A stretch of DNA of 64,000 nucleotides from NCBI RefSeq assembly GCF_001192835.1, contig NZ_DF968182.1, positions 256,349 to 320,348 of the forward strand. Direction: 5' to 3'. Position 1 is the first letter of the stretch, and every line of letters starts with the position of its first letter. The notes under the pieces are model-generated. The model ran no database searches, was not told the DNA's origin, and worked only from the letters and a program-made list of their open reading frames with translations. Origin of the DNA: Lentimicrobium saccharophilum. Its GTDB lineage: Bacteria; Bacteroidota; Bacteroidia; Bacteroidales; Lentimicrobiaceae. A program made the position numbers and the translations under genes. Of this stretch, positions 1 to 64,000 are shown piece by piece.

Positions 1-224
1 CCGCTGAGATCAACAAATTGTATGAAATTTCCCTGAAGGAAAAGGATTACACCACCGGTAACTTCCTGCAGTGGTACATCAACGAGCAGATTGAAGAGGA
101 AAGCACCGCTCACGGTATCCTCGACAAGATGAAACTGGTTGGCAGTGACAAGGCCGGTATGTTCCACATCGACAAGGACCTTGAGATGCAGGCTGCTGCG
201 AAGGTGATCGACCCGATGGAGTAA
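1..224 (+). CDS. Ferritin (C-terminal part, gene cut by window start)
   Basis: The window opens inside this gene, in the frame starting at base 3; 73 residues and the TAA stop are visible. The segment NFLQWYINEQIEEE followed by ILDKMKLVG and a short tail is the typical last helix and C-terminus of bacterial non-haem ferritin, which oxidises and stores iron as a cytoplasmic 24-mer cage. The visible acidic EQIEEE stretch belongs to the ferroxidase-side helix. A strong hairpin terminator follows 25 bases later. The N-terminal two thirds and the promoter are outside the window, so the ferroxidase site cannot be checked completely. Family assignment is confident; the subtype is not. Confidence 0.85.
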   Translation, partial: AEINKLYEISLKEKDYTTGNFLQWYINEQIEEESTAHGILDKMKLVGSDKAGMFHIDKDLEMQAAAKVIDPME

Positions 225-249
225 GCTTGATTTGCTGAAAATATGATTT

Positions 250-277
250 AAAGGCTGTCCGGAAGGGCGGCCTTTTT
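250..277 (+). terminator. Rho-independent terminator after ferritin, probably bidirectional
   Basis: The arms AAAGGCTGTCC and GGGCGGCCTTT pair over 11 bp (two G-U pairs) around a GGAA tetraloop and run into a T tract. It lies between the end of ferritin (+) and the end of the DUF3109 gene (-), so it can serve both. Confidence 0.85.
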
Positions 278-284
278 GATGCTG

Positions 285-860
285 CTACTTTTTGCTGTTT
301 TGCTTTTCAATGGTCTCGCAGAGACTTGCATACCACTGTTCCCCGTACTTTCGTATGAGAGAATCACGGAGGAATTTATAAACCGGTACGTTCAGCCGTT
401 TTCCCAGTTCCAGGGCGGGTTGGCAAACGTGCCACTGGTGGTAGTTCACGGCGTCAAAATCATTGTATTTACTGATCCTTACCGGATATAGATGACAGGA
501 AACCGGTTTCCGGAATGATGATTTTCCGGCTTCCCAGGCTTTTTCGATGGCACAGGCGGCAATGCCGTCATCCGAAAAAACCACAAAAGCGCATTCCGCT
601 CCGTGGATCAGGGGGGTAACGTAATGCCCGTGGGCGTCGTAATCAAAAACACCGAGTTCCTCCACAATTTCGATCCCCTCCGGCCGCATAAATGGCCTGA
701 TGTAATCAATATTGTCTTCCAGTTCCGCTATTTCCGGCTCCTCGAGCGGGGCGCCGGCATCGCCTTCCACACAGCAGGCGCCTTTGCAGCGCTGCAGGTC
801 GCATACAAAACAGACGTTCGCGAGGTCGTCGGAGTTCAGGGTCTTATCAATCGCTATCAT
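285..860 (-). CDS. DUF3109 family Cys-rich protein
   Basis: A 191-residue cytoplasmic protein with an N-terminal cysteine cluster (C17, C20, C25, C29, C30; pattern CxxC-x4-C-x3-CC) and further cysteines in HGAEC, AACAIE, PVSCHLYPVRI and WHVCQP. This arrangement is that of the DUF3109 family, related to YkgJ-type zinc/iron-chelating proteins and widespread in Bacteroidota. Its biochemical role is not established; metal or Fe-S cluster binding is an inference from the cysteines. There is no signal peptide. It is convergent with ferritin and shares the terminator at 250-277. The start is the ATG at 860, followed immediately by a conserved-looking N-terminus; no alternative start fits. Confidence 0.8.
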   Translation of the reverse strand: MIAIDKTLNSDDLANVCFVCDLQRCKGACCVEGDAGAPLEEPEIAELEDNIDYIRPFMRPEGIEIVEELGVFDYDAHGHYVTPLIHGAECAFVVFSDDGIAACAIEKAWEAGKSSFRKPVSCHLYPVRISKYNDFDAVNYHQWHVCQPALELGKRLNVPVYKFLRDSLIRKYGEQWYASLCETIEKQNSKK

Positions 861-935
861 GGGGCAAAGTTAAGGGATATTGGTATTGCATAATCACAAA
901 ACTACCGGGACGTTGATTGAGCTTTCCCGGATTGC

Positions 936-1403
936 TTACCTGATTTTGAAGCTGATTCCCTTGAGGGTTTGCCACCCGGCTTTATCAGTAAGCCGGACCA
1001 TCAAATGATAATCACCGGGATCGACATCTGCAGGAATGTTTATTTCAACTTCTGCAAGATGGCTGGTCATTCCTGACGGAATCTGATATTCCTTTATCAG
1101 CCTGAACGGATTCACCGGATCCTTAATTGGTTCCGGTTCACAGGGAACCGGATCGGTGCTGTGTGTATGGTGGTCAAAGTTATTATGAATATCGAGGCTG
1201 AAAGCGCCGAGTTCTTCATTGTCGGAAAACTGAGCTACAAAGGTGAAAGAACTTCCGCGATCCACTTCATCACAATTAAGCGGGAATCCGCCGCAACAAT
1301 CCATTTTAATTTCGGGATACACATCATCCTTAGCCTCTTTATCACACGAAATAAATAAAGTAAGTAACAGAAGAATGACAAAAAATGGTAATACAGGTTT
1401 CAT
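936..1403 (-). CDS. DUF4625-type His-containing lipoprotein
   Basis: 155 residues from the ATG at 1403; the open frame continues upstream into the preceding gene, but the ATG at 1403 gives a clean lipoprotein signal (KPVLPFFVILLLLTLFISC) and is preferred. The body has the DUF4625-like pattern: PEIKMDCCGG, SFTFVAQFSDNEELG, then DIHNNFDHHTHS, and an ending typical of an Ig-like beta-sandwich (GDYHLMVRLTDKAG). It should be anchored in the outer membrane or periplasm. It is the last gene of the minus-strand cluster and lies 55 bp beyond the second DUF4625 gene, separated from it by a strong hairpin. The DHHTH cluster and the CC pair suggest metal binding, but this is inference. Confidence 0.7.
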   Translation of the reverse strand: MKPVLPFFVILLLLTLFISCDKEAKDDVYPEIKMDCCGGFPLNCDEVDRGSSFTFVAQFSDNEELGAFSLDIHNNFDHHTHSTDPVPCEPEPIKDPVNPFRLIKEYQIPSGMTSHLAEVEINIPADVDPGDYHLMVRLTDKAGWQTLKGISFKIR

Positions 1404-1419
1404 GGTTTTTAAATTGAAA

Positions 1420-1450
1420 GAGCAGCGTGCTAACTGAAAGCACGCTGCTC
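1420..1450 (-). terminator. Intercistronic hairpin between the two DUF4625 genes
   Basis: GAGCAGCGTGC and GCACGCTGCTC form a perfect 11-bp stem with a 9-nt loop, 9 bp past the stop of the 1459-2301 gene. On the minus strand it is followed by only a weak T-rich stretch (TTTCAATTT). It may be a partial terminator or an mRNA-stabilising hairpin that lowers expression of the last gene. Confidence 0.7.
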
Positions 1451-1458
1451 CGGGGTGA

Positions 1459-2301
1459 TTAAATATCTGTTTGAACGGGATATCTTTGTGAAAAGCCCCA
1501 GTTACCGCCAAACGCATCTTTCGCTTTTACAAGAATGTAGTATTCTCCTAAGGTCCAGGCTATGTCTCCGGTAATTTCCTTGGGAGGGGTATTGTTGTCG
1601 GATGAAGCACCAACTTTAATTGAAGCCGAAAAATTATGGTGCTTGTCTGTATCAAAAATATGGGTGTGCAGTAAAGTGATGGTATTGGTAGCATTCACTT
1701 CCGAATCCTGTAACCCCTGCGCAACCCTTACCAGGCCGATATACATACCGCCAAGGGCGGTCTCATCGGTTACAGTTCCTGAAATTGTAATGTCCTGCCC
1801 GTATGTAAAAACCTGTGCTTCGGCCGGAGCGGAAGATATGCTTACCACAGGAGCGGTATTGTCGGCAGGTAAAACAAGAAGCAGTTCAGCCTCTTTTTCG
1901 GTGCGGTTCCCTTCCATATCGGTAACAATCAGGTGAAAATGATAGTCACCGGCTTCTGCTGTTCCCGGAATATCGATGTGTTCGTGAAAATCAATGTTTT
2001 TGGCCCCGGCATAGCTGGTGGTGTAAGTGCTGTCAACTTCCCACTCTTCATCCAGCAGAGATGTTTTCCCATGACCGCCTTCATGATGAATGGTAATCCG
2101 GATATTTGCGACTTTTCCTTCGGCAAGAATTTCCGCATCGATATGCAAATCATCGCCAATCACCGCGGAGCCGCTGTTGTTGTAACCCAGTTCAAAACTT
2201 ACAAATTCCGGTGCTTTGATTTCATCTTCTTTCTTGCAGGATGTGATTGCAAGGATTAATCCCAAAGCCATCGCAGGTATTAATAATCTGTTGTTTTTCA
2301 T
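1459..2301 (-). CDS. DUF4625 domain lipoprotein, two-domain, His-rich
   Basis: 280 residues with a lipoprotein signal (LGLILAITSCKKED, lipobox Cys at about 22). The first domain (about 30-145) is a DUF4625-like Ig fold with HHEGGHGK and DFHEHIDI; the second (about 148-278) is a further beta-sandwich with LLHTHIFDTDKHHNF. The histidine pairs sit at equivalent points of each domain, as in the smaller downstream paralogue. It starts 4 bp after the stop of the TonB-dependent receptor, so the two are almost certainly co-transcribed. By position it resembles a surface lipoprotein partner of the receptor. A metal-capture role is my inference from the His clusters and the Fur-family gene at the head of the cluster; DUF4625 itself has no established function. 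Confidence 0.75.
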   Translation of the reverse strand: MKNNRLLIPAMALGLILAITSCKKEDEIKAPEFVSFELGYNNSGSAVIGDDLHIDAEILAEGKVANIRITIHHEGGHGKTSLLDEEWEVDSTYTTSYAGAKNIDFHEHIDIPGTAEAGDYHFHLIVTDMEGNRTEKEAELLLVLPADNTAPVVSISSAPAEAQVFTYGQDITISGTVTDETALGGMYIGLVRVAQGLQDSEVNATNTITLLHTHIFDTDKHHNFSASIKVGASSDNNTPPKEITGDIAWTLGEYYILVKAKDAFGGNWGFSQRYPVQTDI

Positions 2302-2305
2302 TTCG

Positions 2306-4684
2306 TTAAGTTTTTTTTGTGTTAATATTAAAAGGCATTCTCAGGCTAAGTTGAAATCCGCGGCCCGGGTCGGGAACTTCTATAAGCCTGTAAAACCCGG
2401 TATGGTCGAGATACCGGCGATTCAATAAATTGGTAATCCGTAAAGTAATTTCAAGCGATTGTTTCCCTGCTTTCAGGGTTGACCCGGCTCCAATATTCAG
2501 TACATTATATCCGGGTGTTTTCTTCTCGGGAGGTACAATGTTGTTTTGGGCTGCAACCATTTTAAAATCAAGAGAAATCCAGGTGTCAGACATCACTCCT
2601 CCCAAAACCGGCTCACAACTAAGATTCAGCAAGACAGATGCCGGCGGTGAAAATGGAAGCCCGAAGCCTTTTTTAATGCCCGACATCTGCTGAGACCAGA
2701 CGTACTCACCTATGGCCCCTGATTTCAGTTTCCTGAGTATTGTATAATGCAGATGAAATTCACCGCCGGCCCTCAGAACATCTGCCTGGGTGTAATTAAA
2801 AACCTGTAACCCTTCATAATAATCCGGGGTGGGGTTCAGGTAAATGTAGGATGGAAACCAGGAGATAAATGGAGAGATTTCTGCAGCCCATTTCATCCGG
2901 CTGACTTCAAGGCCTGCATCAAGTTGCCAGGCGGTTTCGGGTTTGAGCAGCGGGTTCCCCTTTTCGAACCGGTACATATGGTAATTCACCCCGTCCGAAG
3001 CCAGCTCTTTGGCTAATGGAAGCCTGAAACTGTTTCCCAGGTTGGTTTTTACCACCACACTTCCCGACTTGTAAACAAATCCTGCGGAACCGCTCAGGTG
3101 GCTGAATCGGGGAGAAGTTGCAAAAGCACGCTGTTTGTAGATCATTTGCGTATTGTTTTCCTCTGCCGGACTAAGAAACCAGTCGAAATACTCTTCTATG
3201 AGTACCGAACCGGCATCCATACGTAACCCGGACAGAATCAGCCATTTTGCGGAAGGTTTTGTTTCTCCCAGCAGATATGCTCCGGCTGTATTTCTTTTGA
3301 ATGAAGGCAGGATAAAACCCCATCCATCTGAAGTATTGTGCTGATGTTCGGCATTGATACCGGCAGAAAGCCTGATTGCGGCCGATTCACGGTTTTTTAC
3401 GGCATAAGCCAGCGACCATGTTTGCTTTACGAATCTGCGTTCGAGGCTGTCGGGAGGTTTTGGCATGTAACCGTGTTCCACCGCTTCAGAAAACTCTTTG
3501 CGGTTGTTGTGTTGCAAGGCAATGTCCATTCGGTGAGTGAATCCGGCATGTTCCCATGAAGTTTGCCAGTGCATTTTCAGGTGATTTACCTGTTGCTTCG
3601 GCAGATCAATGTCGCGGTCGCTGCGGTCGTAGTCAATCTGAGAGTTGCGGATTTCAAGCCCGTGGGCATTGGCAAAAAAGCCGCTTTTTGAAGAGGTATT
3701 GTTAATATAAAAGGTTGAATTAAGCTTCCCCGAAATATATCCCAGGGCTATGTTCCCGTTTTTCTCCTCTCCGGCTGTATTCCGCAATTTTCGGTCTTTA
3801 AGCCTGAAATAGTACGAATAGTACTCAACACTATCGGCGGGAATCCGGTAATCGGCGTAATCGATGACGGTGAACCGGGCTTTGGCCCACCATTTTTCCT
3901 TTCGGGAATAAAGCCCGATGGAGGCTGCTGCCTGCATGTTATTACTCTGTCCGCTCAGGGTGATATCACCGCCAGCTTCACCCGGTGCCGGCACAAAAGA
4001 CTGTTTGAGATCAATCACACCTGCTATCGCATCTGATCCGTACATAAGAGAAGCCGGCCCTTTAATTACTTCCACCCGCTCCACCGCAAACTGATCTACT
4101 TCCACTCCGTGGTCGGCACCCCATTGCTGGCTTTCGTGTTTAACTCCGTTTTCGGCAACTATCACCTGATTAAAACTCATCCCCCTGATCACAGGCTTGG
4201 ATTGACCGGAACCTATGGACATAGCGCTCACACCCGGTAGCCGGTCCAAAGTTTTCATCAGGCTGCCTGACAAGTTTTTACGTAAAAACTCATCAGTGAC
4301 AACTTCCACCGCTCTTGAATCTCCGGAACGCCGGAAGTTGTGGTAGTCGCCATCAATAGTCACTTCGGACAATGTAACCACCGCAGGAAATAGTATAATT
4401 TTCAGACTGCTGTCACTTTTCAGGCTGAGGTTCACTCTTTGAGTTTCAAAACCCACGGAAGAAATTATTATATAGTAATTTCCTTCCGGAAAACGACCCA
4501 GCGTGAAACGGCCTGTTTTGTCAGTAACGCCGCCTGTTGTATGGCTTTCCAACCTGACATTAACACCGGCCAGAGGCTTGTTTCCGGATGATAAGACCTT
4601 TCCGCTAAGTTCATACTTTTGCTGGCTGTAAGCTGCAGAATACGACAGCATCAGCATTACAACTGCCGTTGCAAAAAATTTCAT
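2306..4684 (-). CDS. TonB-dependent outer-membrane receptor with CarboxypepD-like N-domain
   Basis: 792 residues. A signal peptide (1-20) is followed by a carboxypeptidase-D-like beta-sandwich (about 23-110: ELSGKVLSSGNKPLAGVNV), a plug domain (about 120-230, with RVEVIKGPASLMYGSDAIAG) and a 22-strand-type barrel to the C-terminus. Such receptors import scarce ligands using TonB/ExbBD energy. The plug segment HESQQWGADHGVEVD contains histidines near the expected ligand face, and the barrel has NAEHQHN and FHLHYT. The cluster context (Fur-family gene upstream, His-rich exported protein, two His-rich lipoproteins downstream) favours a metal ion or metallophore, most likely zinc, as substrate. 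A siderophore or copper receptor is possible. It begins 78 bp after the His-rich gene and no separate TAnnTTTG promoter was seen in that gap. Confidence 0.9.
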   Translation of the reverse strand: MKFFATAVVMLMLSYSAAYSQQKYELSGKVLSSGNKPLAGVNVRLESHTTGGVTDKTGRFTLGRFPEGNYYIIISSVGFETQRVNLSLKSDSSLKIILFPAVVTLSEVTIDGDYHNFRRSGDSRAVEVVTDEFLRKNLSGSLMKTLDRLPGVSAMSIGSGQSKPVIRGMSFNQVIVAENGVKHESQQWGADHGVEVDQFAVERVEVIKGPASLMYGSDAIAGVIDLKQSFVPAPGEAGGDITLSGQSNNMQAAASIGLYSRKEKWWAKARFTVIDYADYRIPADSVEYYSYYFRLKDRKLRNTAGEEKNGNIALGYISGKLNSTFYINNTSSKSGFFANAHGLEIRNSQIDYDRSDRDIDLPKQQVNHLKMHWQTSWEHAGFTHRMDIALQHNNRKEFSEAVEHGYMPKPPDSLERRFVKQTWSLAYAVKNRESAAIRLSAGINAEHQHNTSDGWGFILPSFKRNTAGAYLLGETKPSAKWLILSGLRMDAGSVLIEEYFDWFLSPAEENNTQMIYKQRAFATSPRFSHLSGSAGFVYKSGSVVVKTNLGNSFRLPLAKELASDGVNYHMYRFEKGNPLLKPETAWQLDAGLEVSRMKWAAEISPFISWFPSYIYLNPTPDYYEGLQVFNYTQADVLRAGGEFHLHYTILRKLKSGAIGEYVWSQQMSGIKKGFGLPFSPPASVLLNLSCEPVLGGVMSDTWISLDFKMVAAQNNIVPPEKKTPGYNVLNIGAGSTLKAGKQSLEITLRITNLLNRRYLDHTGFYRLIEVPDPGRGFQLSLRMPFNINTKKT

Positions 4685-4762
4685 TATTAATATACTTGAG
4701 GTAAAGTTTAAAAGAAACGCTGCTGGCCATGTAACAAAAAGCCAGTTCTCTGAAACATGATG

Positions 4763-5095
4763 TTATGCTGCAGGAGGAGCTCTCAGGCGGGCATATACCG
4801 GAATGAATATGGCATCTGAACTCTTGTATAAAAACTCAGTATCTGTTTCAGTAGAAAATGATGAGGGTAAGTTTACGGATTCGGCAGAAACCCCCGGTAA
4901 AATTTCGAAACTGCATATTCTGCAGGAATGATGATCGTGGTGGTGATAATACCTGTTCAGGCCCTCGGGTACATTGATGTGGCAACAATGCGAGTGGCTG
5001 TGCCTGTGCAAGCCCTGAATAATAATGGGGGCAAGCAGAATAGCTGTCAGCATAACCGACAACATCATCCTTATTTTATTGGCACGACTTTTCAC
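4763..5095 (-). CDS. Small His/Cys-rich exported protein
   Basis: No ATG fits both the n-region and the frame well. A GTG at 5095 gives KSRANKIRMM followed by a hydrophobic stretch (LSVMLTAILLAPIII), an ideal signal peptide; a TTG at 5110 or the ATG at 5068 are alternatives. The mature part holds HRHSHSHCCH, then HHHDHHSCRIC, and ends ARLRAPPAA. That is about twelve histidines and four cysteines in some 40 residues, strongly suggestive of metal binding. The overall plan, and the RAPP-like ending, recall small DUF2946-like periplasmic proteins found beside metal-related TonB receptors, but I do not assign it to a named family. It follows the Fur-family gene with almost no gap, implying co-transcription. 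Confidence 0.6.
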   Translation of the reverse strand: MKSRANKIRMMLSVMLTAILLAPIIIQGLHRHSHSHCCHINVPEGLNRYYHHHDHHSCRICSFEILPGVSAESVNLPSSFSTETDTEFLYKSSDAIFIPVYARLRAPPAA

Positions 5096-5111
5096 AATGC
5101 TGACAATCAAT

Positions 5112-5522
5112 TTATGAATGAGTACATTTGTCGCACAAGCCTTTGATAATTATTTCCGATTCCTCCGGGGAAAAACCTTTCGGGAGTTTATAGGGTCCCG
5201 GGTGAATTTCATTCAGGCAAATAAGTCTTTTGCAGTGATGGCAATAAAAATGAGCATGATCTGCCGGATTATTTATTTTGTCGGGTTCATTCAAGGCATA
5301 TTTGACCTGAAGTTTGTCGATCACAATTTTGTGGATGATGCCTGATTCTTCCAGTGTCAGTATACTGCGGTAAAAGGTAGTCCTGTCGTAATGGCTGCCC
5401 ATGCTTTTGCTGATTTCTGTTTCTGACAATGGAAGGTCTGCCGATTGCAGCGCTTCAATAATGGCCAGACGCGGAGAAGTCTTTTTTAGCTGAAAATGTT
5501 TTAGTATTTCAGAAGCTTGCAT
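5112..5522 (-). CDS. Fur-family metalloregulator (Zur-like)
   Basis: 136 residues from the ATG at 5522. The open frame extends to a TTG at 5573, but that extension runs through the operator palindrome and is rejected. An N-terminal winged helix (SPRLAIIEALQ, then HYDRTTFYRSILTLEESGII) is followed by a dimerisation domain with HAHFYCHHC and two CxxC pairs (FYCHHC and GLCDKC), the structural zinc site of Fur-family proteins. It heads the metal-uptake cluster, and its promoter is overlapped by a 7-1-7 palindrome, indicating autoregulation. Zur is the best guess given the His-rich partners, but Fur, Mur or Nur specificity cannot be read from sequence alone. Confidence 0.85.
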   Translation of the reverse strand: MQASEILKHFQLKKTSPRLAIIEALQSADLPLSETEISKSMGSHYDRTTFYRSILTLEESGIIHKIVIDKLQVKYALNEPDKINNPADHAHFYCHHCKRLICLNEIHPGPYKLPKGFSPEESEIIIKGLCDKCTHS

Positions 5523-5557
5523 AGGGTAAGAATCTTCAGGTGAAATAACGTTACAAA

Positions 5558-5572
5558 TGCAACATTGTTGCA
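5558..5572. promoter_or_regulatory. 7-1-7 palindromic operator of the Fur-family gene
   Basis: TGCAACATTGTTGCA is a perfect 7-1-7 inverted repeat, the geometry of Fur/Zur/PerR boxes. It begins inside the -7 element of the minus-strand promoter and ends 36 bp before the ATG, so a bound repressor would block RNA polymerase. No second copy was found upstream of the receptor gene. Confidence 0.75.
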
Positions 5573-5603
5573 AAAATATAAAATTTTTCTGAATCCGGGG
5601 AAA
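5571..5603 (-). promoter_or_regulatory. Promoter of the Fur-family/TonB receptor cluster
   Basis: On the minus strand TTTC (5600-5603) is followed after 21 bp by TATTTTTG (5571-5578), matching the Bacteroidota TTTG / TAnnTTTG pattern. The -7 box shares its last two bases with the palindromic operator. Confidence 0.6.
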
Positions 5604-5785
5604 TAAAAAAGTAGCAAATGATGAATGAAATGCCGTCAGAAAATCATCAATGGTAAACTGACCAATGATTATTTCCCGGTAAAATGGTTTTACTGAAGCG
5701 GGTAAAAGACTTTAATAACTGAAAGCAAGCTTCCGCTTCTGACCCCCGGATAAACTGGCATCAACAGGAGGGCGGTGCTCCGGAA

Positions 5786-7849
5786 TTACCTTATTTCACT
5801 TCCATTCTTCATCAATGAAGTCGGAGCAATAAAACATAGTTTTCCGTCGTGATCCTCCGCCATCAGGATCATTCCCTGCGATTCAATGCCTTTCAGGTTC
5901 CGGGGGGCAAGGTTCACCAGTATGGCTACCTGCTGTCCGATGATGTTTTCCGGTTCATAATACTCGGCAATGCCCGAAACCACGGTACGTTTGTCGATAC
6001 CGGTGTCGACAGTAAGCTTCAGCAGTTTTTTTGTTTTGGCAACTTTTTCTGCCGCGATGATGGTGCCCGTTCGCAGGTCCACTTTTCCGAAGTCGTCAAA
6101 TTCAATCACATCCTTTGCGGGACGGGCAATTGCATTGGCGGCTTCATTGCTTTTTCTGGTGTCCAGAAGTTTCTGAATCTGGGTTTCGATGGCAGCATCT
6201 TCAATTTTTTCGAACAGCAGTCCGGGCTGATTCAGTGTATGCCCGCCGGGAAGCAGGCTGGCTGAGCCGGCATCTGCCCACTTCAGCGGAGTGATGTTCA
6301 GCATCTGCGTGAGCTTTTCAGCGCTGAAGGGGAGGAAGGGTTCGCACAAAACCGACAGGTTGGCGCAGATCTGCAGGGAGATATTGAGGGTTGTCCTGAC
6401 CTTTTCGGGATTCGTTTTGAATACTTTCCAGGGTTCGGTGTCCGTAAGGTATTTATTGCCAAGCCGGGCCAGGTTCATCAGCTCGTTCAGGGCTTCGCGG
6501 AAGCGGTAGAGGTCAATGCTGCGGGCAATCCTTTCCGGGAAACCGGCCATTTCAGCCAGCACTTCACGGTCGTAATCCTCCAAAGGTCCCATATCGGGTA
6601 CCTTTCCTTCAAAATATTTCTGTGTAAGCACCAGGGTACGGTTAACAAAGTTGCCGAATATGGCCAGCAGCTCGCTGTTGTTACGGGCTTGAAAATCGCG
6701 CCAGGTAAAGTCGTTGTCTTTGGTTTCCGGGGCGTTGGCGGTGAGCACATAACGCAGCACATCCTGCTTGCCGGGGAACTCCTCAAGGTACTCGTGCAGC
6801 CAGACGGCCCAGTTGCGGGAGGTGGAAATCTTATCGTTTTCGAGATTCAGAAATTCATTGGCCGGCACGTTATCGGGCAAAATGTAGGATCCTTCGGCCT
6901 TCAGCATGCCCGGGAATACGATGCAGTGGAAAACGATGTTGTCCTTGCCGATAAAATGAACAAGTTTTGAATCTTCCGATTTCCAGTATGGAACCCAGTC
7001 TTTCCCGGTTTGTTCGGCCCATTCGCGGCTCGCCGAGATATAGCCGATGGGCGCGTCGAACCACACGTACAGCACCTTGCCCTCCGCATCCGGAAGCGGA
7101 ACCTTTACACCCCAGTCGAGGTCACGGGTAACGGCCCGGGGCTGCAGACCGTGGTCGAGCCACGACTTACACTGCCCGTAAACATTGGTTTTCCAGTCAT
7201 CCCGGTGACCCTCCAGTATCCATTCGCGCATCCACGGCTCGTATTTGTCGAGGGGTAAAAACCAGTGTTTTGTATCCCTCATCACCGGCACGCTGCCGCT
7301 GAGGGCTGACTTTGGATTGATAAGGTCGGTGGCGTTCAGCGAAGTGCCGCAGTTCTCGCACTGGTCGCCGTAAGCCCGTTCGAATCCGCAGTGCGGACAG
7401 GTGCCGGTTATGTAGCGGTCGGCCAGGAAAGTCTGGTGCTCTTCATCGTAGTATTGTTGAGAAATCTTTTCGATGAATTCGCCTTTATCATAAAGCTTCT
7501 TAAAGAATTCCGAGGCTGTTTCGTGATGGATTTGGTTGGAAGTCCGGCTGTATATATCGAAGGAAACGCCAAAATCTTCGAACGACTTTTTGATGATGCC
7601 ATGGTAGGTATCAACCACCTGCTGGGGCGTCACCCCTTCCTTGCGTGCTTTGATGGTAATGGGCACCCCGTGTTCGTCCGAACCCCCGATAAATAAGACA
7701 TCCTCCCCCTTCGAACGCAGGTAGCGGGCATAGATATCGGCCGGGACATACACCCCGGCAAGATGTCCGATATGGATGGGCCCGTTGGCATAAGGGAGGG
7801 CGGAAGTAATGGTATATCGTTTGAATTTTTTTTCGGATTGCTCGTTCAT
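5786..7849 (-). CDS. metG: Methionyl-tRNA synthetase with C-terminal tRNA-binding domain
   Basis: 687 residues from the ATG at 7849; a longer frame exists but adds only unrelated sequence. It charges tRNA-Met in the cytoplasm. The Rossmann core has the HIGH signature (H26-H29 in PIHIGHLAG), a zinc knuckle ([18 protein letters not shown], four cysteines) and the KMSKS-equivalent KISTS loop. The anticodon-binding helical domain follows, and a C-terminal OB-fold EMAP/CsaA-like domain (about 585-687, [13 protein letters not shown]) provides extra tRNA binding and dimerisation. Length and domain order are standard for the large bacterial MetRS class. A TATCTTTG -7 box lies at 7877-7884. Confidence 0.97.
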
Positions 7850-7876
7850 GGTCAGCCTCTTTTTGATTGCAGGGTG

Positions 7877-7884
7877 CAAAGATA
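7877..7884 (-). promoter_or_regulatory. -7 promoter element of metG
   Basis: Minus-strand TATCTTTG matches TAnnTTTG, 27 bp upstream of the metG ATG. No clear -33 TTTG at the expected distance. Confidence 0.45.
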
Positions 7885-8040
7885 AACAAATGAACCGGGT
7901 TGGTAATTGCTTGTTGATAAGGCTTTGGATCCGTGGAAGAGAAAATGTACGGCGCAATGAACAAGCGGTTAATATTTTTAACCGTAACCCTGACCTGGCG
8001 GACTTTTATTAAAATTCAAACATGATACCTTTAAAATCTT

Positions 8041-8090
8041 GCAGGAATCCATCCTGTCCATCCTGTCCATCTCGTCAATCCTGTCTTAAT
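8041..8090. repeat. Short degenerate tandem repeat built on ATCCTGTC
   Basis: Between metG and the rubrerythrin terminator, ATCCTGTCC recurs two to four times (AATCCATCCTGTCCATCCTG, then CTCGTCAATCCTGTC). The same phrase is a familiar dispersed intergenic repeat in unrelated bacterial genomes; its function is unknown. Confidence 0.6.
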
Positions 8091-8100
8091 GATCATAAAA

Positions 8101-8130
8101 GAAAAAAGGCATGCGGTTTAGGCATGCCTT
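8101..8130 (-). terminator. Terminator of the csaA-DUF1801-rubrerythrin cluster
   Basis: AAGGCATGC and GCATGCCTT form a perfect 9-bp stem with a 7-nt loop; on the minus strand it continues into TTTTTTC. It sits 21 bp past the rubrerythrin stop. Confidence 0.9.
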
Positions 8131-8151
8131 GTATAGGAAAATCAATGTTAA

Positions 8152-8730
8152 TCAGTAGTTTTCCTGTTTCATTTCAAAAAATGCCTGCGGATGTTCGCAT
8201 GCCGGGCAGTTTTTGAGGGCTTTCCTGCCTTTATAGTGATATCCGCAGTGGCGGCACACCCAGATAATCTCTTCCTCTTTTTCAAAAACCTTGTTTTTAT
8301 TAAGGTTTTCGAGCAGTTTCAGGTAGCGTTTCTCATGTTCCACCTCAACGCTTGCCACCAGTTTAAAGGTGTTGGCAATTCTTTTGAAGCCTTCCTCCTC
8401 GGCTATTTTCGCAAATTCAGGATAGAGCAGGGTCCATTCTTCATTTTCGCCTTCGGCAGCAGCCTCGAGGTTTTCGGAAGTTGAGCCAACCGCGCCCGCC
8501 GGGTAGGCGGCTGTGATCTCGAGCATTCCGCCTTCGAGATACTTAAAGAACATGCGTGAATGCGAGTCTTCCTGATTGGCGGTTTCTTCGAAGAAAGCGG
8601 CGATTTGCTCGTAGCCGTCTTCCCGGGCTTTATTGGCAAACAGCCTGTAGCGCCTTGCGGCCTGAGATTCTCCTGCAAATGCCTTCAGCAGGTTTTTTTC
8701 TGTCTGTGTTCCTTTGATTGATTTGTCCAT
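8152..8730 (-). CDS. rbr: Rubrerythrin
   Basis: 192 residues. The N-terminal four-helix ferritin-like domain carries the di-iron ligands in AGESQAARRY, EETANQEDSH and VEVEHEKRY. The C-terminal rubredoxin-like domain has two CxxC pairs (VCRHCGYHY and CPACEHP) for one Fe(Cys)4 site. Rubrerythrin reduces hydrogen peroxide in the cytoplasm of anaerobes and microaerophiles. Length and domain order are standard. It is the third gene of a minus-strand set with csaA and a DUF1801 gene (49 bp gap), and a Fur/PerR-like box lies upstream of the set, which suits an oxidative-stress gene. Expression from its own promoter is possible, although no TAnnTTTG box was found in the 49-bp gap. Confidence 0.95.
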   Translation of the reverse strand: MDKSIKGTQTEKNLLKAFAGESQAARRYRLFANKAREDGYEQIAAFFEETANQEDSHSRMFFKYLEGGMLEITAAYPAGAVGSTSENLEAAAEGENEEWTLLYPEFAKIAEEEGFKRIANTFKLVASVEVEHEKRYLKLLENLNKNKVFEKEEEIIWVCRHCGYHYKGRKALKNCPACEHPQAFFEMKQENY

Positions 8731-8779
8731 GCTATCAATTGTTTAAAATATTCTCTGTGTATTGATTTATCTGATATTC

Positions 8780-9163
8780 TTAAATCCAGCCCCTTTCGAG
8801 ATACAGGTCATATCCACTCCGAAGGGCATCCGATATCTGCTCACTCAGCTGATCATCCATTTTTTTTACGTGGAAGCAGGATTTTCCTTTCAGCAGTTTC
8901 AGCAGTTCAGGTTTAAAAACTGCTTTCAAATCCTCATCCACATACACCGGCATATAGTAAAAGCCCAAATAGTTGCGCTGGATTACGAGTCCGGCAAAAT
9001 AAACGTCGTTTCGTTTCCTGCCTTCAATCACCACCTTCTTTTCTGACCAGAGGTCGTAGCGTTTCTCTTCGTCTACCCTGGCTTTAACGGAGCCGGTTTC
9101 ATATGGCTTCATCAGGGATCTCAGATGATTAAAAATCAACGTCAGGTCGGTTGTTGCTTCCAT
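8780..9163 (-). CDS. DUF1801 family protein
   Basis: 127 residues, no signal peptide. The pattern VYFAGLVIQRNYLGFYYMPVY followed by GKSCFHVKKMDD fits the DUF1801 (YdhG-like) fold, a small alpha/beta domain of unknown cellular function. It contains a single cysteine, in KGKSCFH. It lies 23 bp after csaA and 49 bp before rubrerythrin on the same strand, so it is probably in an operon with them. The assignment is from the central motif; the N-terminal third is less typical. A role in stress response is suggested only by its neighbours. Confidence 0.65.
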   Translation of the reverse strand: MEATTDLTLIFNHLRSLMKPYETGSVKARVDEEKRYDLWSEKKVVIEGRKRNDVYFAGLVIQRNYLGFYYMPVYVDEDLKAVFKPELLKLLKGKSCFHVKKMDDQLSEQISDALRSGYDLYLERGWI

Positions 9164-9186
9164 GAACTTTTCCTGCTTTTTCCCGG

Positions 9187-9516
9187 TTATCCGATTCTTA
9201 ATCCGTTGTCAACCCTGCGTTCGGTCTGCAGCAGCACGACCTCTCCTGTTTTTGTGTAAACCCCAAGCACCAGGCATTCGCTCCGGAAAGGACCAATCTG
9301 TTTGGGTGGGAAGTTTACCACTGCCACTATCTGTTTACCCGGCAGGTCCTCCTGCCTGTAAATGGAAGTGATTTGCGCCGAAGATTTCAGCACGCCAAGC
9401 TTCCCGAAATCAATGGTGAGTTTCCAGGCCGGCTTGCGGGCTTCGGGAAATTCCTCAGCCGTAAGTATCGTCCCGGTTCTGATTTCTACCTTTTCAAAAT
9501 CGTTCCAGCTTATCAT
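9187..9516 (-). CDS. csaA: CsaA-type tRNA-binding protein
   Basis: 109 residues from the ATG at 9516. The whole protein is one EMAP-II/OB-fold tRNA-binding domain (DFEKVEIRTGTIL, then PAWKLTIDFG, SSAQIT and VVNFPPKQIGPF), the same fold as the C-terminus of MetG encoded nearby. CsaA proteins are homodimers that bind tRNA and were described as having secretion-chaperone activity in Bacillus. The last residues VDNGLRIG are the usual CsaA ending. An upstream in-frame GTG/ATG exists but sits among promoter-like bases. It is the first gene of the csaA-DUF1801-rubrerythrin set. Confidence 0.9.
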   Translation of the reverse strand: MISWNDFEKVEIRTGTILTAEEFPEARKPAWKLTIDFGKLGVLKSSAQITSIYRQEDLPGKQIVAVVNFPPKQIGPFRSECLVLGVYTKTGEVVLLQTERRVDNGLRIG

Positions 9517-9529
9517 AGATTTGTTTGAA

Positions 9530-9537
9530 CAAAAATA
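9530..9537 (-). promoter_or_regulatory. -7 promoter element of csaA set
   Basis: Minus-strand TATTTTTG matches TAnnTTTG, 13 bp before the csaA ATG. The -33 element is not clear. The palindrome at 9570-9588 lies just upstream. Confidence 0.4.
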
Positions 9538-9569
9538 GAAAACCATGCTCAATCCCTTGCGCTAAAAGC

Positions 9570-9588
9570 ATTTAGAATGATTCTAAAT
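9570..9588. promoter_or_regulatory. Perfect 9-1-9 Fur/PerR-like box
   Basis: ATTTAGAATGATTCTAAAT is a perfect inverted repeat with a 1-bp centre, matching the TTAGAATNATTCTAA type of Fur/PerR box. It lies in the divergent gap between csaA (-) and the LD-carboxypeptidase gene (+). Regulation of the rubrerythrin-containing set is the likelier role; it could act on both sides. Confidence 0.75.
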
Positions 9589-9618
9589 TTTGAGGATGCG
9601 GCCCTTGGGGATTTCCTT

Positions 9619-9626
9619 TATCTTTG
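9619..9626 (+). promoter_or_regulatory. -7 promoter element of the LD-carboxypeptidase gene
   Basis: TATCTTTG matches TAnnTTTG, 19 bp before the ATG. A TTTG at 9589-9592 is 26 bp upstream, longer than the usual spacing. Confidence 0.45.
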
Positions 9627-9645
9627 ATCTGTTAAACTAAAAAAT

Positions 9646-10668
9646 ATGATCACCCCTGCATTTCTGAAGCCCGGAGATAAGATAGGTATTGTGGCCACGG
9701 CCCGCAAGGTGTTGCCGGCCGAAATTGAGCCTGCTGTCCGTTGGTTTGAATCACAGGGATTTGTGGTGATTACGGGAAGAAACCTGTATGCTTCTGACCG
9801 GCAGTTTGCCGGAGCGGATGAACTGCGCAGGGCCGACTTACAGGAGATGCTTGATAATTCTGACGTCCGGGCTGTGGTTTGTGCGAGGGGAGGTTACGGG
9901 ACTGTAAGGATCATTGATAAGCTTGACTTTTCCGGTTTCCTCAGGGATCCCAAATGGATTGTGGGTTACAGCGACATTACCGTATTGCATTCGCACATTC
10001 AGCGGCACTACGGGATAGAAACCCTGCATGCCACCATGCCGTTGAATATTCCGGCGGATGGACCTGTGGGTGAGCCGGCCGAAGCCATGCTGCGCTGTCT
10101 TTGCGGCGAAAATCCGGCCTACCGGGTGGAACCGGGAGCTTTTTCCGTGCCGGGTCATGCCCGGGGCATTGTGGTCGGCGGCAATCTTTCCATCCTCTAT
10201 AGCCTTTCCGGAACCCCTTCCGATATTGACACCCGGGATAATATACTCTTTATCGAGGATCTGGATGAGTACCTTTATCACATCGACCGGATGATGATGA
10301 ACCTGAAACGAAGCGGCAAACTCGACGGGCTGGCGGGTCTCATTGTTGGTGGTATGACAGAGATGCGCGACAATACCATCCCTTTTGGCAAAAATGCTGA
10401 ACAGATCATTCATGAAACTGTGGCAGAGTATAAATATCCTGTGCTGTTTGGTTTCCCTGCAGGTCATATAAAGGAAAATATGCCGCTCTTACTGGGGCGT
10501 GAAGCATTACTGGATGTGTCGGCGGGTATCGGAAGTCTCTCTTTTCAACCGCCCGATCAGCGATCCGCCTCGGGTAAACTGAAGTCACTGTTTAAACCGG
10601 CAGTTTTCATACTGGGATTTTTTGCGCTGCTCTATTTGCTATATGCCCTGTTATTAGGCAATCTTTGA
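9646..10668 (+). CDS. LD-carboxypeptidase (peptidase S66) with C-terminal membrane anchor
   Basis: 340 residues. LdcA/MccF-family serine peptidase: LKPGDKIGIVATAR at the N-terminus, the nucleophile-elbow GYSDIT with the catalytic Ser, HATMP, the Glu-containing FIEDLDEYLYHIDRMM, and the His-containing GFPAGHIKEN near the end. Such enzymes remove the terminal D-Ala from tetrapeptides during murein recycling. Unusually, about residues 317-340 form a hydrophobic segment (VFILGFFALLYLLYALLLG), so this copy is probably membrane-tethered. No signal peptide is seen, which puts the catalytic domain in the cytoplasm. A TATCTTTG -7 box lies at 9619-9626. Confidence 0.9.
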   Translation: MITPAFLKPGDKIGIVATARKVLPAEIEPAVRWFESQGFVVITGRNLYASDRQFAGADELRRADLQEMLDNSDVRAVVCARGGYGTVRIIDKLDFSGFLRDPKWIVGYSDITVLHSHIQRHYGIETLHATMPLNIPADGPVGEPAEAMLRCLCGENPAYRVEPGAFSVPGHARGIVVGGNLSILYSLSGTPSDIDTRDNILFIEDLDEYLYHIDRMMMNLKRSGKLDGLAGLIVGGMTEMRDNTIPFGKNAEQIIHETVAEYKYPVLFGFPAGHIKENMPLLLGREALLDVSAGIGSLSFQPPDQRSASGKLKSLFKPAVFILGFFALLYLLYALLLGNL

Positions 10669-10848
10669 TAGTTTTTCAGGAAAAGAAAACGTAACTTTAG
10701 CATTGTCTTTCTTGCTATCTTTAAGAGTCCAAGATTGAAATATTAAAGCAGTATCAATTTAATAAACAGGATATTTCCGGAAGCAATCAGCAGCTTGCCG
10801 CAGAGCCTGACTTTATAATGTTTTATTCTTATACATACAGGAAAACAT

Positions 10849-11211
10849 ATGGCAGAGCATAATGACCTTGGCAGGGCAGGGGAGGAGATTGCCGCAAAAC
10901 ACCTGCGGGATCATGGGTATACCATCCGCGATACCAACTGGAGATTCGGGAAAGATGAAATAGACATCATCGCCGAAACAGATAATTGCCTGGTGGTGGT
11001 GGAAGTAAAAACGCGGACATCCAACTATTTCGGTGAGCCTGAAGTGTTTGTTAATTCAGCCAAGCAGCGCTTTCTTGTGCGCGCCACCCAGGCATATATT
11101 GAGAAGAACAATATAGAAAAAGAAGCCCGCTTCGATATCATTTCAGTAATCCTGAACAATACCACGAAGCGGGTTCATCACATCGAAGATGCCTTCTATC
11201 CTGTGCTGTAA
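10849..11211 (+). CDS. YraN family (UPF0102) nuclease-fold protein
   Basis: 120 residues. LGRAGEEIAAKHLRDHGY, then FGKDEIDIIAETDNCLVVVEVKTR, is the YraN/UPF0102 signature. The GE...DEID...VEVKTR pattern is that of the restriction-endonuclease-like fold (Asp and Glu-x-Lys metal-binding residues), suggesting a nuclease related to Holliday-junction resolvases; the cellular role is not established. Full length for the family. The 180-bp gap upstream contains no other recognisable gene. It converges on the Usp gene with only 3 bp between stops and no visible terminator. Confidence 0.9.
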   Translation: MAEHNDLGRAGEEIAAKHLRDHGYTIRDTNWRFGKDEIDIIAETDNCLVVVEVKTRTSNYFGEPEVFVNSAKQRFLVRATQAYIEKNNIEKEARFDIISVILNNTTKRVHHIEDAFYPVL

Positions 11212-11214
11212 TTT

Positions 11215-12342
11215 TTAAGATGATTTGAATACAAAAAGCGGTTTGTTGATCCTGCCCAGAACCATTTTCGTAATACTCGGTGTAAAGAGTTTTGCCAGCA
11301 ATCCGCGGTTATGGTTGGTAAGGGCGATTACATCAATAGACTGGTTGCGCATATAGGTTTCCAGCCCGTTGATGATATCATCGCTGACAACAATCTCGTA
11401 TTTTACCGGATATTTAGGATATTCCTTTTCCATGAAATATTCCAGGCTGTCCATTTTTACTTTTTGCCATGATTTCCGGAGGCCGATGCTGACGTGCACA
11501 CAGAAAAGGGCTGTATCAAAAGGGTGCAGCAGGTTGATCAGCCGGCTCATGTTCAGGTGGTCCGACTCGTCAAAATCAGTAGCATAAAGCACATTTTTCA
11601 GATTCTCGACACTGGTGTAACGGCAGTTTTCGGGAATCGCCAGCACCGGTGCAGCGGTTTTTTCTATCACCTTTGCTGTTACACTGCCCAGAAATCCGCC
11701 GGTTTGATGACCGATACCCCTGGTGCCTATCACGATAAGGCCGGGTTTATAATTGCGGCTTTTTGCAATAATTTCATCTGCAGCAATCCCGTTGGTGAGT
11801 GAGTAGGTTATCCGTGTATCCGACTTCTTCTTCTTCGCTTTTGCTTTCAGTTCTTTCGCCAGGTTTACCAGCTGATGCCGGGCATTTTGTTCGGCTTCGT
11901 GCAGGTAATTGACCAGATTTACCTGGTAGGCATGGCTGGTATCAAAGGGGGCGATATCAATCACCGGATTGTAATAAACATGTAAAAGCTTGATCTCGGC
12001 TTTGAGTTTGGTGGCCAGACCAAGGGCAAAACTGCATGCCTTCAGCGAAGCATCGGAGAAGTCAACGGGAACAAGTATCTTCCGGACACTGCGCAGCGAT
12101 TTAACTGCTGCTTCTTTTTGAATTCCGTGTTCTGCCTTCGATTGTTCAATAAGACGTAATGCTTTCTCAACATCCGATTTTTTTACCCTGATTTCCACGC
12201 CTGATGAAAATGCGCCCTGAAGCAGGTTCTGATGCGACAGGAAACACTCAATTCCTTCTGCAGCAAGCCTGGATTGCAAGAGTAATGCCCTGGAGTTTGA
12301 ATGACGGGCAATGACTACGATTTTTTCTTCCTGCGGTTCCAT
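11215..12342 (-). CDS. DUF2007-Usp-Usp fusion protein
   Basis: 375 residues in three parts. About 7-70 is a DUF2007-type putative signal-transducing domain (IVVIARHSNSRALLLQSRL and GAFSSGVEIRVKKSDVEKAL). About 85-225 is a universal stress protein domain with the ATP-binding G2xG9xGS motif (GTRGIGHQTGGFLGSV). About 235-373 is a second Usp domain that lacks this motif (IALTNHNRGLLAKLFTP). Tandem Usp proteins are common in Bacteroidota; the N-terminal DUF2007 fusion is less so. Function is presumably nucleotide-linked stress signalling in the cytoplasm, unproven. A perfect 10-bp inverted repeat sits in its leader, 26 bp before the ATG. Confidence 0.85.
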   Translation of the reverse strand: MEPQEEKIVVIARHSNSRALLLQSRLAAEGIECFLSHQNLLQGAFSSGVEIRVKKSDVEKALRLIEQSKAEHGIQKEAAVKSLRSVRKILVPVDFSDASLKACSFALGLATKLKAEIKLLHVYYNPVIDIAPFDTSHAYQVNLVNYLHEAEQNARHQLVNLAKELKAKAKKKKSDTRITYSLTNGIAADEIIAKSRNYKPGLIVIGTRGIGHQTGGFLGSVTAKVIEKTAAPVLAIPENCRYTSVENLKNVLYATDFDESDHLNMSRLINLLHPFDTALFCVHVSIGLRKSWQKVKMDSLEYFMEKEYPKYPVKYEIVVSDDIINGLETYMRNQSIDVIALTNHNRGLLAKLFTPSITKMVLGRINKPLFVFKSS

Positions 12343-12367
12343 AATGCCAAATTTTTGTCGGTTTGCG

Positions 12368-12393
12368 GAGAATATTTATGCAGAAATATTCTC
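12368..12393. promoter_or_regulatory. 26-bp perfect inverted repeat in the Usp-gene leader
   Basis: GAGAATATTT and AAATATTCTC pair perfectly over 10 bp with a 6-nt centre (ATGCAG). It ends 26 bp upstream of the DUF2007-Usp start and is followed by no T tract, so an operator or a 5'-leader hairpin is likelier than a terminator. Confidence 0.6.
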
Positions 12394-12550
12394 TGTAAAT
12401 GTCGTTTTACGAATATACGAAAAAAAACGATCAGCTGCGTATTTTCTCATTAAAAGATTTGGAGTTCTTATTCGTTAAAGAGCGACCCACAGGTGTAAAT
12501 TATTTGAAAATCAGTATTTTTATATTTCATGCGCATGTGATAATCTTCGC

Positions 12551-12558
12551 TAACTTTG
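12551..12558 (+). promoter_or_regulatory. -7 promoter element of the pseudouridine synthase gene
   Basis: TAACTTTG matches TAnnTTTG and is 18 bp before the ATG at 12577. TTTC at 12525-12528 could be a weak -33. Confidence 0.5.
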
Positions 12559-12576
12559 CAGGCTAAATTTTAATCA

Positions 12577-14124
12577 ATGAGTGCAATGAAAAGGATTCCC
12601 GGTGATAATGATTCTGGGAAACGCAAAAAACCCGACGGGGCCCGTCCCGGTAAGGGAAGCAGCAGCCGGAAGCCGGCTTTCGGTGGTAAGCGCGGAAATA
12701 AGGATGCTGGGCATTCAGGAGATACGGCAAGCGCAGATGCCAAAACCTTCAGGAGCCGTAAGCCTTACGAGAAAAAACACGAAGAACCGGACGCTCCCCG
12801 GTTTTCAAAAGACAGAAAAGATAACAGGCCTTCCCGCCCCTGGAAACGGGATGAGGAATCCGGAGCGCCCCGTGAAAAGAGATCGTTTGATCGTCCATCC
12901 GGTGAACATCCTGATAAAAGCCGCAGACCTTTTGAAAAAAGGCCGTATAGTGCTAATGCTCCGCGATTTTCAAAAGACAATAATGAAGGAAAACCTTTCC
13001 GTCCCCGAAAGCGCGACGAGGAGTCCGGAGCTCCGCGTGAAAAGAGATATTCTGATCATCCATCCGGTGATGTTCCTGATAAAGACAGGAAGCCTTGCAA
13101 AATAAAGCGTGAAGACACTGACGCACCGCGGCCTTACAAAAAGCGGTTGGAAAAGGGGAGCGGGGAACCATTCAGCCCCCGCGAACGGAATTCTGAAAGC
13201 AGTGAAACATCTGCAGGGGATAGCACCTGGAAAAGAGGCGACCATGAGTATAAGCCGGAAAGAAGGACTGGTAGCAGGGATACCGGAACAAAGCGGCCTT
13301 CGTTCAAAAAACGTGAAAGCGACTATGCTTCACCTAAACCAGGAGGATTCCGCCGGGATAAATTCTCTTCACAGGATAAGCCAGCCAGAGGAAAGCGCGG
13401 TTATGGTGAGGATGGCACCATCAGGCTTAATAAGTATCTTGCCAATGCCGGCATCTGCTCCCGCAGGGAAGCCGATACCCTGATTGAATCCGGCGCTGTT
13501 TCGGTGAATGGCAAGGTGGTAACCCTGCTGGGCACCCGCATTTCGAGAGAAGATCAGGTGCAGTTTGGCGGAGAAACCCTGAGTATGGAAAAGAAGGTCT
13601 ACCTGTTGCTCAATAAGCCCAAAGGTTATATTACTACCGTGGATGATCCGCAGGACAGGAATACCGTGATGATGCTGGTGAAGGACGCCTGCCGCGAAAG
13701 AATTTATCCGGTTGGCCGTCTCGATCGCAATACGACGGGCCTGCTGCTGTTTACCAACGACGGGGATGTTGCCAAGAAGCTTACCCATCCCGGACATAAA
13801 GTCCGTAAAGTTTATCATGTTGAGCTGAATAAGGGCCTGAGCAAAGCGGACATGCTTCAGTTATCCGAAGGCATAGAACTGGAAGACGGGTTGATGGCTG
13901 TGGATGAAATTGCCTATACCGGAAACGCCGATGACAAAAAGAACATCGGCGTAGTGATTCACTCCGGGAAAAACAGGGTGGTCAGGCGTTTGTTCGAAGC
14001 GCTTGATTATGAAGTGGTAAAACTCGACCGGGTGGCATTTGCCAACCTTACCAAAAAAGACCTTCCGCGTGGTCGGTGGCGTTTTCTTGAACAACAGGAG
14101 ATCAATATGCTGATGATGATCTGA
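12577..14124 (+). CDS. rluB: RluB-type 23S rRNA pseudouridine synthase with long basic N-terminal extension
   Basis: 515 residues. The C-terminal half is a standard RsuA/RluB enzyme: an S4 RNA-binding domain (about 282-340, IRLNKYLANAGICSRREAD), then the synthase domain with catalytic Asp383 in GRLDRNTTG and the ending VKLDRVAFANLTKKDLPRGRWR. It isomerises a uridine of 23S rRNA. The first 275 residues are almost entirely Arg, Lys, Glu, Ser, Pro and Gly with no predicted fold. They include a 55-residue repeat, two good copies (from bases 12790 and 12955; shared RDEESGAPREKR) and a degenerate third (13120). Such tails are frequent in Bacteroidota RluB proteins and probably add RNA affinity. Confidence 0.93.
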   Translation: MSAMKRIPGDNDSGKRKKPDGARPGKGSSSRKPAFGGKRGNKDAGHSGDTASADAKTFRSRKPYEKKHEEPDAPRFSKDRKDNRPSRPWKRDEESGAPREKRSFDRPSGEHPDKSRRPFEKRPYSANAPRFSKDNNEGKPFRPRKRDEESGAPREKRYSDHPSGDVPDKDRKPCKIKREDTDAPRPYKKRLEKGSGEPFSPRERNSESSETSAGDSTWKRGDHEYKPERRTGSRDTGTKRPSFKKRESDYASPKPGGFRRDKFSSQDKPARGKRGYGEDGTIRLNKYLANAGICSRREADTLIESGAVSVNGKVVTLLGTRISREDQVQFGGETLSMEKKVYLLLNKPKGYITTVDDPQDRNTVMMLVKDACRERIYPVGRLDRNTTGLLLFTNDGDVAKKLTHPGHKVRKVYHVELNKGLSKADMLQLSEGIELEDGLMAVDEIAYTGNADDKKNIGVVIHSGKNRVVRRLFEALDYEVVKLDRVAFANLTKKDLPRGRWRFLEQQEINMLMMI

Positions 14125-14145
14125 AATTCTTAGTAAGTGAAATTT

Positions 14146-14176
14146 AAAAGCTGCCCCATACGGGCAGTTTTTTTTT
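14146..14176 (+). terminator. Terminator of the pseudouridine synthase gene
   Basis: CTGCCC and GGGCAG pair around CATAC, with flanking A and T tracts that extend the stem, followed by nine T. Confidence 0.9.
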
Positions 14177-14364
14177 GAACTACACTGAATAATTAACCAT
14201 TTCCGGTGATCCTTCTACCTGCAAAATCATGGATTTGGACCGGCCCGATACAGACAGCCGCTGCCAGATGTACGCATAATCCAGATAGGTGATTTCTCCA
14301 TCCTACGTATAAATACCCATGCGCTGCAGGCCGCGTCAGACCTAAAAAGTAGTATTAAACCGTA

Positions 14365-14395
14365 TTGCGCAGTCATGTTCCACGGAATAATTTTG
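14365..14395 (+). promoter_or_regulatory. Candidate promoter of the giant repeat gene
   Basis: TTG (14365-14367) and TAATTTTG (14388-14395) are 20 bp apart, a good Bacteroidota promoter. The ATG at 14614 is about 210 nt downstream, which would give a long untranslated leader containing the hairpin CTGCC-ACCCG-GGCAG at 14559-14573. Confidence 0.55.
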
Positions 14396-14613
14396 TACCG
14401 TTAAGTTCTGTGTATCTGAATGCAAAAGTTAATTGTTTCGGAGATCAATCAAGGTGTTCTTTTAAAGCACTGATAATCAAAGGACAATCGAATGAAAAGC
14501 TGCAAGCACGCATCTGGGGGGATGGGTCGGGAGCAGAAGGATACAGGAAACATCGAACCTGCCACCCGGGCAGTATAAATGGGGAAAACAAAGAAATATC
14601 AAAATACCTAGTT

Positions 14614-17600
14614 ATGAAAACATCTACCAACGGCCACAGGGCTGGTGTATTAATGACAGCAGCATTCGCCCTGTTTACAGTTTTATCTGTAACCGCTCAG
14701 TTTGGAACGCAGGAATCCATTGTTCCTAACCGGATTCCGCCTGCTGATATCCCGGGGATATCAGTTGACGGAGGAAATTCTTCGCAAAGGGCTCCTTCAG
14801 GCTCCATTTCAGTGGCTGAAAACGCTACCTATAATGCGATGACTCCTCAGCAGTTGGTTCAGAATGTGCTGGTGACAGGATGTTTGCAGGCTGAAAATAT
14901 CAGATTTGGTTATTATAACCGCAATAATGGAAACTGGACAAATCACACCTGGAGCAGTACCCCCGGAAACCGGATGCTTGGTTATTTTGAAAGGGCTACA
15001 TCCGGCTTCGCGTTGGAAGAGGGACTTGTTTTATCAACCGGGCGGATAAGTTCTGCCATGGGGCCTAACAACAATGCCGGCCGCAGCGATCAGATGGTCT
15101 CCAATGCCTCTGACCCTGACCTTGCCACCATTTCGGGCAGAACCATGTTTGATGCGGCTGTCCTTGAATTTGACTTTATTCCTGCCGGGAATACAGTGGA
15201 GTTTAAGTATGTTTTTGCTTCCGAAGAATATCTTGAGTATGTTCATACCAATTTTAACGATGCTTTCGGATTTTTCCTCAGCGGCCCCGGCATCTCCGGA
15301 CCTTATTCAAATAACGCTATCAATCTTGCCACCCTTCCGAACGGAGAAGATGTAACCATTAATACCATCCACCCTGCAGGGGTAAATACCAACGGTCAGT
15401 CTTATCCTGCCCATAATACTGAATACTACATTGACAATCCTTCGGGATCCCTGACCATGCAGTTTGATGGTTATACGGTTGAGTTAACCGCAACTTATCC
15501 TGTTACCCCCTGTGCTACATACCGCATTAAAATGGCCATTGCCGATGCCTCTGACCAGCAGTGGGATGCCGCAGTATTTCTTGGCGCCAGAAGCTTCAAC
15601 GCCGAAACGCTTTCATTGGCCCACTTCGGTAACGGAATTCAGGATAACAACAATGTATTTGAAGGTTGTACCAACAACAGGCTCGTTGTTACCCGTTTGA
15701 CTACTGATCTGACGGAAGATTATCATGTAGATCTTATTCTTGCCGGCTCTGCCATTAATGGTACCGATATCCTTACTTCCGACGGCCAGCCTTTCCCGAC
15801 ACAAATTGTAATTCCTGCCGGACAGGCTTCCTATGAAATTCCTTATTATGCTGTGAATGATGGTACGGGTGATAATGCAGAAACCTTTATTGTCAGGGTC
15901 AGAAATTCCTGCCCCTGTGATGAAAATATCTCTTATGTTGAAGAAATCATCAATATTTACGAACAGGTAACCATCGCTTCTGTTTCTGCTACCAATGCAC
16001 AGTGTGCCGGCCAGAGCAACGGTGTAATTACTGTCAATGCTACCGGAGGTTCCGGAAATTATCAGTATTCCATTAATAACGGTACAACCTGGCAGGCATC
16101 AAATACTTTCACCGGATTGTCAGCAGGTTCTTATACGGTTCTTGTAAGAGATCCGGGAAGCTGTTACGAACCGGTTTCAGCTGCCGCCACCATTGGAGAG
16201 CCTCAGCCGATAGTTGCCAATGCCGGAAGTGACGTTTCCATCTGTTCTGGCACCAGCACCCAGCTGAACGGAACAGGCGGCGTTTTATACTCATGGAGTC
16301 CAGCCACCGGACTGAGCAATCCTTCTATTGCAAATCCTGTTGCATCTCCGGCTGCCACCACCACCTACACCCTGACCGTTACCAATGCATCCGGACAGTG
16401 TGCATCTACTGATCAGGTAATAGTAACAGTTAATCCTTCACCGGTTGTAACAGTTAATCCAGCAGAAATCGAAGTTTGCCGCGGAACTGAAGTGACCATT
16501 ACAGCTTCGGGAGCAGCCTCTTATGTTTGGAATCCGGGTGGCGCAACCAGCGCATCCATTACAGTGAATCCGGTTTCGAATACTTCTTATACAGTTACAG
16601 GTACTGCAGCCAATGGTTGTACAGGAACTGCTTCTTCATTGGTGATTGTAAAGGCTACGCCCGGCAACGTCAATGCTGGAGCCGATGCAAGCATAGGCCT
16701 TTGCGAAACACATCAGCTGCAGGGTTCCGCAACCGGATCAGGGACACTGCTCTACACATGGACTCCCTCAACAGGACTGAGCAATGCTAGTATTGCCAAT
16801 CCCGTTTTCACTCCTCCGACATCCGGAACCTATACATTTACACTTACAGTTACCAATCAGGCAAGCGGTTGTTCAGTATCGGATGAAATGAGCATTGAAG
16901 TTGCCGAGCCCCTGGCTGTAACTTCTGTTGTGAATAACAACTCATGCACTACCGTTGCAGACGGGTCCATCGATATTACCGTTACCGGGGGATCAGCTCC
17001 TTATGCTTACGGCTGGACCGGTCCCAATGGTTATACTGCCGGAACCGAAGATCTGTCAAATATTGTTGCCGGAACCTATACAGTTGTGGTTACAGATTCG
17101 GATGGATGTACATTCACCGGCAACTATACCGTAGGAACCGTTCCCGATACCACTCCGCCAACGGCAAGTAACCCTGCCGATATCGTCCTTTCCGGATGTA
17201 ATGGCACATTCCCCGATCCTGACATTCTGGTTGTTACCGATGAAAATGACAATTGTGAAACTCCGGTTGTGTCTTGGGTAAGCGATGGCTCACCTGTACT
17301 TGACGGATGTACCGAAACAATTGTAAGAACATACAGTGTTACCGATGGTTCCGGTAATTCGATCAACGTATACCAGAACCTGATCAGAACCATTGACACC
17401 GACGCTCCGGTAATTTCAACCGTAGCCGAAAGCGCTGACCTGGGTTGCAACCCGACCGTTGTAGCTCCTGTTTTCACCGGACTTGACAACTGCGCAGGTG
17501 AATTTACGCCTGAAGTAACCACCACCGGCGTGATCAGCGAAGGATGTGCCTACAGCCAGACCTGGACCGCCAACTATACCGATGCTTGTGGCAATGTAGC

Positions 17601-20600
17601 CGAAGCAATCAGCATTACCTACACCTGGACCGTTGACACTGAAGCTCCGTTAATTTCGACCGTTGCTGAAAGCGGAGACCTTGGCTTTAATCCGACTATT
17701 ACAGCTCCTGAGTTTACAGGACTTGACAATTGTACCGGAATTTTTGCTCCTGTGGTAAGCACTGATGGTCCGGTTGCTGATGGTTGTGATTACAGCCAGA
17801 CATGGACCGCCAATTATACCGACGCCTGTGGCAATGCAGCAGCACCTGTAAGCATTACTTACACCTGGACAGTTGATGATGAACTACCGGTAATCACTAC
17901 TGTTGCTCAGAGTGGTGAACTTGGATGTAACCCGGTTGTAACTGCTCCTGTATTTACAGGACAGGATGGATGTTCAGGTACTTTCGAACCGAATGTATCA
18001 ACAGAAGGCCCCTTAGCCACTGGCTGCAGCTATACTCAGACCTGGACTGCCACTTATACGGATGCAGCCGGAAATGTAGCTGAACCTGTAAGCATTATTT
18101 ATACCTGGACCGTTGACACCGAAGCACCGGTGATCTCAACCGTAGCCGAAAGCGCAGACCTGGGTTGCAACCCGACCGTTGTAGCTCCTGTTTTCACAGG
18201 TCTTGACAACTGTGCAGGTGAGTTTACTCCTGAAGTATCTACTGAAGGTACCTCAAACACTGGCTGCGCTTACAGCCAGAACTGGACCGCCAACTATACC
18301 GACGCCTGTGGCAATGTAGCCGAAGCAATCAGCATTACCTACACCTGGACCGTTGACACCGAAGCTCCGGTAATTTCTACCATAGCTGTAAGCGGAGACC
18401 TTGGTTTTAATCCGACTATTACAGCTCCTGAGTTTACAGGACTTGACAATTGTGCCGGGGTTTTTGCTCCTGTTGTAAGCACTGATGGTCCGGTTGCTGA
18501 TGGTTGTGACTACACCCAGACCTGGACTGCCAATTACACGGATGCCTGTGGCAATGCAGCAGCACCTGTAAGCATTACTTACACATGGACAGTTGACTCC
18601 GAAGCTCCGGTAATCAGCACTGTTGCCCAGAGTGGCGAACTTGGATGTAACCCGGTTGTAACTGCTCCTGTATTTACAGGACTGGATGGATGTTCAGGTA
18701 CTTTCGAACCGAATGTATCAACAGAAGGCCCCTTAGCCACTGGCTGCAGCTATACTCAGACCTGGACTGCCACTTATACGGATGCAGCCGGAAATGTAGC
18801 TGCTCCTGTAAGCATTACCTATACCTGGACTGTTGACACCGAAGCACCGGTAATTTCGACCGTAGCCGAAAGCGCTGACCTGGGTTGCAACCCTGAAGTT
18901 GTAGCTCCTGTTTTCACCGGTCTTGATAACTGCGCAGGTGAGTTTACTCCTGAAGTATCTACTGAAGGTGCCTCAAACACTGGCTGCGCTTACACCCAGA
19001 CCTGGACCTCTAACTATACCGACGCCTGTGGCAATATTGCCGAAGAGGTCAGCATTACCTACACCTGGACCGTTGACACCGAAGCTCCGGTAATTTCGAC
19101 CGTAGCCGAAAGCGCTGACCTTGGTTGCAACCCTGAAGTTGTAGCTCCTGTTTTCACAGGTATTGACAACTGCGCAGGTGAATTTACGCCTGAAGTAACC
19201 ACCACCGGCGTGATCAGCGAAGGATGTGCCTACAGCCAGACCTGGACCGCCAATTATACCGACGCCTGTGGCAATGTAGCCGAAGAGGTCAGCATTACTT
19301 ACAACTGGACCGTTGACACCGAAGTACCGGTGATTTCAACCGTAGCCGAAAGCGCTGACCTGGGTTGTAACCCGACCGTTGTAGCTCCTGTTTTCACCGG
19401 TCTTGACAACTGCGCAGGTGAGTTTACTCCTGAAGTATCTACTGAAGGTGCCTCAAACACTGGCTGCGCTTACATCCAGACCTGGACCGCCAACTATACC
19501 GACACTTGTGGCAATGTAGCCGAAGAGGTAAGCATTACCTACACCTGGACCGTTGACACCGAAGCACCGGTGATCTCTACCTTAGCTGTAAGCGGAGACC
19601 TTGGCTTTAATCCGACTATTACAGCTCCTGAGTTTACAGGACTTGACAATTGTGCCGGGGTTTTTGCTCCTGTTGTAAGCACTGATGGTCCGGTTGCTGA
19701 TGGTTGTGACTACAACCAGACCTGGACTGCCAATTACACGGATGCCTGTGGCAATGCAGCAGCACCTGTAAGCATTACTTACACATGGACAGTTGACTCC
19801 GAAGCTCCGGTAATCAGCACTGTTGCCCAGAGTGGCGAACTTGGATGTAACCCGGTTGTAACTGCTCCTGTATTTACAGGACTGGATGGATGTTCAGGTA
19901 CTTTCGAACCGAATGTATCAACAGAAGGCCCCTTAGCCACTGGCTGCAGCTATACTCAGACCTGGACTGCCACTTATACGGATGCAGCCGGGAATGTTGC
20001 TGAGCCTGTCAGCATTACCTACACCTGGACTGTTGACACCGAAGCTCCGGTGATCTCAACCTTAGCCGAAAGCGCAGACCTGGGTTGCAACCCGACCGTT
20101 GTAGCTCCTGTTTTCACCGGTCTTGACAACTGCGCAGGTGAGTTTACTCCTGAAGTATCTACTGAAGGTGCCTCAAACACTGGCTGCGCTTACAGCCAGA
20201 CCTGGACCGCCAACTATACCGACGCCTGTGGCAATGTAGCCGAAGAGGTCAGCATTACTTATACCTGGACCGTTGACACCGAAGCACCGGTGATCTCTAC
20301 CTTAGCTGTAAGCGGAGACCTTGGCTTTAATCCGACTATTACAGCTCCTGAGTTTACAGGACTTGACAATTGTGCCGGGGTTTTTGCTCCTGTTGTAAGC
20401 ACTGATGGTCCGGTTGCTGATGGTTGTGACTACAACCAGACCTGGACTGCCAATTACACGGATGCCTGTGGCAATGCAGCAGCACCTGTAAGCATTACTT
20501 ACACATGGACAGTTGACTCCGAAGCTCCGGTAATCAGCACTGTTGCCCAGAGTGGCGAACTTGGATGTAACCCGGTTGTAACTGCTCCTGTATTTACAGG

Positions 20601-23600
20601 ACTGGATGGATGTTCAGGTACTTTCGAACCGAATGTATCAACAGAAGGCCCCTTAGCCACTGGCTGCAGCTATACTCAGACCTGGACTGCCACTTATACG
20701 GATGCAGCCGGGAATGTTGCTGAGCCTGTCAGCATTACCTACACCTGGACTGTTGACACCGAAGCTCCGGTGATCTCAACCTTAGCCGAAAGCGCTGACC
20801 TGGGTTGCAACCCTGAAGTTGTAGCTCCTGTTTTCACCGGCCTTGACAACTGTGCAGGTGAGTTTAATCCTGAAGTATCTACTGAAGGTGCCTCAAACAC
20901 TGGCTGCGCTTACAGCCAGACCTGGACCGCCAACTATACCGACGCCTGTGGCAATGTAGCCGAAGAGGTAAGCATTACCTACACCTGGACTGTTGATACC
21001 GAAGCTCCGGTGATCTCAACCGTAGCCGAAAGCGCTGACCTTGGTTGCAACCCGACCGTTGTAGCTCCTGTTTTCACCGGCCTTGACAACTGCGCCGGAG
21101 AATTTACGCCTGAAGTTACCACCACCGGCGTGGTCAGCGAAGGATGTGCCTACACCCAGACCTGGACCGCCAACTATACCGACGCCTGTGGCAATGTAGC
21201 CGAAGCAATCAGCATTACCTACACCTGGACCGTTGACACCGAAGCACCGGTAATTTCTACCTTAGCCGAAAGCGGTGACCTCGGTTGCAACCCGACCGTT
21301 GTAGCTCCTGTTTTCACCGGCTTTGACAACTGTGCAGGTGAGTTTACTCCTGAAGTATCTACTGAAGGTGCCTCAAACACTGGCTGCGCTTACAGCCAGA
21401 CCTGGACCGCCAACTATACCGACGCCTGTGGCAATGTAGCCGAAGAGGTAAGCATTACCTACACCTGGACCGTTGACACCGAAGCACCGGTAATTTCTAC
21501 CTTAGCCGAAAGCGGTGACCTCGGTTGCAACCCGACCGTTGTAGCTCCTGTTTTCACCGGTCTTGACAACTGTGCAGGTGAGTTTACTCCTGAAGTATCT
21601 ACTGAAGGTGCCTCAAACACTGGCTGCGCTTACAGCCAGACCTGGACCGCCAATTATACCGACGCCTGTGGCAATGTAGCCGAAGAGGTCAGCATTACTT
21701 ACACCTGGACTGTTGACACTGAAGCTCCGGTAATTTCTACCATAGCTGTAAGCGGAGACCTTGGTTTTAATCCGACTATTACAGCTCCTGAGTTTACAGG
21801 ACTTGACAATTGTGCCGGGGTTTTTGCTCCTGTTGTAAGCACTGATGGTCCGGTTGCTGATGGTTGTGACTACACCCAGACCTGGACTGCCAATTACACG
21901 GATGCCTGTGGCAATGTAGCAGCACCTGTAAGCATTACTTACACATGGACAGTTGACTCCGAAGCTCCGGTAATCAGCACTGTTGCCCAGAGTGGCGAAC
22001 TTGGATGTAACCCGGATGTAACTGCTCCTGTATTTACAGGACTGGATGGATGTTCAGGTACTTTCGAACCAAATGTATCATCAGCAGGCCCTGTTGCCAA
22101 TGGTTGCAGCTATGCTCAGACCTGGATTGCCACCTATACGGATGCAGCCGGAAATGTAGCTGCTCCTGTAAGCATTACTTATAGCTGGACAGTTGACACC
22201 GAAGCTCCGGTAATCAGCACCACTGCATCAAACGGTGACCTCGGTTGCAACCCGACCGTAGTTGCTCCCGTCTTCACCGGTCTTGACAACTGCGCCGGCG
22301 AATTTGCTCCCGAAGTATCCACCGAAGGTCCGTCAAACGAAGGCTGCGCTTACACCCAGACCTGGACCGCCAACTATACCGACGCCTGCAATAATGCAGC
22401 CACCCCGGTAAGCATTACCTATACCTGGACTGTTGACACCGAAGCTCCGGTAATCTCTACCGTAGCAGCAAGCGGTGACCTTGGCTGCAACCCGACCGTA
22501 GTAGCTCCCGTCTTCACCGGCCTTGACAACTGTGCTGGTGAGTTTACTCCTGAAGTATCTACCGAAGGTCCGTCAAACGAAGGCTGTACTTACACCCAGA
22601 CCTGGACTGCCAACTATACCGACGCCTGTGGCAATGTTGCTGAAGAAGCAAGCATTACCTACACCTGGACCGTTGACACCGAAGCTCCGGTAATCTCTAC
22701 CGTAGCAGTAAGCGGTGACCTTGGCTGCAACCCGACTGTAGAAGCTCCTGTCTTCACTGGTCTTGACAACTGTGCTGGTGAGTTTACTCCTGAAGTATCT
22801 ACCGAAGGTCCGTCAAACGAAGGCTGCGCTTATACCCAGACCTGGACTGCCAACTATACCGACGCCTGTGGCAATGTTGCTGAAGAAGTAAGCATTACCT
22901 ATACATGGACCGTTGACATCGAAGTTCCGGTAATCTCTACCGTTGCAGTAAGCGGTGACCTTGGCTGCAACCCGACTGTAGAAGCTCCTGTCTTCACCGG
23001 TCTTGACAACTGCGCCGGCGAATTTGCTCCCGAAGTATCCACCGAAGGTCCGTCAAACGAAGGTTGTGCTTATACCCAGACCTGGACCGCCAACTATACC
23101 GACGCTTGTGGCAATGTTGCTGAAGAAGTAAGCATTACCTATACCTGGACCGTTGACACCGAAGCTCCGGTAATCTCAACCGTAGCAACAAGCGGTGACC
23201 TTGGCTGCAACCCGACTGTAGAAGCTCCTGTCTTCACCGGTCTTGACAACTGCGCCGGCGAATTTGCTCCCGAAGTATCCACTGAAGGTCCGTCAAACGA
23301 AGGCTGCGCTTACACCCAGACCTGGACTGCCAACTATACCGACGCCTGTGGCAATGTAGCCGAAGAGTTAAGCATTACCTATACCTGGACCGTTGACACC
23401 GAAGCTCCGGTGATCTCAACCGTAGCTGTAAGCGGTGACCTTGGCTGCAATCCTGAGGTTGTTGCTCCTGTCTTCACTGGTCTTGACAACTGCGCCGGCG
23501 AGTTTACTCCCGAAGTATCCACCGAAGGTCCGTCAAACGAAGGCTGTGCTTACACCCAGACCTGGACTGCCAACTATACCGACGCCTGTGGCAATGTTGC

Positions 23601-26600
23601 TGAAGAAGCAAGCATTACCTACACCTGGACCGTTGACACCGAAGCTCCGGTAATCTCTACCGTAGCAGTAAGCGGTGACCTTGGCTGCAACCCTGAAGTA
23701 GTTGCTCCTGCCTTCACCGGTCTTGACAACTGCGCCGGCGAGTTTACTCCTGAAGTATCCACTGAAGGTCCGTCAAACGAAGGCTGCGCCTATACCCAGA
23801 CCTGGACTGCTAACTATACCGACGCCTGTGGCAATGTTGCTGCTCCTGTCAGCATTACCTATACCTGGACTGTTGACACCGAAGCTCCGGTTATCTCAAC
23901 CCTGGCAATCAGCGGTGACCTTGGCTGCAACCCTGAAGTAGTTGCTCCTGCCTTTACCGGTCTTGACAACTGCGCTGGCGAGTTTATTCCCGAAGTATCT
24001 ACCGAAGGTCCGTCAAACGAAGGCTGCGCTTACACCCAGACCTGGACTGCCAACTATACCGATGCCTGCAATAATGCAGCCACTCCGGTAAGCATTACCT
24101 ACACCTGGACCGTTGACACCGAAGCTCCGGTAATCTCTACCCTGGCAGTAAGCGGTGACCTTGGCTGCAACCCTGAAGTAGTTGCTCCTGCCTTCACCGG
24201 TCTTGACAACTGCGCCGGCGAGTTTACTCCTGAAGTATCCACTGAAGGTCCGTCAAACGAAGGCTGCGCCTATACCCAGACCTGGACTGCTAACTATACC
24301 GACGCCTGTGGCAATGTTGCTGCTCCTGTCAGCATTACCTATACCTGGACTGTTGACACCGAAGCTCCGGTTATCTCAACCCTGGCAATCAGCGGTGACC
24401 TTGGCTGCAACCCTGAAGTAGTTGCTCCTGCCTTTACCGGTCTTGACAACTGCGCTGGCGAGTTTATTCCCGAAGTATCTACCGAAGGTCCGTCAAACGA
24501 AGGCTGCGCTTACACCCAGACCTGGACTGCCAACTATACCGATGCCTGCAATAATGCAGCCACTCCGGTAAGCATTACCTACACCTGGACCGTTGACACC
24601 GAAGCTCCGGTGTTTACTAACGCTCCGGTTGATTTAACGGTAAACTGCAATGGTTCCGGAAATACCGGGGATCTCAACAACTGGCTGAACAGCGCAGTTG
24701 CTGAGGATATTTGCGGTGAGGTTACCATTACCAATGATTTTGAAGGGCTTAGTGATCTTTGCGGTGCTACCGGATCTGCAACTGTTACATGGACTGCTAC
24801 AGACAACTGCGGAAACGCTGCAACTACCACTGCAACCTTTACCATAGCTGATACCCAGGCTCCTGAAATAACCTGTCCTCAGAATATTGTAGCTGAAACA
24901 GAACCTGGAATGTGCGGTGCATGGATTGAAGTACCTGTTCCTGCAGCAATCGATGCTTGCGGAGAAGTTACCCTGGTGAATAATATTACCGGAACCAACA
25001 ATGCAACCGGTTCTTATCCTTTAGGTGTAACTACCATTATCTGGACAGCTACCGACGAATGCGGCAACGTTTCAACCTGCAGCATGACCATCACCATCAA
25101 TGATAATGAGGATCCTCATATTATTTGTCCTCAACATATTACGGTTAATAACGATCCCGGCGTATGTGAGGCATTTGTAAATGTTCCCCAGCCTCTCGTA
25201 AGCGACAATTGTGAAATCCGTACCCTTGTTAATACCTACACCCAGACAGATGATGCCTCCGCAGTTTATCCTGTAGGTACAACAGTAGTCTGGTGGACTG
25301 TCGTGGATATGTCAGGAAATTCAAGCACATGCTTTATGAATGTTACAGTAGTTGATGCGGAAGCGCCGGTTATTGTATGTCCTGAGGATATTGCCGTAAG
25401 CACTGATCCCGGAGTTTGTGAAGCTTATGTTACTGTGCCTCTGCCTGAAGTTTCCGATAACTGTGGCGTTGATAACGTTATTAACAGCTTCAACGGCACC
25501 AATGATGCCAGTGGTATCTATCCGGTTGGAAGTACCACCATCATCTGGACTGTTACCGATGTACATGGTCACATTGCTGAATGCTCCATGACGGTTACAG
25601 TATCCGATAATGAGCTTCCTGTTATTGAGTGTCCTGAAGATATCGCTGTTAACACTGATCCTGGTGTTTGTGAAGCATACGTTACCGTACCTCAGCCGGT
25701 TGTATCCGATAACTGCGGAATTGAATCTGTTGTAAACTCATACAATGGCACCGGTGATGCAAGTGGCATCTATCCGACGGGCACAACAACCATCAACTGG
25801 ACAGTTGTTGATATCCATGGTAACCAGTCTGAATGTGTTATGACTGTCACCGTTACTGACAATGAACTTCCGGTAATTGTATGCCCCGAAGATATCTCTG
25901 TAAATACGGATCCTGGCGTTTGCGAAGCCGATATAACCGTTCCACAGCCTGTTGTATCAGATAACTGCGGAATTGAATTTGTGGTGAACAGCTTCAACGG
26001 GACAGATAATGCAAGCGGAGTTTATCCGACAGGTACAACCACCGTTGTATGGACAGTTACTGATATTCACGGATTGACTTCAACCTGTGAAATGATTGTG
26101 ACTGTTTCTGACAATGAGCTGCCGGTGATCGAATGTCCTGAAGACATCACTGTTGTTGCAGGAGCCGGATGCACTGCACTTGTTGAAATTCCTGAGCCTG
26201 TTGTTTCTGACAACTGTGGAATAGAGAGTGTGGTAAGCAGCACAGGCACTGCCGGCAGTATTGAACTGCCTGCAGGTATCCATGAGATTTCCTGGACTGC
26301 CACCGATATTCATGGAAATCAGGCAAGCTGCAGCATGCTGGTAACAGTAATAGCCGGACCAATCGCCAATGATGACAATGATGTTACGGAAATGAATATT
26401 CCGGTATCGGTACCTGTTCTTGAGAACGATACAGATTGCGATAACAACATCGATCCTTCAACAGTAACCGTGATTACCAATCCTGCAAACGGATTCACCA
26501 TGGTTGACCCGCAAAACGGAAACATTCTTTATACTCCGAATACCGGCTTCCACGGAACCGATACCTTTATCTACCGGGTATGCGACCTGAGCGGTCTCTG

Positions 26601-27228
26601 CGATGATGCCACTGTAACCATCGTGATAGAAGGAGAAGACCCCCCTGCACCCATTTATCTTATTGCGGTTGCTGACCTGGACACTACCCTGGTAAATACG
26701 CCGAGACTGATAACCAACATGTTCAATGATATAGTCCCTGAAGGCATTACTGCAGGCATTGAAATCCTGACCCAGCCTTCAAACGGATCTCTTGAACTCC
26801 ATAGCGATATGACGGTGACTTACACTCCGGCTCCTGATTTCACCGGGATGGATGAGTTTACCTACATTCTCTATGATATCAATGGAGTTGCCATCTCCGA
26901 CACCGCAGTTTCCGTTATTGTAGTGGTACCGGATCCGGGTCGTGCCGAGGTCATCATCTACAATGGAATAACACCGAACGGTGACGGCCGCAATGACAAA
27001 TGGATCATAGACGGAATAGAAGAGTATGGTGACAATGAAGTCCTTCTTTTCAACCGCTGGAGCGACCAGGTTCGGTATTTCGAGAATTACAACAATACCT
27101 CGGTAGTATGGGACGGAACCAATAAGAATGGCAAAATGTTGCCTGATGGTACCTACTATTATATCGTCAAACTGAGGTCGGTAAATGAAATCTATACAGG
27201 CTGGGTGATTATTCACGGCAGCAATTGA
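14614..27228 (+). CDS. Giant T9SS-secreted repeat protein (SprB-like adhesin, 4204 aa)
   Basis: Start chosen at the ATG at 14614, which gives a signal peptide (GVLMTAAFALFTVLSVTAQ); the frame is open further upstream without one. Domains in order: a choice-of-anchor-L-like domain (about 75-330, GFALEEGLVLSTGRI and VFASEEYLEYV); a SprB-type repeat (about 453-529); PKD/Ig-like units and another SprB-type repeat to about 860; 30 tandem 80-residue four-cysteine HYR-like repeats (930-3329); one variant and six HYR domains (about 3330-3915, CPEDIAVNTDPGVCEAYV type); two cadherin/Big-like domains; and a type-B gliding C-terminal domain (about 4108-4204, NGITPNGDGRNDKWIIDGIE) that directs T9SS export and surface attachment. 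It is probably a filamentous surface adhesin or motility protein. The following PorP/SprF and OmpA-like genes form its cassette. Ligand unknown. Confidence 0.93.
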   Translation: MKTSTNGHRAGVLMTAAFALFTVLSVTAQFGTQESIVPNRIPPADIPGISVDGGNSSQRAPSGSISVAENATYNAMTPQQLVQNVLVTGCLQAENIRFGYYNRNNGNWTNHTWSSTPGNRMLGYFERATSGFALEEGLVLSTGRISSAMGPNNNAGRSDQMVSNASDPDLATISGRTMFDAAVLEFDFIPAGNTVEFKYVFASEEYLEYVHTNFNDAFGFFLSGPGISGPYSNNAINLATLPNGEDVTINTIHPAGVNTNGQSYPAHNTEYYIDNPSGSLTMQFDGYTVELTATYPVTPCATYRIKMAIADASDQQWDAAVFLGARSFNAETLSLAHFGNGIQDNNNVFEGCTNNRLVVTRLTTDLTEDYHVDLILAGSAINGTDILTSDGQPFPTQIVIPAGQASYEIPYYAVNDGTGDNAETFIVRVRNSCPCDENISYVEEIINIYEQVTIASVSATNAQCAGQSNGVITVNATGGSGNYQYSINNGTTWQASNTFTGLSAGSYTVLVRDPGSCYEPVSAAATIGEPQPIVANAGSDVSICSGTSTQLNGTGGVLYSWSPATGLSNPSIANPVASPAATTTYTLTVTNASGQCASTDQVIVTVNPSPVVTVNPAEIEVCRGTEVTITASGAASYVWNPGGATSASITVNPVSNTSYTVTGTAANGCTGTASSLVIVKATPGNVNAGADASIGLCETHQLQGSATGSGTLLYTWTPSTGLSNASIANPVFTPPTSGTYTFTLTVTNQASGCSVSDEMSIEVAEPLAVTSVVNNNSCTTVADGSIDITVTGGSAPYAYGWTGPNGYTAGTEDLSNIVAGTYTVVVTDSDGCTFTGNYTVGTVPDTTPPTASNPADIVLSGCNGTFPDPDILVVTDENDNCETPVVSWVSDGSPVLDGCTETIVRTYSVTDGSGNSINVYQNLIRTIDTDAPVISTVAESADLGCNPTVVAPVFTGLDNCAGEFTPEVTTTGVISEGCAYSQTWTANYTDACGNVAEAISITYTWTVDTEAPLISTVAESGDLGFNPTITAPEFTGLDNCTGIFAPVVSTDGPVADGCDYSQTWTANYTDACGNAAAPVSITYTWTVDDELPVITTVAQSGELGCNPVVTAPVFTGQDGCSGTFEPNVSTEGPLATGCSYTQTWTATYTDAAGNVAEPVSIIYTWTVDTEAPVISTVAESADLGCNPTVVAPVFTGLDNCAGEFTPEVSTEGTSNTGCAYSQNWTANYTDACGNVAEAISITYTWTVDTEAPVISTIAVSGDLGFNPTITAPEFTGLDNCAGVFAPVVSTDGPVADGCDYTQTWTANYTDACGNAAAPVSITYTWTVDSEAPVISTVAQSGELGCNPVVTAPVFTGLDGCSGTFEPNVSTEGPLATGCSYTQTWTATYTDAAGNVAAPVSITYTWTVDTEAPVISTVAESADLGCNPEVVAPVFTGLDNCAGEFTPEVSTEGASNTGCAYTQTWTSNYTDACGNIAEEVSITYTWTVDTEAPVISTVAESADLGCNPEVVAPVFTGIDNCAGEFTPEVTTTGVISEGCAYSQTWTANYTDACGNVAEEVSITYNWTVDTEVPVISTVAESADLGCNPTVVAPVFTGLDNCAGEFTPEVSTEGASNTGCAYIQTWTANYTDTCGNVAEEVSITYTWTVDTEAPVISTLAVSGDLGFNPTITAPEFTGLDNCAGVFAPVVSTDGPVADGCDYNQTWTANYTDACGNAAAPVSITYTWTVDSEAPVISTVAQSGELGCNPVVTAPVFTGLDGCSGTFEPNVSTEGPLATGCSYTQTWTATYTDAAGNVAEPVSITYTWTVDTEAPVISTLAESADLGCNPTVVAPVFTGLDNCAGEFTPEVSTEGASNTGCAYSQTWTANYTDACGNVAEEVSITYTWTVDTEAPVISTLAVSGDLGFNPTITAPEFTGLDNCAGVFAPVVSTDGPVADGCDYNQTWTANYTDACGNAAAPVSITYTWTVDSEAPVISTVAQSGELGCNPVVTAPVFTGLDGCSGTFEPNVSTEGPLATGCSYTQTWTATYTDAAGNVAEPVSITYTWTVDTEAPVISTLAESADLGCNPEVVAPVFTGLDNCAGEFNPEVSTEGASNTGCAYSQTWTANYTDACGNVAEEVSITYTWTVDTEAPVISTVAESADLGCNPTVVAPVFTGLDNCAGEFTPEVTTTGVVSEGCAYTQTWTANYTDACGNVAEAISITYTWTVDTEAPVISTLAESGDLGCNPTVVAPVFTGFDNCAGEFTPEVSTEGASNTGCAYSQTWTANYTDACGNVAEEVSITYTWTVDTEAPVISTLAESGDLGCNPTVVAPVFTGLDNCAGEFTPEVSTEGASNTGCAYSQTWTANYTDACGNVAEEVSITYTWTVDTEAPVISTIAVSGDLGFNPTITAPEFTGLDNCAGVFAPVVSTDGPVADGCDYTQTWTANYTDACGNVAAPVSITYTWTVDSEAPVISTVAQSGELGCNPDVTAPVFTGLDGCSGTFEPNVSSAGPVANGCSYAQTWIATYTDAAGNVAAPVSITYSWTVDTEAPVISTTASNGDLGCNPTVVAPVFTGLDNCAGEFAPEVSTEGPSNEGCAYTQTWTANYTDACNNAATPVSITYTWTVDTEAPVISTVAASGDLGCNPTVVAPVFTGLDNCAGEFTPEVSTEGPSNEGCTYTQTWTANYTDACGNVAEEASITYTWTVDTEAPVISTVAVSGDLGCNPTVEAPVFTGLDNCAGEFTPEVSTEGPSNEGCAYTQTWTANYTDACGNVAEEVSITYTWTVDIEVPVISTVAVSGDLGCNPTVEAPVFTGLDNCAGEFAPEVSTEGPSNEGCAYTQTWTANYTDACGNVAEEVSITYTWTVDTEAPVISTVATSGDLGCNPTVEAPVFTGLDNCAGEFAPEVSTEGPSNEGCAYTQTWTANYTDACGNVAEELSITYTWTVDTEAPVISTVAVSGDLGCNPEVVAPVFTGLDNCAGEFTPEVSTEGPSNEGCAYTQTWTANYTDACGNVAEEASITYTWTVDTEAPVISTVAVSGDLGCNPEVVAPAFTGLDNCAGEFTPEVSTEGPSNEGCAYTQTWTANYTDACGNVAAPVSITYTWTVDTEAPVISTLAISGDLGCNPEVVAPAFTGLDNCAGEFIPEVSTEGPSNEGCAYTQTWTANYTDACNNAATPVSITYTWTVDTEAPVISTLAVSGDLGCNPEVVAPAFTGLDNCAGEFTPEVSTEGPSNEGCAYTQTWTANYTDACGNVAAPVSITYTWTVDTEAPVISTLAISGDLGCNPEVVAPAFTGLDNCAGEFIPEVSTEGPSNEGCAYTQTWTANYTDACNNAATPVSITYTWTVDTEAPVFTNAPVDLTVNCNGSGNTGDLNNWLNSAVAEDICGEVTITNDFEGLSDLCGATGSATVTWTATDNCGNAATTTATFTIADTQAPEITCPQNIVAETEPGMCGAWIEVPVPAAIDACGEVTLVNNITGTNNATGSYPLGVTTIIWTATDECGNVSTCSMTITINDNEDPHIICPQHITVNNDPGVCEAFVNVPQPLVSDNCEIRTLVNTYTQTDDASAVYPVGTTVVWWTVVDMSGNSSTCFMNVTVVDAEAPVIVCPEDIAVSTDPGVCEAYVTVPLPEVSDNCGVDNVINSFNGTNDASGIYPVGSTTIIWTVTDVHGHIAECSMTVTVSDNELPVIECPEDIAVNTDPGVCEAYVTVPQPVVSDNCGIESVVNSYNGTGDASGIYPTGTTTINWTVVDIHGNQSECVMTVTVTDNELPVIVCPEDISVNTDPGVCEADITVPQPVVSDNCGIEFVVNSFNGTDNASGVYPTGTTTVVWTVTDIHGLTSTCEMIVTVSDNELPVIECPEDITVVAGAGCTALVEIPEPVVSDNCGIESVVSSTGTAGSIELPAGIHEISWTATDIHGNQASCSMLVTVIAGPIANDDNDVTEMNIPVSVPVLENDTDCDNNIDPSTVTVITNPANGFTMVDPQNGNILYTPNTGFHGTDTFIYRVCDLSGLCDDATVTIVIEGEDPPAPIYLIAVADLDTTLVNTPRLITNMFNDIVPEGITAGIEILTQPSNGSLELHSDMTVTYTPAPDFTGMDEFTYILYDINGVAISDTAVSVIVVVPDPGRAEVIIYNGITPNGDGRNDKWIIDGIEEYGDNEVLLFNRWSDQVRYFENYNNTSVVWDGTNKNGKMLPDGTYYYIVKLRSVNEIYTGWVIIHGSN
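17401..24600 (+). repeat. 30 tandem 240-bp coding repeats without indels
   Basis: The period is exactly 240 bp for 30 units. By protein sequence they fall into A (20 units: LGCNP, DNCAGEF, DACGN or DACNN), B (5 units: LGFNP, NCAGVFAPVV, SDGP-like) and C (5 units: LGCNP, DGCSGTF, DAAGN). The order is A B C A B C A A A B C A B C A A A A B C, then ten A-type units of a distinct subfamily (STEGPSNEGC). B is always followed by C. Two long identical blocks (19543-20075 with 20263-20795; 23665-24131 with 24145-24611) show recent duplications of three and two units. Confidence 0.97.
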
Positions 27229-27242
27229 TATACCGGAAGAGC

Positions 27243-27302
27243 GCCGGCCGTCAGCAGGAGGGTTTAAGGGGTTTGAATCCGATGCCGGCCGGTAGCTACC
27301 GG
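27243..27302 (+). other. Structured spacer between adhesin and porP/sprF-like gene
   Basis: GCCGGCC occurs at 27243-27249 and 27284-27290 (self-complementary, so the two can pair), and is followed by the perfect palindrome CCGGTAGCTACCGG at 27289-27302. No T tract follows. It may be a processing or attenuation hairpin that sets the ratio between adhesin and membrane partner. Confidence 0.5.
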
Positions 27303-27359
27303 TAAAATAAAGGAAAACAAAAAAAGGAAACAAGGAACAATTTTATAACAGCCAATACA

Positions 27360-28307
27360 ATGAAAAAGTCAATACTCATCATCGGACTGTTTCTGGTAAC
27401 AGTAAGTGCCATGTCGCAGAGAGATGCACTTTACAGCCAGTTTATGTTTAACCGGTTGGTTATCAACCCGGGTTACACAGGAAGCCGTGACATGCTTACC
27501 ATGACGCTGCTGAACCGTTACCAGTGGGTGGGGTTTGGCGATGGCGCACCCAGAACGCTCACTTTCAGCGCACATTCACCCCTGCGTAATGAAAATGTTG
27601 CGCTTGGTATGTATGTATATGCCGACCAGACCGGCCCTTTTACCGATGTCGGATTTATGGGCAATTATGCCTATCGTGTTCGTCTGTTCAAAGGAATTCT
27701 TTCATTGGGCCTTCAGGCAGGTTTCAACCAGGTGAATGTTGACTGGGATGCCCTGGAGATGCGCGACGGCGACGATGAAGTGATCCTTAACAGGCCAAAG
27801 AACAAGCTACAGCCTGATGCGAATTTCGGGATCTACTATTATACCCGTTCATATTACCTGGGCGTATCATCCAAGCAGTTATTTGAAAGTCAGTATGGTA
27901 AAGTTGAATTCGAAAACGGACTCACATCCTATGCCACCCTGGCCAGGCATTTTTATGGTATTGCCGGTTTGGCGCTGCCGCTCTCTGATAACGTTGTTTT
28001 CCGGCCTGGCATGATGTTTAAGTACACCGCCAATGCCCCGCTCAATATGGACCTGAATGCCAGCTTTCTCTTCAATGATGTGTTATGGGTCGGCGCATCC
28101 TACAGAACCAATAAGAATGCCATAACCAGCAAGAATGCCATCGTGTTTATGGTGGAACTAAACCTGACAGACAACTGGAGACTCGGTTATTCATACGATG
28201 CTTATCTTACGGAGATGAAAACCCATACCCAGGGATCGCACGAGGTGATGATTTCTTATGACATGAACCTGTTTAAGCCCAGATTATTGACTCCGAGGTA
28301 TTTCTGA
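27360..28307 (+). CDS. PorP/SprF family type IX secretion membrane protein
   Basis: 315 residues, a signal peptide (SILIIGLFLVTVSAMSQ) then RDALYSQFMFNRLVINPGYTG, the hallmark start of PorP/SprF proteins, and alternating beta strands to the C-terminus (MISYDMNLFKPRLLTPRYF). These outer-membrane beta-barrels work with the T9SS. SprF-like members are needed for export and surface anchoring of type-B cargo such as SprB and are usually encoded directly after it, as here, 131 bp downstream. Length and ends are standard. It is probably dedicated to the giant protein upstream. No separate TAnnTTTG promoter was seen, so co-transcription is likely. Confidence 0.93.
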   Translation: MKKSILIIGLFLVTVSAMSQRDALYSQFMFNRLVINPGYTGSRDMLTMTLLNRYQWVGFGDGAPRTLTFSAHSPLRNENVALGMYVYADQTGPFTDVGFMGNYAYRVRLFKGILSLGLQAGFNQVNVDWDALEMRDGDDEVILNRPKNKLQPDANFGIYYYTRSYYLGVSSKQLFESQYGKVEFENGLTSYATLARHFYGIAGLALPLSDNVVFRPGMMFKYTANAPLNMDLNASFLFNDVLWVGASYRTNKNAITSKNAIVFMVELNLTDNWRLGYSYDAYLTEMKTHTQGSHEVMISYDMNLFKPRLLTPRYF

Positions 28308-28359
28308 GGAGGCGGATGAAGTGGACAGGAATGCTAAAATGGAATTAAAGAATAAAATT

Positions 28360-30435
28360 ATGAAAACTAAATATCTGGTCCTGCTGATTTCGGTTGCTGT
28401 TTTGATCAACCCTCAGCTTTTTGCTCAAAAGTCGAAGGCCGACAGGCTTTTCAACCGCTTTGAATATGCGAAGGCGATCCCTTATTATGAGAGACTGGCA
28501 CAAAAGCAGAACAAGCATGAAGTCTATGCCCTCACAAGGTTGGGCGATTGTCACCGGTTGATCAGCAATTTTGAAGCTGCAGCCTCTTATTATGAAAAAC
28601 TTGCTGTTGCAGGAGTAAACGATGCCAGCGTTTATTTTAATTACGGACAGGTATTACGCAGCATGGGTAAGTATGATGAAGCGGCAACGCAGTTTCAGCG
28701 CTATGCGGTAATGAATCCGGAAGATCAGAGAGGTGCGCTTTTTGCAAGGTATAGCACTGAAGTCAAAACCTGGGCTGAACCTGAATACTTATATGAATTG
28801 TTCAATGCCGGTACAATAAATTCCGAATATGCTGATTTCTCGCCGGTCTATATGAATGACGGAATGGTTTTCACTACCGACCGTATGGCTCAGTCGGGCG
28901 AGAAACGCTATGGCTGGACCATGGCTTATTATCTTGACCTGTTTTTTGCCCAGCTGAAAGCGGATGAGCAGTCAGGAATTATGGTTCCGGGAAGCCCGTC
29001 GGTTTATTCCAGCCGGATTAATCAGGCATACCATGATGGACCGGCCACTTTTTCAAGCGACTTTAACACCTTGTATTTTACAAGGGTGAGTCGCAAAGCC
29101 GGTGAACTGGATTCTACAAGATATTATACCAACCGCCTGAAACTTTTTTCAAGCAATGCTGAAGATGGAAAGTGGAGTGATCCTGTTCCATTCTATCTTA
29201 ACAGCGATGCCTATTCTGTAGGACATCCTGCCTTATCGGCCGACGGGCAAACCCTTTATTTTGCTTCCGACATGCCGGGCGGATTCGGAGGCACTGACCT
29301 TTACCGCGTGAGACGTCAGGGTGATGGCTGGGGCCCGGCAGAAAATCTCGGGGCAACCATCAATTCTTTTGGAAATGAAATGTTTCCTTATGTTTATAAG
29401 GATAGTGTCTTATATTTCTCTTCAGACGGACATGCCGGGCTTGGCAGTCTTGATATCTTCAGGTCGGAAACAGATGGCGAAAGCTGGGGAAAACCTGAGA
29501 ATATGAAAGCTCCGGTAAACTCACCCGCCGATGATTTCGGGATCGTTTTCCACAGCAATGGGACCGAGGGCATGCTCAGCTCAAACAGGCCCGGCGGTAA
29601 GGGACAGGATGACATATATTTGTTTAAGGTCAGCGAAAGGATTCCCGATTCCGTACTGATCGCCGGATTGGTCAGGGACAAGGAAACAATGGAAGTGCTG
29701 CGGAACGCAACCGTTTTTATGCTGAACACAATGAATAATGAGGTCCTTGTATTGAAAACGGATGAAAACGGAAAATACACTGTTAAAATTAAAAGAGGCG
29801 CTTCATTGCTGTTTAAAGGGATTAAGGGCGGCTACTATCCCGATTGCATTAACCTGGAGCTCGGAGCGGAATCTAAAGAAGCTGAAATTGAAAACAGGGA
29901 CCTGCTCCTTGCAAAGTATAAGGTTGATCAGATTTTTGTCCTTGAAAACATTTATTACGATTTTGACAAGTGGAACATCAGACCTGATGCCGCCGTTGAA
30001 CTTAACAAAGTTGTTACTTTCCTTACCGAGAATCCTGATATTCTGGTTGAACTGGGTTCGCACACCGATGCCAGGGGAAGCTTCAAATACAATGAACGGC
30101 TTTCCGACCGCAGGGCTGAATCTGCGGTGGAATACATTATTTCCCGTGGAATTGCCAAAGGGCGTATTACAGCCAATGGTTACGGAGAATACAAACTGGT
30201 AAACAAATGTGCCGACGGCATAAACTGCAGCGAAGAAGAACATCAGCAAAACAGACGCACTGAGATTAAGATTTCAGGTGACGCTGCTACCGATGACGCC
30301 GGATCACAGGAACCACTGAATAAGTATCAGGCCGGACAACTTCTGCAGCTGAAAGATTTTGATGAGAACTTCTTTAAAAACTGCGGAGGTACAGGTACTG
30401 GGAATGAACTACCTATTTACACCCCAAAGGAATAA
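28360..30435 (+). CDS. OmpA-family protein with TPR, PD40 and CarboxypepD-like domains (PorE-like)
   Basis: About 691 residues from the ATG at 28360; ATG 28339 and GTG 28321 are upstream alternatives, but 28360 gives the cleanest signal peptide (YLVLLISVAVLINPQLFAQ). Domains: TPR-like helices (about 25-135, FEYAKAIPYYERLA), PD40/WD40-like beta-propeller blades (about 150-430, GHPALSADGQTLYFASDMPGG), a carboxypeptidase-D-like regulatory domain (about 435-520), and a C-terminal OmpA peptidoglycan-binding domain (about 527-640, YDFDKWNIRPDAAVELNKV; SHTDARG). This is the architecture of PorE (Porphyromonas T9SS) and of OmpA proteins that accompany SprB/SprF pairs. It would link the secretion site to peptidoglycan. 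It begins 52 bp after the PorP/SprF gene, in the same operon. Confidence 0.9.
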   Translation: MKTKYLVLLISVAVLINPQLFAQKSKADRLFNRFEYAKAIPYYERLAQKQNKHEVYALTRLGDCHRLISNFEAAASYYEKLAVAGVNDASVYFNYGQVLRSMGKYDEAATQFQRYAVMNPEDQRGALFARYSTEVKTWAEPEYLYELFNAGTINSEYADFSPVYMNDGMVFTTDRMAQSGEKRYGWTMAYYLDLFFAQLKADEQSGIMVPGSPSVYSSRINQAYHDGPATFSSDFNTLYFTRVSRKAGELDSTRYYTNRLKLFSSNAEDGKWSDPVPFYLNSDAYSVGHPALSADGQTLYFASDMPGGFGGTDLYRVRRQGDGWGPAENLGATINSFGNEMFPYVYKDSVLYFSSDGHAGLGSLDIFRSETDGESWGKPENMKAPVNSPADDFGIVFHSNGTEGMLSSNRPGGKGQDDIYLFKVSERIPDSVLIAGLVRDKETMEVLRNATVFMLNTMNNEVLVLKTDENGKYTVKIKRGASLLFKGIKGGYYPDCINLELGAESKEAEIENRDLLLAKYKVDQIFVLENIYYDFDKWNIRPDAAVELNKVVTFLTENPDILVELGSHTDARGSFKYNERLSDRRAESAVEYIISRGIAKGRITANGYGEYKLVNKCADGINCSEEEHQQNRRTEIKISGDAATDDAGSQEPLNKYQAGQLLQLKDFDENFFKNCGGTGTGNELPIYTPKE

Positions 30436-31011
30436 GCTTTTACCTGATTCGCGCCGGATTTCCGGCTGAATCAGCTTACATCGCCCCCTAAGTTTCCTTT
30501 ATATTTGTTTTCCCGCAGAAGGGCCTGTTTCCGGGCCCTTCTGCATTTCAGGATATTTGGCCACATGACCGGATAATCGTGGGATCCAAGTATTTTTTCT
30601 GATGTGTGGCTGATCCTCCGCTTTACACCCGGTCTGTATCCGGAAATGCCACGGAAGGATAAACCGGCCGGTTACTGATTTATGAAGCTCAGGCTAAGCT
30701 TAAAAACCGTTTATCATGGCCGGACTAGCTTGAGAAGCGGAGATTATTAGTTTGCTTCAGGATATAAAAGCAGTTGTCAGCATTATTTTTCACCCGGAGA
30801 TAAACAAGGGATTACGCCCCTGAGCGACATACGAAGTTAACCGGAAATCTGACCAGCCAATAATTCCAGGATCATGGATTGATTTAAGATGGTTTGTATC
30901 TATAGCCACGGAAGTTTCACAAGCCACTGATATACAGGCTTTGCGCACGGTACAGCATGAGCGCTGGATTTCCGATGTGTCAGGTTTAGAAGATGCGTTA
31001 ATGCCGAACAA
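30436..31011. other. Intergenic stretch with no recognisable gene
   Basis: A strong hairpin (GCAGAAGGGCC/GGCCCTTCTGC, 30515-30525 with 30534-30544) follows the OmpA-family gene and may end its transcript despite a weak T tract. The rest shows only short open frames on both strands with no family resemblance. A stretch of about 74 sense codons on the plus strand (about 30823-31046) lacks a start codon and overlaps the tonB terminator. Confidence 0.6.
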
Positions 31012-31043
31012 TAAAAAAGCCTGCAACCGGAGTTACAGGCTTT
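31012..31043 (-). terminator. Terminator of tonB
   Basis: AAAGCCTG and CAGGCTTT pair (8 bp, plus three inner pairs) and run on the minus strand into TTTTTTAT, 20 bp past the tonB stop. Confidence 0.85.
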
Positions 31044-31062
31044 AACACTTCTTTGAAATATT

Positions 31063-31746
31063 TTATCCGGCAAGCGTGAACTTGATGGGCATATTAAACT
31101 GCACACGAACAGGTTTTCCGCGCTGTTTACCGGGGTTCCATTTGGGCATGGCCTTGATCACGCGGATGGCTTCTTCGTCGCAACCACCGCCGATACCGCG
31201 GAGTACCCTGACATCGGTCACCGAACCGTCACGCTCAACAACAAAGGTAACATAAACAGTTCCCTGAATGCTGCTTTCACGCGCCATCTGAGGGTACTTG
31301 ATATTCTGCTGCAGGAAACGGATCCTCGCTTCATCACCACCCGGGAAACTCGGGGCATCTTCCACAACCATGAAGATCTCAGCCTCGGCAACCTCTTCTT
31401 CTTCGGTCACTGCAGGAGGAACATAAGCAGGGATTTCTGTCAGCTGTGAAGCTTCTGCGTCTATGGAAATGTCATCTTCCACCTCAACGTCATCCTGTAC
31501 AATATTGATCAGGGTGGTTGTTGGAGGCGGTGCAGGGGGTGGGGGAGGTTTGTTCTGCTGAGTGATCTCGATCATCTCATCCTCAATATTTTCGACCTGA
31601 CGTGCACCAAGATCAAGCTGTTGCTTGTCGTAGGTTTTCCATTCGAAAGCTACGAGAACTGCTGCAAGCGCGACAATCAGTCCGATCTGGACAAAGAACG
31701 TGCGTTTACGTTCCAGGTCAGCTTTCGGGGTCTTTTTTGCTTCCAT
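31063..31746 (-). CDS. tonB: Energy transducer TonB
   Basis: 227 residues. An N-terminal transmembrane helix (about 22-40, FVQIGLIVALAAVLVAFEW), a Pro-rich periplasmic spacer (KPPPPPAPPPTTT), an acidic linker, and a C-terminal TonB domain (about 135-227, SFPGGDEARIRFLQQNIKYP, ending MPIKFTLAG). It couples the inner-membrane proton-motive force, through ExbBD, to outer-membrane receptors. Bacteroidota encode several TonBs, and the ExbB/D genes are not in this window. It lies downstream of vanZ-like and gcvH on the same strand with a 72-bp gap. It could energise the receptor at 2306-4684, but nothing here links the two. Confidence 0.95.
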   Translation of the reverse strand: MEAKKTPKADLERKRTFFVQIGLIVALAAVLVAFEWKTYDKQQLDLGARQVENIEDEMIEITQQNKPPPPPAPPPTTTLINIVQDDVEVEDDISIDAEASQLTEIPAYVPPAVTEEEEVAEAEIFMVVEDAPSFPGGDEARIRFLQQNIKYPQMARESSIQGTVYVTFVVERDGSVTDVRVLRGIGGGCDEEAIRVIKAMPKWNPGKQRGKPVRVQFNMPIKFTLAG

Positions 31747-31818
31747 ATATTTAACTGATAAGTAGTTACACTTAACCTTACTGCCTTTAAACAGCAGTGT
31801 GCTAAATTAGTTATTTTT

Positions 31819-32259
31819 TCAGTCGGCCGGTAATTTTTTTTGCTTTTTCTTGCGGTATTGAAAAAAAATCAGCCAACCCATTGAGATGCCGGCGAAATCA
31901 GCAATGGTGTCGTACACATTTCCGCTTCTGCCCAAAGGTAACATTGCCTGAAGCAATTCGGTTAATACTGCCAGTAAAATGCTGAATGCAAGCACCATTC
32001 CTGTAATATAACGTTGGTTCCGGCCCGGATATTGTTTGAAGAATCCGCTGAATAGCAGCAAAGCAAGTACAGAAAACAGAAAGATATGTATCAGTTTGTC
32101 CGGCGAAAACAGATTCCAGAAACTGCCAACCCTGGGGATATAATTACCCGGTAACAGGGTCAGCACTAAAATAACAGCCGTCCATATTATGGACGGCAGG
32201 AAATTTCTGGCTTTCGCAGGCATACCCGGAGAGCGGACGGGCGATTTGGAATCAGGCAC
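31819..32259 (-). CDS. VanZ-like small membrane protein
   Basis: 146 residues with four hydrophobic segments ([69 protein letters not shown]). The pattern DKLIHIFLF followed by [25 protein letters not shown] is typical of VanZ-like proteins. It overlaps the end of gcvH by 8 bp, indicating translational coupling. The biochemical role of these small VanZ relatives is unknown; the teicoplanin-resistance link of the founding member should not be assumed. The gcvH-vanZ order next to sprA is, to my knowledge, common in Bacteroidota. Confidence 0.85.
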
Positions 32260-32632
32260 CGATCAGGTCGCCGTAAGCAGCTGCATCGAGCAGTCCGTCA
32301 GCTTCCGACGGATTGGTCATTTTAAGTCTGATGATCCAGCCTTCCCCGTAAGGATCCTTATTGATCAGCTCGGGTGCGCTGTTTAATGCATCGTTGAATT
32401 CAAGGATTTCTCCCGAAACAGGAAGGAACAAATCACTGACAGTCTTCACTGCTTCAATGGTACCAAAGGTTTCGTGCTGGTCAAGCGTTTCCCCTACAGT
32501 CTCAACTTCGACGAAAACAATATCCCCGAGTTCACCCTGGGCATATTCAGTTACCCCGACAAGCGCAGTATCGCCTTCAATTTTAATCCATTCGTGATCC
32601 TTTGTGTACTTCAGATTGCTTGGAATGTTCAT
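32252..32632 (-). CDS. gcvH: Glycine cleavage system H protein
   Basis: 126 residues from the ATG at 32632; a longer frame adds residues not seen in GcvH. Lipoyl-carrier protein: [14 protein letters not shown] at the N-terminus, the lipoylated Lys63 in [11 protein letters not shown], and [14 protein letters not shown] near the end. It shuttles the aminomethyl group of glycine among the P, T and L proteins, none of which is encoded here. The promoter TTTG-N18-TAATTTTG lies just upstream, consistent with this start. It overlaps the vanZ-like gene downstream. It lies between sprA and tonB. Confidence 0.97.
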
Positions 32633-32668
32633 GATCTTTATGTTTTTTAATGTATGCCGTATCGGGGT

Positions 32669-32698
32669 CAAAATTACTAAAACACTTTTGAATTCAAA
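32669..32698 (-). promoter_or_regulatory. Promoter of gcvH-vanZ
   Basis: On the minus strand TTTG (32695-32698) is followed after 18 bp by TAATTTTG (32669-32676), 36 bp before the gcvH ATG. Confidence 0.65.
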
Positions 32699-32902
32699 TT
32701 AAAATCGGGATTATTATCTTTCACTCAGGGTTTATTCCGGAAATTGGGGAAAAAACCTGGATATCAGCAGTATAAACAGGTGATTCTACCCTCTTCAATG
32801 CCGGTATTCCGGATGCAGTCCCCATGAACACCTTTGAAATGGCCGCTCCATAAATGCTTAAAGGCTGCAACAAGGCAGCCTTTAAGCATAAAGAGTTATC
32901 AC

Positions 32903-35900
32903 TTATTGCGCAAGGGTGAATCTCAGGCTCACACCGGCATTGGTCGTTGAATTGGGAAACTGTGAGGAAACAAACGGGTTGGTAATCGTTTTATCAAAGA
33001 ACAGGCGCACATTAAACCGCTGGTTGATCACATAATCGGCTGAGGAGTTGATGGAGACCATTCTGTTTCCGGTTGAAATCTGATTGATCTCTTCATCGAG
33101 CCGGCGCAATACCGTTTTGTTGTCCCTTACCGAAAGGTCAAGTTTGACATTCAGGTCGCTCTTCAATTGCTGCCTTCTGCCTCCGCTCGAGAGGTTCAGT
33201 TTAACATCCTTGAAGCGGTATCCCACCCCGATGATCAGTTCATTGCTCCTGACTTCGGTAACCTGGTTGTTGACAAAGCTTAACTGCAGTGAACGGGCTT
33301 TCTTGATTTCAAACCTTGAAAGCAAACTATTATTCCAGGTCATGTCGAAATTGATCAGCGGGCTGAACTGTTCGGTAATGGCAATGGCATCAATCTGGTT
33401 TTTTGGTATGAAATTCTGATTGAAGTCCAGCGCGGACTGGAAGCCAAGATTTTCAAGATAATCCACATTCGATACGTAGTTGCCTATGGAGTAAGTGGAC
33501 AGATAGGCATGTGAGATTGTCAGATTCTTCAGGTATTGCTTGAAATAGGGTATTTTGCTCAGTCCCGTGTATGAAAATCTCCAGTTGGGGATGGGAATTT
33601 TCGGGAAGGGCGAGAGTGAAACTTTCATCGGGTCGCGACCGGTATAGGCAGCTATAAATGCTGGTATGATGACATCCTGTGATCCGCTGCCGTAGCCGGA
33701 GGGGAAAGTGTCGGTGAGCATGGAATTCGGGTTCAGTTCACTCAGCCTTTTCGCGATGATGATGCGATAGTCCTTGAAATTCTCGAAGACTTCATTGATG
33801 TTTTCTTCCCCGTCCTTTTTGAAGGCGGTTTTAAGGGTATAGAATGAAATGCTGAATGAGCCCCTGTCCTGCGGGGAGGTTGAAGTGAATTCCCCGTTTG
33901 CGTTGGCCTTGAAATATTCCTGGTAAGCAAATGATTCCTTCTTTTCAGCGGTAAATTCCACCCTGAATTCAGGGAATGGTTCATAGGTAATCCTGGCATT
34001 CAGATTCTTCGTAGCCCGGGTGATGTAAGCGCTGTTAAGCAGGGTGTCCGTTGTCAGCCACTGATTACGCACAGCCCTTGACCGGATGTCTTCCTGGCTT
34101 CCGAAGGCGAAGCCGAAGCCCGGTGCCATATCGGAAAGTCTGCTCCCAAGGATGTCGGGCTGTGGCATAAATCCTGGCAACAGCGTCCCCTGGGATTCGG
34201 AGTAGGTAAACTGAACATCTTTAATTCCGATAATCAGTTTTACAATGCCGATACCCAGCGCTTTGGCGATCTGGGGAGATTTTTTTGCCGTGGTGTCTGC
34301 CTGGGCCGCGGTCTGCTGTGGGTCGGGTTCTTTCGGGGCCTGACGTGCAGCCTGCCCGGGCCTTTGCGGAGACTGACTCCTCCCTTGTTGCCCGATCTTC
34401 CGCAGGAATGACCATTTGTTATAAAGATTGGTCATGCGCGCACTACCATTGATGTTGATGGTATTTGAATTTTCAATGGTATTTCCCATTATCGACTGTA
34501 TGGACCTTGGCGATGCTTCCCAGCGGAAAGTGCTGGCATACCTGGCATTCAGCGAAATCCAGTTCAGTAAGGGAATCTTGTTGATGGGCACGATGTAATT
34601 CAGGTTCATGTTCTGCGTGAAGCGGTTCATGCTTCCGAAGTTCATGATTTCGTCCCAGATTGAATCCCGCTTGGCCTGCCAGTCATCCGCGGTCCGGTTG
34701 ATCTGTCCGGGAGGCTCACTGATGTAAGCGTTGGCATTGGCCTGATACTCCAGTTTCAGTGATTGCGCCAGGTCGAACTTCAGGTCATACAACCTGTTCC
34801 AGTCCCACGATTTGGTATACGTAGGCTCAAGTATGATCAATGCATCACTCTTGTTCCGCAGCAGCCGTTCATTGTATTGCCTGTTCATATCCGTCCTGAA
34901 TCCGAACATCTTGGGCATATAGAAGAAGTTGAAATCCTTGATGATCGCCAGTGACTTGCTCTGCAGGAATTTGACATTCTGGAATGGCTTAACCGGTTTG
35001 GGATTATACAGGAAGTTATAGCCTATCCCGCCCCTGAACTGCTTGCGGCTGTCGTATTCAATATCTATGTTTCTGTGGAATATTTCAGAGTAAGCGTAAG
35101 TAAAGTCAAAATTTTCAATGTCGTAAATGCGCGTTTTGCCCTGGGCGCCAACTTTCTCCTTGCGCATATTCACAAAGTTGATGTTGGTTCTCCGGGTAAT
35201 GTCCTGCACCTTGTTTCTTACCGAATCCCTTTCATTCCTTTCAAGGTCGTTCATCACCTCGCTCATCAGGATATCGGGGTCCAGCGGATCGTATTTCGGG
35301 GTCATGCGCATTTCGGAATAGTCGATGTGCATCGGGATTTTGATACCGGCTTTTTCCGGAAAGAACTTGCCCAACTGAATGTTGGTGGCCACATCAACCT
35401 GCCCGACAGCTTCCTGCTGCCTTTCATTAACTTTTTTCTCAATGCTTCCGAAACCGGCGGTGGAGTAGCTTCCCGAAAGCACGACGTTGCCAAGGTCGGC
35501 CAGATTGGCGGCGATCCTGGCCGTGGCGGCAAATCCGCTTTTCTCATCAAAATCGGTAAGCCGCAGCTCATTCACCCATACCTCCACGCATTTGGATTCC
35601 CCGTCATCATTGTCGGTTATAAACTGCTTCTTCGGATTTCTGACGCCGATCATAAACGCTTTTACATCGCTCATGCTGGGCATACCCACCACGGTAATCC
35701 GGTTTTCTCCGTCGTAAACTTCGTAGGGGGTCATTACCGTGACCATCGATCCGGGGCGGCCCATGGCATCATTGCGCTGTTGCTTGGCTTTCACCAGTTT
35801 GTCCAGTTCTATATCCAGCCGGTTGGCATCGGGCCAGATGAGGCCGGGATTGGCGGCAGTGGTGTACCAAGGGGTCATCTCCACGGGAACTTCATACTCA

Positions 35901-38900
35901 TAGTAGTTTTCTGTGAAGTCGGAACCCATCCTGATAAAGACCGTTACATCCCCTTTTGCCAGTTCCTGGTTTTCGATGGCTTTCTCGGCATGAATGTACA
36001 TCTTGAGTTTTTTGTACTGCCGGAAGTCAAAGTCGGTGGTTTTATAAGTTCCTCTGGCATCGCCGTCGAGCAGGTTACAAACCTTCAATACCATGGCCTG
36101 CTCGTTCAGGCGCTGATAGTTGGTGGTTCCAACATTGATCTCGCGCTCAATGTCAGGCGGCAGCACATAGGGAATGGGAGAACGGCTGCCATTCTCTTCG
36201 ATACTGACGGTGGAAATATCGAAGGAGGTTTCGCTCTGGTTGGGATTGGGGATATATTCTCCCGGAGCCAGCAGGTTGCTGTAATATTTTCTCCACTCGC
36301 CCCGCACCAGTTCAAGGGTGGCAAACCTGAGGACAACCGGCTGGTCAAAATTCCGGAGGAACATACGCATAAAACGGATGCTTTTGAAGTCCTGGATATT
36401 TCCGACAACCTCGTCGGGACTCTGAACAGGAACTTTAAACTGGTACCATTTTACATTGCCGCGTTTGCCGTTTTCAAGGGGGATGTCTCCGGCATTGAAA
36501 ATATCGGTAATGTAGTTTTCCCCGATATTCATGCGGTCGGGGGTCAGCCTGATTTTGTACTGGAAGTAACGTTCCTGCTCGTTCAGGGTATTGTCGCGGT
36601 TGATATCTTCCACATTGGGCAGGGTGGTGGCCTGCGTCTGAAACTGTTCGTTCGATTGTTCGGTGGCCGGGGAGTTGCCTTCAACGCCGTTATACATTTT
36701 GTAACGTTCGATCACGCTGCTGTACTTCGGATCGTTATCATAATCCGCCCCCCTGAAGAAGTGATAATTATCTCCCGAAGGGTCTTCAAAGGCCTGTTGG
36801 TAGGCTGCTGAAGATGTCCCGTACTGGTTGGCGATCACCTGAAGATAATCCTCATCAAAGAAGCTGCGCTCATCGGCATCCGGCAATCCATCATAGCCGA
36901 CATCCTGGAAAGGCCTTGCCGCGATGTCGTTGTCGAAGGCATTTACCAGTGCCTGCAGGGTAGGTACGCGTCCCCAGATGGTGGTATCCACATTCTTAAC
37001 TTCAGCGGAAACCGGAAGTCCGTTCTCATAGCTCTTTCTTCCATCACGCAGAATATCTTCGGAAATGTCTCCCAGGTTAAAATAGAGATCTCCGCCACTG
37101 TGCAGGGTGTCCTCGGAGAAAGGATCCATCAGCCAGAATTCGATATACTCAACGTTGGCGGCTTCGAAGTCGGTGGATTCGATTTTGCGCATAATCCCGC
37201 CCCAGCGTGTTCTGGGGAAGAGCAATGACCCGTCCTCGGCAAGCCCTCGTGATAAGCTTCCGGGCAATACATCATAATTATATGGTCCGCGCTCTTCAGG
37301 GAAGAAGGCAAGATTTAGCACGGGCAGGTTCATGGGCTGACCGTTGGGGGGATCGGCATTGGGGAATACCTCGCTTTCGCGGACCAGCCTTACGGAGTTG
37401 CGCGATAATTCATCTTTAGATACATTCTTTGGCCTGAGGTTGCTGTTGCGGTCGTAGAATAAAGGATCAATGGTGTACCAGGCCAGTTTGGCGCGGTTGA
37501 AACCATAGGCAAGTCCCGTGCCCTGGGCGGCTTCGGGGAACATATCGCGGCTGGTCTGCCCCTGAGGCGTGCTGGCCAGAAACCATGTACCTACGTTTTT
37601 AAGGTCAATGGTTGATTTGGCACCCTCAAAATCATCGATGTACGAGGTTCCGGTTTTTCCAACGGCGCGGGAATGCCCCGGGATAAAGTGGGCAAATTCA
37701 CCGTTAAACTGAATCCTTGAGATGGTTTTGGTACTGTAGAATGGCAGCTTGTCGATCAGTTTGGTGAGGGCCATCGACTCGGTCTGGTAATTGAAATCAA
37801 GCCCCCACATGGTATTGGAAATCGGTTCCTGGCCGAAGTTTGTTTTCTGGGTCAGCGGGCGTTCATGGAGGTTCAGCAGGGTTGCCCCGATGATGAAATC
37901 GTTGTTTACCTTGTAGTCAACATGCATACCCATCATGGTCTGGGTTTGCAGGTTAAAGGTGGCATTGTTTTCAAGCGAAATACTTACCGGGGTTCCTGAA
38001 TTGAGGATCCCTTCGTTGATGATTTTCACGCGTCCCAGCGTATAATCCACGGTATAGTCAACATTCTCGGTAAGCGGTATGCCCCCTGCGGTCACGCGCA
38101 CGGAGCCCTGAGGTACATTCAGTGCATTGAGCGAAATCTCAGACCCCGAGGACGATTTATACTGCCCCTCAAGAATATACCTGTTTTTATCCGGATATTG
38201 CTGCGCCCCGCTTTTGGTAAGGGTGTAAAGCGAGTCGTAGCAGTATTTATCGGCAAGCTGCTGATTGTCGAGCTTTTTCCTGAGGTAACTGCCGAATGGC
38301 TCCCTTACGGTGAAAAAGACCCTACCGTTTGAAGCCTGAATGGTTCCGCCCTGTCGCGCGGCATTGTCGATAAAGTCGAAAATTCCGTCATGCGGCGGGT
38401 TTTGCTGAGGATCAAGATTGTCGAAATTAAACAACCTGAGCAGCGGAATCCCCTTTACCCCTTCAGGCCCATCGGTAAAATAACCGGTAGGCACGGTGTT
38501 CTCATTGCCCGAATAGAGGATATTCAGGATAAAATCTTCGCGGTTAAGCTGGAATGCCCCGATGTTGTATACGTTCTTCATCATCAGGTTCCACATGGGA
38601 ATTTTGGTGTTGAGGGCGGTACTTTTGAGCAGCTTTACCATCAGGGTTCTGGGAGAGGAAATTCCCTGGTCAGAAAACTCGCCAACCTGGAATATACTGT
38701 CCTGGCCAATTACGGTATATTGATAAGCTACTGCAAGGACCTGGTCAGGATTGAGGGTACTGTTGAGTGAGATGAATCCCAGTTTTGAGTTGAAAGTATA
38801 TTCACTCGGGTTGAGTTTACGTGCGTTTTCAACTTTCTCGAAATCCTGTCCTGAGACATAACCGAATGGTGATCCGGTGAGGTATTGTGTCACCCTGTTG

Positions 38901-40135
38901 ATGTCGCGGATATTGGTGGTGTCGAAGCGGCTGAGCAGGTCGTTCGATTTATTGTCAGGGTATGAAGCGCCGGGGCGTGGGGCAATGCTTTGGTTATAAG
39001 GGACCTTTTCCCCGAGGTCCATAAGAGCAACGAGGTTACGGTTGTCGGTAACCGCAGGACCGATGTTGGTTATCCAGACTTCAATCTTGGTAATGTTGAT
39101 GTTGGAATTGACAATGGGCAGTTTGCTCAGGGCGTTGTCATAATTGTCGACGAAGTACTGGGCGAGGAAGAAGTGTTTGTTTTCTTCATAGTCGAGGGCC
39201 CGTACGCTGAACTTACTGGTCTGTGCGCCCCCCTGCACGGTGATGGTCGAGGTTTCGCTTTTCTGCTGCGAGAAGACGCCCGTAACCGTGGCGCGGCCGA
39301 ACTGCATCTGGGTTTTCAGCCCGAAAAGGCTCTGGCTTCCGGTGATCAGGGTGCTGTTGAGCGGGAAGGTAACATCCCCCGCTTCAATCAGTTTGATAAT
39401 TTCGTCTTCCTTGCCTTCGTATTTGAGTTTCAGTTTGTTTTCAAAGTCGAAGGTGGCTTCCGTATTGTAATTGGTATTAAATTCAATTTTATCGCCGATC
39501 TTGGCCATTACGCTCATCTGAATACGCTGCTGAAAATCGAAGTTGGTGGTGCGGCGCTGGCGGATGTCGAGCGCGGGGTCGTCGCGGCGGTTGGAGAGGA
39601 TGCCAAAGGTAACTTCGGCGCTTCCCTGCGGACGGATGTCAATGGTGTTACCTCCGAAAATCCTGTCGAACACCTGGCCGCCAATGTGTATCTGGGGAAT
39701 AATCCCTGTGCGTGACACACCCCCGGATGAAACAGCTTTTTCGCGCCAGTAGCTTTGGAGAGAGCGGTCAAGGTCCAGTTCCTTAAATTCATCAAAGGTG
39801 AGCGTGGTTGGCGAAGAAAGCGGCACCGCCCCTGCTTTCCGGACAATGCTGTAAGTGTTGGTGGCCGGGTCGTAAATAATTTCTTCCGTGAAGTTGGAAG
39901 TATTGCCGAGGAAGAGCTTATTCTTATCAGAAGGTTCAGGTAAGGATCCGGGTTCCGTGCCCGGGAGAGGATAGGGCAGGGTTCCGCCGGGTTTAGTGGT
40001 ATCGGGCGGGGATGCAGGTAGTGTTTCCGGCCCGGTTATTCCTGAAAGATCATAGGGAACCGGTATTCCCCAGGCAATGGAAACAACAAAAAAAAGTGCA
40101 AAAAGTCGGATAAAGTATTTTATTGTGCGCTCCAA
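32903..40135 (-). CDS. sprA: SprA, type IX secretion outer-membrane translocon
   Basis: 2410 residues, the normal size of SprA/Sov, the very large beta-barrel that forms the T9SS pore. The N-terminus is a signal peptide (YFIRLFALFFVVSIAWGIP), and no ATG precedes it in frame: the start is a TTG at 40135. Characteristic segments include GGVSRTGIIPQIHIGGQVFD, RIQMSVMAKIGDKIEFNTNY, GTSYIDDFEGAKSTIDLKN and the C-terminal YVINQRFNVRLFFDKT. It should export cargo with T9SS C-terminal domains, including the giant protein at 14.6-27.2 kb. Upstream on the same strand is ruvA (118-bp gap), downstream gcvH. This ruvA-sprA-gcvH neighbourhood is, from memory, widespread in Bacteroidota. Very confident. Confidence 0.96.
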   Translation of the reverse strand: MERTIKYFIRLFALFFVVSIAWGIPVPYDLSGITGPETLPASPPDTTKPGGTLPYPLPGTEPGSLPEPSDKNKLFLGNTSNFTEEIIYDPATNTYSIVRKAGAVPLSSPTTLTFDEFKELDLDRSLQSYWREKAVSSGGVSRTGIIPQIHIGGQVFDRIFGGNTIDIRPQGSAEVTFGILSNRRDDPALDIRQRRTTNFDFQQRIQMSVMAKIGDKIEFNTNYNTEATFDFENKLKLKYEGKEDEIIKLIEAGDVTFPLNSTLITGSQSLFGLKTQMQFGRATVTGVFSQQKSETSTITVQGGAQTSKFSVRALDYEENKHFFLAQYFVDNYDNALSKLPIVNSNINITKIEVWITNIGPAVTDNRNLVALMDLGEKVPYNQSIAPRPGASYPDNKSNDLLSRFDTTNIRDINRVTQYLTGSPFGYVSGQDFEKVENARKLNPSEYTFNSKLGFISLNSTLNPDQVLAVAYQYTVIGQDSIFQVGEFSDQGISSPRTLMVKLLKSTALNTKIPMWNLMMKNVYNIGAFQLNREDFILNILYSGNENTVPTGYFTDGPEGVKGIPLLRLFNFDNLDPQQNPPHDGIFDFIDNAARQGGTIQASNGRVFFTVREPFGSYLRKKLDNQQLADKYCYDSLYTLTKSGAQQYPDKNRYILEGQYKSSSGSEISLNALNVPQGSVRVTAGGIPLTENVDYTVDYTLGRVKIINEGILNSGTPVSISLENNATFNLQTQTMMGMHVDYKVNNDFIIGATLLNLHERPLTQKTNFGQEPISNTMWGLDFNYQTESMALTKLIDKLPFYSTKTISRIQFNGEFAHFIPGHSRAVGKTGTSYIDDFEGAKSTIDLKNVGTWFLASTPQGQTSRDMFPEAAQGTGLAYGFNRAKLAWYTIDPLFYDRNSNLRPKNVSKDELSRNSVRLVRESEVFPNADPPNGQPMNLPVLNLAFFPEERGPYNYDVLPGSLSRGLAEDGSLLFPRTRWGGIMRKIESTDFEAANVEYIEFWLMDPFSEDTLHSGGDLYFNLGDISEDILRDGRKSYENGLPVSAEVKNVDTTIWGRVPTLQALVNAFDNDIAARPFQDVGYDGLPDADERSFFDEDYLQVIANQYGTSSAAYQQAFEDPSGDNYHFFRGADYDNDPKYSSVIERYKMYNGVEGNSPATEQSNEQFQTQATTLPNVEDINRDNTLNEQERYFQYKIRLTPDRMNIGENYITDIFNAGDIPLENGKRGNVKWYQFKVPVQSPDEVVGNIQDFKSIRFMRMFLRNFDQPVVLRFATLELVRGEWRKYYSNLLAPGEYIPNPNQSETSFDISTVSIEENGSRSPIPYVLPPDIEREINVGTTNYQRLNEQAMVLKVCNLLDGDARGTYKTTDFDFRQYKKLKMYIHAEKAIENQELAKGDVTVFIRMGSDFTENYYEYEVPVEMTPWYTTAANPGLIWPDANRLDIELDKLVKAKQQRNDAMGRPGSMVTVMTPYEVYDGENRITVVGMPSMSDVKAFMIGVRNPKKQFITDNDDGESKCVEVWVNELRLTDFDEKSGFAATARIAANLADLGNVVLSGSYSTAGFGSIEKKVNERQQEAVGQVDVATNIQLGKFFPEKAGIKIPMHIDYSEMRMTPKYDPLDPDILMSEVMNDLERNERDSVRNKVQDITRRTNINFVNMRKEKVGAQGKTRIYDIENFDFTYAYSEIFHRNIDIEYDSRKQFRGGIGYNFLYNPKPVKPFQNVKFLQSKSLAIIKDFNFFYMPKMFGFRTDMNRQYNERLLRNKSDALIILEPTYTKSWDWNRLYDLKFDLAQSLKLEYQANANAYISEPPGQINRTADDWQAKRDSIWDEIMNFGSMNRFTQNMNLNYIVPINKIPLLNWISLNARYASTFRWEASPRSIQSIMGNTIENSNTININGSARMTNLYNKWSFLRKIGQQGRSQSPQRPGQAARQAPKEPDPQQTAAQADTTAKKSPQIAKALGIGIVKLIIGIKDVQFTYSESQGTLLPGFMPQPDILGSRLSDMAPGFGFAFGSQEDIRSRAVRNQWLTTDTLLNSAYITRATKNLNARITYEPFPEFRVEFTAEKKESFAYQEYFKANANGEFTSTSPQDRGSFSISFYTLKTAFKKDGEENINEVFENFKDYRIIIAKRLSELNPNSMLTDTFPSGYGSGSQDVIIPAFIAAYTGRDPMKVSLSPFPKIPIPNWRFSYTGLSKIPYFKQYLKNLTISHAYLSTYSIGNYVSNVDYLENLGFQSALDFNQNFIPKNQIDAIAITEQFSPLINFDMTWNNSLLSRFEIKKARSLQLSFVNNQVTEVRSNELIIGVGYRFKDVKLNLSSGGRRQQLKSDLNVKLDLSVRDNKTVLRRLDEEINQISTGNRMVSINSSADYVINQRFNVRLFFDKTITNPFVSSQFPNSTTNAGVSLRFTLAQ

Positions 40136-40253
40136 GTAATTCAGTGTTTTGTATGTGTGTGATTACTGCCTGAATCGTCGAAATAGCCTGTCTCTTATTG
40201 CTTCCGGTTGAGCCTTTGGTTATTTCAACGGTTTACCAGGGTGTTGCGTGTAT

Positions 40254-40838
40254 TTATAATATTCTGAGGGCATGCTTGATGAGTTGTTCCACCGTCAGCG
40301 AGGTGCCTTCTTCTTTTAAAATTTTGTCAATGGTCTTCTCTGCCAGCGCTTTATTGAAGCCAAGCATCGACAAAGCAGATAACGCCTCTTCCTTCTTTGT
40401 ATTGTGTGTGCTTCCCAAAATTTCTCTGAAGCCCTGACCCTTTCCGAGTTTATCCTTCAGGTCGATGATGATGCGCTGGGCCGTTTTGCCGCCTATGCCT
40501 TTAACCCGCTGTAAAACAGGTACATTGCCAAGAATAATGGCTTCGGTTACTTCTTCGGGGGTAAGTGAGGAGAGGATGAGCCGCGCAGTTCCGGCGCCAA
40601 CCCCTGAAACTGAAATCAGCTGCCGGAAAAGCTGGCGTTCATCTTCGCTGGCAAAACCGTAAAGCACCATCGCGTCCTCCTTCACGGCAAGGTGCGTAAG
40701 CAGGCGGCAGGTTTCAAGATCCTTTATCCGGGAATAAGTGTTTACCGAAATGGAAATATCATAGCCAACGCCATGGCAATCAATCACCACTTCCGCCGGA
40801 TTGATCCCGGATATTTTTCCTTCGATAAATGCGTACAT
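40254..40838 (-). CDS. ruvA: Holliday junction branch migration protein RuvA
   Basis: 194 residues: an N-terminal OB fold (MYAFIEGKISGINPAEVVID), two helix-hairpin-helix motifs (RQLFRQLISVSGVGAGTARLI; LQRVKGIGGKTAQRIIIDLK), and the C-terminal three-helix domain that contacts RuvB (EALSALSMLGFNKALAEK). RuvA tetramers hold four-way DNA junctions for RuvB. Full length. The -7 element TATTTTTG lies at 40865-40872 on the minus strand. It is followed by sprA, a functionally unrelated but commonly adjacent gene. RuvB and RuvC are not in the window. Confidence 0.97.
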   Translation of the reverse strand: MYAFIEGKISGINPAEVVIDCHGVGYDISISVNTYSRIKDLETCRLLTHLAVKEDAMVLYGFASEDERQLFRQLISVSGVGAGTARLILSSLTPEEVTEAIILGNVPVLQRVKGIGGKTAQRIIIDLKDKLGKGQGFREILGSTHNTKKEEALSALSMLGFNKALAEKTIDKILKEEGTSLTVEQLIKHALRIL

Positions 40839-40864
40839 AAACCGGGCGTTTATCTGTTAACCGA

Positions 40865-40872
40865 CAAAAATA
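40865..40872 (-). promoter_or_regulatory. -7 promoter element of ruvA
   Basis: Minus-strand TATTTTTG matches TAnnTTTG, 26 bp before the ruvA ATG. No clear -33. Confidence 0.45.
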
Positions 40873-40941
40873 GAGATATTTGTTGAATTGGTAATTATTT
40901 TCCTCCTTTCACATTGAATGGTTTATTTATCCGAAAAGTAA

Positions 40942-40972
40942 TTTGATTTCCGGATGCAGTTTTATACATTTG
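40942..40972 (+). promoter_or_regulatory. Promoter of malic enzyme gene
   Basis: TTTG (40942-40945), 19 bp, TACATTTG (40965-40972): an exact Bacteroidota promoter, 46 bp before the ATG. Confidence 0.75.
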
Positions 40973-41018
40973 TTTTATTGTTTATACATCATCCTCCAAC
41001 ATCGTCAATCCCTGACCT

Positions 41019-43295
41019 ATGAAGACCCCCCTGAGTAAAAAGAACGCTTTGGCTTATCATGCCGAAGGCAGACCCGGTAAAATAGAAGTCATTCCCACCA
41101 AGCCCCACCACTCGCAGTATGATCTTACCCTGGCTTACAGCCCCGGTGTGGCGGAACCCTGTCTTGAGATCAAAGCCAATCCTGAGGATGTATATAAATA
41201 TACGGCAAAAGGCAACCTGGTGGCTGTTATTTCAAACGGTACCGCTGTGCTGGGCCTCGGAGACATCGGTCCGGAGGCCGGCAAGCCTGTGATGGAAGGC
41301 AAAGGCCTGCTGTTTAAGATATTTGCGGATATTGATGTATTTGATATTGAACTCAGCGACAAATCCATCGAAGGGATGGTTAATACCATCAAGTCAATTG
41401 CCCCGACTTTTGGCGGAATCAACCTTGAGGACATCAAGGCTCCGGAATGCTTCGAGGTGGAAGACCGGCTGAAGGAACTGCTGGATATCCCGCTGATGCA
41501 TGATGATCAGCATGGCACAGCGATTATTACCTCTGCCGGATTGCTGAATGCGCTTGAAATCAGCGGGAAGAAAATTGAAGAGATCAGGGTAGTGGTGAAT
41601 GGCGCGGGGGCTTCCGCCATCTCATGTTCCAAATTGTATCTTTCCCTTGGGGTGAAACCGGAAAACCTGGTGATGGTTGACTCAAAGGGGGTACTTAATA
41701 AAAAGCGCACGGATTTGAACCCCTGGAAGCAGAAGTTTGTCACCGATCGCGATATCAACACCCTGGCCGAAGCCATGAAGGATGCCGATATGTTCCTGGG
41801 CCTTTCGGTTGCCGGGGTCGTTACACCCGAAATGCTGCTCAGCATGGCTGACCATCCCATCGTTTTCGCGCTGGCCAATCCGACGCCCGAAATATCCTAC
41901 GAACTGGCAACGGCTACCCGCAAGGATCTGATTATGGGAACAGGGCGTTCTGATTTTCCTAATCAGGTAAATAATGTTTTAGGTTTCCCTTATATCTTCA
42001 GGGGTGCGATGGATGTGCGGGCCACCGCCATCAACGAGGAAATGAAGCTCGCGGCGGCACATGCCCTGGCTGATCTGGCCAAGCAGCCGGTGCCTGAGGA
42101 GGTGAACATCGCCTACCAGGTAACCAACCTCAAATTCGGGAAAGACTATATAATCCCAAAACCCAGTGATCCCAGGCTGATCACCCATGTTGCTCCTGCC
42201 GTTGCCAAAGCGGCTATGGATACCGGAGTGGCGCGGAAACCCGTCACCGACTGGGATGCCTACCGCGATGAATTGGGTAAACGGCTGGGACTGAGCAATC
42301 CACTAATCCGGCAGATCAAGGCAAGGGCCAAAAAGAACCCCAGGCGGGTGGTATTTGCCGAAGCCGAAAATTATAAGATCCTCAAGGCTGCTGAAATTGT
42401 TGTGGAAGAAGGCATTGCCATTCCGATCCTGTTGGGTAACCGCGATGTTATTTTGGGGCTTATCAATGAGCACGACCTTGAATTGCATGATATTGAAATC
42501 ATTGATCCACGGTCTCCTGAGGAAAATGAACGGCGCGAATCCTTTGCCGTACAGTTTTTCGAAAAGCGCAAACGCAGGGGCGTCACCATGAATGCAGCGC
42601 GCGATATGATGACACACCGCAACTACTTCGGTCCCAGCCTTGTTGAAAATGGTTATGCCGATGCCATGATCTCCGGCCTCACCAGCAGCTATCCTGCCAC
42701 CATTCGACCCGCGCTGCGGATCATCGGGAAAAAGAAAGGGACTACCATCGTGTCAGGTATGTATATCATGCTAACCAAAAAGGGGCCGATTTTCTTTGCC
42801 GATACGACGGTGAATATGAATCCGGATGCAGACAAACTGGTCGAAATCACCAAACAGGCCGCCGCTACCGTAAGGCAGTTTAATATTGAGCCCAGAATTG
42901 CCATGCTTTCTTATTCCAATTTTGGTTCTGTAGAAGGGAATATTCCCATCATGGTAAGGACTGCGGTGGAAAAGCTGCATAAAGAATGTCCCGATCTGAT
43001 TGTAGATGGAGATATGCAGGCCAATTTTGCCATCAACAACGATCTGCTGCGCGAAAACTTCCCTTTCTCCAAGCTGGCTGACGGACCGGCCAATACACTT
43101 ATTTTCCCCTATCTGACGGCCGGTAATATTGCTTACAAACTGATTCAGGAGTTGGGCGGCGCCGAAGCCATAGGACCTATACTCATGGGACTGAGTAAAT
43201 CGGTCCATGTTTTACAGATGGGCTCAAGTGTTTCCGAGATCGTGAATATGGTAACCATTGCCGTGATTGATGCACAACGGAATGAATCAACCTGA
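41019..43295 (+). CDS. maeB: NADP-dependent malic enzyme with phosphotransacetylase-like domain
   Basis: 758 residues. The N-terminal half (1-about 430) is malic enzyme: YSPGVAEPC, the NAD(P)-binding [12 protein letters not shown], and [12 protein letters not shown] near the metal site. It converts malate to pyruvate and CO2. The C-terminal part (about 440-758) is the phosphate acetyl/butyryltransferase-like domain ([19 protein letters not shown], then [20 protein letters not shown]) that in MaeB is usually regulatory. Length and order match MaeB. The next gene is malate dehydrogenase, so the pair handles malate at the pyruvate/oxaloacetate node, but mdh has its own promoter. Confidence 0.96.
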
Positions 43296-43355
43296 GATGG
43301 TTGTCAGACCGGAATTAATTTAACGGTTTCTTTTTCATACTAATATCTAAATTCT

Positions 43356-43363
43356 TACTTTTG
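43356..43363 (+). promoter_or_regulatory. -7 promoter element of mdh
   Basis: TACTTTTG matches TAnnTTTG, 65 bp before the mdh ATG; a T-run near 43331 stands where the -33 would be. Confidence 0.5.
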
Positions 43364-43428
43364 TTCGGTTATTCCGGATAACAGGATCTGGTATCAGAAA
43401 AGCCGGGAAAATTTTAAAATTCAATAAT

Positions 43429-44373
43429 ATGAAAAAGATCACTGTAATCGGTGCCGGTAACGTCGGCGCAACCTGTGCAAATGTTATAGCACATAAAGAC
43501 CTTACCCGCGAAGTTGTATTGGTGGATATCAAAGAAGGGGTCGCCGAAGGAAAGGCCCTGGATATCTGGCAGACTTCTTCCATCAATAACTTCAATACGC
43601 GTGTGATCGGGGTTACCAATGATTATCTTAAAACCAAAGGTTCCTCAATCGTGGTAATTACTTCCGGGCTGCCCCGTAAACCGGGCATGAGCCGCGACGA
43701 CCTTATCAAGACCAATGCCGCCATTGTGAAAGACGTTACCGAAAAGGTGGTAAAATACTCGCCGGAAGCGATCATCATCGTGGTTTCAAACCCGCTTGAC
43801 GTAATGACTTATGCCGCTTACAAAGCCGCCCGCAAGCATTCGAGCCGCGTATTCGGGATGGCAGGTATCCTCGATACCGGGCGATACAAGGCATTTCTGG
43901 CTGAAGCGCTTGATGTTTCGCCCAAGGACATTCACTCCCTGCTGCTTGGCGGGCACGGCGATACCATGGTTCCCCTGCCCAGGTTTACCTCTATTGCCGG
44001 TATCCCGGTAACGGACCTGCTGAATAAAGAGGAGATCGACAAGATTGTGGAGAGGACCAAGAAAGGCGGCGGAGAGCTGGTAAACCTGATGGGGACTTCG
44101 GCCTGGTATGCGCCGGGTGCCGCGGCCGCCCAGATGGTGGAAGCCATTGTGGATGACCAGAAGCGGATTTTCCCGGTTTGCGCCCTGCTCAACGGCGAAT
44201 ACGGACTTCATGATGTCTATATGGGCGTTCCGGTGAAACTGGGATCCAGGGGCATCGAAGAGATTATTGAACTGAACCTGAACAAGGAAGAAAAGAAAAT
44301 GCTGGAAGAATCTGCCAATTCGGTGAAAGGCGTTATGAAGGTACTTGATGATATGAACCTTTTTGAAGATTAA
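43429..44373 (+). CDS. mdh: Malate dehydrogenase
   Basis: 314 residues of the LDH-like MDH class: the N-terminal NAD-binding VIGAGNVGATCANV with an Asp at the end of beta-2 (VLVDIKEG, favouring NAD), the substrate Arg pair in SGLPRKPGMSRDD, VVSNPLDVMTY, and the active-site His in LLGGHGDTMVPLPR. Interconverts malate and oxaloacetate in the cytoplasm. Full length. It follows malic enzyme by 133 bp and ends at a strong terminator. Confidence 0.97.
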   Translation: MKKITVIGAGNVGATCANVIAHKDLTREVVLVDIKEGVAEGKALDIWQTSSINNFNTRVIGVTNDYLKTKGSSIVVITSGLPRKPGMSRDDLIKTNAAIVKDVTEKVVKYSPEAIIIVVSNPLDVMTYAAYKAARKHSSRVFGMAGILDTGRYKAFLAEALDVSPKDIHSLLLGGHGDTMVPLPRFTSIAGIPVTDLLNKEEIDKIVERTKKGGGELVNLMGTSAWYAPGAAAAQMVEAIVDDQKRIFPVCALLNGEYGLHDVYMGVPVKLGSRGIEEIIELNLNKEEKKMLEESANSVKGVMKVLDDMNLFED

Positions 44374-44391
44374 TTTTCTCTGAAAGTTTTG

Positions 44392-44425
44392 AACTGCTGC
44401 CCTGACCCCGGCAGCAGTTTTTATT
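44392..44425 (+). terminator. Terminator of mdh
   Basis: AACTGCTGCC and GGCAGCAGTT form a perfect 10-bp stem with an 8-nt loop, followed by a T-rich tail. Confidence 0.9.
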
Positions 44426-44438
44426 TCAGGCACTTCTG

Positions 44439-44471
44439 TTTGCTGGTGAAATTTTCAAATTCGTACTTTTG
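44439..44471 (+). promoter_or_regulatory. Promoter of the sirtuin gene, almost touching the start codon
   Basis: TTTG (44439-44442), 21 bp, TACTTTTG (44464-44471). The ATG at 44476 is only 4 bp after the -7 box, so transcription would begin at or next to the start codon. Confidence 0.65.
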
Positions 44472-44475
44472 CGGC

Positions 44476-45171
44476 ATGAAAAGGGAGAAAGTTGTCGTGC
44501 TTACCGGCGCCGGAATCAGCGCCGAAAGCGGCATCAGAACATTCCGCGATGCTGACGGACTCTGGGAGGAATACAGGATTGAAGAAGTCGCCACCTGGGA
44601 TGCCTGGCAGCGGAATCCCGCCCTGGTGCTTGAGTTCTATAACAAACGGCGCGCCCAGCTCGGCACCGTTGTGCCCAATGCCGCACACGTGGCCCTGGTG
44701 AAGCTGGAAGAAAAATTCGATGTACAGATCATTACCCAGAATGTTGACGACCTGCACGAGCGGGCGGGTTCAGCGAATATTCTTCATCTCCATGGTGAAC
44801 TGGTAAAGGTGCGCAGCACCGCGGATGACGAACTGGTTTACAATATCGGATACGGAGAAATCGGGTTGGGCGACCATTGCGAAAAGGGTTTCCAGCTCAG
44901 GCCGCACATCGTGTGGTTCGGGGAGGCCGTGCCCCTGATTGAGGCTGCCGCTGACCTCGTGGCGGAGGCTGATATCCTGCTGATAATAGGCACTTCACTT
45001 TTGGTGTATCCCGCCGCCGGACTTATGCATTATGCGCCCGCGCGTTGCATGAAATATGTTGTGGATCCGAACAGCCTGCCGGTAGGAGGAATTTCAAGGC
45101 TCGAAGTATTGCAAATGAAAGCCGGTAGCGGCGTTCCGCTTCTTGTGAACAGATTATTGAGTGACAATTAA
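44476..45171 (+). CDS. cobB: Sir2-family NAD-dependent protein deacylase
   Basis: 231 residues from the ATG at 44476; a longer frame upstream passes through the promoter and is rejected. NAD-binding GAGISAESGIRTFRD, TQNVDDLHERAG, the catalytic His in LHLHGEL, LRPHIVWFGEAVP and GTSLLVYPAAG are all present. Sirtuins remove acyl groups from lysines using NAD. The four zinc cysteines of typical sirtuins are missing: between the catalytic His and LRPHIVWFGE there is only one Cys (GDHCEKG). This zinc-less form is, as far as I recall, usual in Bacteroidota. It shares its strand with the FKBP lipoprotein gene 21 bp downstream. Confidence 0.92.
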   Translation: MKREKVVVLTGAGISAESGIRTFRDADGLWEEYRIEEVATWDAWQRNPALVLEFYNKRRAQLGTVVPNAAHVALVKLEEKFDVQIITQNVDDLHERAGSANILHLHGELVKVRSTADDELVYNIGYGEIGLGDHCEKGFQLRPHIVWFGEAVPLIEAAADLVAEADILLIIGTSLLVYPAAGLMHYAPARCMKYVVDPNSLPVGGISRLEVLQMKAGSGVPLLVNRLLSDN

Positions 45172-45192
45172 GCATATTTTAAACCTTTTGAA

Positions 45193-45657
45193 ATGAAATA
45201 CCTGAATCTTCACAAACACAAACTTTTACTGATCACACTGCTGTCGGCGGTATGCTTTCTCAGTTCCTGCAAAAAGGAAGAAGATATCGATGCCATAGAC
45301 GATCAGATTATCCGTGATTACATAGCCGCGAACAAACTTGAAGCGGACAAAACGGCCTCAGGCCTTTATTATGTAACGGAGGAAGCCGGTACTGAACAGT
45401 ATCCTACCCTCAGCAACGAAGTCAGGGTACAATACAAGGGTTACTATACTGACGGCGAGGTGTTTGACGCCAATACGCTCACCTTTCCGTTGTCGGGCGT
45501 GATCTCGGGATGGCAGGAAGGCCTGCAGAAGTTTGGCAAGGGAGCTAAAGGGAAGTTATTGATTCCCAGCAGACTGGGATATGGAAGCAATCCCCCTGCC
45601 GGAATCCGTCCCGATGCGGTACTCATATTTAATATATATCTGATTGATATAAAATAA
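45193..45657 (+). CDS. FKBP-type peptidyl-prolyl isomerase lipoprotein
   Basis: 154 residues: a lipoprotein signal (LLLITLLSAVCFLSSC, lipobox Cys26), an acidic linker, then one FKBP domain (about 60-154; VRVQYKGYYTDGEVFDAN, FPLSGVISGWQEGLQKF, LLIPSRLGYGSNPPAGIRPD, VLIFNIYLIDIK). It should catalyse proline isomerisation of periplasmic or outer-membrane proteins. The active-site residues Tyr, Phe, Asp and Trp appear conserved. It follows the sirtuin gene by 21 bp and is probably co-transcribed with it, although the two act in different compartments. Confidence 0.93.
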   Translation: MKYLNLHKHKLLLITLLSAVCFLSSCKKEEDIDAIDDQIIRDYIAANKLEADKTASGLYYVTEEAGTEQYPTLSNEVRVQYKGYYTDGEVFDANTLTFPLSGVISGWQEGLQKFGKGAKGKLLIPSRLGYGSNPPAGIRPDAVLIFNIYLIDIK

Positions 45658-45702
45658 TAAAAACCGGCATCTCAGTGTTTTCAGCATTTTGGATGAAAAT
45701 TA

Positions 45703-45734
45703 TTTGGTTTTGCCCGGGGATAAATCTATATTTG
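45703..45734 (+). promoter_or_regulatory. Promoter of recX-prfB
   Basis: TTTG (45703-45706), 20 bp, TATATTTG (45727-45734): an exact match to the Bacteroidota consensus, 31 bp before the recX ATG. Confidence 0.75.
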
Positions 45735-45765
45735 CATTCAAAATAAATGTATAAACATTCAAGAT

Positions 45766-46236
45766 ATGAAAGAACTTGATAAACAATTGTCAAAAATCCG
45801 CCGCTGGTGCGCCATGCAGGAGCGTTGTCTGGTAGAAGTAAAAATTCACGCCAACTCACTCGGGTTTTCGGATAAGAATACCGATAAGATCATCAGGCAG
45901 TTGGTAGAAGAAGGTTTTATCAACGAGGAGCGTTATGCCAAGCTTTACGCGGGGGGTAAGTTCCGGAATAAAAAATGGGGCCGTTCACGCATCATCGGCG
46001 AACTGAAAGCCCGGCAGATTTCTGATGCCGCGATAAAAGCCGGCCTCAGCGAGATAGATGAAGAAGATTACCGGAATGTGATTGTCGGCATGGTGGAGCA
46101 CAAGATTGCCGTAACCGACCGTTCGAATATGATGCTGTTCAAGCATCGCCTGGCCAAACCGGCCATCGCCAAGGGGTATGAACCGGAACTGGTGGCGGAG
46201 ATTATTGATGAGCTGATGAAAAGGAAGGAAATTTAA
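45766..46236 (+). CDS. recX: Regulatory protein RecX
   Basis: 156 residues made of three-helix repeats: CAMQERCLVEVKIHANSLGF, then IIRQLVEEGFINEERYAKLYAGGKFRNKKWG and IIGELKARQISDAAIKAGL. This is RecX, a modulator that binds RecA filaments. The FxNxxKWG-type motif and the IDEEDY segment are typical for the family. Its stop is 2 bp before the prfB ATG, so translation of the two is probably coupled; RecA itself is not encoded here. It is full length and has a clear promoter. Confidence 0.88.
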   Translation: MKELDKQLSKIRRWCAMQERCLVEVKIHANSLGFSDKNTDKIIRQLVEEGFINEERYAKLYAGGKFRNKKWGRSRIIGELKARQISDAAIKAGLSEIDEEDYRNVIVGMVEHKIAVTDRSNMMLFKHRLAKPAIAKGYEPELVAEIIDELMKRKEI

Positions 46237-46238
46237 GG

Positions 46239-47334
46239 ATGGTTCAAAAAGAGCAATTGACTGACCTCTCGAAAAGGCTTGACGCCTTAAGGAGGTTCCT
46301 TTGACATTGAAGACAAAAAGAAAAAAATAGCAGAGGAAGAAGCGCTGACGCATCAGCCGGGCTTCTGGGATGAGCCGAAAAAGGCAGAAGCCCTGATGAA
46401 ACAGATTCAGGAGAAGAAAAAGTGGACCATCGATTTTGATGCTGCCGGGTCGGCGGTATCGGACCTTTCGGTTCTGTTTGATTTTTATGAGCTCGATGAA
46501 GCCACTGAAGCTGACCTGGACCATCAGTATGCCGATGCCCTGAATAAAATCGAAGACCTGGAGTTGCGGAATATGCTCAGCAACGAGGAAGACCGCCTGA
46601 ATGCCATTCTGCAGATCAACGCGGGGGCCGGTGGAACCGAAAGCAACGACTGGGCCGAGATGCTGATGCGTATGTACGTCAGGTACGGCGAGCGCAACAA
46701 CTATAAGGTAAAGGAACTCGACCTCCACGAAGGCGATGTGGCGGGCATTAAATCCGTGGCCCTGGAGTTTGAGGGCGATAACGCTTTCGGTTACCTGAAA
46801 AGCGAAAACGGGGTTCACCGGCTGGTGCGCCTTTCTCCTTTCGATTCGGCCAACAAAAGGCATACTTCGTTCGCGTCGGTTTATGTTTATCCGGTGGTTG
46901 ATGATAACATCGACATCCAGATCAATCCCTCGGATATTACCTGGGATACTTTCCGCTCAAGCGGGCCGGGCGGACAAAACGTAAACAAGGTGGAAACCGC
47001 CGTCAGGCTCCGGCACGAACCTTCGGGCATCATCGTGGAATGCCAGGAAACCCGCTCGCAGGGGCAAAACCGCGAAAAAGCCCTTCAGATGCTTAAATCA
47101 CAGTTGTATGAGATTGAACTTCGCAAGAAGAAAGAGGCCATTGCCGTGATTGAAGGCAAGAAGAAGAAGATTGAATGGGGCTCGCAGATCCGGAGTTATG
47201 TCCTTCACCCTTACAAGATGGTGAAAGACCTGCGCACCGATCATGAAACCAGCGACACCACCGCGGTGCTCGACGGCGACCTCAACGATTTTATCAAAGC
47301 CTATCTGATGGAATTTGGCCGGGATGCCTTATAA
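46239..47334 (+). CDS. prfB: Peptide chain release factor 2 with programmed +1 frameshift
   Basis: The zero-frame begins at the ATG at 46239, 21 codons, and ends at TGA 46302-46304 in the context AGGAGG-TTC-CTT-TGA-C. Skipping one base continues in the next frame from GAC 46303 to the stop at 47334, giving 364 residues. This is the classical RF2 autoregulatory frameshift: an internal Shine-Dalgarno-like AGGAGG, a CTT slippery codon, and a UGA that RF2 itself reads. The continuing frame has the RF2 codon-recognition SPF ([11 protein letters not shown]) and the catalytic GGQ ([11 protein letters not shown]). It terminates translation at UGA/UAA. A terminator follows at 47359. An annotator that begins at an internal ATG would lose the first 52 residues. 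Confidence 0.96.
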
Positions 47335-47358
47335 ACAGTGTTATCTGTAACTGACCGG

Positions 47359-47385
47359 GCCGGGGTGGATACTCCGGCTTTTTTT
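47359..47385 (+). terminator. Terminator of prfB
   Basis: GCCGGGGT and ACTCCGGC pair over 8 bp (one G-U) around GGAT, followed by seven T. Confidence 0.9.
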
Positions 47386-47441
47386 GTATTTTTACCTGAA
47401 ATGCTGATTTCCCCCAATACTAAAAATTTAAAATCCTTCCT

Positions 47442-47786
47442 ATGATCACCATCTATCACAATCCCAAATGCCGGAAATCAAGGGCCGGACTTGAATACCT
47501 GAAAGCAAAAGGGGTGGAATTCGAAATCAGGGAATACATCCGCGAAGGCATTACCGTTGAAGAACTTCGTTCAATGATTGACAAGCTGGGGATAAAACCC
47601 TCCGAACTGGTAAGAACCCAGGAAGATTACTACAAGGAGAATTACAGGGGAAAAACCCTGAACGATGAGGCCTGGCTGGAGGCGCTGGCCGCTTATCCGC
47701 GCCTGATCCGCCGCCCTGTAATTGTAAAGGATAACAGGGCCGTGCTGGCCGATCCGCCGGAACGCACGGACAAACTGGGGATTTAA
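47442..47786 (+). CDS. ArsC/Spx-family protein, arsenate reductase-like
   Basis: 114 residues with a thioredoxin-like start ITIYHNPKCRKSRAGLEYL, the redox Cys10 in NPKCRKS, and the ArsC-type middle IKPSELVRTQEDYYKE and RPVIVKDNRAVL. Members reduce arsenate with glutaredoxin or, in the related YffB and Spx branches, have other roles; no ars operon is nearby, so arsenate as the substrate is uncertain. Its end overlaps by 4 bp the end of the convergent glycosyltransferase gene. Confidence 0.88.
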   Translation: MITIYHNPKCRKSRAGLEYLKAKGVEFEIREYIREGITVEELRSMIDKLGIKPSELVRTQEDYYKENYRGKTLNDEAWLEALAAYPRLIRRPVIVKDNRAVLADPPERTDKLGI

Positions 47787-49399
47787 TCGGGATAGCTATC
47801 TGAACGAATAGAGAGGTTTTTACCGGTTAATTTATCCGGTGGATGAAACATCAACCCCCGCATCCTCCACACATAATGATACATTACCAGCACATTGTTG
47901 CGGTAAACGGGAATGGTATCCGGTTGTTCTATCCGGATAAAATAATCTTTATAGAGTCCGTTGGGATCGGAAAAAGCATAGCTCGAAGAGAAGTAGTAGG
48001 CATCCATGCCCGGGTGGAAACCGCCGCGCTGCTGCGTGATCCAGGCGTATTTGTGGGTGCGGTCGATTTCAGCGAGGGTCAGCACCGTTAATCCCAGCGG
48101 CCTGGCCACGTAATAGTCGAGGTTGGCGGCCGGAAACCATCGTTGCTGTATGATCACGGCATCTTTGTGCATCCTGCCGGAGGCCGTATCCTGCCGGTAA
48201 ACAGGCTCAAATCCTTCCCGGAGCTGCCCCCAGCCGTACATATCCAGCGTAATGTCTTTAATTCCGAGCCTCTTTCCGGTGTCAGGATTAATGCCTTTAT
48301 TCAGAAACCACCCCTGGCTGATCTGCAGCAGGGCCAGTGTCAGCACCAGCGCCAGAAATCCGGCCGCTCCTTTCAGCAGGGGCGGCAGCCGGTTGCCCTC
48401 CCGGCCTTGCGCGGTTTCATTCCTGAGGTATAATGCGGCCAGCGGCATCAGGGTTGTCCATGCGGGACCGGTCCAGTGGGGGAGGGTGCGCCTGAAAAGC
48501 GAGAAGCCGAGAAAAAGCAGGATCACCGGCAGGGCGGTGGTCAGCAGCAGGCGATGCGCATCCCTGTTACCAGGTAAGCGTTTTCTGTAAAAGGCAACAA
48601 TTCCGGCAACCCCCAGCCCGAAAACGAAGGGATTGTTGTAAAAGATCTGTCCGCCCAGTTCGATGGCAAACAGATCGGGGCGCAACAGGGTTTTTACCAC
48701 TTCCACCCGTTCGCTGTGAAAGCTGAAACTGATGAAATCGTAACGGACATTCCAGAGAATGACCGGCGAAAATATCGCAAGGGCAATCAGGATGGAGGTA
48801 TAAACCTCCCACTTCCGAAGCCAGCGCCGGTCATACATCAGAAAATACAGTCCCGCTCCCGTAAACAGAAATACGGACGTATATTTCGACATCAGGGCCA
48901 GCCCACCGCTTACCCCCGCCATCAAAACCAGACGGCCTGCCCCCGCGCCCTCGGGTCCGGTTTTGACTGCCTTCACGACAAGCAGCAGTGTGAGCAGCCA
49001 GAAGAGCATCTGCGGCCCGTCGGGCATCATAAAGATGCCGGAAATCACGAAAGTGTAAAAGGAAACGTTATAGAGCAGGGCGGCATACCAGCCGGTGGTT
49101 TCATCTTTTAATTCCTTGCCGGTAAGATACATCAGCCAGGTGTTCAGGGTTCCGGCCACCACTGCGCCCAGGCGGATAAACAGCTCGCTGTCTGACAGCA
49201 GGTTCAGGCTGAACAACTGAATAAACCAGCCCACCATGGGGGGGTGGTCAAAATGGCTCAGGTCGGGATAAAGCGCGTAATTGATGTAGTACACCTCATC
49301 GTTGCCCAACTCGGTAAAAGCCGCGATCAGCAGGCGGGTGAGCGCTGAAACGGCAAGCAGCAGCCAGAGGTGTTTTTTTTTAAAAAAGGGCGGGATCAT
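47783..49399 (-). CDS. GT39/PMT-like membrane glycosyltransferase
   Basis: 538 residues from the ATG at 49399; the upstream open frame is poorer. About 11 hydrophobic segments follow a first extracytoplasmic loop with the catalytic-type acidic pair (FTELGNDEVYYINYA, then DLSHFDHPPMVGWF), the arrangement of ArnT/PMT-like enzymes that transfer sugars from polyprenyl phosphate carriers to lipids or proteins on the outer face of the inner membrane. The C-terminal 150 residues are a soluble periplasmic part. The acceptor is unknown. A distant paralogue lies 1.0 kb away on the other strand (50425-51963), with a methyltransferase gene between. Confidence 0.8.
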   Translation of the reverse strand: MIPPFFKKKHLWLLLAVSALTRLLIAAFTELGNDEVYYINYALYPDLSHFDHPPMVGWFIQLFSLNLLSDSELFIRLGAVVAGTLNTWLMYLTGKELKDETTGWYAALLYNVSFYTFVISGIFMMPDGPQMLFWLLTLLLVVKAVKTGPEGAGAGRLVLMAGVSGGLALMSKYTSVFLFTGAGLYFLMYDRRWLRKWEVYTSILIALAIFSPVILWNVRYDFISFSFHSERVEVVKTLLRPDLFAIELGGQIFYNNPFVFGLGVAGIVAFYRKRLPGNRDAHRLLLTTALPVILLFLGFSLFRRTLPHWTGPAWTTLMPLAALYLRNETAQGREGNRLPPLLKGAAGFLALVLTLALLQISQGWFLNKGINPDTGKRLGIKDITLDMYGWGQLREGFEPVYRQDTASGRMHKDAVIIQQRWFPAANLDYYVARPLGLTVLTLAEIDRTHKYAWITQQRGGFHPGMDAYYFSSSYAFSDPNGLYKDYFIRIEQPDTIPVYRNNVLVMYHYVWRMRGLMFHPPDKLTGKNLSIRSDSYPD

Positions 49400-49667
49400 C
49401 AACAAGTAAATAGAAATGCGAAAATACGAAAAAGTTCCGTGGAGTAAAAGGATGCTTCCGGATGAGGTAATGACAATCAGGTGAAGCAGTTGAACCCGGC
49501 GGCTCAGTGGTTGCTTATCTGCTATCAATCTCTGGCATCCCTTGTAACCCTCTTATGAACAGTTCAGCAGAATAGGGTCAACAAGTTTGGCAGTTTTCGC
49601 AAATGCAGTTTTATACTTTCTCATTTATTCCAAAGGAGAAAATAATGAACGGCATATTTCTCACAGC

Positions 49668-50228
49668 CTATCTTTTCTTAAGCAAGGTGCTCATGCTGCG
49701 GTTTATTGTCTTTTCCTCTGCTTTTTCGAGGCCTGCCTGTCCGGCATATTTAATTGATTGTTCAAATTCACGTTGTGAAACATGACCTGCCGGTTCAGCA
49801 AACAACATCAGTGAACCGGGTTTCATCATCATTGCAAGATCAGTAAAAAGTTTCTGCTGATCGGGGACTTCGTGGGCAACAGCGAACAGCAGAATAAAAT
49901 CTATGGATTCTTTTATGTTTTCATAAATATCTGATTCATTATTGATCAGGATGGGTTTTATGATAGCTGATAAGCCGTGTTTTAAAGCCCTGGAAGTGAG
50001 TTTGCTGAGCATCTTCTGCTGAATATCAAAACAATAGACTGATCCCCCTTTGCCCACCATCCGGGCCATCGGCAGGCTGAAATAACCCATGGCACAGCCA
50101 AAGTCAACGGTTTTCATGCCCGGCTGTAGGTATGGCTGCAGGATCTGTTCCGGTTTGTGGGAAATCCGCCTGACGGGATTCAGCAAAAAATACCCCATCC
50201 ACCAGGGACATACTTGTTTGTTTTCCAT
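49668..50228 (-). CDS. Class I SAM-dependent methyltransferase
   Basis: About 186 residues from the ATG at 50228; an ATG 9 bp earlier is equally possible. The SAM-binding motif I is KTVDFGCAMGYFSLPMARMV, motif II acid VYCFDIQQKM, and the later SIDFILLFAVAHEV and PGSLMLFAEP fit a Methyltransf-type Rossmann fold of the UbiE/arsenite-methyltransferase size. The opening CPWWMGYFLLNPVRR is typical of small methyltransferases next to lipid-modifying genes. The substrate is unknown. No signal peptide; cytoplasmic. It sits between two GT39-type genes but is divergent from the second. Confidence 0.85.
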   Translation of the reverse strand: MENKQVCPWWMGYFLLNPVRRISHKPEQILQPYLQPGMKTVDFGCAMGYFSLPMARMVGKGGSVYCFDIQQKMLSKLTSRALKHGLSAIIKPILINNESDIYENIKESIDFILLFAVAHEVPDQQKLFTDLAMMMKPGSLMLFAEPAGHVSQREFEQSIKYAGQAGLEKAEEKTINRSMSTLLKKR

Positions 50229-50424
50229 GATAATCATTTTAAATCAGGACAAAAGTAAATACCGGATCAGGATCCGGAAAACATTTTCCGGGGAATCAGC
50301 CAATAGTGCAGGTAAACCGGGCATATCGCCTGGTGAAAGGGGAAGCAGGTTTTAACTGAGGTCTTCTGGAAAATCGGAATTGTTTACCTTTATCTGCTCA
50401 AATATCCAAACCTTCCCAAACAAT

Positions 50425-51963
50425 ATGTCACCAAATGTTAAAGTTCCGGTAAGACTTCCGATTCCTTTGGCGCTGTCGTTTGTTTTGTTTGTTCTGCTGA
50501 TGTTCAGCAGTTTTGTGAAGCCATACGGATTTTTTATCGACGAAGTCTATTTTCTCTCCTGTGCCCGGCGTCCGGCCTGGGGCTACATCGATCAGCCTCC
50601 GCTCTCTCTTGCATTGCTTGCTGCGGTGCAATGGTTGTTTGGCGAAAACACTTTTGCAGTGCGGTTGTTGCCGGCACTCAGCATGGCGGCAACAGTATTT
50701 GTCACCGGATTAATTACGCGGCGGCTGGGCGGCGGACCATTCAGCCTGCTGCTGGCCTGTCTGGGAGTTATGGTAATGCCGGTTTTCCTGATCTTCGGCA
50801 GTTTCTATTCGATGAATGCCTTTGAACCGCTGATCTGGACAGGGGTGGTATATTTTGTGGTGAAAATGGTGCAGGACAATGATCCCCGTAATTGGCTGGC
50901 TATCGGCATACTTTCGGGCATCGGACTTCAGAATAAACACACCTTTGTGCTCTACGGGTTTGCCCTGGTGATCGGGATACTGATTTCAGGCAGGCGCCGC
51001 CTGTTGTTTAACCGGTGGATTCTTTGGGGCGGCCTGGCGGCCTTTGTTATTCTGCTGCCTAACCTGATCTGGCAGGTTGCCAATGGTTTCCCATCGCTTG
51101 AACTTTATCGTAACTCCTTCACCGGAAAGAACATCGAAAAATCTCCGCTTCAGATTCTGACGGAACAGATAATTTTTGTTAACCCGGCTACTTTTCCGTT
51201 GTGGTTTGCCGGAGTTATTGCGCTTATTTTCCGAAAGGGGAGGGACTTCCGCCTGATGTTATACGCATACCTGTTTCTGATGGCGGTGATGATCGCCGGG
51301 CAGTCGAGCAGGCCCGACAGGATTGCTTCAATTTACACATTTTTTATGGCTTTCGGAGCTGTTGCCATGGAGCACACGCTTAAAAAAGCCTGGCAACGCG
51401 GCGTGCAGGTTTCACTGATAGTGGTGATGCTGGCCGGCGGCGTTCTGCTCGCTCCGGTATTTGCCCCTCTTTTGCCACCCGACCGGCTGAAAGCGCATAT
51501 TGCCTGGCTTGGGCTGAAGATGGACATTGAAGAGGGTAAGAAGGGCGAACCCATCCCGCAATGGCTGGCCGATCGTCTTGGCTGGCACGAACTGGCAGTG
51601 GAGGTGGCCGGCGTTTACCATGCCCTGCCACCTGCCGAAAGGCAGCATGCAGTGATTATTTCATCCAATTACGGCCATGCCGGGGCCCTGGAACTCTATG
51701 GCCCGGAACTGGGATTGCCGGCCGTTTATGCCACACACAATGCTTTTCACACCTGGGGCCCGCCCCCCGATTCCGTTAAAACCTACATCGCGGTTGCCGT
51801 GAACATCGAAAAGGTAAAAACCATGTTCGAAAGCGTTGAAAAAGCAGCAGTGGTCTTCTGCCCCGACTGCACCCGGCCGCAGCGCGAAATGCCCGTATAT
51901 ATCCTCCGCGGACCAAAATTTTCAGTTGAAAAGGAATGGAAAGGGTTCAGGATTTACGGGTGA
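50425..51963 (+). CDS. GT39/PMT-like membrane glycosyltransferase (second copy)
   Basis: 512 residues from the ATG at 50425. Multiple transmembrane helices; the first periplasmic loop carries FFIDEVYFLSCARRPAWGYI followed by DQPPLSLALL, equivalent to the DEVYY...DHPP segment of the 47783-49399 protein, so the two are distant paralogues. The likely role is transfer of a sugar from a polyprenyl phosphate donor. Further helices include FVILLPNLIWQVANG. The soluble C-terminal part has VIISSNYGHAGALELYG. Acceptor unknown. It is probably a single-gene transcript. Confidence 0.8.
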   Translation: MSPNVKVPVRLPIPLALSFVLFVLLMFSSFVKPYGFFIDEVYFLSCARRPAWGYIDQPPLSLALLAAVQWLFGENTFAVRLLPALSMAATVFVTGLITRRLGGGPFSLLLACLGVMVMPVFLIFGSFYSMNAFEPLIWTGVVYFVVKMVQDNDPRNWLAIGILSGIGLQNKHTFVLYGFALVIGILISGRRRLLFNRWILWGGLAAFVILLPNLIWQVANGFPSLELYRNSFTGKNIEKSPLQILTEQIIFVNPATFPLWFAGVIALIFRKGRDFRLMLYAYLFLMAVMIAGQSSRPDRIASIYTFFMAFGAVAMEHTLKKAWQRGVQVSLIVVMLAGGVLLAPVFAPLLPPDRLKAHIAWLGLKMDIEEGKKGEPIPQWLADRLGWHELAVEVAGVYHALPPAERQHAVIISSNYGHAGALELYGPELGLPAVYATHNAFHTWGPPPDSVKTYIAVAVNIEKVKTMFESVEKAAVVFCPDCTRPQREMPVYILRGPKFSVEKEWKGFRIYG

Positions 51964-52159
51964 TAAAGCGATTTTTTTGACTTAAAGGCAGAAAGACCGG
52001 AAGAAAGATGAGATGCAGCGTCTCAGGGATTGAAACCCGGGAAGATTGAGCGGAAGCCGGTAATGCGGGGATTTCTGATTGGTAATCCCCGGTCAGGCTC
52101 CGGCTTTCCGGAGAAGCTTATTTTAAGATTATTCTGAATTAATGAGTTAATTCAAAAGT

Positions 52160-52639
52160 ATGTCGAGATCAACCGAAGCAGTAACAACATTTGCAAGCGG
52201 ATTCAACTGCGCCCAATCCATTCTTTATCCCTTTGGCCGTCAATTTTTCAGGGATGATGTTTCCGCTTTCAGGCTGGGTTCCGCTTTCGGCGGAGGCATC
52301 GCTTCAAGAGGAGAAATCTGCGGGGCGGTGAGCGGATCCCTGATGGTCATCGGGCTGCATTTCGGATATTCGCCGGCGGATGAAGCATCTGCAAAAGCGG
52401 AGGTCCGGCAGATCTATGGTGAATTTCTTCAGGCCTTTGAGCACCGCTTTGGCGATCTGCACTGCAATAAATTGCTGCAACACGACCTCAGCACAGCGGA
52501 AGGCCGCGAAGAAGCGAAACGCAGCGGGGCTTTTCAGTCGGTATGTCCTGTGCTAATTGAAGGGGCGGCCATGATCCTGGAGGAAATCCTGCAGAGGTAT
52601 TCTGCTGCAGACCGGCAGAGGACACCGGGGCCGGGGTAG
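52160..52639 (+). CDS. C_GCAxxG_C_C family redox protein
   Basis: 159 residues. Four spaced cysteines follow the family plan: FNCAQSIL (C17), GEICGAVSGSLMVIG (C54, the GCAxxG element), DLHCNKLL and QSVCPVLI. The glycine-rich FGGGIASRGEICG is the most conserved part. The family is considered redox-active and is often found in anaerobes; its substrate is unknown. It is cytoplasmic, with no signal peptide. It is followed, 71 bp later, by a racemase-like gene on the same strand. Confidence 0.85.
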   Translation: MSRSTEAVTTFASGFNCAQSILYPFGRQFFRDDVSAFRLGSAFGGGIASRGEICGAVSGSLMVIGLHFGYSPADEASAKAEVRQIYGEFLQAFEHRFGDLHCNKLLQHDLSTAEGREEAKRSGAFQSVCPVLIEGAAMILEEILQRYSAADRQRTPGPG

Positions 52640-52709
52640 AAGCTCCCCGGCTGTCAATAAGCGGAATATGGTAAATTATTAACTGTATGTCATCAGCAAA
52701 CTCACCTTC

Positions 52710-53408
52710 ATGAAAAAAATAGGATTGATCGGCGGCACGGGCCCCGAAGCGACGGTTGACTATTACAAAGGCATTATTGATGCATTTAAGGATGACAGCG
52801 GCGGGATGAACTACCCCGAGATTGTCATCTACAGCGTAAATCTCGGGAAATTGCTGGGCTTTATGCAATCAGGCAATTATAACGGAGCAATCGTTTACCT
52901 GGCTGATGCCATCGCGCGGCTGAAGGATGCGGGAGCTGATTTTGCCGCCATCACCGCCAATACGCCCCATATTTTTTTCGATGAAATCAGTGAACGCGCC
53001 GGACTGCCGTTGATCAGCATTGTGGAAGCCACCCGGACCGAAGCCCTGCGCCTGGGGCTGAAACGGCCCGGGCTGTTTGGCACCGGCTTTACCATGGATG
53101 CATCATTCTATCCCGACGCTTTCCGGCAGAAAGGAATGGAGGTGGTGGTCCCCGGAAAGGAAGACCGGGAAATGTTGCATCATAAACTCTTCACCGAAAT
53201 TGAGTTGGGGATTTTCAGGGATGACACGCGTGAACTGCTGATTAAAATCATAGAAAATATGGTGCAACAGCAGCAAATCGACAGCCTGATCCTGGGATGT
53301 ACCGAATTTCCGCTGATCCTTACCCAACCGGCTTATGCCGGTATCCCGGTACTGAATACCACCAGGATCCATGTCAAAGCCATAGTTGCCCGTTGCCGGG
53401 AATCATAG
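52710..53408 (+). CDS. Aspartate/glutamate racemase family protein
   Basis: 232 residues. GLIGGTGPEATVDYYKGII at the N-terminus, SLILGCTEFPLIL near the C-terminus (second catalytic Cys), and ITANTPHIFFDEI in the middle. In true aspartate racemases the middle motif reads CNTxH with the first catalytic Cys; here that position is Ala (TANTPH). YgeA-type broad-specificity racemases and other members also lack the first Cys, so the reaction may differ from aspartate racemisation. Cytoplasmic. No signal peptide. Full length. Confidence 0.85.
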   Translation: MKKIGLIGGTGPEATVDYYKGIIDAFKDDSGGMNYPEIVIYSVNLGKLLGFMQSGNYNGAIVYLADAIARLKDAGADFAAITANTPHIFFDEISERAGLPLISIVEATRTEALRLGLKRPGLFGTGFTMDASFYPDAFRQKGMEVVVPGKEDREMLHHKLFTEIELGIFRDDTRELLIKIIENMVQQQQIDSLILGCTEFPLILTQPAYAGIPVLNTTRIHVKAIVARCRES

Positions 53409-53513
53409 GTTTATGAGATGCCGGCCGTTTTGTGTTGCCCGGTAAAACTTCGGGCATCCAACTTTCCCCGGAGCTGTTTGTTATAGTGACAATCTTCTGA
53501 AACAGCTTCCCCG

Positions 53514-55289
53514 ATGAGCGATGACAACCTGAAACGCAAGATTACCCTGCCAGGCCTGCGCCGGCTTTCCCGATTGTTTCAATACCTTAAGCCTTACAAA
53601 TGGACGTATGGCCTGGGATTGCTGTTTTTATTCGGATCAAGCGCCACCAGCCTGTTGTTTCCGAAATTGCTGGGCGAGCTGGTTGAATATGGCAATAGCG
53701 GGAAACTGGGAGCGGAGATCAACCGGCTGGCGCTGATCCTGGTGCTGGTACTGGTGGCCCAGTCGCTGTTTTCATATTTCAGGATTTATCTTTTTGTGCA
53801 GGTGGCTGAGCGGGCGCTGGCCGATCTGCGGCGGCACACCTTCAACCACCTGATCCGGCTGCCCATGAAATTTTTTCAGCAACGCAGGGTGGGTGAACTC
53901 AACAGCAGGATCTCTTCAGACATTACTTTGCTCCAGGACGCGCTTACCAGCACGCTGGCTGAATTTATCCGGCAGATCATCATCATCAGCGGTGGTATTG
54001 TGCTGATGGCAGTAACTTCAGTCAAACTAACCCTCTTTATGCTGGCTGTGGTCCCGGGGGTTTTTCTCCTTGTCGGTTTTTTTGGCAGGTATATCCGGAA
54101 ACTGAGCAAAAAAGCACAGGCCCAGGTGGCCGACTCCAACACCATTGTTGAGGAAACCCTGCAGGGGGTGCAAAGTGTGAAAACCTTCACCAACGAGTTT
54201 TTTGAGATGAAAAGGTACCGCGACATCACGGAAGATATTGCACAAACCGGCATTAAAAACGGGCGTGTCCGCGGCGCTTTCTCATCCTTTGTCATTCTCG
54301 GCATCTTCGGAACCATGGTGGCCGTAATCTGGAAAGGCGCGGCTCTGCTGTCATCCGGCGAAATTACAACCGGTGAACTCTTTTCATTTGTGATTTATAC
54401 CGTTTTTATCGGAGGTACCATCGGCGGCCTGGCCGATGTTTTTGCCAAGGTGCAGAAGTTTATCGGGGCCACCGAAGACCTGTTCGATATTTTCGGAGAA
54501 ACCCCCGAACCGGTGGAAGAGGTCAGGGAAATCCCCGCCTCCGGTCATCTCAGGGGCCATATCCGGCTGAATGAAGTCAGTTTTGCTTACCCTTCGCGCA
54601 CCGATGTAAATGTCATCGATCGCATCAGCGCGGAGATCAGGCCGGGTTCGCTGGTTGCCCTGGTAGGCCCGAGCGGTGCCGGAAAATCAACGTTGGTAAA
54701 CCTGCTCCTCCGTTTATATAATCCGGTTTCCGGCCATATTCTGTTCGATGGCCAGGAAGCAGAAAAGATCCCTCTTTCAGTGCTCCGGGCGCAGATGGCC
54801 GTGGTGCCCCAGGATATCTTTCTTTTCGGGGGAAGCATCCGCGAGAACATTGCCTACGGGCGACTCGATGCATCGGCTGAAATGGTAGAGGAAGCCGCCC
54901 GCAGGGCCAACGCCTGGGAGTTTATCTCAAAATTCCCTCAGGGGCCCGATACCCTGGTGGGAGAAAGGGGCACACAGCTTTCGGGCGGACAGCGGCAACG
55001 CATCGCCATAGCGAGGGCGGTACTGAAAGATCCGCGCATCCTCATTCTTGATGAGGCCACCTCTTCGCTGGACTCAGAAAGTGAACGCCTGGTTCAGGAT
55101 GCATTGGAGAAACTGATGGAAGGCCGGACCTCCATTGTGATTGCCCACCGGCTGTCAACCATCCGGAAAGCCGATCTGATCCTGGTAATGGATCAGGGCC
55201 GCATCGTGGAAAAAGGAACCCATGAAGAACTCCTCAGATCAGCGGACGGGTTATACCGCGGCCTGAGCGAGCTGCAGTACAAATCATGA
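53514..55289 (+). CDS. MsbA-like ABC exporter (fused permease and ATPase)
   Basis: 591 residues, a half-transporter. Six transmembrane helices (about 25-325) precede the nucleotide-binding domain (about 345-591) with Walker A GPSGAGKSTLVN, the signature LSGGQRQRIAIARA, Walker B ILILDEATSSLDS and the H-loop IVIAHRLST. It should form homodimers that export lipids, drugs or lipid-linked molecules. The family size and order match MsbA/LmrA. The two glycosyltransferases upstream suggest, weakly, a lipid-linked sugar role. No terminator was seen before the convergent carboxylase genes. Confidence 0.92.
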   Translation: MSDDNLKRKITLPGLRRLSRLFQYLKPYKWTYGLGLLFLFGSSATSLLFPKLLGELVEYGNSGKLGAEINRLALILVLVLVAQSLFSYFRIYLFVQVAERALADLRRHTFNHLIRLPMKFFQQRRVGELNSRISSDITLLQDALTSTLAEFIRQIIIISGGIVLMAVTSVKLTLFMLAVVPGVFLLVGFFGRYIRKLSKKAQAQVADSNTIVEETLQGVQSVKTFTNEFFEMKRYRDITEDIAQTGIKNGRVRGAFSSFVILGIFGTMVAVIWKGAALLSSGEITTGELFSFVIYTVFIGGTIGGLADVFAKVQKFIGATEDLFDIFGETPEPVEEVREIPASGHLRGHIRLNEVSFAYPSRTDVNVIDRISAEIRPGSLVALVGPSGAGKSTLVNLLLRLYNPVSGHILFDGQEAEKIPLSVLRAQMAVVPQDIFLFGGSIRENIAYGRLDASAEMVEEAARRANAWEFISKFPQGPDTLVGERGTQLSGGQRQRIAIARAVLKDPRILILDEATSSLDSESERLVQDALEKLMEGRTSIVIAHRLSTIRKADLILVMDQGRIVEKGTHEELLRSADGLYRGLSELQYKS

Positions 55290-55348
55290 GTCTGCAAGGA
55301 AATCTCTTTTTGCTGATAAAAAAGTCCTGAATTATTTTTTCCTTTGAT

Positions 55349-56887
55349 TTACAATGGAATATTTCCATGTTTGCGCGGCGGATTGTTCTTGCGTTTGTTT
55401 GAACACATCTCCAGTGCCTGTATCAGCTTCCGGCGGGTATGTTTGGGATAGATAATCTCATCGATATAACCCTGTTCGGCTGCCTTGTAAGGGCTGGCAA
55501 AAACATCCCGGTAATCCTTCACGGCTTTGGCTTTGTCATCATCGGTGAGCTTGTCGCGGAAGATGATGTTGACCGCCCCTTCGGCTCCCATCACGGCAAT
55601 TTCGGCCGTAGGCCAGGCGTAGTTCACATCGGCGCCGATGTGTTTGCTCGACATCACATCATAAGCTCCGCCATAAGCTTTGCGGGTAATCACCGTAATT
55701 TTCGCGACGGTCGCTTCGGCAAAGGCATACAGCAATTTTGCCCCATGCTTGATGATGCCACCGAACTCCTGCGAAGTTCCCGGCAGGAAGCCCGGTACAT
55801 CCACGAAGGTGATGAGCGGAATATTGAAGGCATCGCAGAAACGCACAAAGCGCGCTGCTTTTACCGAGCTGTTGATGTCGAGTACCCCGGCCAGAAAGGC
55901 CGGCTGATTGGCCACAATACCGACCGGCTTGCCATTGAGGCGGCCGAACCCGGTAATCATGTTCTGCGCGTAATGCGGCATAATCTGCATGAAATTGCCA
56001 TCATCTACCACGCTGTGGATGATTTCAGTCATGTCGTAGGGCTTGTTGGGGTCAAATGGTACGATATCCTGCAGTTTTTCTTCTTCGCGGTTGGGGTCGT
56101 CGGTGGTTTTCATCACAGGAGGTTCCTCCATGTTGTTGGATGGCAGAAAACTCATCAGTTCGCGGATCATCATCATGGCCTGTTCTTCATCTTCGGCCAT
56201 CAGGTGCGCCACCCCGCTTTTTGCATTGTGCGTCATGGCGCCGCCCAGCTCGTCTTTGGTCACTTCTTCATGGGTTACCGCTTTGATCACATCCGGTCCG
56301 GTTACGAACATATAGCTCGAGTCTTTGGTCATCAGGATAAAATCGGTGATGGCCGGGCTGTAGACAGCCCCTCCGGCGCAGGCGCCGAGAATGGCCGAGA
56401 TTTGCGGAATAACCCCGCTGCTCATCACATTGCGGTAAAAAATATCGGCATACCCGGCCAGGCTTTCCACCCCTTCCTGAATTCTGGCACCGCCTGAATC
56501 GTTCAGGCCGATAACGGGAGCGCCCATCTTAAGCGCCAGATCCATAATTTTGATCACCTTGTCGGCATTGGCCCGGCTCAGGGTGCCGCCAAAAACGGTG
56601 AAATCCTGGGCAAACACATAGACCAGCCTTCCGTCAATTTTACCGTGACCGCTTACCACGCCGTCACCCGGAATCAGGGTTTTCTCCATATCGAAATCGC
56701 GGGCACGGTGCACCACGAAACGGTCGAATTCGACAAAAGTGCCCGGATCAAGCAGCATCTCTATCCGCTCGCGGGCGGTCTTACGGCCCGTCTTATGAAG
56801 TTTGTCAATGCGCTCCTGGCCACCGCCCAGTTCTGCCTGACGGTTACGCTCTTCGAGCCTGCGGTAAATTTCATCCAGATTTGACAT
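55349..56887 (-). CDS. pccB: Acyl-CoA carboxylase carboxyltransferase subunit (propionyl-CoA carboxylase beta-like)
   Basis: 512 residues. A two-domain carboxyltransferase with [18 protein letters not shown], the oxyanion-type segment [20 protein letters not shown], and the second-domain [20 protein letters not shown] and [17 protein letters not shown]. It transfers CO2 from biotin to propionyl- or acetyl-CoA. This cluster, with a biotin carboxylase and a carrier, is the usual propionyl-CoA carboxylase (or methylmalonyl-CoA decarboxylase-type) set in Bacteroidota. A 234-bp gap with short repeats separates it from the carrier gene, so it may also have its own promoter. Confidence 0.93.
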
Positions 56888-56898
56888 ATTCTATTTTG

Positions 56899-57016
56899 GA
56901 TTTCAGATTTCAGATTTCGGATTTTTAAGGCTGAGGTCATCCTTCGGCTTCGCTCAGCAACCAAGGTTGAGGTTGATGTGTTTATTTTAGAAATTAGAAA
57001 TTAGAAATTAGAAATT
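56899..57016. repeat. Two 7-bp microsatellites upstream of pccB
   Basis: At 56899-56925 the heptamer TTTCAGA recurs about three times; at 56989-57016 the heptamer AGAAATT occurs exactly four times. Between them lies CTTCGGCTTCGCTCAGCAACC, a piece of a common dispersed repeat. Confidence 0.75.
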
Positions 57017-57059
57017 TCCTTCCCTTTCTCTTCTTCAAACCCGTGAAAACCGCTCCTTA

Positions 57060-57121
57060 CTTAGTGAGACCCGTCCCCCGTCCCGGTCCCTGAGCGGAGT
57101 CGAAGGGCCGTCCCTCGTCCC
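57060..57121. repeat. Dispersed-repeat-like element (CTGAGCGGAGTCGAAGGG)
   Basis: The phrase CTGAGCGGAGTCGAAGGGCC, flanked by CCCGTCCCG and CCGTCCCTCG, matches a short G/C-rich intergenic element that I know from many unrelated bacterial genomes. Function unknown. Confidence 0.55.
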
Positions 57122-57631
57122 TTATTCAACCACCACCAGCACCTTGTTGGCCTCCACCGTATCGCCTTCGGAAACATGAATCGATTTAACGGTTCCTGCC
57201 GATTTGGATTTGAATTCGCTTTCCATCTTCATGGCCGAAACGATGATCAGGGTTTGACCTGCTTCCACCTGATCGCCAGCTTTCACAGGAATCTTCACAA
57301 TCTTACCGGGCATGGGGGATATGATGGTATTTCCGCTTTCCCCGTGATCGCCGCTTGAACGGCTCATACGGTAACGGGTTTGCGCATCTATCACTTCCAC
57401 CTGATAGGAGTTGTGGAAAGAATTCACCGTATAATGTCGGGGCGACCCGGCATCAATCATTTCAATGTTATACGATTTTCCTTTGTAAAGCACCGAATAG
57501 AGGCCTTCGCCCACCTTCAGGGCGTCAACCTGGTAGATTTCATCATCCACCTGCAGGGTGATCAGGTTGCCTTCGCGTTTCAGTTCGGTAACCCTGGCAT
57601 TCCGTCCTTCAATATTGATTTCAACTGACAT
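57122..57631 (-). CDS. Biotin carboxyl carrier protein of the acyl-CoA carboxylase
   Basis: 169 residues from the ATG at 57631. The C-terminal half is a biotinyl domain with the biotinylated Lys135 in SAMKMES and the flanking SPMPGKIVKIPVKAGDQV. The N-terminal half (MSVEINIEGRNARV and so on) is a small beta-rich module typical of Bacteroidota carriers in such operons. It carries CO2-biotin between the biotin carboxylase upstream and the carboxyltransferase downstream. It begins 10 bp after the biotin carboxylase stop. Confidence 0.93.
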   Translation of the reverse strand: MSVEINIEGRNARVTELKREGNLITLQVDDEIYQVDALKVGEGLYSVLYKGKSYNIEMIDAGSPRHYTVNSFHNSYQVEVIDAQTRYRMSRSSGDHGESGNTIISPMPGKIVKIPVKAGDQVEAGQTLIIVSAMKMESEFKSKSAGTVKSIHVSEGDTVEANKVLVVVE

Positions 57632-57641
57632 AGAACCGGTT

Positions 57642-59141
57642 TTAGATATATGCATGGCGTTGCGGATCCTTCCAACGGCTGACAGGCTTGTTCACTTTCT
57701 CTGTTAATTGAACCTGCTGCAGCCGCGAAGTATATTCAAGATAGGCGGAGATCAGGGCGATATCTTCACAAACCCCGTCGCAATCGGGTTTCCCGAAAAG
57801 GAATTCACTGTTCTCTTCAATAAAGTGCGTATTGTATTTGCCTGACCTGAAGGCTTCGGCCTCCATGATTTTTGCCAGAAACGGAATGGATGTTTTCACC
57901 CCGGTAATCTTGTATTCTTCGAGGGCCCTGCTCATCCTGTTGATGGCCTCCTTCCGGTTCCCGGCCCATACGATCAGTTTGGAGATCATGGGGTCATAGT
58001 AAATGGGAATGGTATAACCTTCGTAAACATATCCGTCATGACGGACGCCAAGACCCAGCGGCTCGGAAATATGCCGGATGGTTCCCGGACTGGGCATAAA
58101 GTTGCGGTCAGGATCCTCGGCATAGATACGGCATTCAATTGCATGGCCGTTTTGTTTCAACTCTTCCTGCCTGAAAGGCAATTCAAAACCATTGGCGATG
58201 TTGATCATTTCCTTTACAAGGTCAACGCCGACCACACGCTCCGTGATGGGATGCTCCACCTGCAGGCGGGTGTTCATTTCGAGAAAGTAATAATTCAGTT
58301 GGTCGTCAACAATGAATTCAATGGTACCTGCGCCGTGATAATTACAGGCTTTTGCCGCGGCTACGGCATGGGCGCCCATCTCGGCCCGCACTTCAGGAGT
58401 AAGCAGGGGGGAGGGGGTTTCTTCCACCACCTTCTGATGCCTGCGCTGAACCGAGCACTCACGCTCGAAAAGGTGAACGGCGTTGCCGTGCTTATCGGCC
58501 AGTATCTGGAATTCAATATGGTGAGGCGATTCAATATATTTTTCGATGTAAACGGCATCGTCACCAAAAGCGGTTTTTGCTTCGGAACGGGCGCCGCGGA
58601 GCGCACTCTCAATGTCTTCCTCCCTTTTTACCAGCCGCATCCCTTTTCCGCCTCCGCCGGCCGAGGCTTTGATCATCACCGGCAGGCCGATTTCCCGGAT
58701 GGTTTTCAGGGCTTCGTTATAATCGGTAATCATTTCAACGGTACCGGGTACAACGGGTACCCCGGCGGCAATCATGGTCTTCCGCGCCGTAATCTTGTCT
58801 CCCATCTGGCGGATGGCATCCGGACCCGGACCGATAAATTCAATGCCTTCCTTGCTGCAACGCTCTGAAAAAGCCGCGTTCTCGGAGAGAAAACCATAGC
58901 CCGGATGAATGGCATCAGCATTGGCTTTTCTGGCTGCCTCAATGATGCGGTCAATGTTCAGGTAACTCTCTGCTGAAGGAGCCGGACCAATGGGATAGGC
59001 TTCATCGGCGTACCTTACATGCATGGCTGCACGGTCGGCTTCCGAATATACGGCAACGGTTGAAATGCCCATTTCACGACATGAACGCATAATGCGGAAG
59101 GCAATTTCGCCGCGGTTGGCAACAAGAACTTTTTTAATCAT
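57642..59141 (-). CDS. accC: Biotin carboxylase subunit of acyl-CoA carboxylase
   Basis: 499 residues. An ATP-grasp enzyme: IKKVLVANRGEIAFRIMRSC at the N-terminus, the glycine-rich KASAGGGGKGMRLV, the biotin-binding EFIVDDQLNYYFLEMNTRLQ with its QVEHPITE continuation, and the C-terminal domain RMSRALEEYKITGVKT. It carboxylates the biotin of the carrier protein using bicarbonate and ATP. It is slightly longer than the 450-residue AccC core because of a C-terminal tail (about 460-499), usual for acyl-CoA carboxylase alpha subunits of this type. First gene of the accC-carrier-pccB operon. Confidence 0.95.
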   Translation of the reverse strand: MIKKVLVANRGEIAFRIMRSCREMGISTVAVYSEADRAAMHVRYADEAYPIGPAPSAESYLNIDRIIEAARKANADAIHPGYGFLSENAAFSERCSKEGIEFIGPGPDAIRQMGDKITARKTMIAAGVPVVPGTVEMITDYNEALKTIREIGLPVMIKASAGGGGKGMRLVKREEDIESALRGARSEAKTAFGDDAVYIEKYIESPHHIEFQILADKHGNAVHLFERECSVQRRHQKVVEETPSPLLTPEVRAEMGAHAVAAAKACNYHGAGTIEFIVDDQLNYYFLEMNTRLQVEHPITERVVGVDLVKEMINIANGFELPFRQEELKQNGHAIECRIYAEDPDRNFMPSPGTIRHISEPLGLGVRHDGYVYEGYTIPIYYDPMISKLIVWAGNRKEAINRMSRALEEYKITGVKTSIPFLAKIMEAEAFRSGKYNTHFIEENSEFLFGKPDCDGVCEDIALISAYLEYTSRLQQVQLTEKVNKPVSRWKDPQRHAYI

Positions 59142-59383
59142 AAATAACCGTTAGTGACTGAAAATGAACCGAAAGCATTGAAAATCAATACTTCAAATGC
59201 ATGATTGCTGACGTTGACCCATTATTAACGCTTTATTAACAAAAAGTTCAGCGTATTGTTTAGGCGACAGGATTTTAGGTTGGCTGACTGCAGATGATCA
59301 GGCATTTTCAGGATTAACCCGGGATATTATTATGAAGCGTTTTTGAACAAGCCTTGCGCTGTAAATGACAAGTTAGATTCAGC

Positions 59384-59391
59384 TAAATTTG
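59384..59391 (+). promoter_or_regulatory. -7 promoter element of the HAD hydrolase gene
   Basis: TAAATTTG matches TAnnTTTG and is 20 bp before the ATG at 59412, which supports that start over the upstream TTG at 59343. Confidence 0.5.
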
Positions 59392-59411
59392 CAGAAACGA
59401 AAGGTCCGATT

Positions 59412-60266
59412 ATGTCAACCAAGCCCATCACCATCGCCATAGCCTACGATTTCGACGGCACCCTGGCTCCCGGCAATATGCAGGAGCATACTTTTCTTCC
59501 ATCTCTAAAGATCCCTGCCGCTGAATTCTGGGCCCATGCCAACCAGATTGCAAAGGATAACGATATGGACGAGATCCTGGCATACATGCAGCTTTCGCTG
59601 GATGAAGCCCGGCGCCGCGACCTGCCCATCCGTCGCAGCGACTTCGAACAGTATGGAAGCGGTATCACCTTTTTCAAAGGGGTGGAATCCTGGTTCGGCC
59701 GCATCAATGCCTATGCCGCTGAGCTGGGGGTGAAAGCGGAGCACTACATCATTTCATCCGGGTTGCGCGAATTCATCAGCGGAACGCCCATCGCGAAACA
59801 TTTTACCAATATCTATGCTTCGGGCTATCGCTACGATGCCAACGGGGTGGCCGTATGGCCGGCCCTGGCCATTAATTACACCAACAAAACCCAGTACCTT
59901 TTCAGGATCAACAAAGGCATCAGCAACTCCTTCGACAATACGCTGATCAATAAATACCTTCCGGAGGAAGAACGCCCCGTACCGTTCAGGCAGATGATCT
60001 ATATCGGCGACGGCGAAACCGACGTGCCGGCCATGAAAATGATCAAATACCAGGGCGGGACGGCAATCGCCGTGTATAATCCCGGAATTAAGTCGACCAG
60101 GGACAAGCCCTCGCCCCGCCGGAACTGCGAAAACCTGATACGGCAAAACCGGGCCAGCTATATCGCCCCGGCCGACTATACCGAAGGCAGTCCCCTCGAC
60201 CGCCTGATCAGGCTGGTGATCGGAAAAATAAAGACTGAAGTTGAACTGAAGGGTTTTACGCTGTAG
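59412..60266 (+). CDS. HAD-family phosphatase
   Basis: 284 residues from the ATG at 59412. The HAD motif I is IAYDFDGTLAPGNM (nucleophile Asp), followed by a helical cap, motif II near HYIISSGLREFI (Ser), and motif III/IV YIGDGETDVPAMKM. It should hydrolyse a phosphate ester in the cytoplasm. The specific substrate is not evident; a family resembling haloacid dehalogenase-like proteins with the insertion FTNIYASGYRYDANG. Solitary gene, divergent from the acyl-CoA carboxylase operon. Confidence 0.85.
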   Translation: MSTKPITIAIAYDFDGTLAPGNMQEHTFLPSLKIPAAEFWAHANQIAKDNDMDEILAYMQLSLDEARRRDLPIRRSDFEQYGSGITFFKGVESWFGRINAYAAELGVKAEHYIISSGLREFISGTPIAKHFTNIYASGYRYDANGVAVWPALAINYTNKTQYLFRINKGISNSFDNTLINKYLPEEERPVPFRQMIYIGDGETDVPAMKMIKYQGGTAIAVYNPGIKSTRDKPSPRRNCENLIRQNRASYIAPADYTEGSPLDRLIRLVIGKIKTEVELKGFTL

Positions 60267-60405
60267 ATTTAATTAGCGCCGGATTTCTTTAATACCGGCC
60301 GCTGAGCGGCAACTGCATTGTCCCGGGTGTCTCCGGATCATCTGCTGTAATTCATTCTTTATAAGCCAACCGCCCTGTTCCGCTCCGCAGGAAAAAGCTG
60401 AAATG

Positions 60406-60431
60406 CAAAAAGCCACTGTTAAGTGGCTTTT
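60406..60431 (-). terminator. Terminator of tRNA-Arg
   Basis: AAAAGCCACT and AGTGGCTTTT pair perfectly over 10 bp around GTTA; on the minus strand it ends in TTTTTG, 7 bp beyond the tRNA. Confidence 0.9.
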
Positions 60432-60437
60432 AAGGTG

Positions 60438-60511
60438 TGACCCCGACAGGATTCAAACCTGTGACTTTCAGAACCGGAATCTGACGTTCTATTCAGCTGA
60501 ACTACGGGGCC
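60438..60511 (-). tRNA. tRNA-Arg (anticodon CCG)
   Basis: On the minus strand the 74-nt cloverleaf has the acceptor GGCCCCG/CGGGGTC (one G-U), an anticodon stem TCAGA/TCTGA with loop TTCCGGT giving CCG, and a T arm ACAGG-TTTGAAT-CCTGT. CCA is not encoded (bases after the discriminator A are CAC). It decodes CGG, arginine. Confidence 0.95.
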
Positions 60512-60522
60512 GTTGAGGGCTG

Positions 60523-60554
60523 CAAAATTACAACATTTATCAGAAAAGTACAAA
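60523..60554 (-). promoter_or_regulatory. Promoter of tRNA-Arg
   Basis: On the minus strand TTTG (60551-60554), 20 bp, TAATTTTG (60523-60530), 11 bp before the mature 5' end: an exact consensus match. Confidence 0.75.
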
Positions 60555-60697
60555 TGCAGAAATCAGTTGTTCAGAAATTGATTTTTAGTTATTTCCTTAT
60601 TTAAATATGCAGGAGTTTTTGTTGAATTTTGTAATGCACAAGTGCTGTTTCATTCAATTTAACATAATTGCACCGGATTTCACAAAGATTCTGATAC

Positions 60698-60834
60698 TTC
60701 TCCGTGTTTCTCCGTGAAACCTCGGTGTGCTCTGTGTAACTATTTATTTCACAGAGGTTCACAGAGTGTTAGTTTCTTCTCCGTGTTTCTCCGTGATGCC
60801 CCGGTGTGCTCCGTGTAACTGTATATTTCACAGA
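60698..60834. repeat. Two 58-bp direct copies of a CTCCGTGTTTCTCCGTG element
   Basis: Copies at 60698-60755 and 60777-60834 are each 58 bp and differ at 6 positions. Both start with TTCTCCGTGTTTCTCCGTG and end with TTTCACAGA, and share CGGTGTGCTC and GTGTAACT in the middle. The phrase is known to me as a widespread dispersed intergenic repeat. No open frame covers it. Confidence 0.85.
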
Positions 60835-60990
60835 TTTCAAACGATTTATATGGAAGGGTATTAACTCCTGATCAGTATGATTATTTATTATTGTTAAAAT
60901 ATTTAGTTTTTTACATCCCTATAGCTTTCCCTGTGCATTTTCCTTCAGGTGTTTTCCAGGCCTCCGGCAAATGTCAGGGTTGCAGGTAAT

Positions 60991-61021
60991 AAAAAAACCG
61001 GATTGCAGGAACCCGGTTTTT
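60991..61021 (-). terminator. Terminator of the PKD-like lipoprotein gene
   Basis: AAAAACCGG and CCGGTTTTT pair over 9 bp with an 11-nt loop and run on the minus strand into seven T. Confidence 0.88.
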
Positions 61022-61040
61022 AATTGGTACAGCGCAGCAT

Positions 61041-61778
61041 TTACTTATTGAGCTTCGGACTCATGGCGCTTTTGGCGATAATATACATATCCACCGTACA
61101 GTTGAAAGTCTGCCCCTGGGCAACCTGGAATTCCGTAAGCTGCGGACTGCCTAAACCGCCGGAACCATACCAGCCTACATAGTCACCCGATGTCCATGTG
61201 GCACTGTTGTCGATGTCTTTCCATACATCCAGGTAATAGTTACCAGGATTAACATTTGTAAGGGTAAACGAAACTGTTGCACCGGCTCCTGTAACAGCGC
61301 CGTATTTGATGGGTTGGTTGTACAGCCAGTTGTCATAGGAAGTGTAGAGACTGACCTTGGCGTTCGACAGATCGCCTGACACCCCGGCCGGGAAGCGGGC
61401 CGTGCCGGTAACCTGGGTTACGGCCGGAAGAACGGTCAGGGCGCCGTTACCGGTTGCAGATCCGCCTTTGCCATCGGTAACCGTAACCGTTACAGAGTGG
61501 GCGCCTTCGGCCGAAGGAGCAGTCCAGGATACACTGGCACCACTGCCGGTTATGGCCCCCCCGGTGACTACATAGGAGTATGTCAGCGGATCATTGTCGG
61601 GGTCCGTTGCCACTACGGTGACGGATGCAATGCCATTGGCATTGACACTCGGAGGATTAACAGTGACGCTGGATACTGTCGGGTTTTTGTTTGAATCATC
61701 CTTCTTGTCGCAGGATTGCAATCCGGCTGCAATAAGAAGGGCAAGAAAAAGAATCATGGGTAAATGTTTCATTTTCAT
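61041..61778 (-). CDS. PKD/Ig-like domain lipoprotein
   Basis: 245 residues: a lipoprotein signal (MILFLALLIAAGLQSC, lipobox Cys at about 23), then a PKD-like Ig domain (about 33-118, VTVVATDPDNDPLTYSYVVTGG, ending VTVTVTDGKGGSA), then a C-terminal beta domain (about 120-235, NPGNYYLDVWKDIDNSATWTSGDYVG) resembling prealbumin-like or carboxypeptidase-regulatory-type folds. It is probably an outer-surface or periplasmic lipoprotein. No specific function is recognised. The gene is isolated between the terminator region and an eIF-2B-like gene. Confidence 0.75.
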   Translation of the reverse strand: MKMKHLPMILFLALLIAAGLQSCDKKDDSNKNPTVSSVTVNPPSVNANGIASVTVVATDPDNDPLTYSYVVTGGAITGSGASVSWTAPSAEGAHSVTVTVTDGKGGSATGNGALTVLPAVTQVTGTARFPAGVSGDLSNAKVSLYTSYDNWLYNQPIKYGAVTGAGATVSFTLTNVNPGNYYLDVWKDIDNSATWTSGDYVGWYGSGGLGSPQLTEFQVAQGQTFNCTVDMYIIAKSAMSPKLNK

Positions 61779-62038
61779 TGAGGTGGGATTTAGGTTAGTA
61801 CTTGGTTTATAGGAATGCCAAACTTGTTTAAACCGGGGCAGAACAATAAAATTTTTTACGCTGGAAAGTAAGGAAGAGACAATAGAGTAATGGCAGGGTC
61901 AATTATATCTATACAAATATAGCGTATTTTAAGAAAAAGTCAATATGTACAGGCTTAAAAAAGTCTTGAATCAAGCCTGAATTCAATGTTACAGAAATCA
62001 ATTCCTGAAAGCGGCGGGTGTGATAATTTTTATGCTGT

Positions 62039-62911
62039 TTATTTTTTTGTCAGGTCCCACCAGGTATCTTCAAAGAAGTAGGCGCTGACAAGATCTTTTG
62101 GCGTGAATTCGAAATAGTAGTTAACCGGAGTGATGGCATGGGGGGCGTTTTGCCATAATTCACCCGAAGGTTCTTCCGGTTCAAAAATAGCTTTGATGCG
62201 GCTTTTAAAATCGACTGGCGACCTTTTCCTTGAATCGCAGATCACATAGAACGGTTTGCCGGCCTCGCGACATACCAGGGCCAGCGGATAGGTGCCTATT
62301 TTATTGGTGAATCCGTCTTCAAACACATTGTCGGCGCCCATTACGGCAAAGTCGATTTCATGAATAAACCTGCCAATGGCCGCTTCGTTGATAAAATGGA
62401 CCTTACAGCCAAAGTCGCTCAATACCCTGGCCTGAAGCTTGCCCTCATATACCGGGCCCGACATTGTCTGGTAAACGGAGGGAAAAATATTGTGGGTAGC
62501 CAGATGCTCAAAAAGGATATGGATACTGGAACTGTTGCTGTGTAAAAGTATCTTCTTCCCCTGAAAACCAATCAGGCGCTCCATTCTTTCGGCCGCCTGC
62601 CCGATGCTTTCACTCCAGATCTGGGTATAGGTACTGATAAAGCGCGTAATCCGGGCAACCGTCTTTTCCTGTGTCCAGGATTCGCCGTCGGCCTGATCCA
62701 GCAGATCGTAAAACTGCTGCATGAAATGGTGGAGTACCGCCAGGTCGGGGAAATGGTTGATCACCTTGTCAAGATTCGTTCTCAAAAAGTTATGATCTAT
62801 ATCTGCTCCGTTGATATAAGTCTGTATACTCTTTATGATTTTTTCCAGAATTGCCGCTGAGCCGGAATAGTTATCCGACAGGAGTTCCCGAATTTTCAGT
62901 TGGAATGACAT
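62039..62911 (-). CDS. eIF-2B alpha/MTNA-like isomerase family protein
   Basis: 290 residues from the ATG at 62911. The C-terminal part has the IF-2B fold: ILLHSNSSSIHILFEHLA, FINEAAIGRFIHEIDFAVMG, GADNVFEDGFTNKIGT, LALVCREAGKPFYVICDSRK. Families of this fold include methylthioribose-1-phosphate isomerase and ribose-1,5-bisphosphate isomerase; which applies here is not clear. The N-terminal helical region (about 1-110) is of the eIF-2B-subunit type. Cytoplasmic. It is divergent from the aldolase gene. Confidence 0.8.
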   Translation of the reverse strand: MSFQLKIRELLSDNYSGSAAILEKIIKSIQTYINGADIDHNFLRTNLDKVINHFPDLAVLHHFMQQFYDLLDQADGESWTQEKTVARITRFISTYTQIWSESIGQAAERMERLIGFQGKKILLHSNSSSIHILFEHLATHNIFPSVYQTMSGPVYEGKLQARVLSDFGCKVHFINEAAIGRFIHEIDFAVMGADNVFEDGFTNKIGTYPLALVCREAGKPFYVICDSRKRSPVDFKSRIKAIFEPEEPSGELWQNAPHAITPVNYYFEFTPKDLVSAYFFEDTWWDLTKK

Positions 62912-63000
62912 TTTACTTAACGATCTGAATAACAAGGAAAAAAAGAAATACCGAAGCAGACTATTATGCGTAGCTGAAAGGTGTTTATGTCAAAATTGAT

Positions 63001-63008
63001 TACCTTTG
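63001..63008 (+). promoter_or_regulatory. -7 promoter element of fba
   Basis: TACCTTTG matches TAnnTTTG, 41 bp before the ATG at 63050. The -33 is unclear. Confidence 0.5.
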
Positions 63009-63049
63009 CAAAAGTAAACCATTCAGTTCAAATTAACCCATTTATTAAG

Positions 63050-64000
63050 ATGTCAGAACGAATTTTCGATAAGGTGAAACCCGGCGTCGTTACCGGTAAT
63101 GATGTTCAGGAAGTCTTCAGGATTGCTAAGGCAAACGGTTTTGCCATGCCGGCAGTGAATGTGGTAGGCACCGATTCGGTGAACGCGGTGATGCAGGCTG
63201 CGAAAGAAGTAAATGCGCCTGTAATTATTCAGTTTTCTAATGGTGGCGCGCACTTTTACGCAGGCAAATTTCTGAGCAACGAAGGCGAACGTGCGGCCAT
63301 TGCAGGAGCAGTAAGCGGAGCCAGGCACGTGCACATGCTGGCCGAAGCCTATGGAGTGCCGGTGATTCTGCATACCGACCATGCAGCGAAGAAATTACTC
63401 CCGTGGATTGACGGGCTGCTCGATGCCGGAGAGAAGTTTTATGCCGAAACCGGGAAACCGCTTTTCAGTTCACACATGCTTGACCTGTCGGAGGAAAGCC
63501 TGCAGGAAAATATTGAAATCTGCAGTAAATATCTGGCCCGCATGAGTAAAATGGGCATGACCCTGGAAATTGAACTCGGGGTAACCGGCGGAGAGGAAGA
63601 CGGGGTAGACAACACCGGTGTTGACAGTTCGAAGCTTTACACCCAGCCCGAAGATGTGGCTTATGCTTATGAAGCGCTGATGAAGGTGAGCGACCGTTTT
63701 ACCATTGCTGCGTCATTTGGTAATGTTCACGGGGTTTACAAGCCCGGTAATGTCAAATTGCAGCCGGTCATTCTGAAGAATTCACAGGATTACATCCAAA
63801 AGAAATTCAATACAACCGACAAGCCGGTGAATTTTGTATTCCACGGCGGTTCGGGATCCAGCCGCGAAGAGATCCGTGAAGCCATCTCCTATGGTGTGAT
63901 CAAGATGAACATTGATACTGACACCCAGTGGGCTACCTGGGAAGGGGTTATGAATTACTACAAGAAAAATGAGGGCTACCTTCAGGGCCAGATCGGTAAT
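63050..64000 (+). CDS. fba: Class II fructose-bisphosphate aldolase (cut by window end)
   Basis: From the ATG at 63050, 317 residues are visible and the frame is open at the window end. Zinc-dependent class II aldolase: VPVILHTDHAAKKLLPWIDG (zinc His), FSSHMLDLSEES, MTLEIELGVTGGEEDGV (metal Glu), FGNVHGVYKPGNVKL (His), FVFHGGSGSSREEI (His) and KMNIDTDTQWATW. It cleaves fructose-1,6-bisphosphate in glycolysis or runs in reverse in gluconeogenesis. Family length is about 335-360, so only the last few tens of residues are missing. Divergent from the eIF-2B-like gene. Confidence 0.95.
   Translation, partial: MSERIFDKVKPGVVTGNDVQEVFRIAKANGFAMPAVNVVGTDSVNAVMQAAKEVNAPVIIQFSNGGAHFYAGKFLSNEGERAAIAGAVSGARHVHMLAEAYGVPVILHTDHAAKKLLPWIDGLLDAGEKFYAETGKPLFSSHMLDLSEESLQENIEICSKYLARMSKMGMTLEIELGVTGGEEDGVDNTGVDSSKLYTQPEDVAYAYEALMKVSDRFTIAASFGNVHGVYKPGNVKLQPVILKNSQDYIQKKFNTTDKPVNFVFHGGSGSSREEIREAISYGVIKMNIDTDTQWATWEGVMNYYKKNEGYLQGQIGN

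Follow-up and report, generated by a model that had tools for sequence, protein, structure and literature searches.

The longest proteins of Bacteroidota include giant T9SS fibres, and little is known on how the stalks of such fibres hold their shape under load. A gene of Lentimicrobium saccharophilum, the genome of which comprises 4,514,407 bases in two contigs, raises this question. We analysed a 64-kb stretch of this genome (the window, 64,000 nucleotides, G+C content of 49%), in which the frame at 14614-27228 on the forward strand contains a single stop codon, at its end, and encodes a product of 4204 aa and 436 kDa. The mechanical ORF begins upstream with a TTG codon (14365), and the ATG at 14614 opens a sequence that resembles a signal peptide by eye. 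The gene and its surroundings comprise the following features (unit types A, B and C are described below).

14614..27228, + strand: 4204-aa type-B T9SS surface protein, whole gene (ORF and translation)
14614..14700, + strand: signal peptide, residues 1-29 (by eye)
14947..15597, + strand: choice-of-anchor L domain, putative distal head, residues 112-328 (NF038133, 205 bits)
15976..17145, + strand: SprB repeats and PKD-like domains, residues 455-844 (PF13573, PF22352; phmmer similarity to GhpA, 9flp)
17146..17391, + strand: first HYR_4C-type domain of the stalk, three cysteines, without Cys4 (weak PF23237 match of 16.8 bits, under the cut-off of 27)
17392..24591, + strand: 30 exact 240-bp units, HYR_4C domains of types ABCABCAAABCABCAAAABCAAAAAAAAAA (TRF, Pfam, motif anchoring)
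24592..24846, + strand: long HYR_4C domain with an insert, four cysteines, the last full HYR_4C domain (sequence)
24847..25098, + strand: transitional HYR/HYR_4C domain, five cysteines, with Cys4 and without Cys3 (sequence)
25099..26328, + strand: remaining HYR domains, approximate bounds by eye (PF02494, six stretches in the protein)
26329..26868, + strand: two Big_9 / cadherin-like domains, approximate bounds by eye (PF17963)
26965..27225, + strand: type-B CTD (CHU_C), residues 4118-4204 (PF13585, 74 bits; TIGR04131, 49 bits, cut-off 35)
27360..28307, + strand: PorP/SprF-family protein, putative shuttle/anchor, no cysteine (TIGR03519, 264 bits; cysteine count)
28321..30435, + strand: PorE-like protein (TPR, PD40, and OmpA with an NxxLSxxR stretch), start codon uncertain (Pfam, above cut-offs)
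32903..40135, - strand: SprA/Sov T9SS translocon gene, a neighbour that belongs to the machinery and not to the fibre (TIGR04189, 2699 bits)

Profile searches bore out the domain order that had been proposed from the letters alone (anchor-L-like head, SprB-type repeats, stalk, HYR domains and CTD) and support the classification as a type-B T9SS cargo and giant stalked surface protein, as a TIGR04131/CHU_C domain is present at the C terminus, a signal peptide was recognised by eye and a PorP/SprF gene lies directly downstream. The preliminary description knew of no described counterpart for the head and the stalk, and here it has to be corrected: the head is a choice_anch_L domain (NF038133, 205 bits) and the stalk is made of HYR_4C domains, the profile of which (PF23237) matches in 26 stretches with 535.6 bits (Pfam). 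In addition to the profile match, the four cysteines of HYR_4C are present in 20/30 units, and three are present in 10/30. A match to a toxin-deaminase family (PF14424, 40 bits, without a separate stretch) overlaps the HYR_4C units and was rejected as spurious. The kind of protein, a type-B T9SS stalked surface protein, is already known, and for this one a static, adhesin-like fibre is the most likely form.

Using TRF, we detected a period of 240 with 30.1 copies and 0% indels (17389-24611), and motif anchoring delimited 30 units of 80 aa at 17392-24591, every motif spacing being 80. Together with the frame check, this confirmed the earlier report of a 4204-residue ORF in which thirty units of exactly 240 bp follow each other without indels, and the 57 percent of the gene attributed to the repeats was reproduced (30 x 240 / 12615 = 57%). 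The mean pairwise identity of the units is 78% in nucleotides (62-100%) and 81% in amino acids, dN/dS between units is about 0.14-0.16, and the unit pairs 10 and 13, 11 and 14, and 28 and 30 are 100% identical in nucleotides. We read these identities, the low dN/dS and the identical pairs as signs that the array is old, evolves under purifying selection and has recently undergone block duplications. Elsewhere in the window (56987-57016), the 7-bp sequence TTAGAAA is perfectly repeated in tandem (x 4.3).

The PorE-like frame starts 13 bp 3' of PorP. We call its product PorE-like, and not PorE, because its match to the PorE model NF052230 (431 bits) is under the cut-off of 600; it is also under the cut-off of NCBIfam CHU_0125, and its CarboxypepD_reg match (23 bits) is under the Pfam cut-off of 32. 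PorE is built of four parts, TPR, PD40, CarboxypepD_reg and OmpA, in the passages of PMC9143113 that describe it. In the tail loci of same-genus relatives, PorP was identified in 10/10 cases (once in two pieces) and the PorE-like gene in 9/10. Passages of PMC9143113 on such trios postulate that non-mobile type-B proteins are tied to the wall via PorP-PorE, and that mobile ones such as SprB have no PorE-like neighbour. In its part on an F. johnsoniae protein that is static and has neighbours of this kind, PMC12618676 suggests that proteins encoded in this way are non-mobile and wall-anchored. Homology and gene order point in the same direction for the window, where the fibre would be anchored to the wall.

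We consider the most interesting feature of the protein to be the cysteine pattern of its stalk, which is absent from the preliminary description. The 20 units of type A have four cysteines, the five units of type B have Phe in place of Cys1, and the five units of type C have Ala in place of Cys4. The types follow each other in the order ABCABCAAABCABCAAAABC, then ten A, and B is followed by C in 5/5 cases, giving five dyads.

17632..18111, + strand: B-C dyad 1, units 2-3, with a predicted unstapled joint (cysteine types)
18352..18831, + strand: B-C dyad 2, units 5-6 (cysteine types)
19552..20031, + strand: B-C dyad 3, units 10-11, 100% identical in nucleotides to dyad 4 (cysteine types, unit identity)
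20272..20751, + strand: B-C dyad 4, units 13-14 (cysteine types, unit identity)
21712..22191, + strand: B-C dyad 5, units 19-20 (cysteine types)

The homologues in two same-genus relatives (G010 and G018) show the same succession, B then C, in 5/5 complete cases, and one more B meets the end of a contig. Across the window and these two genomes, Cys1 is replaced by F, Y or H and Cys4 by A or Q. G018 encodes another, more diverged protein, in which three B-C pairs were counted. The cysteine count is thus odd in each of these domains and even over the pair, which suggests bonds between domains. When the array is cut at the B|C junctions, the window segments of k = 3, 3, 5, 3 and 6 domains contain 10, 10, 18, 10 and 22 cysteines, which equals 4k-2, a count that derives from the cysteine types and is not independent of them. 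The sixth segment (k = 13) contains 52 cysteines for a predicted 50; it ends in the HYR/HYR_4C hybrid, which may add one HYR-type cysteine pair. At the ends of the window array, Cys4 is missing from the first domain; the last full HYR_4C domain has all four cysteines, and Cys3 is missing from the transitional domain that follows it.

To place this pattern, we surveyed HYR_4C arrays in two sets. The first comprised 77 sources (the window and 76 loci) with 853 HYR-type domains and 61 arrays of at least three HYR_4C domains. The second comprised 60 new loci with 903 domains and 59 arrays, fetched after the predictions had been written down, although 2/3 of the groups searched were families already sampled. 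Two overlapping loci (L192 and L193) led to one first domain without Cys4 being counted twice; it was removed, leaving 119 distinct arrays in the pooled set. Among the non-edge first domains of the first set (n=38), 21 are complete, 12 lack Cys2 and five lack Cys4, and among the last domains (n=48), 20 are complete, 15 lack Cys1, 12 lack Cys3 and one lacks Cys2. The second set has 20 complete first domains, 18 without Cys4, one without Cys2 and one without Cys1 (n=40, or 39 without the duplicate), and 15 complete last domains, 13 without Cys3 and five without Cys1 (n=33). Incomplete domains of the new loci thus lack Cys2 or Cys4 in 18/19 cases when they come first and Cys1 or Cys3 in 18/18 cases when they come last.

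In the pooled set, 35/36 incomplete first domains lack Cys2 or Cys4, and 45/46 incomplete last domains lack Cys1 or Cys3 (35:1 and 1:45, Fisher 7e-21, duplicate removed), which we refer to as the facing rule. The two exceptions are a first domain without Cys1 (L224) and a last domain without Cys2 (L164). When the ends were clustered at 50% identity, the counts became 20:1 and 1:22 (4e-10), and at 40% identity 12:0 and 1:11 (1e-5); at 30% identity, the ends form five clusters and nothing is significant (p=0.4). Ends with exactly three cysteines give 19:1 for first domains and 0:39 for last domains, and the cysteine number is odd in 80/82 incomplete ends. Domains with three cysteines represent 59/158 ends as compared with 33/1049 inner domains, and all four cysteines are retained in 1001/1049 inner domains, a total in which about five domains of the duplicated array are counted twice.

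Complete ends are common (41/77 first and 35/81 last domains), and 76/158 ends overall show no loss. The outer 85 residues contain an odd number of cysteines next to 17/40 complete and 3/36 incomplete first domains (p=0.0007, post hoc), and next to 20/33 complete and 17/46 incomplete last domains (p=0.04, weak and post hoc). An odd flank at complete ends is what one would predict if the chain terminated there in a domain that escaped recognition. For breaks inside arrays, the prediction that a domain without Cys1 or Cys3 is followed by one without Cys2 or Cys4 failed as coded (4/13 in the new loci). On reading, 8/13 of these breaks have a displaced Cys1, and 4/5 of the rest fit (post hoc; the four that fit look homologous by eye). 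Adjacent incomplete domains face each other in 19 pairs and stand back to back in seven; under the model given below, the latter would be two-domain segments, except in L250, where Cys1 is merely displaced. The 13 Cys1/Cys4 breaks are confined to one genus and are largely related by descent, the six Cys1/Cys2 breaks are spread over six loci, of which four resemble each other, and different cysteines of one face are lost in different families. We found no paper with an HYR_4C or HYR-like domain in the open-licence part of PMC, and neither interdomain disulfides in HYR domains nor the facing rule appear among the matches listed from that collection. We regard the facing rule of HYR_4C cysteines and the regular breaks in the window protein as new.

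Our reading, to which we assign a probability of roughly 0.6, is that of a statically anchored T9SS fibre whose stalk is stapled by disulfides between neighbouring HYR_4C domains and has five unstapled B|C joints. The fibre would leave the cell by way of the T9SS, be collected via its type-B domain at the C terminus by a PorP/SprF barrel of its own, and be attached to peptidoglycan by the PorE-like protein; the choice-of-anchor-L head would form the distal end and would probably be the part that binds. In the stalk, about 32 HYR_4C Ig-like domains would follow each other in a chain, each with one internal disulfide, and one disulfide per junction would link Cys1 or Cys3 of domain n to Cys2 or Cys4 of domain n+1. 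This bond would be absent at the five B|C junctions, which would act as soft joints between covalently stapled rods. Several findings weigh against this reading: the failed prediction for breaks inside arrays, the many complete ends, the two exceptions to the facing rule, the loss of significance at 30% identity, the shared ancestry of many of the observations, the weak flank test for last domains, and the fact that neither VKOR nor DsbB was found in the genome.

The cues on which cysteines might pair conflict, the ends of arrays and the breaks inside them pointing to different pairs. The B|C dyads suggest Cys1(n)-Cys4(n+1), and the Cys1/Cys2 breaks suggest Cys1(n)-Cys2(n+1). Among domains that have both Cys3 and Cys4, Cys1 and Cys2 are lost together in none, and the single losses number 43 and 33 (the 33 falling to 17 when the search span was widened). 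A Cys1-Cys2 bond within one HYR_4C domain was dropped as a candidate on this ground. The two-cysteine HYR-type domains of L058 retain only Cys1 and Cys2, which may pair internally. Odds ratios for loss within the same domain are 51 for Cys3-Cys4, 13 for Cys1-Cys3, 11 for Cys1-Cys4 and 0.4 for Cys1-Cys2, in a test that is confounded by the HYR domains in the set. The quality of the AF2 models was too low for use, both for four consecutive units (A-B-C-A, five window rows; pLDDT 53.5, pTM 0.28) and for the head (six rows; pLDDT 40.6). Searches of PDB gave no disulfide template, either with a profile of the units (best E=0.05) or with a broad HYR_4C profile, the best match of which was weak (2kpn, Bacillolysin, E=0.0098).

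We assign the same probability, roughly 0.6, to the broader reading that HYR_4C arrays across Bacteroidota are covalently stapled filaments, that their ends are marked by the loss of outward cysteines, and that some proteins, including the one described here, have unstapled joints at set places which tune the stiffness or extensibility of a secreted fibre. If the facing rule is true and shows where the staples stop, segment length and joint position would be readable from sequence alone, and HYR_4C domains produced one at a time might misfold or have unpaired cysteines.

The cysteines could be explained in other ways. All four might pair within their own domain, the end and joint domains keeping a free thiol that cross-links other chains or non-HYR neighbours. 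The odd counts at 80/82 incomplete ends agree with this, since at least one thiol there needs an outside partner, and no structure speaks against intradomain bonds. We nevertheless consider such pairing unlikely, because it does not predict which cysteine is lost, whereas it is the outward-facing cysteine that goes missing (35:1 and 1:45); in addition, internal breaks are seen in complementary neighbours (the 19 facing pairs), and the loss of Cys1 together with Cys2 was never seen in a domain with Cys3 and Cys4. It is also conceivable that the pattern reflects the inherited ancestry of end domains and has no present role, the cysteines being largely reduced in an anaerobe. The lifestyle of the source organism is anaerobic, VKOR and DsbB were not found in its genome, though this genome encodes many cysteine-rich secreted domains, and the end domains fall into only five clusters at 30% identity. 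An idle pattern of this kind is very unlikely in our view, given the low dN/dS between units (about 0.15), the retention of all four cysteines in nearly all inner domains, and the losses on the same face that differ between families.

Other doubts concern the fibre as a whole. The preliminary description leaned towards gliding, and a mobile SprB-like adhesin that the GldJ/K/N track moves along the cell would fit the type-B CTD with its PorP/SprF partner, the SprB repeats near the head and the GldJ homologue that is above cut-off in the genome. The gliding function of SprF, however, needs a twin-Cys C-tail bonded to GldK in the passages of PMC12635249 on this protein. The PorP of the window has 0 cysteines and thus no such tail linking it to the gliding track as SprF links SprB; in the last 40 residues of nine full-length orthologues, there was likewise none. 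The adjoining PorE-like gene is an arrangement that PMC9143113, in the passages cited above, postulates for non-mobile cargo. A static wall-tethered fibre fits the trio of type-B cargo, cysteine-free PorP and PorE-like protein better than a gliding adhesin, which we regard as distinctly unlikely, and the lean towards gliding is left unsupported. To a predation fibre resembling the grappling hook of Aureispira we give hardly any chance: GhpA (9flp) was the only PDB sequence match up to E=1 and reached E=1.6e-28, but the likeness by sequence is limited to the PKD-like repeats (about residues 455-852) and the CTD, whereas the HYR_4C stalk and the head are unmatched and homology over the whole protein was not found. 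Finally, the copy number could be a product of the assembly, the true array being longer, shorter or variable. Three unit pairs are identical in nucleotides, and contigs of relatives break at or near the array, so that relatives cannot serve to check the number: for the ten same-genus genomes whose head match (58-98% identity) is near full-length, the contig stops 718-3737 bp beyond this match in 10/10 cases, and in a further genome (G006) a partial head match lies at the end of a contig. Thirty in-frame units without an indel, their graded divergence (62-100%) and a genome in two contigs make such an artefact highly improbable.

Head and stalk appear to be exchanged as modules, judging from the sequences of relatives. 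The head was identified at 73-98% identity in five MAGs, named Bacteroidales bacterium (three), Bacteroidetes bacterium (one) and Lentimicrobium sp. (one). The syntenic locus of G018 (L063, G018:C24), with a pseudouridine synthase gene upstream and the PorP and PorE-like genes downstream, encodes a 2030-aa version with a different head in which the tail is conserved along with the PorP and PorE-like genes, and the head search gave no match to the window-type head in G018. Conversely, the head is kept and followed by other HYR-type repeats in relatives (genomes G005, G009 and G012; loci L056, L058 and L034), these repeats including short two-cysteine units in L058 and L034.

Four more giant frames with HYR-type or type-B CTD matches were detected in the genome of L. 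saccharophilum itself (9894, 7750, 3096 and 3375 aa; at about 3069099-3081110 and at 2366524 on contig C1, and at 1342015 and 1358434 on contig C2), two of which exceed the window protein in size. In other genomes (G233:C25, G1019:C41 and G1040:C92), HYR_4C-type matches were observed in open frames that encode 10686, 9868 and 8775 aa. In one locus (L152, G768:C8:128000-140000), an HYR_4C array extends over two reading frames, the end domains of which look alike, as if it were frameshifted.

Several known systems resemble the window protein in part. Fibrillar adhesins, in the parts of PMC8286594 that define them, combine an adhesive domain, a repeated stalk and an anchor, with CHU_C among the anchors, and the head of the window protein would be the putative adhesive domain; the main text of PMC8286594 contains 0 occurrences of HYR or disulfide. 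The complexes of type-B proteins with PorP and PorE (PG1035-PorP-PorE of P. gingivalis and Fjoh_3952-3951-3950 of F. johnsoniae, in the relevant passages of PMC9143113 and PMC12618676) share the CTD and the PorP/SprF and PorE-like neighbours, and differ in that the window cargo has a stalk of 30 HYR_4C units. PorE is a lipoprotein in the same passages of PMC9143113, whereas the PorE-like protein of the window has no cysteine before residue 77. SprB of F. johnsoniae is likewise a giant repetitive type-B cargo with an SprF-family partner and SprB repeats. Unlike SprB, the window protein has a PorE-like neighbour, a PorP free of cysteine and an HYR_4C stalk, and the earlier statement that the two are comparable in size holds only loosely, both being giant but the window protein having 436 kDa as compared with the 669 kDa given for SprB in PMC9143113 (in the part that lists it). 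The other HYR_4C (PF23237) arrays of Bacteroidota are alike in having the same domain with four cysteines in tandem, and the window array stands apart from them by an exact register of 80 aa over 30 units and by regular B|C dyads with complementary cysteine loss.
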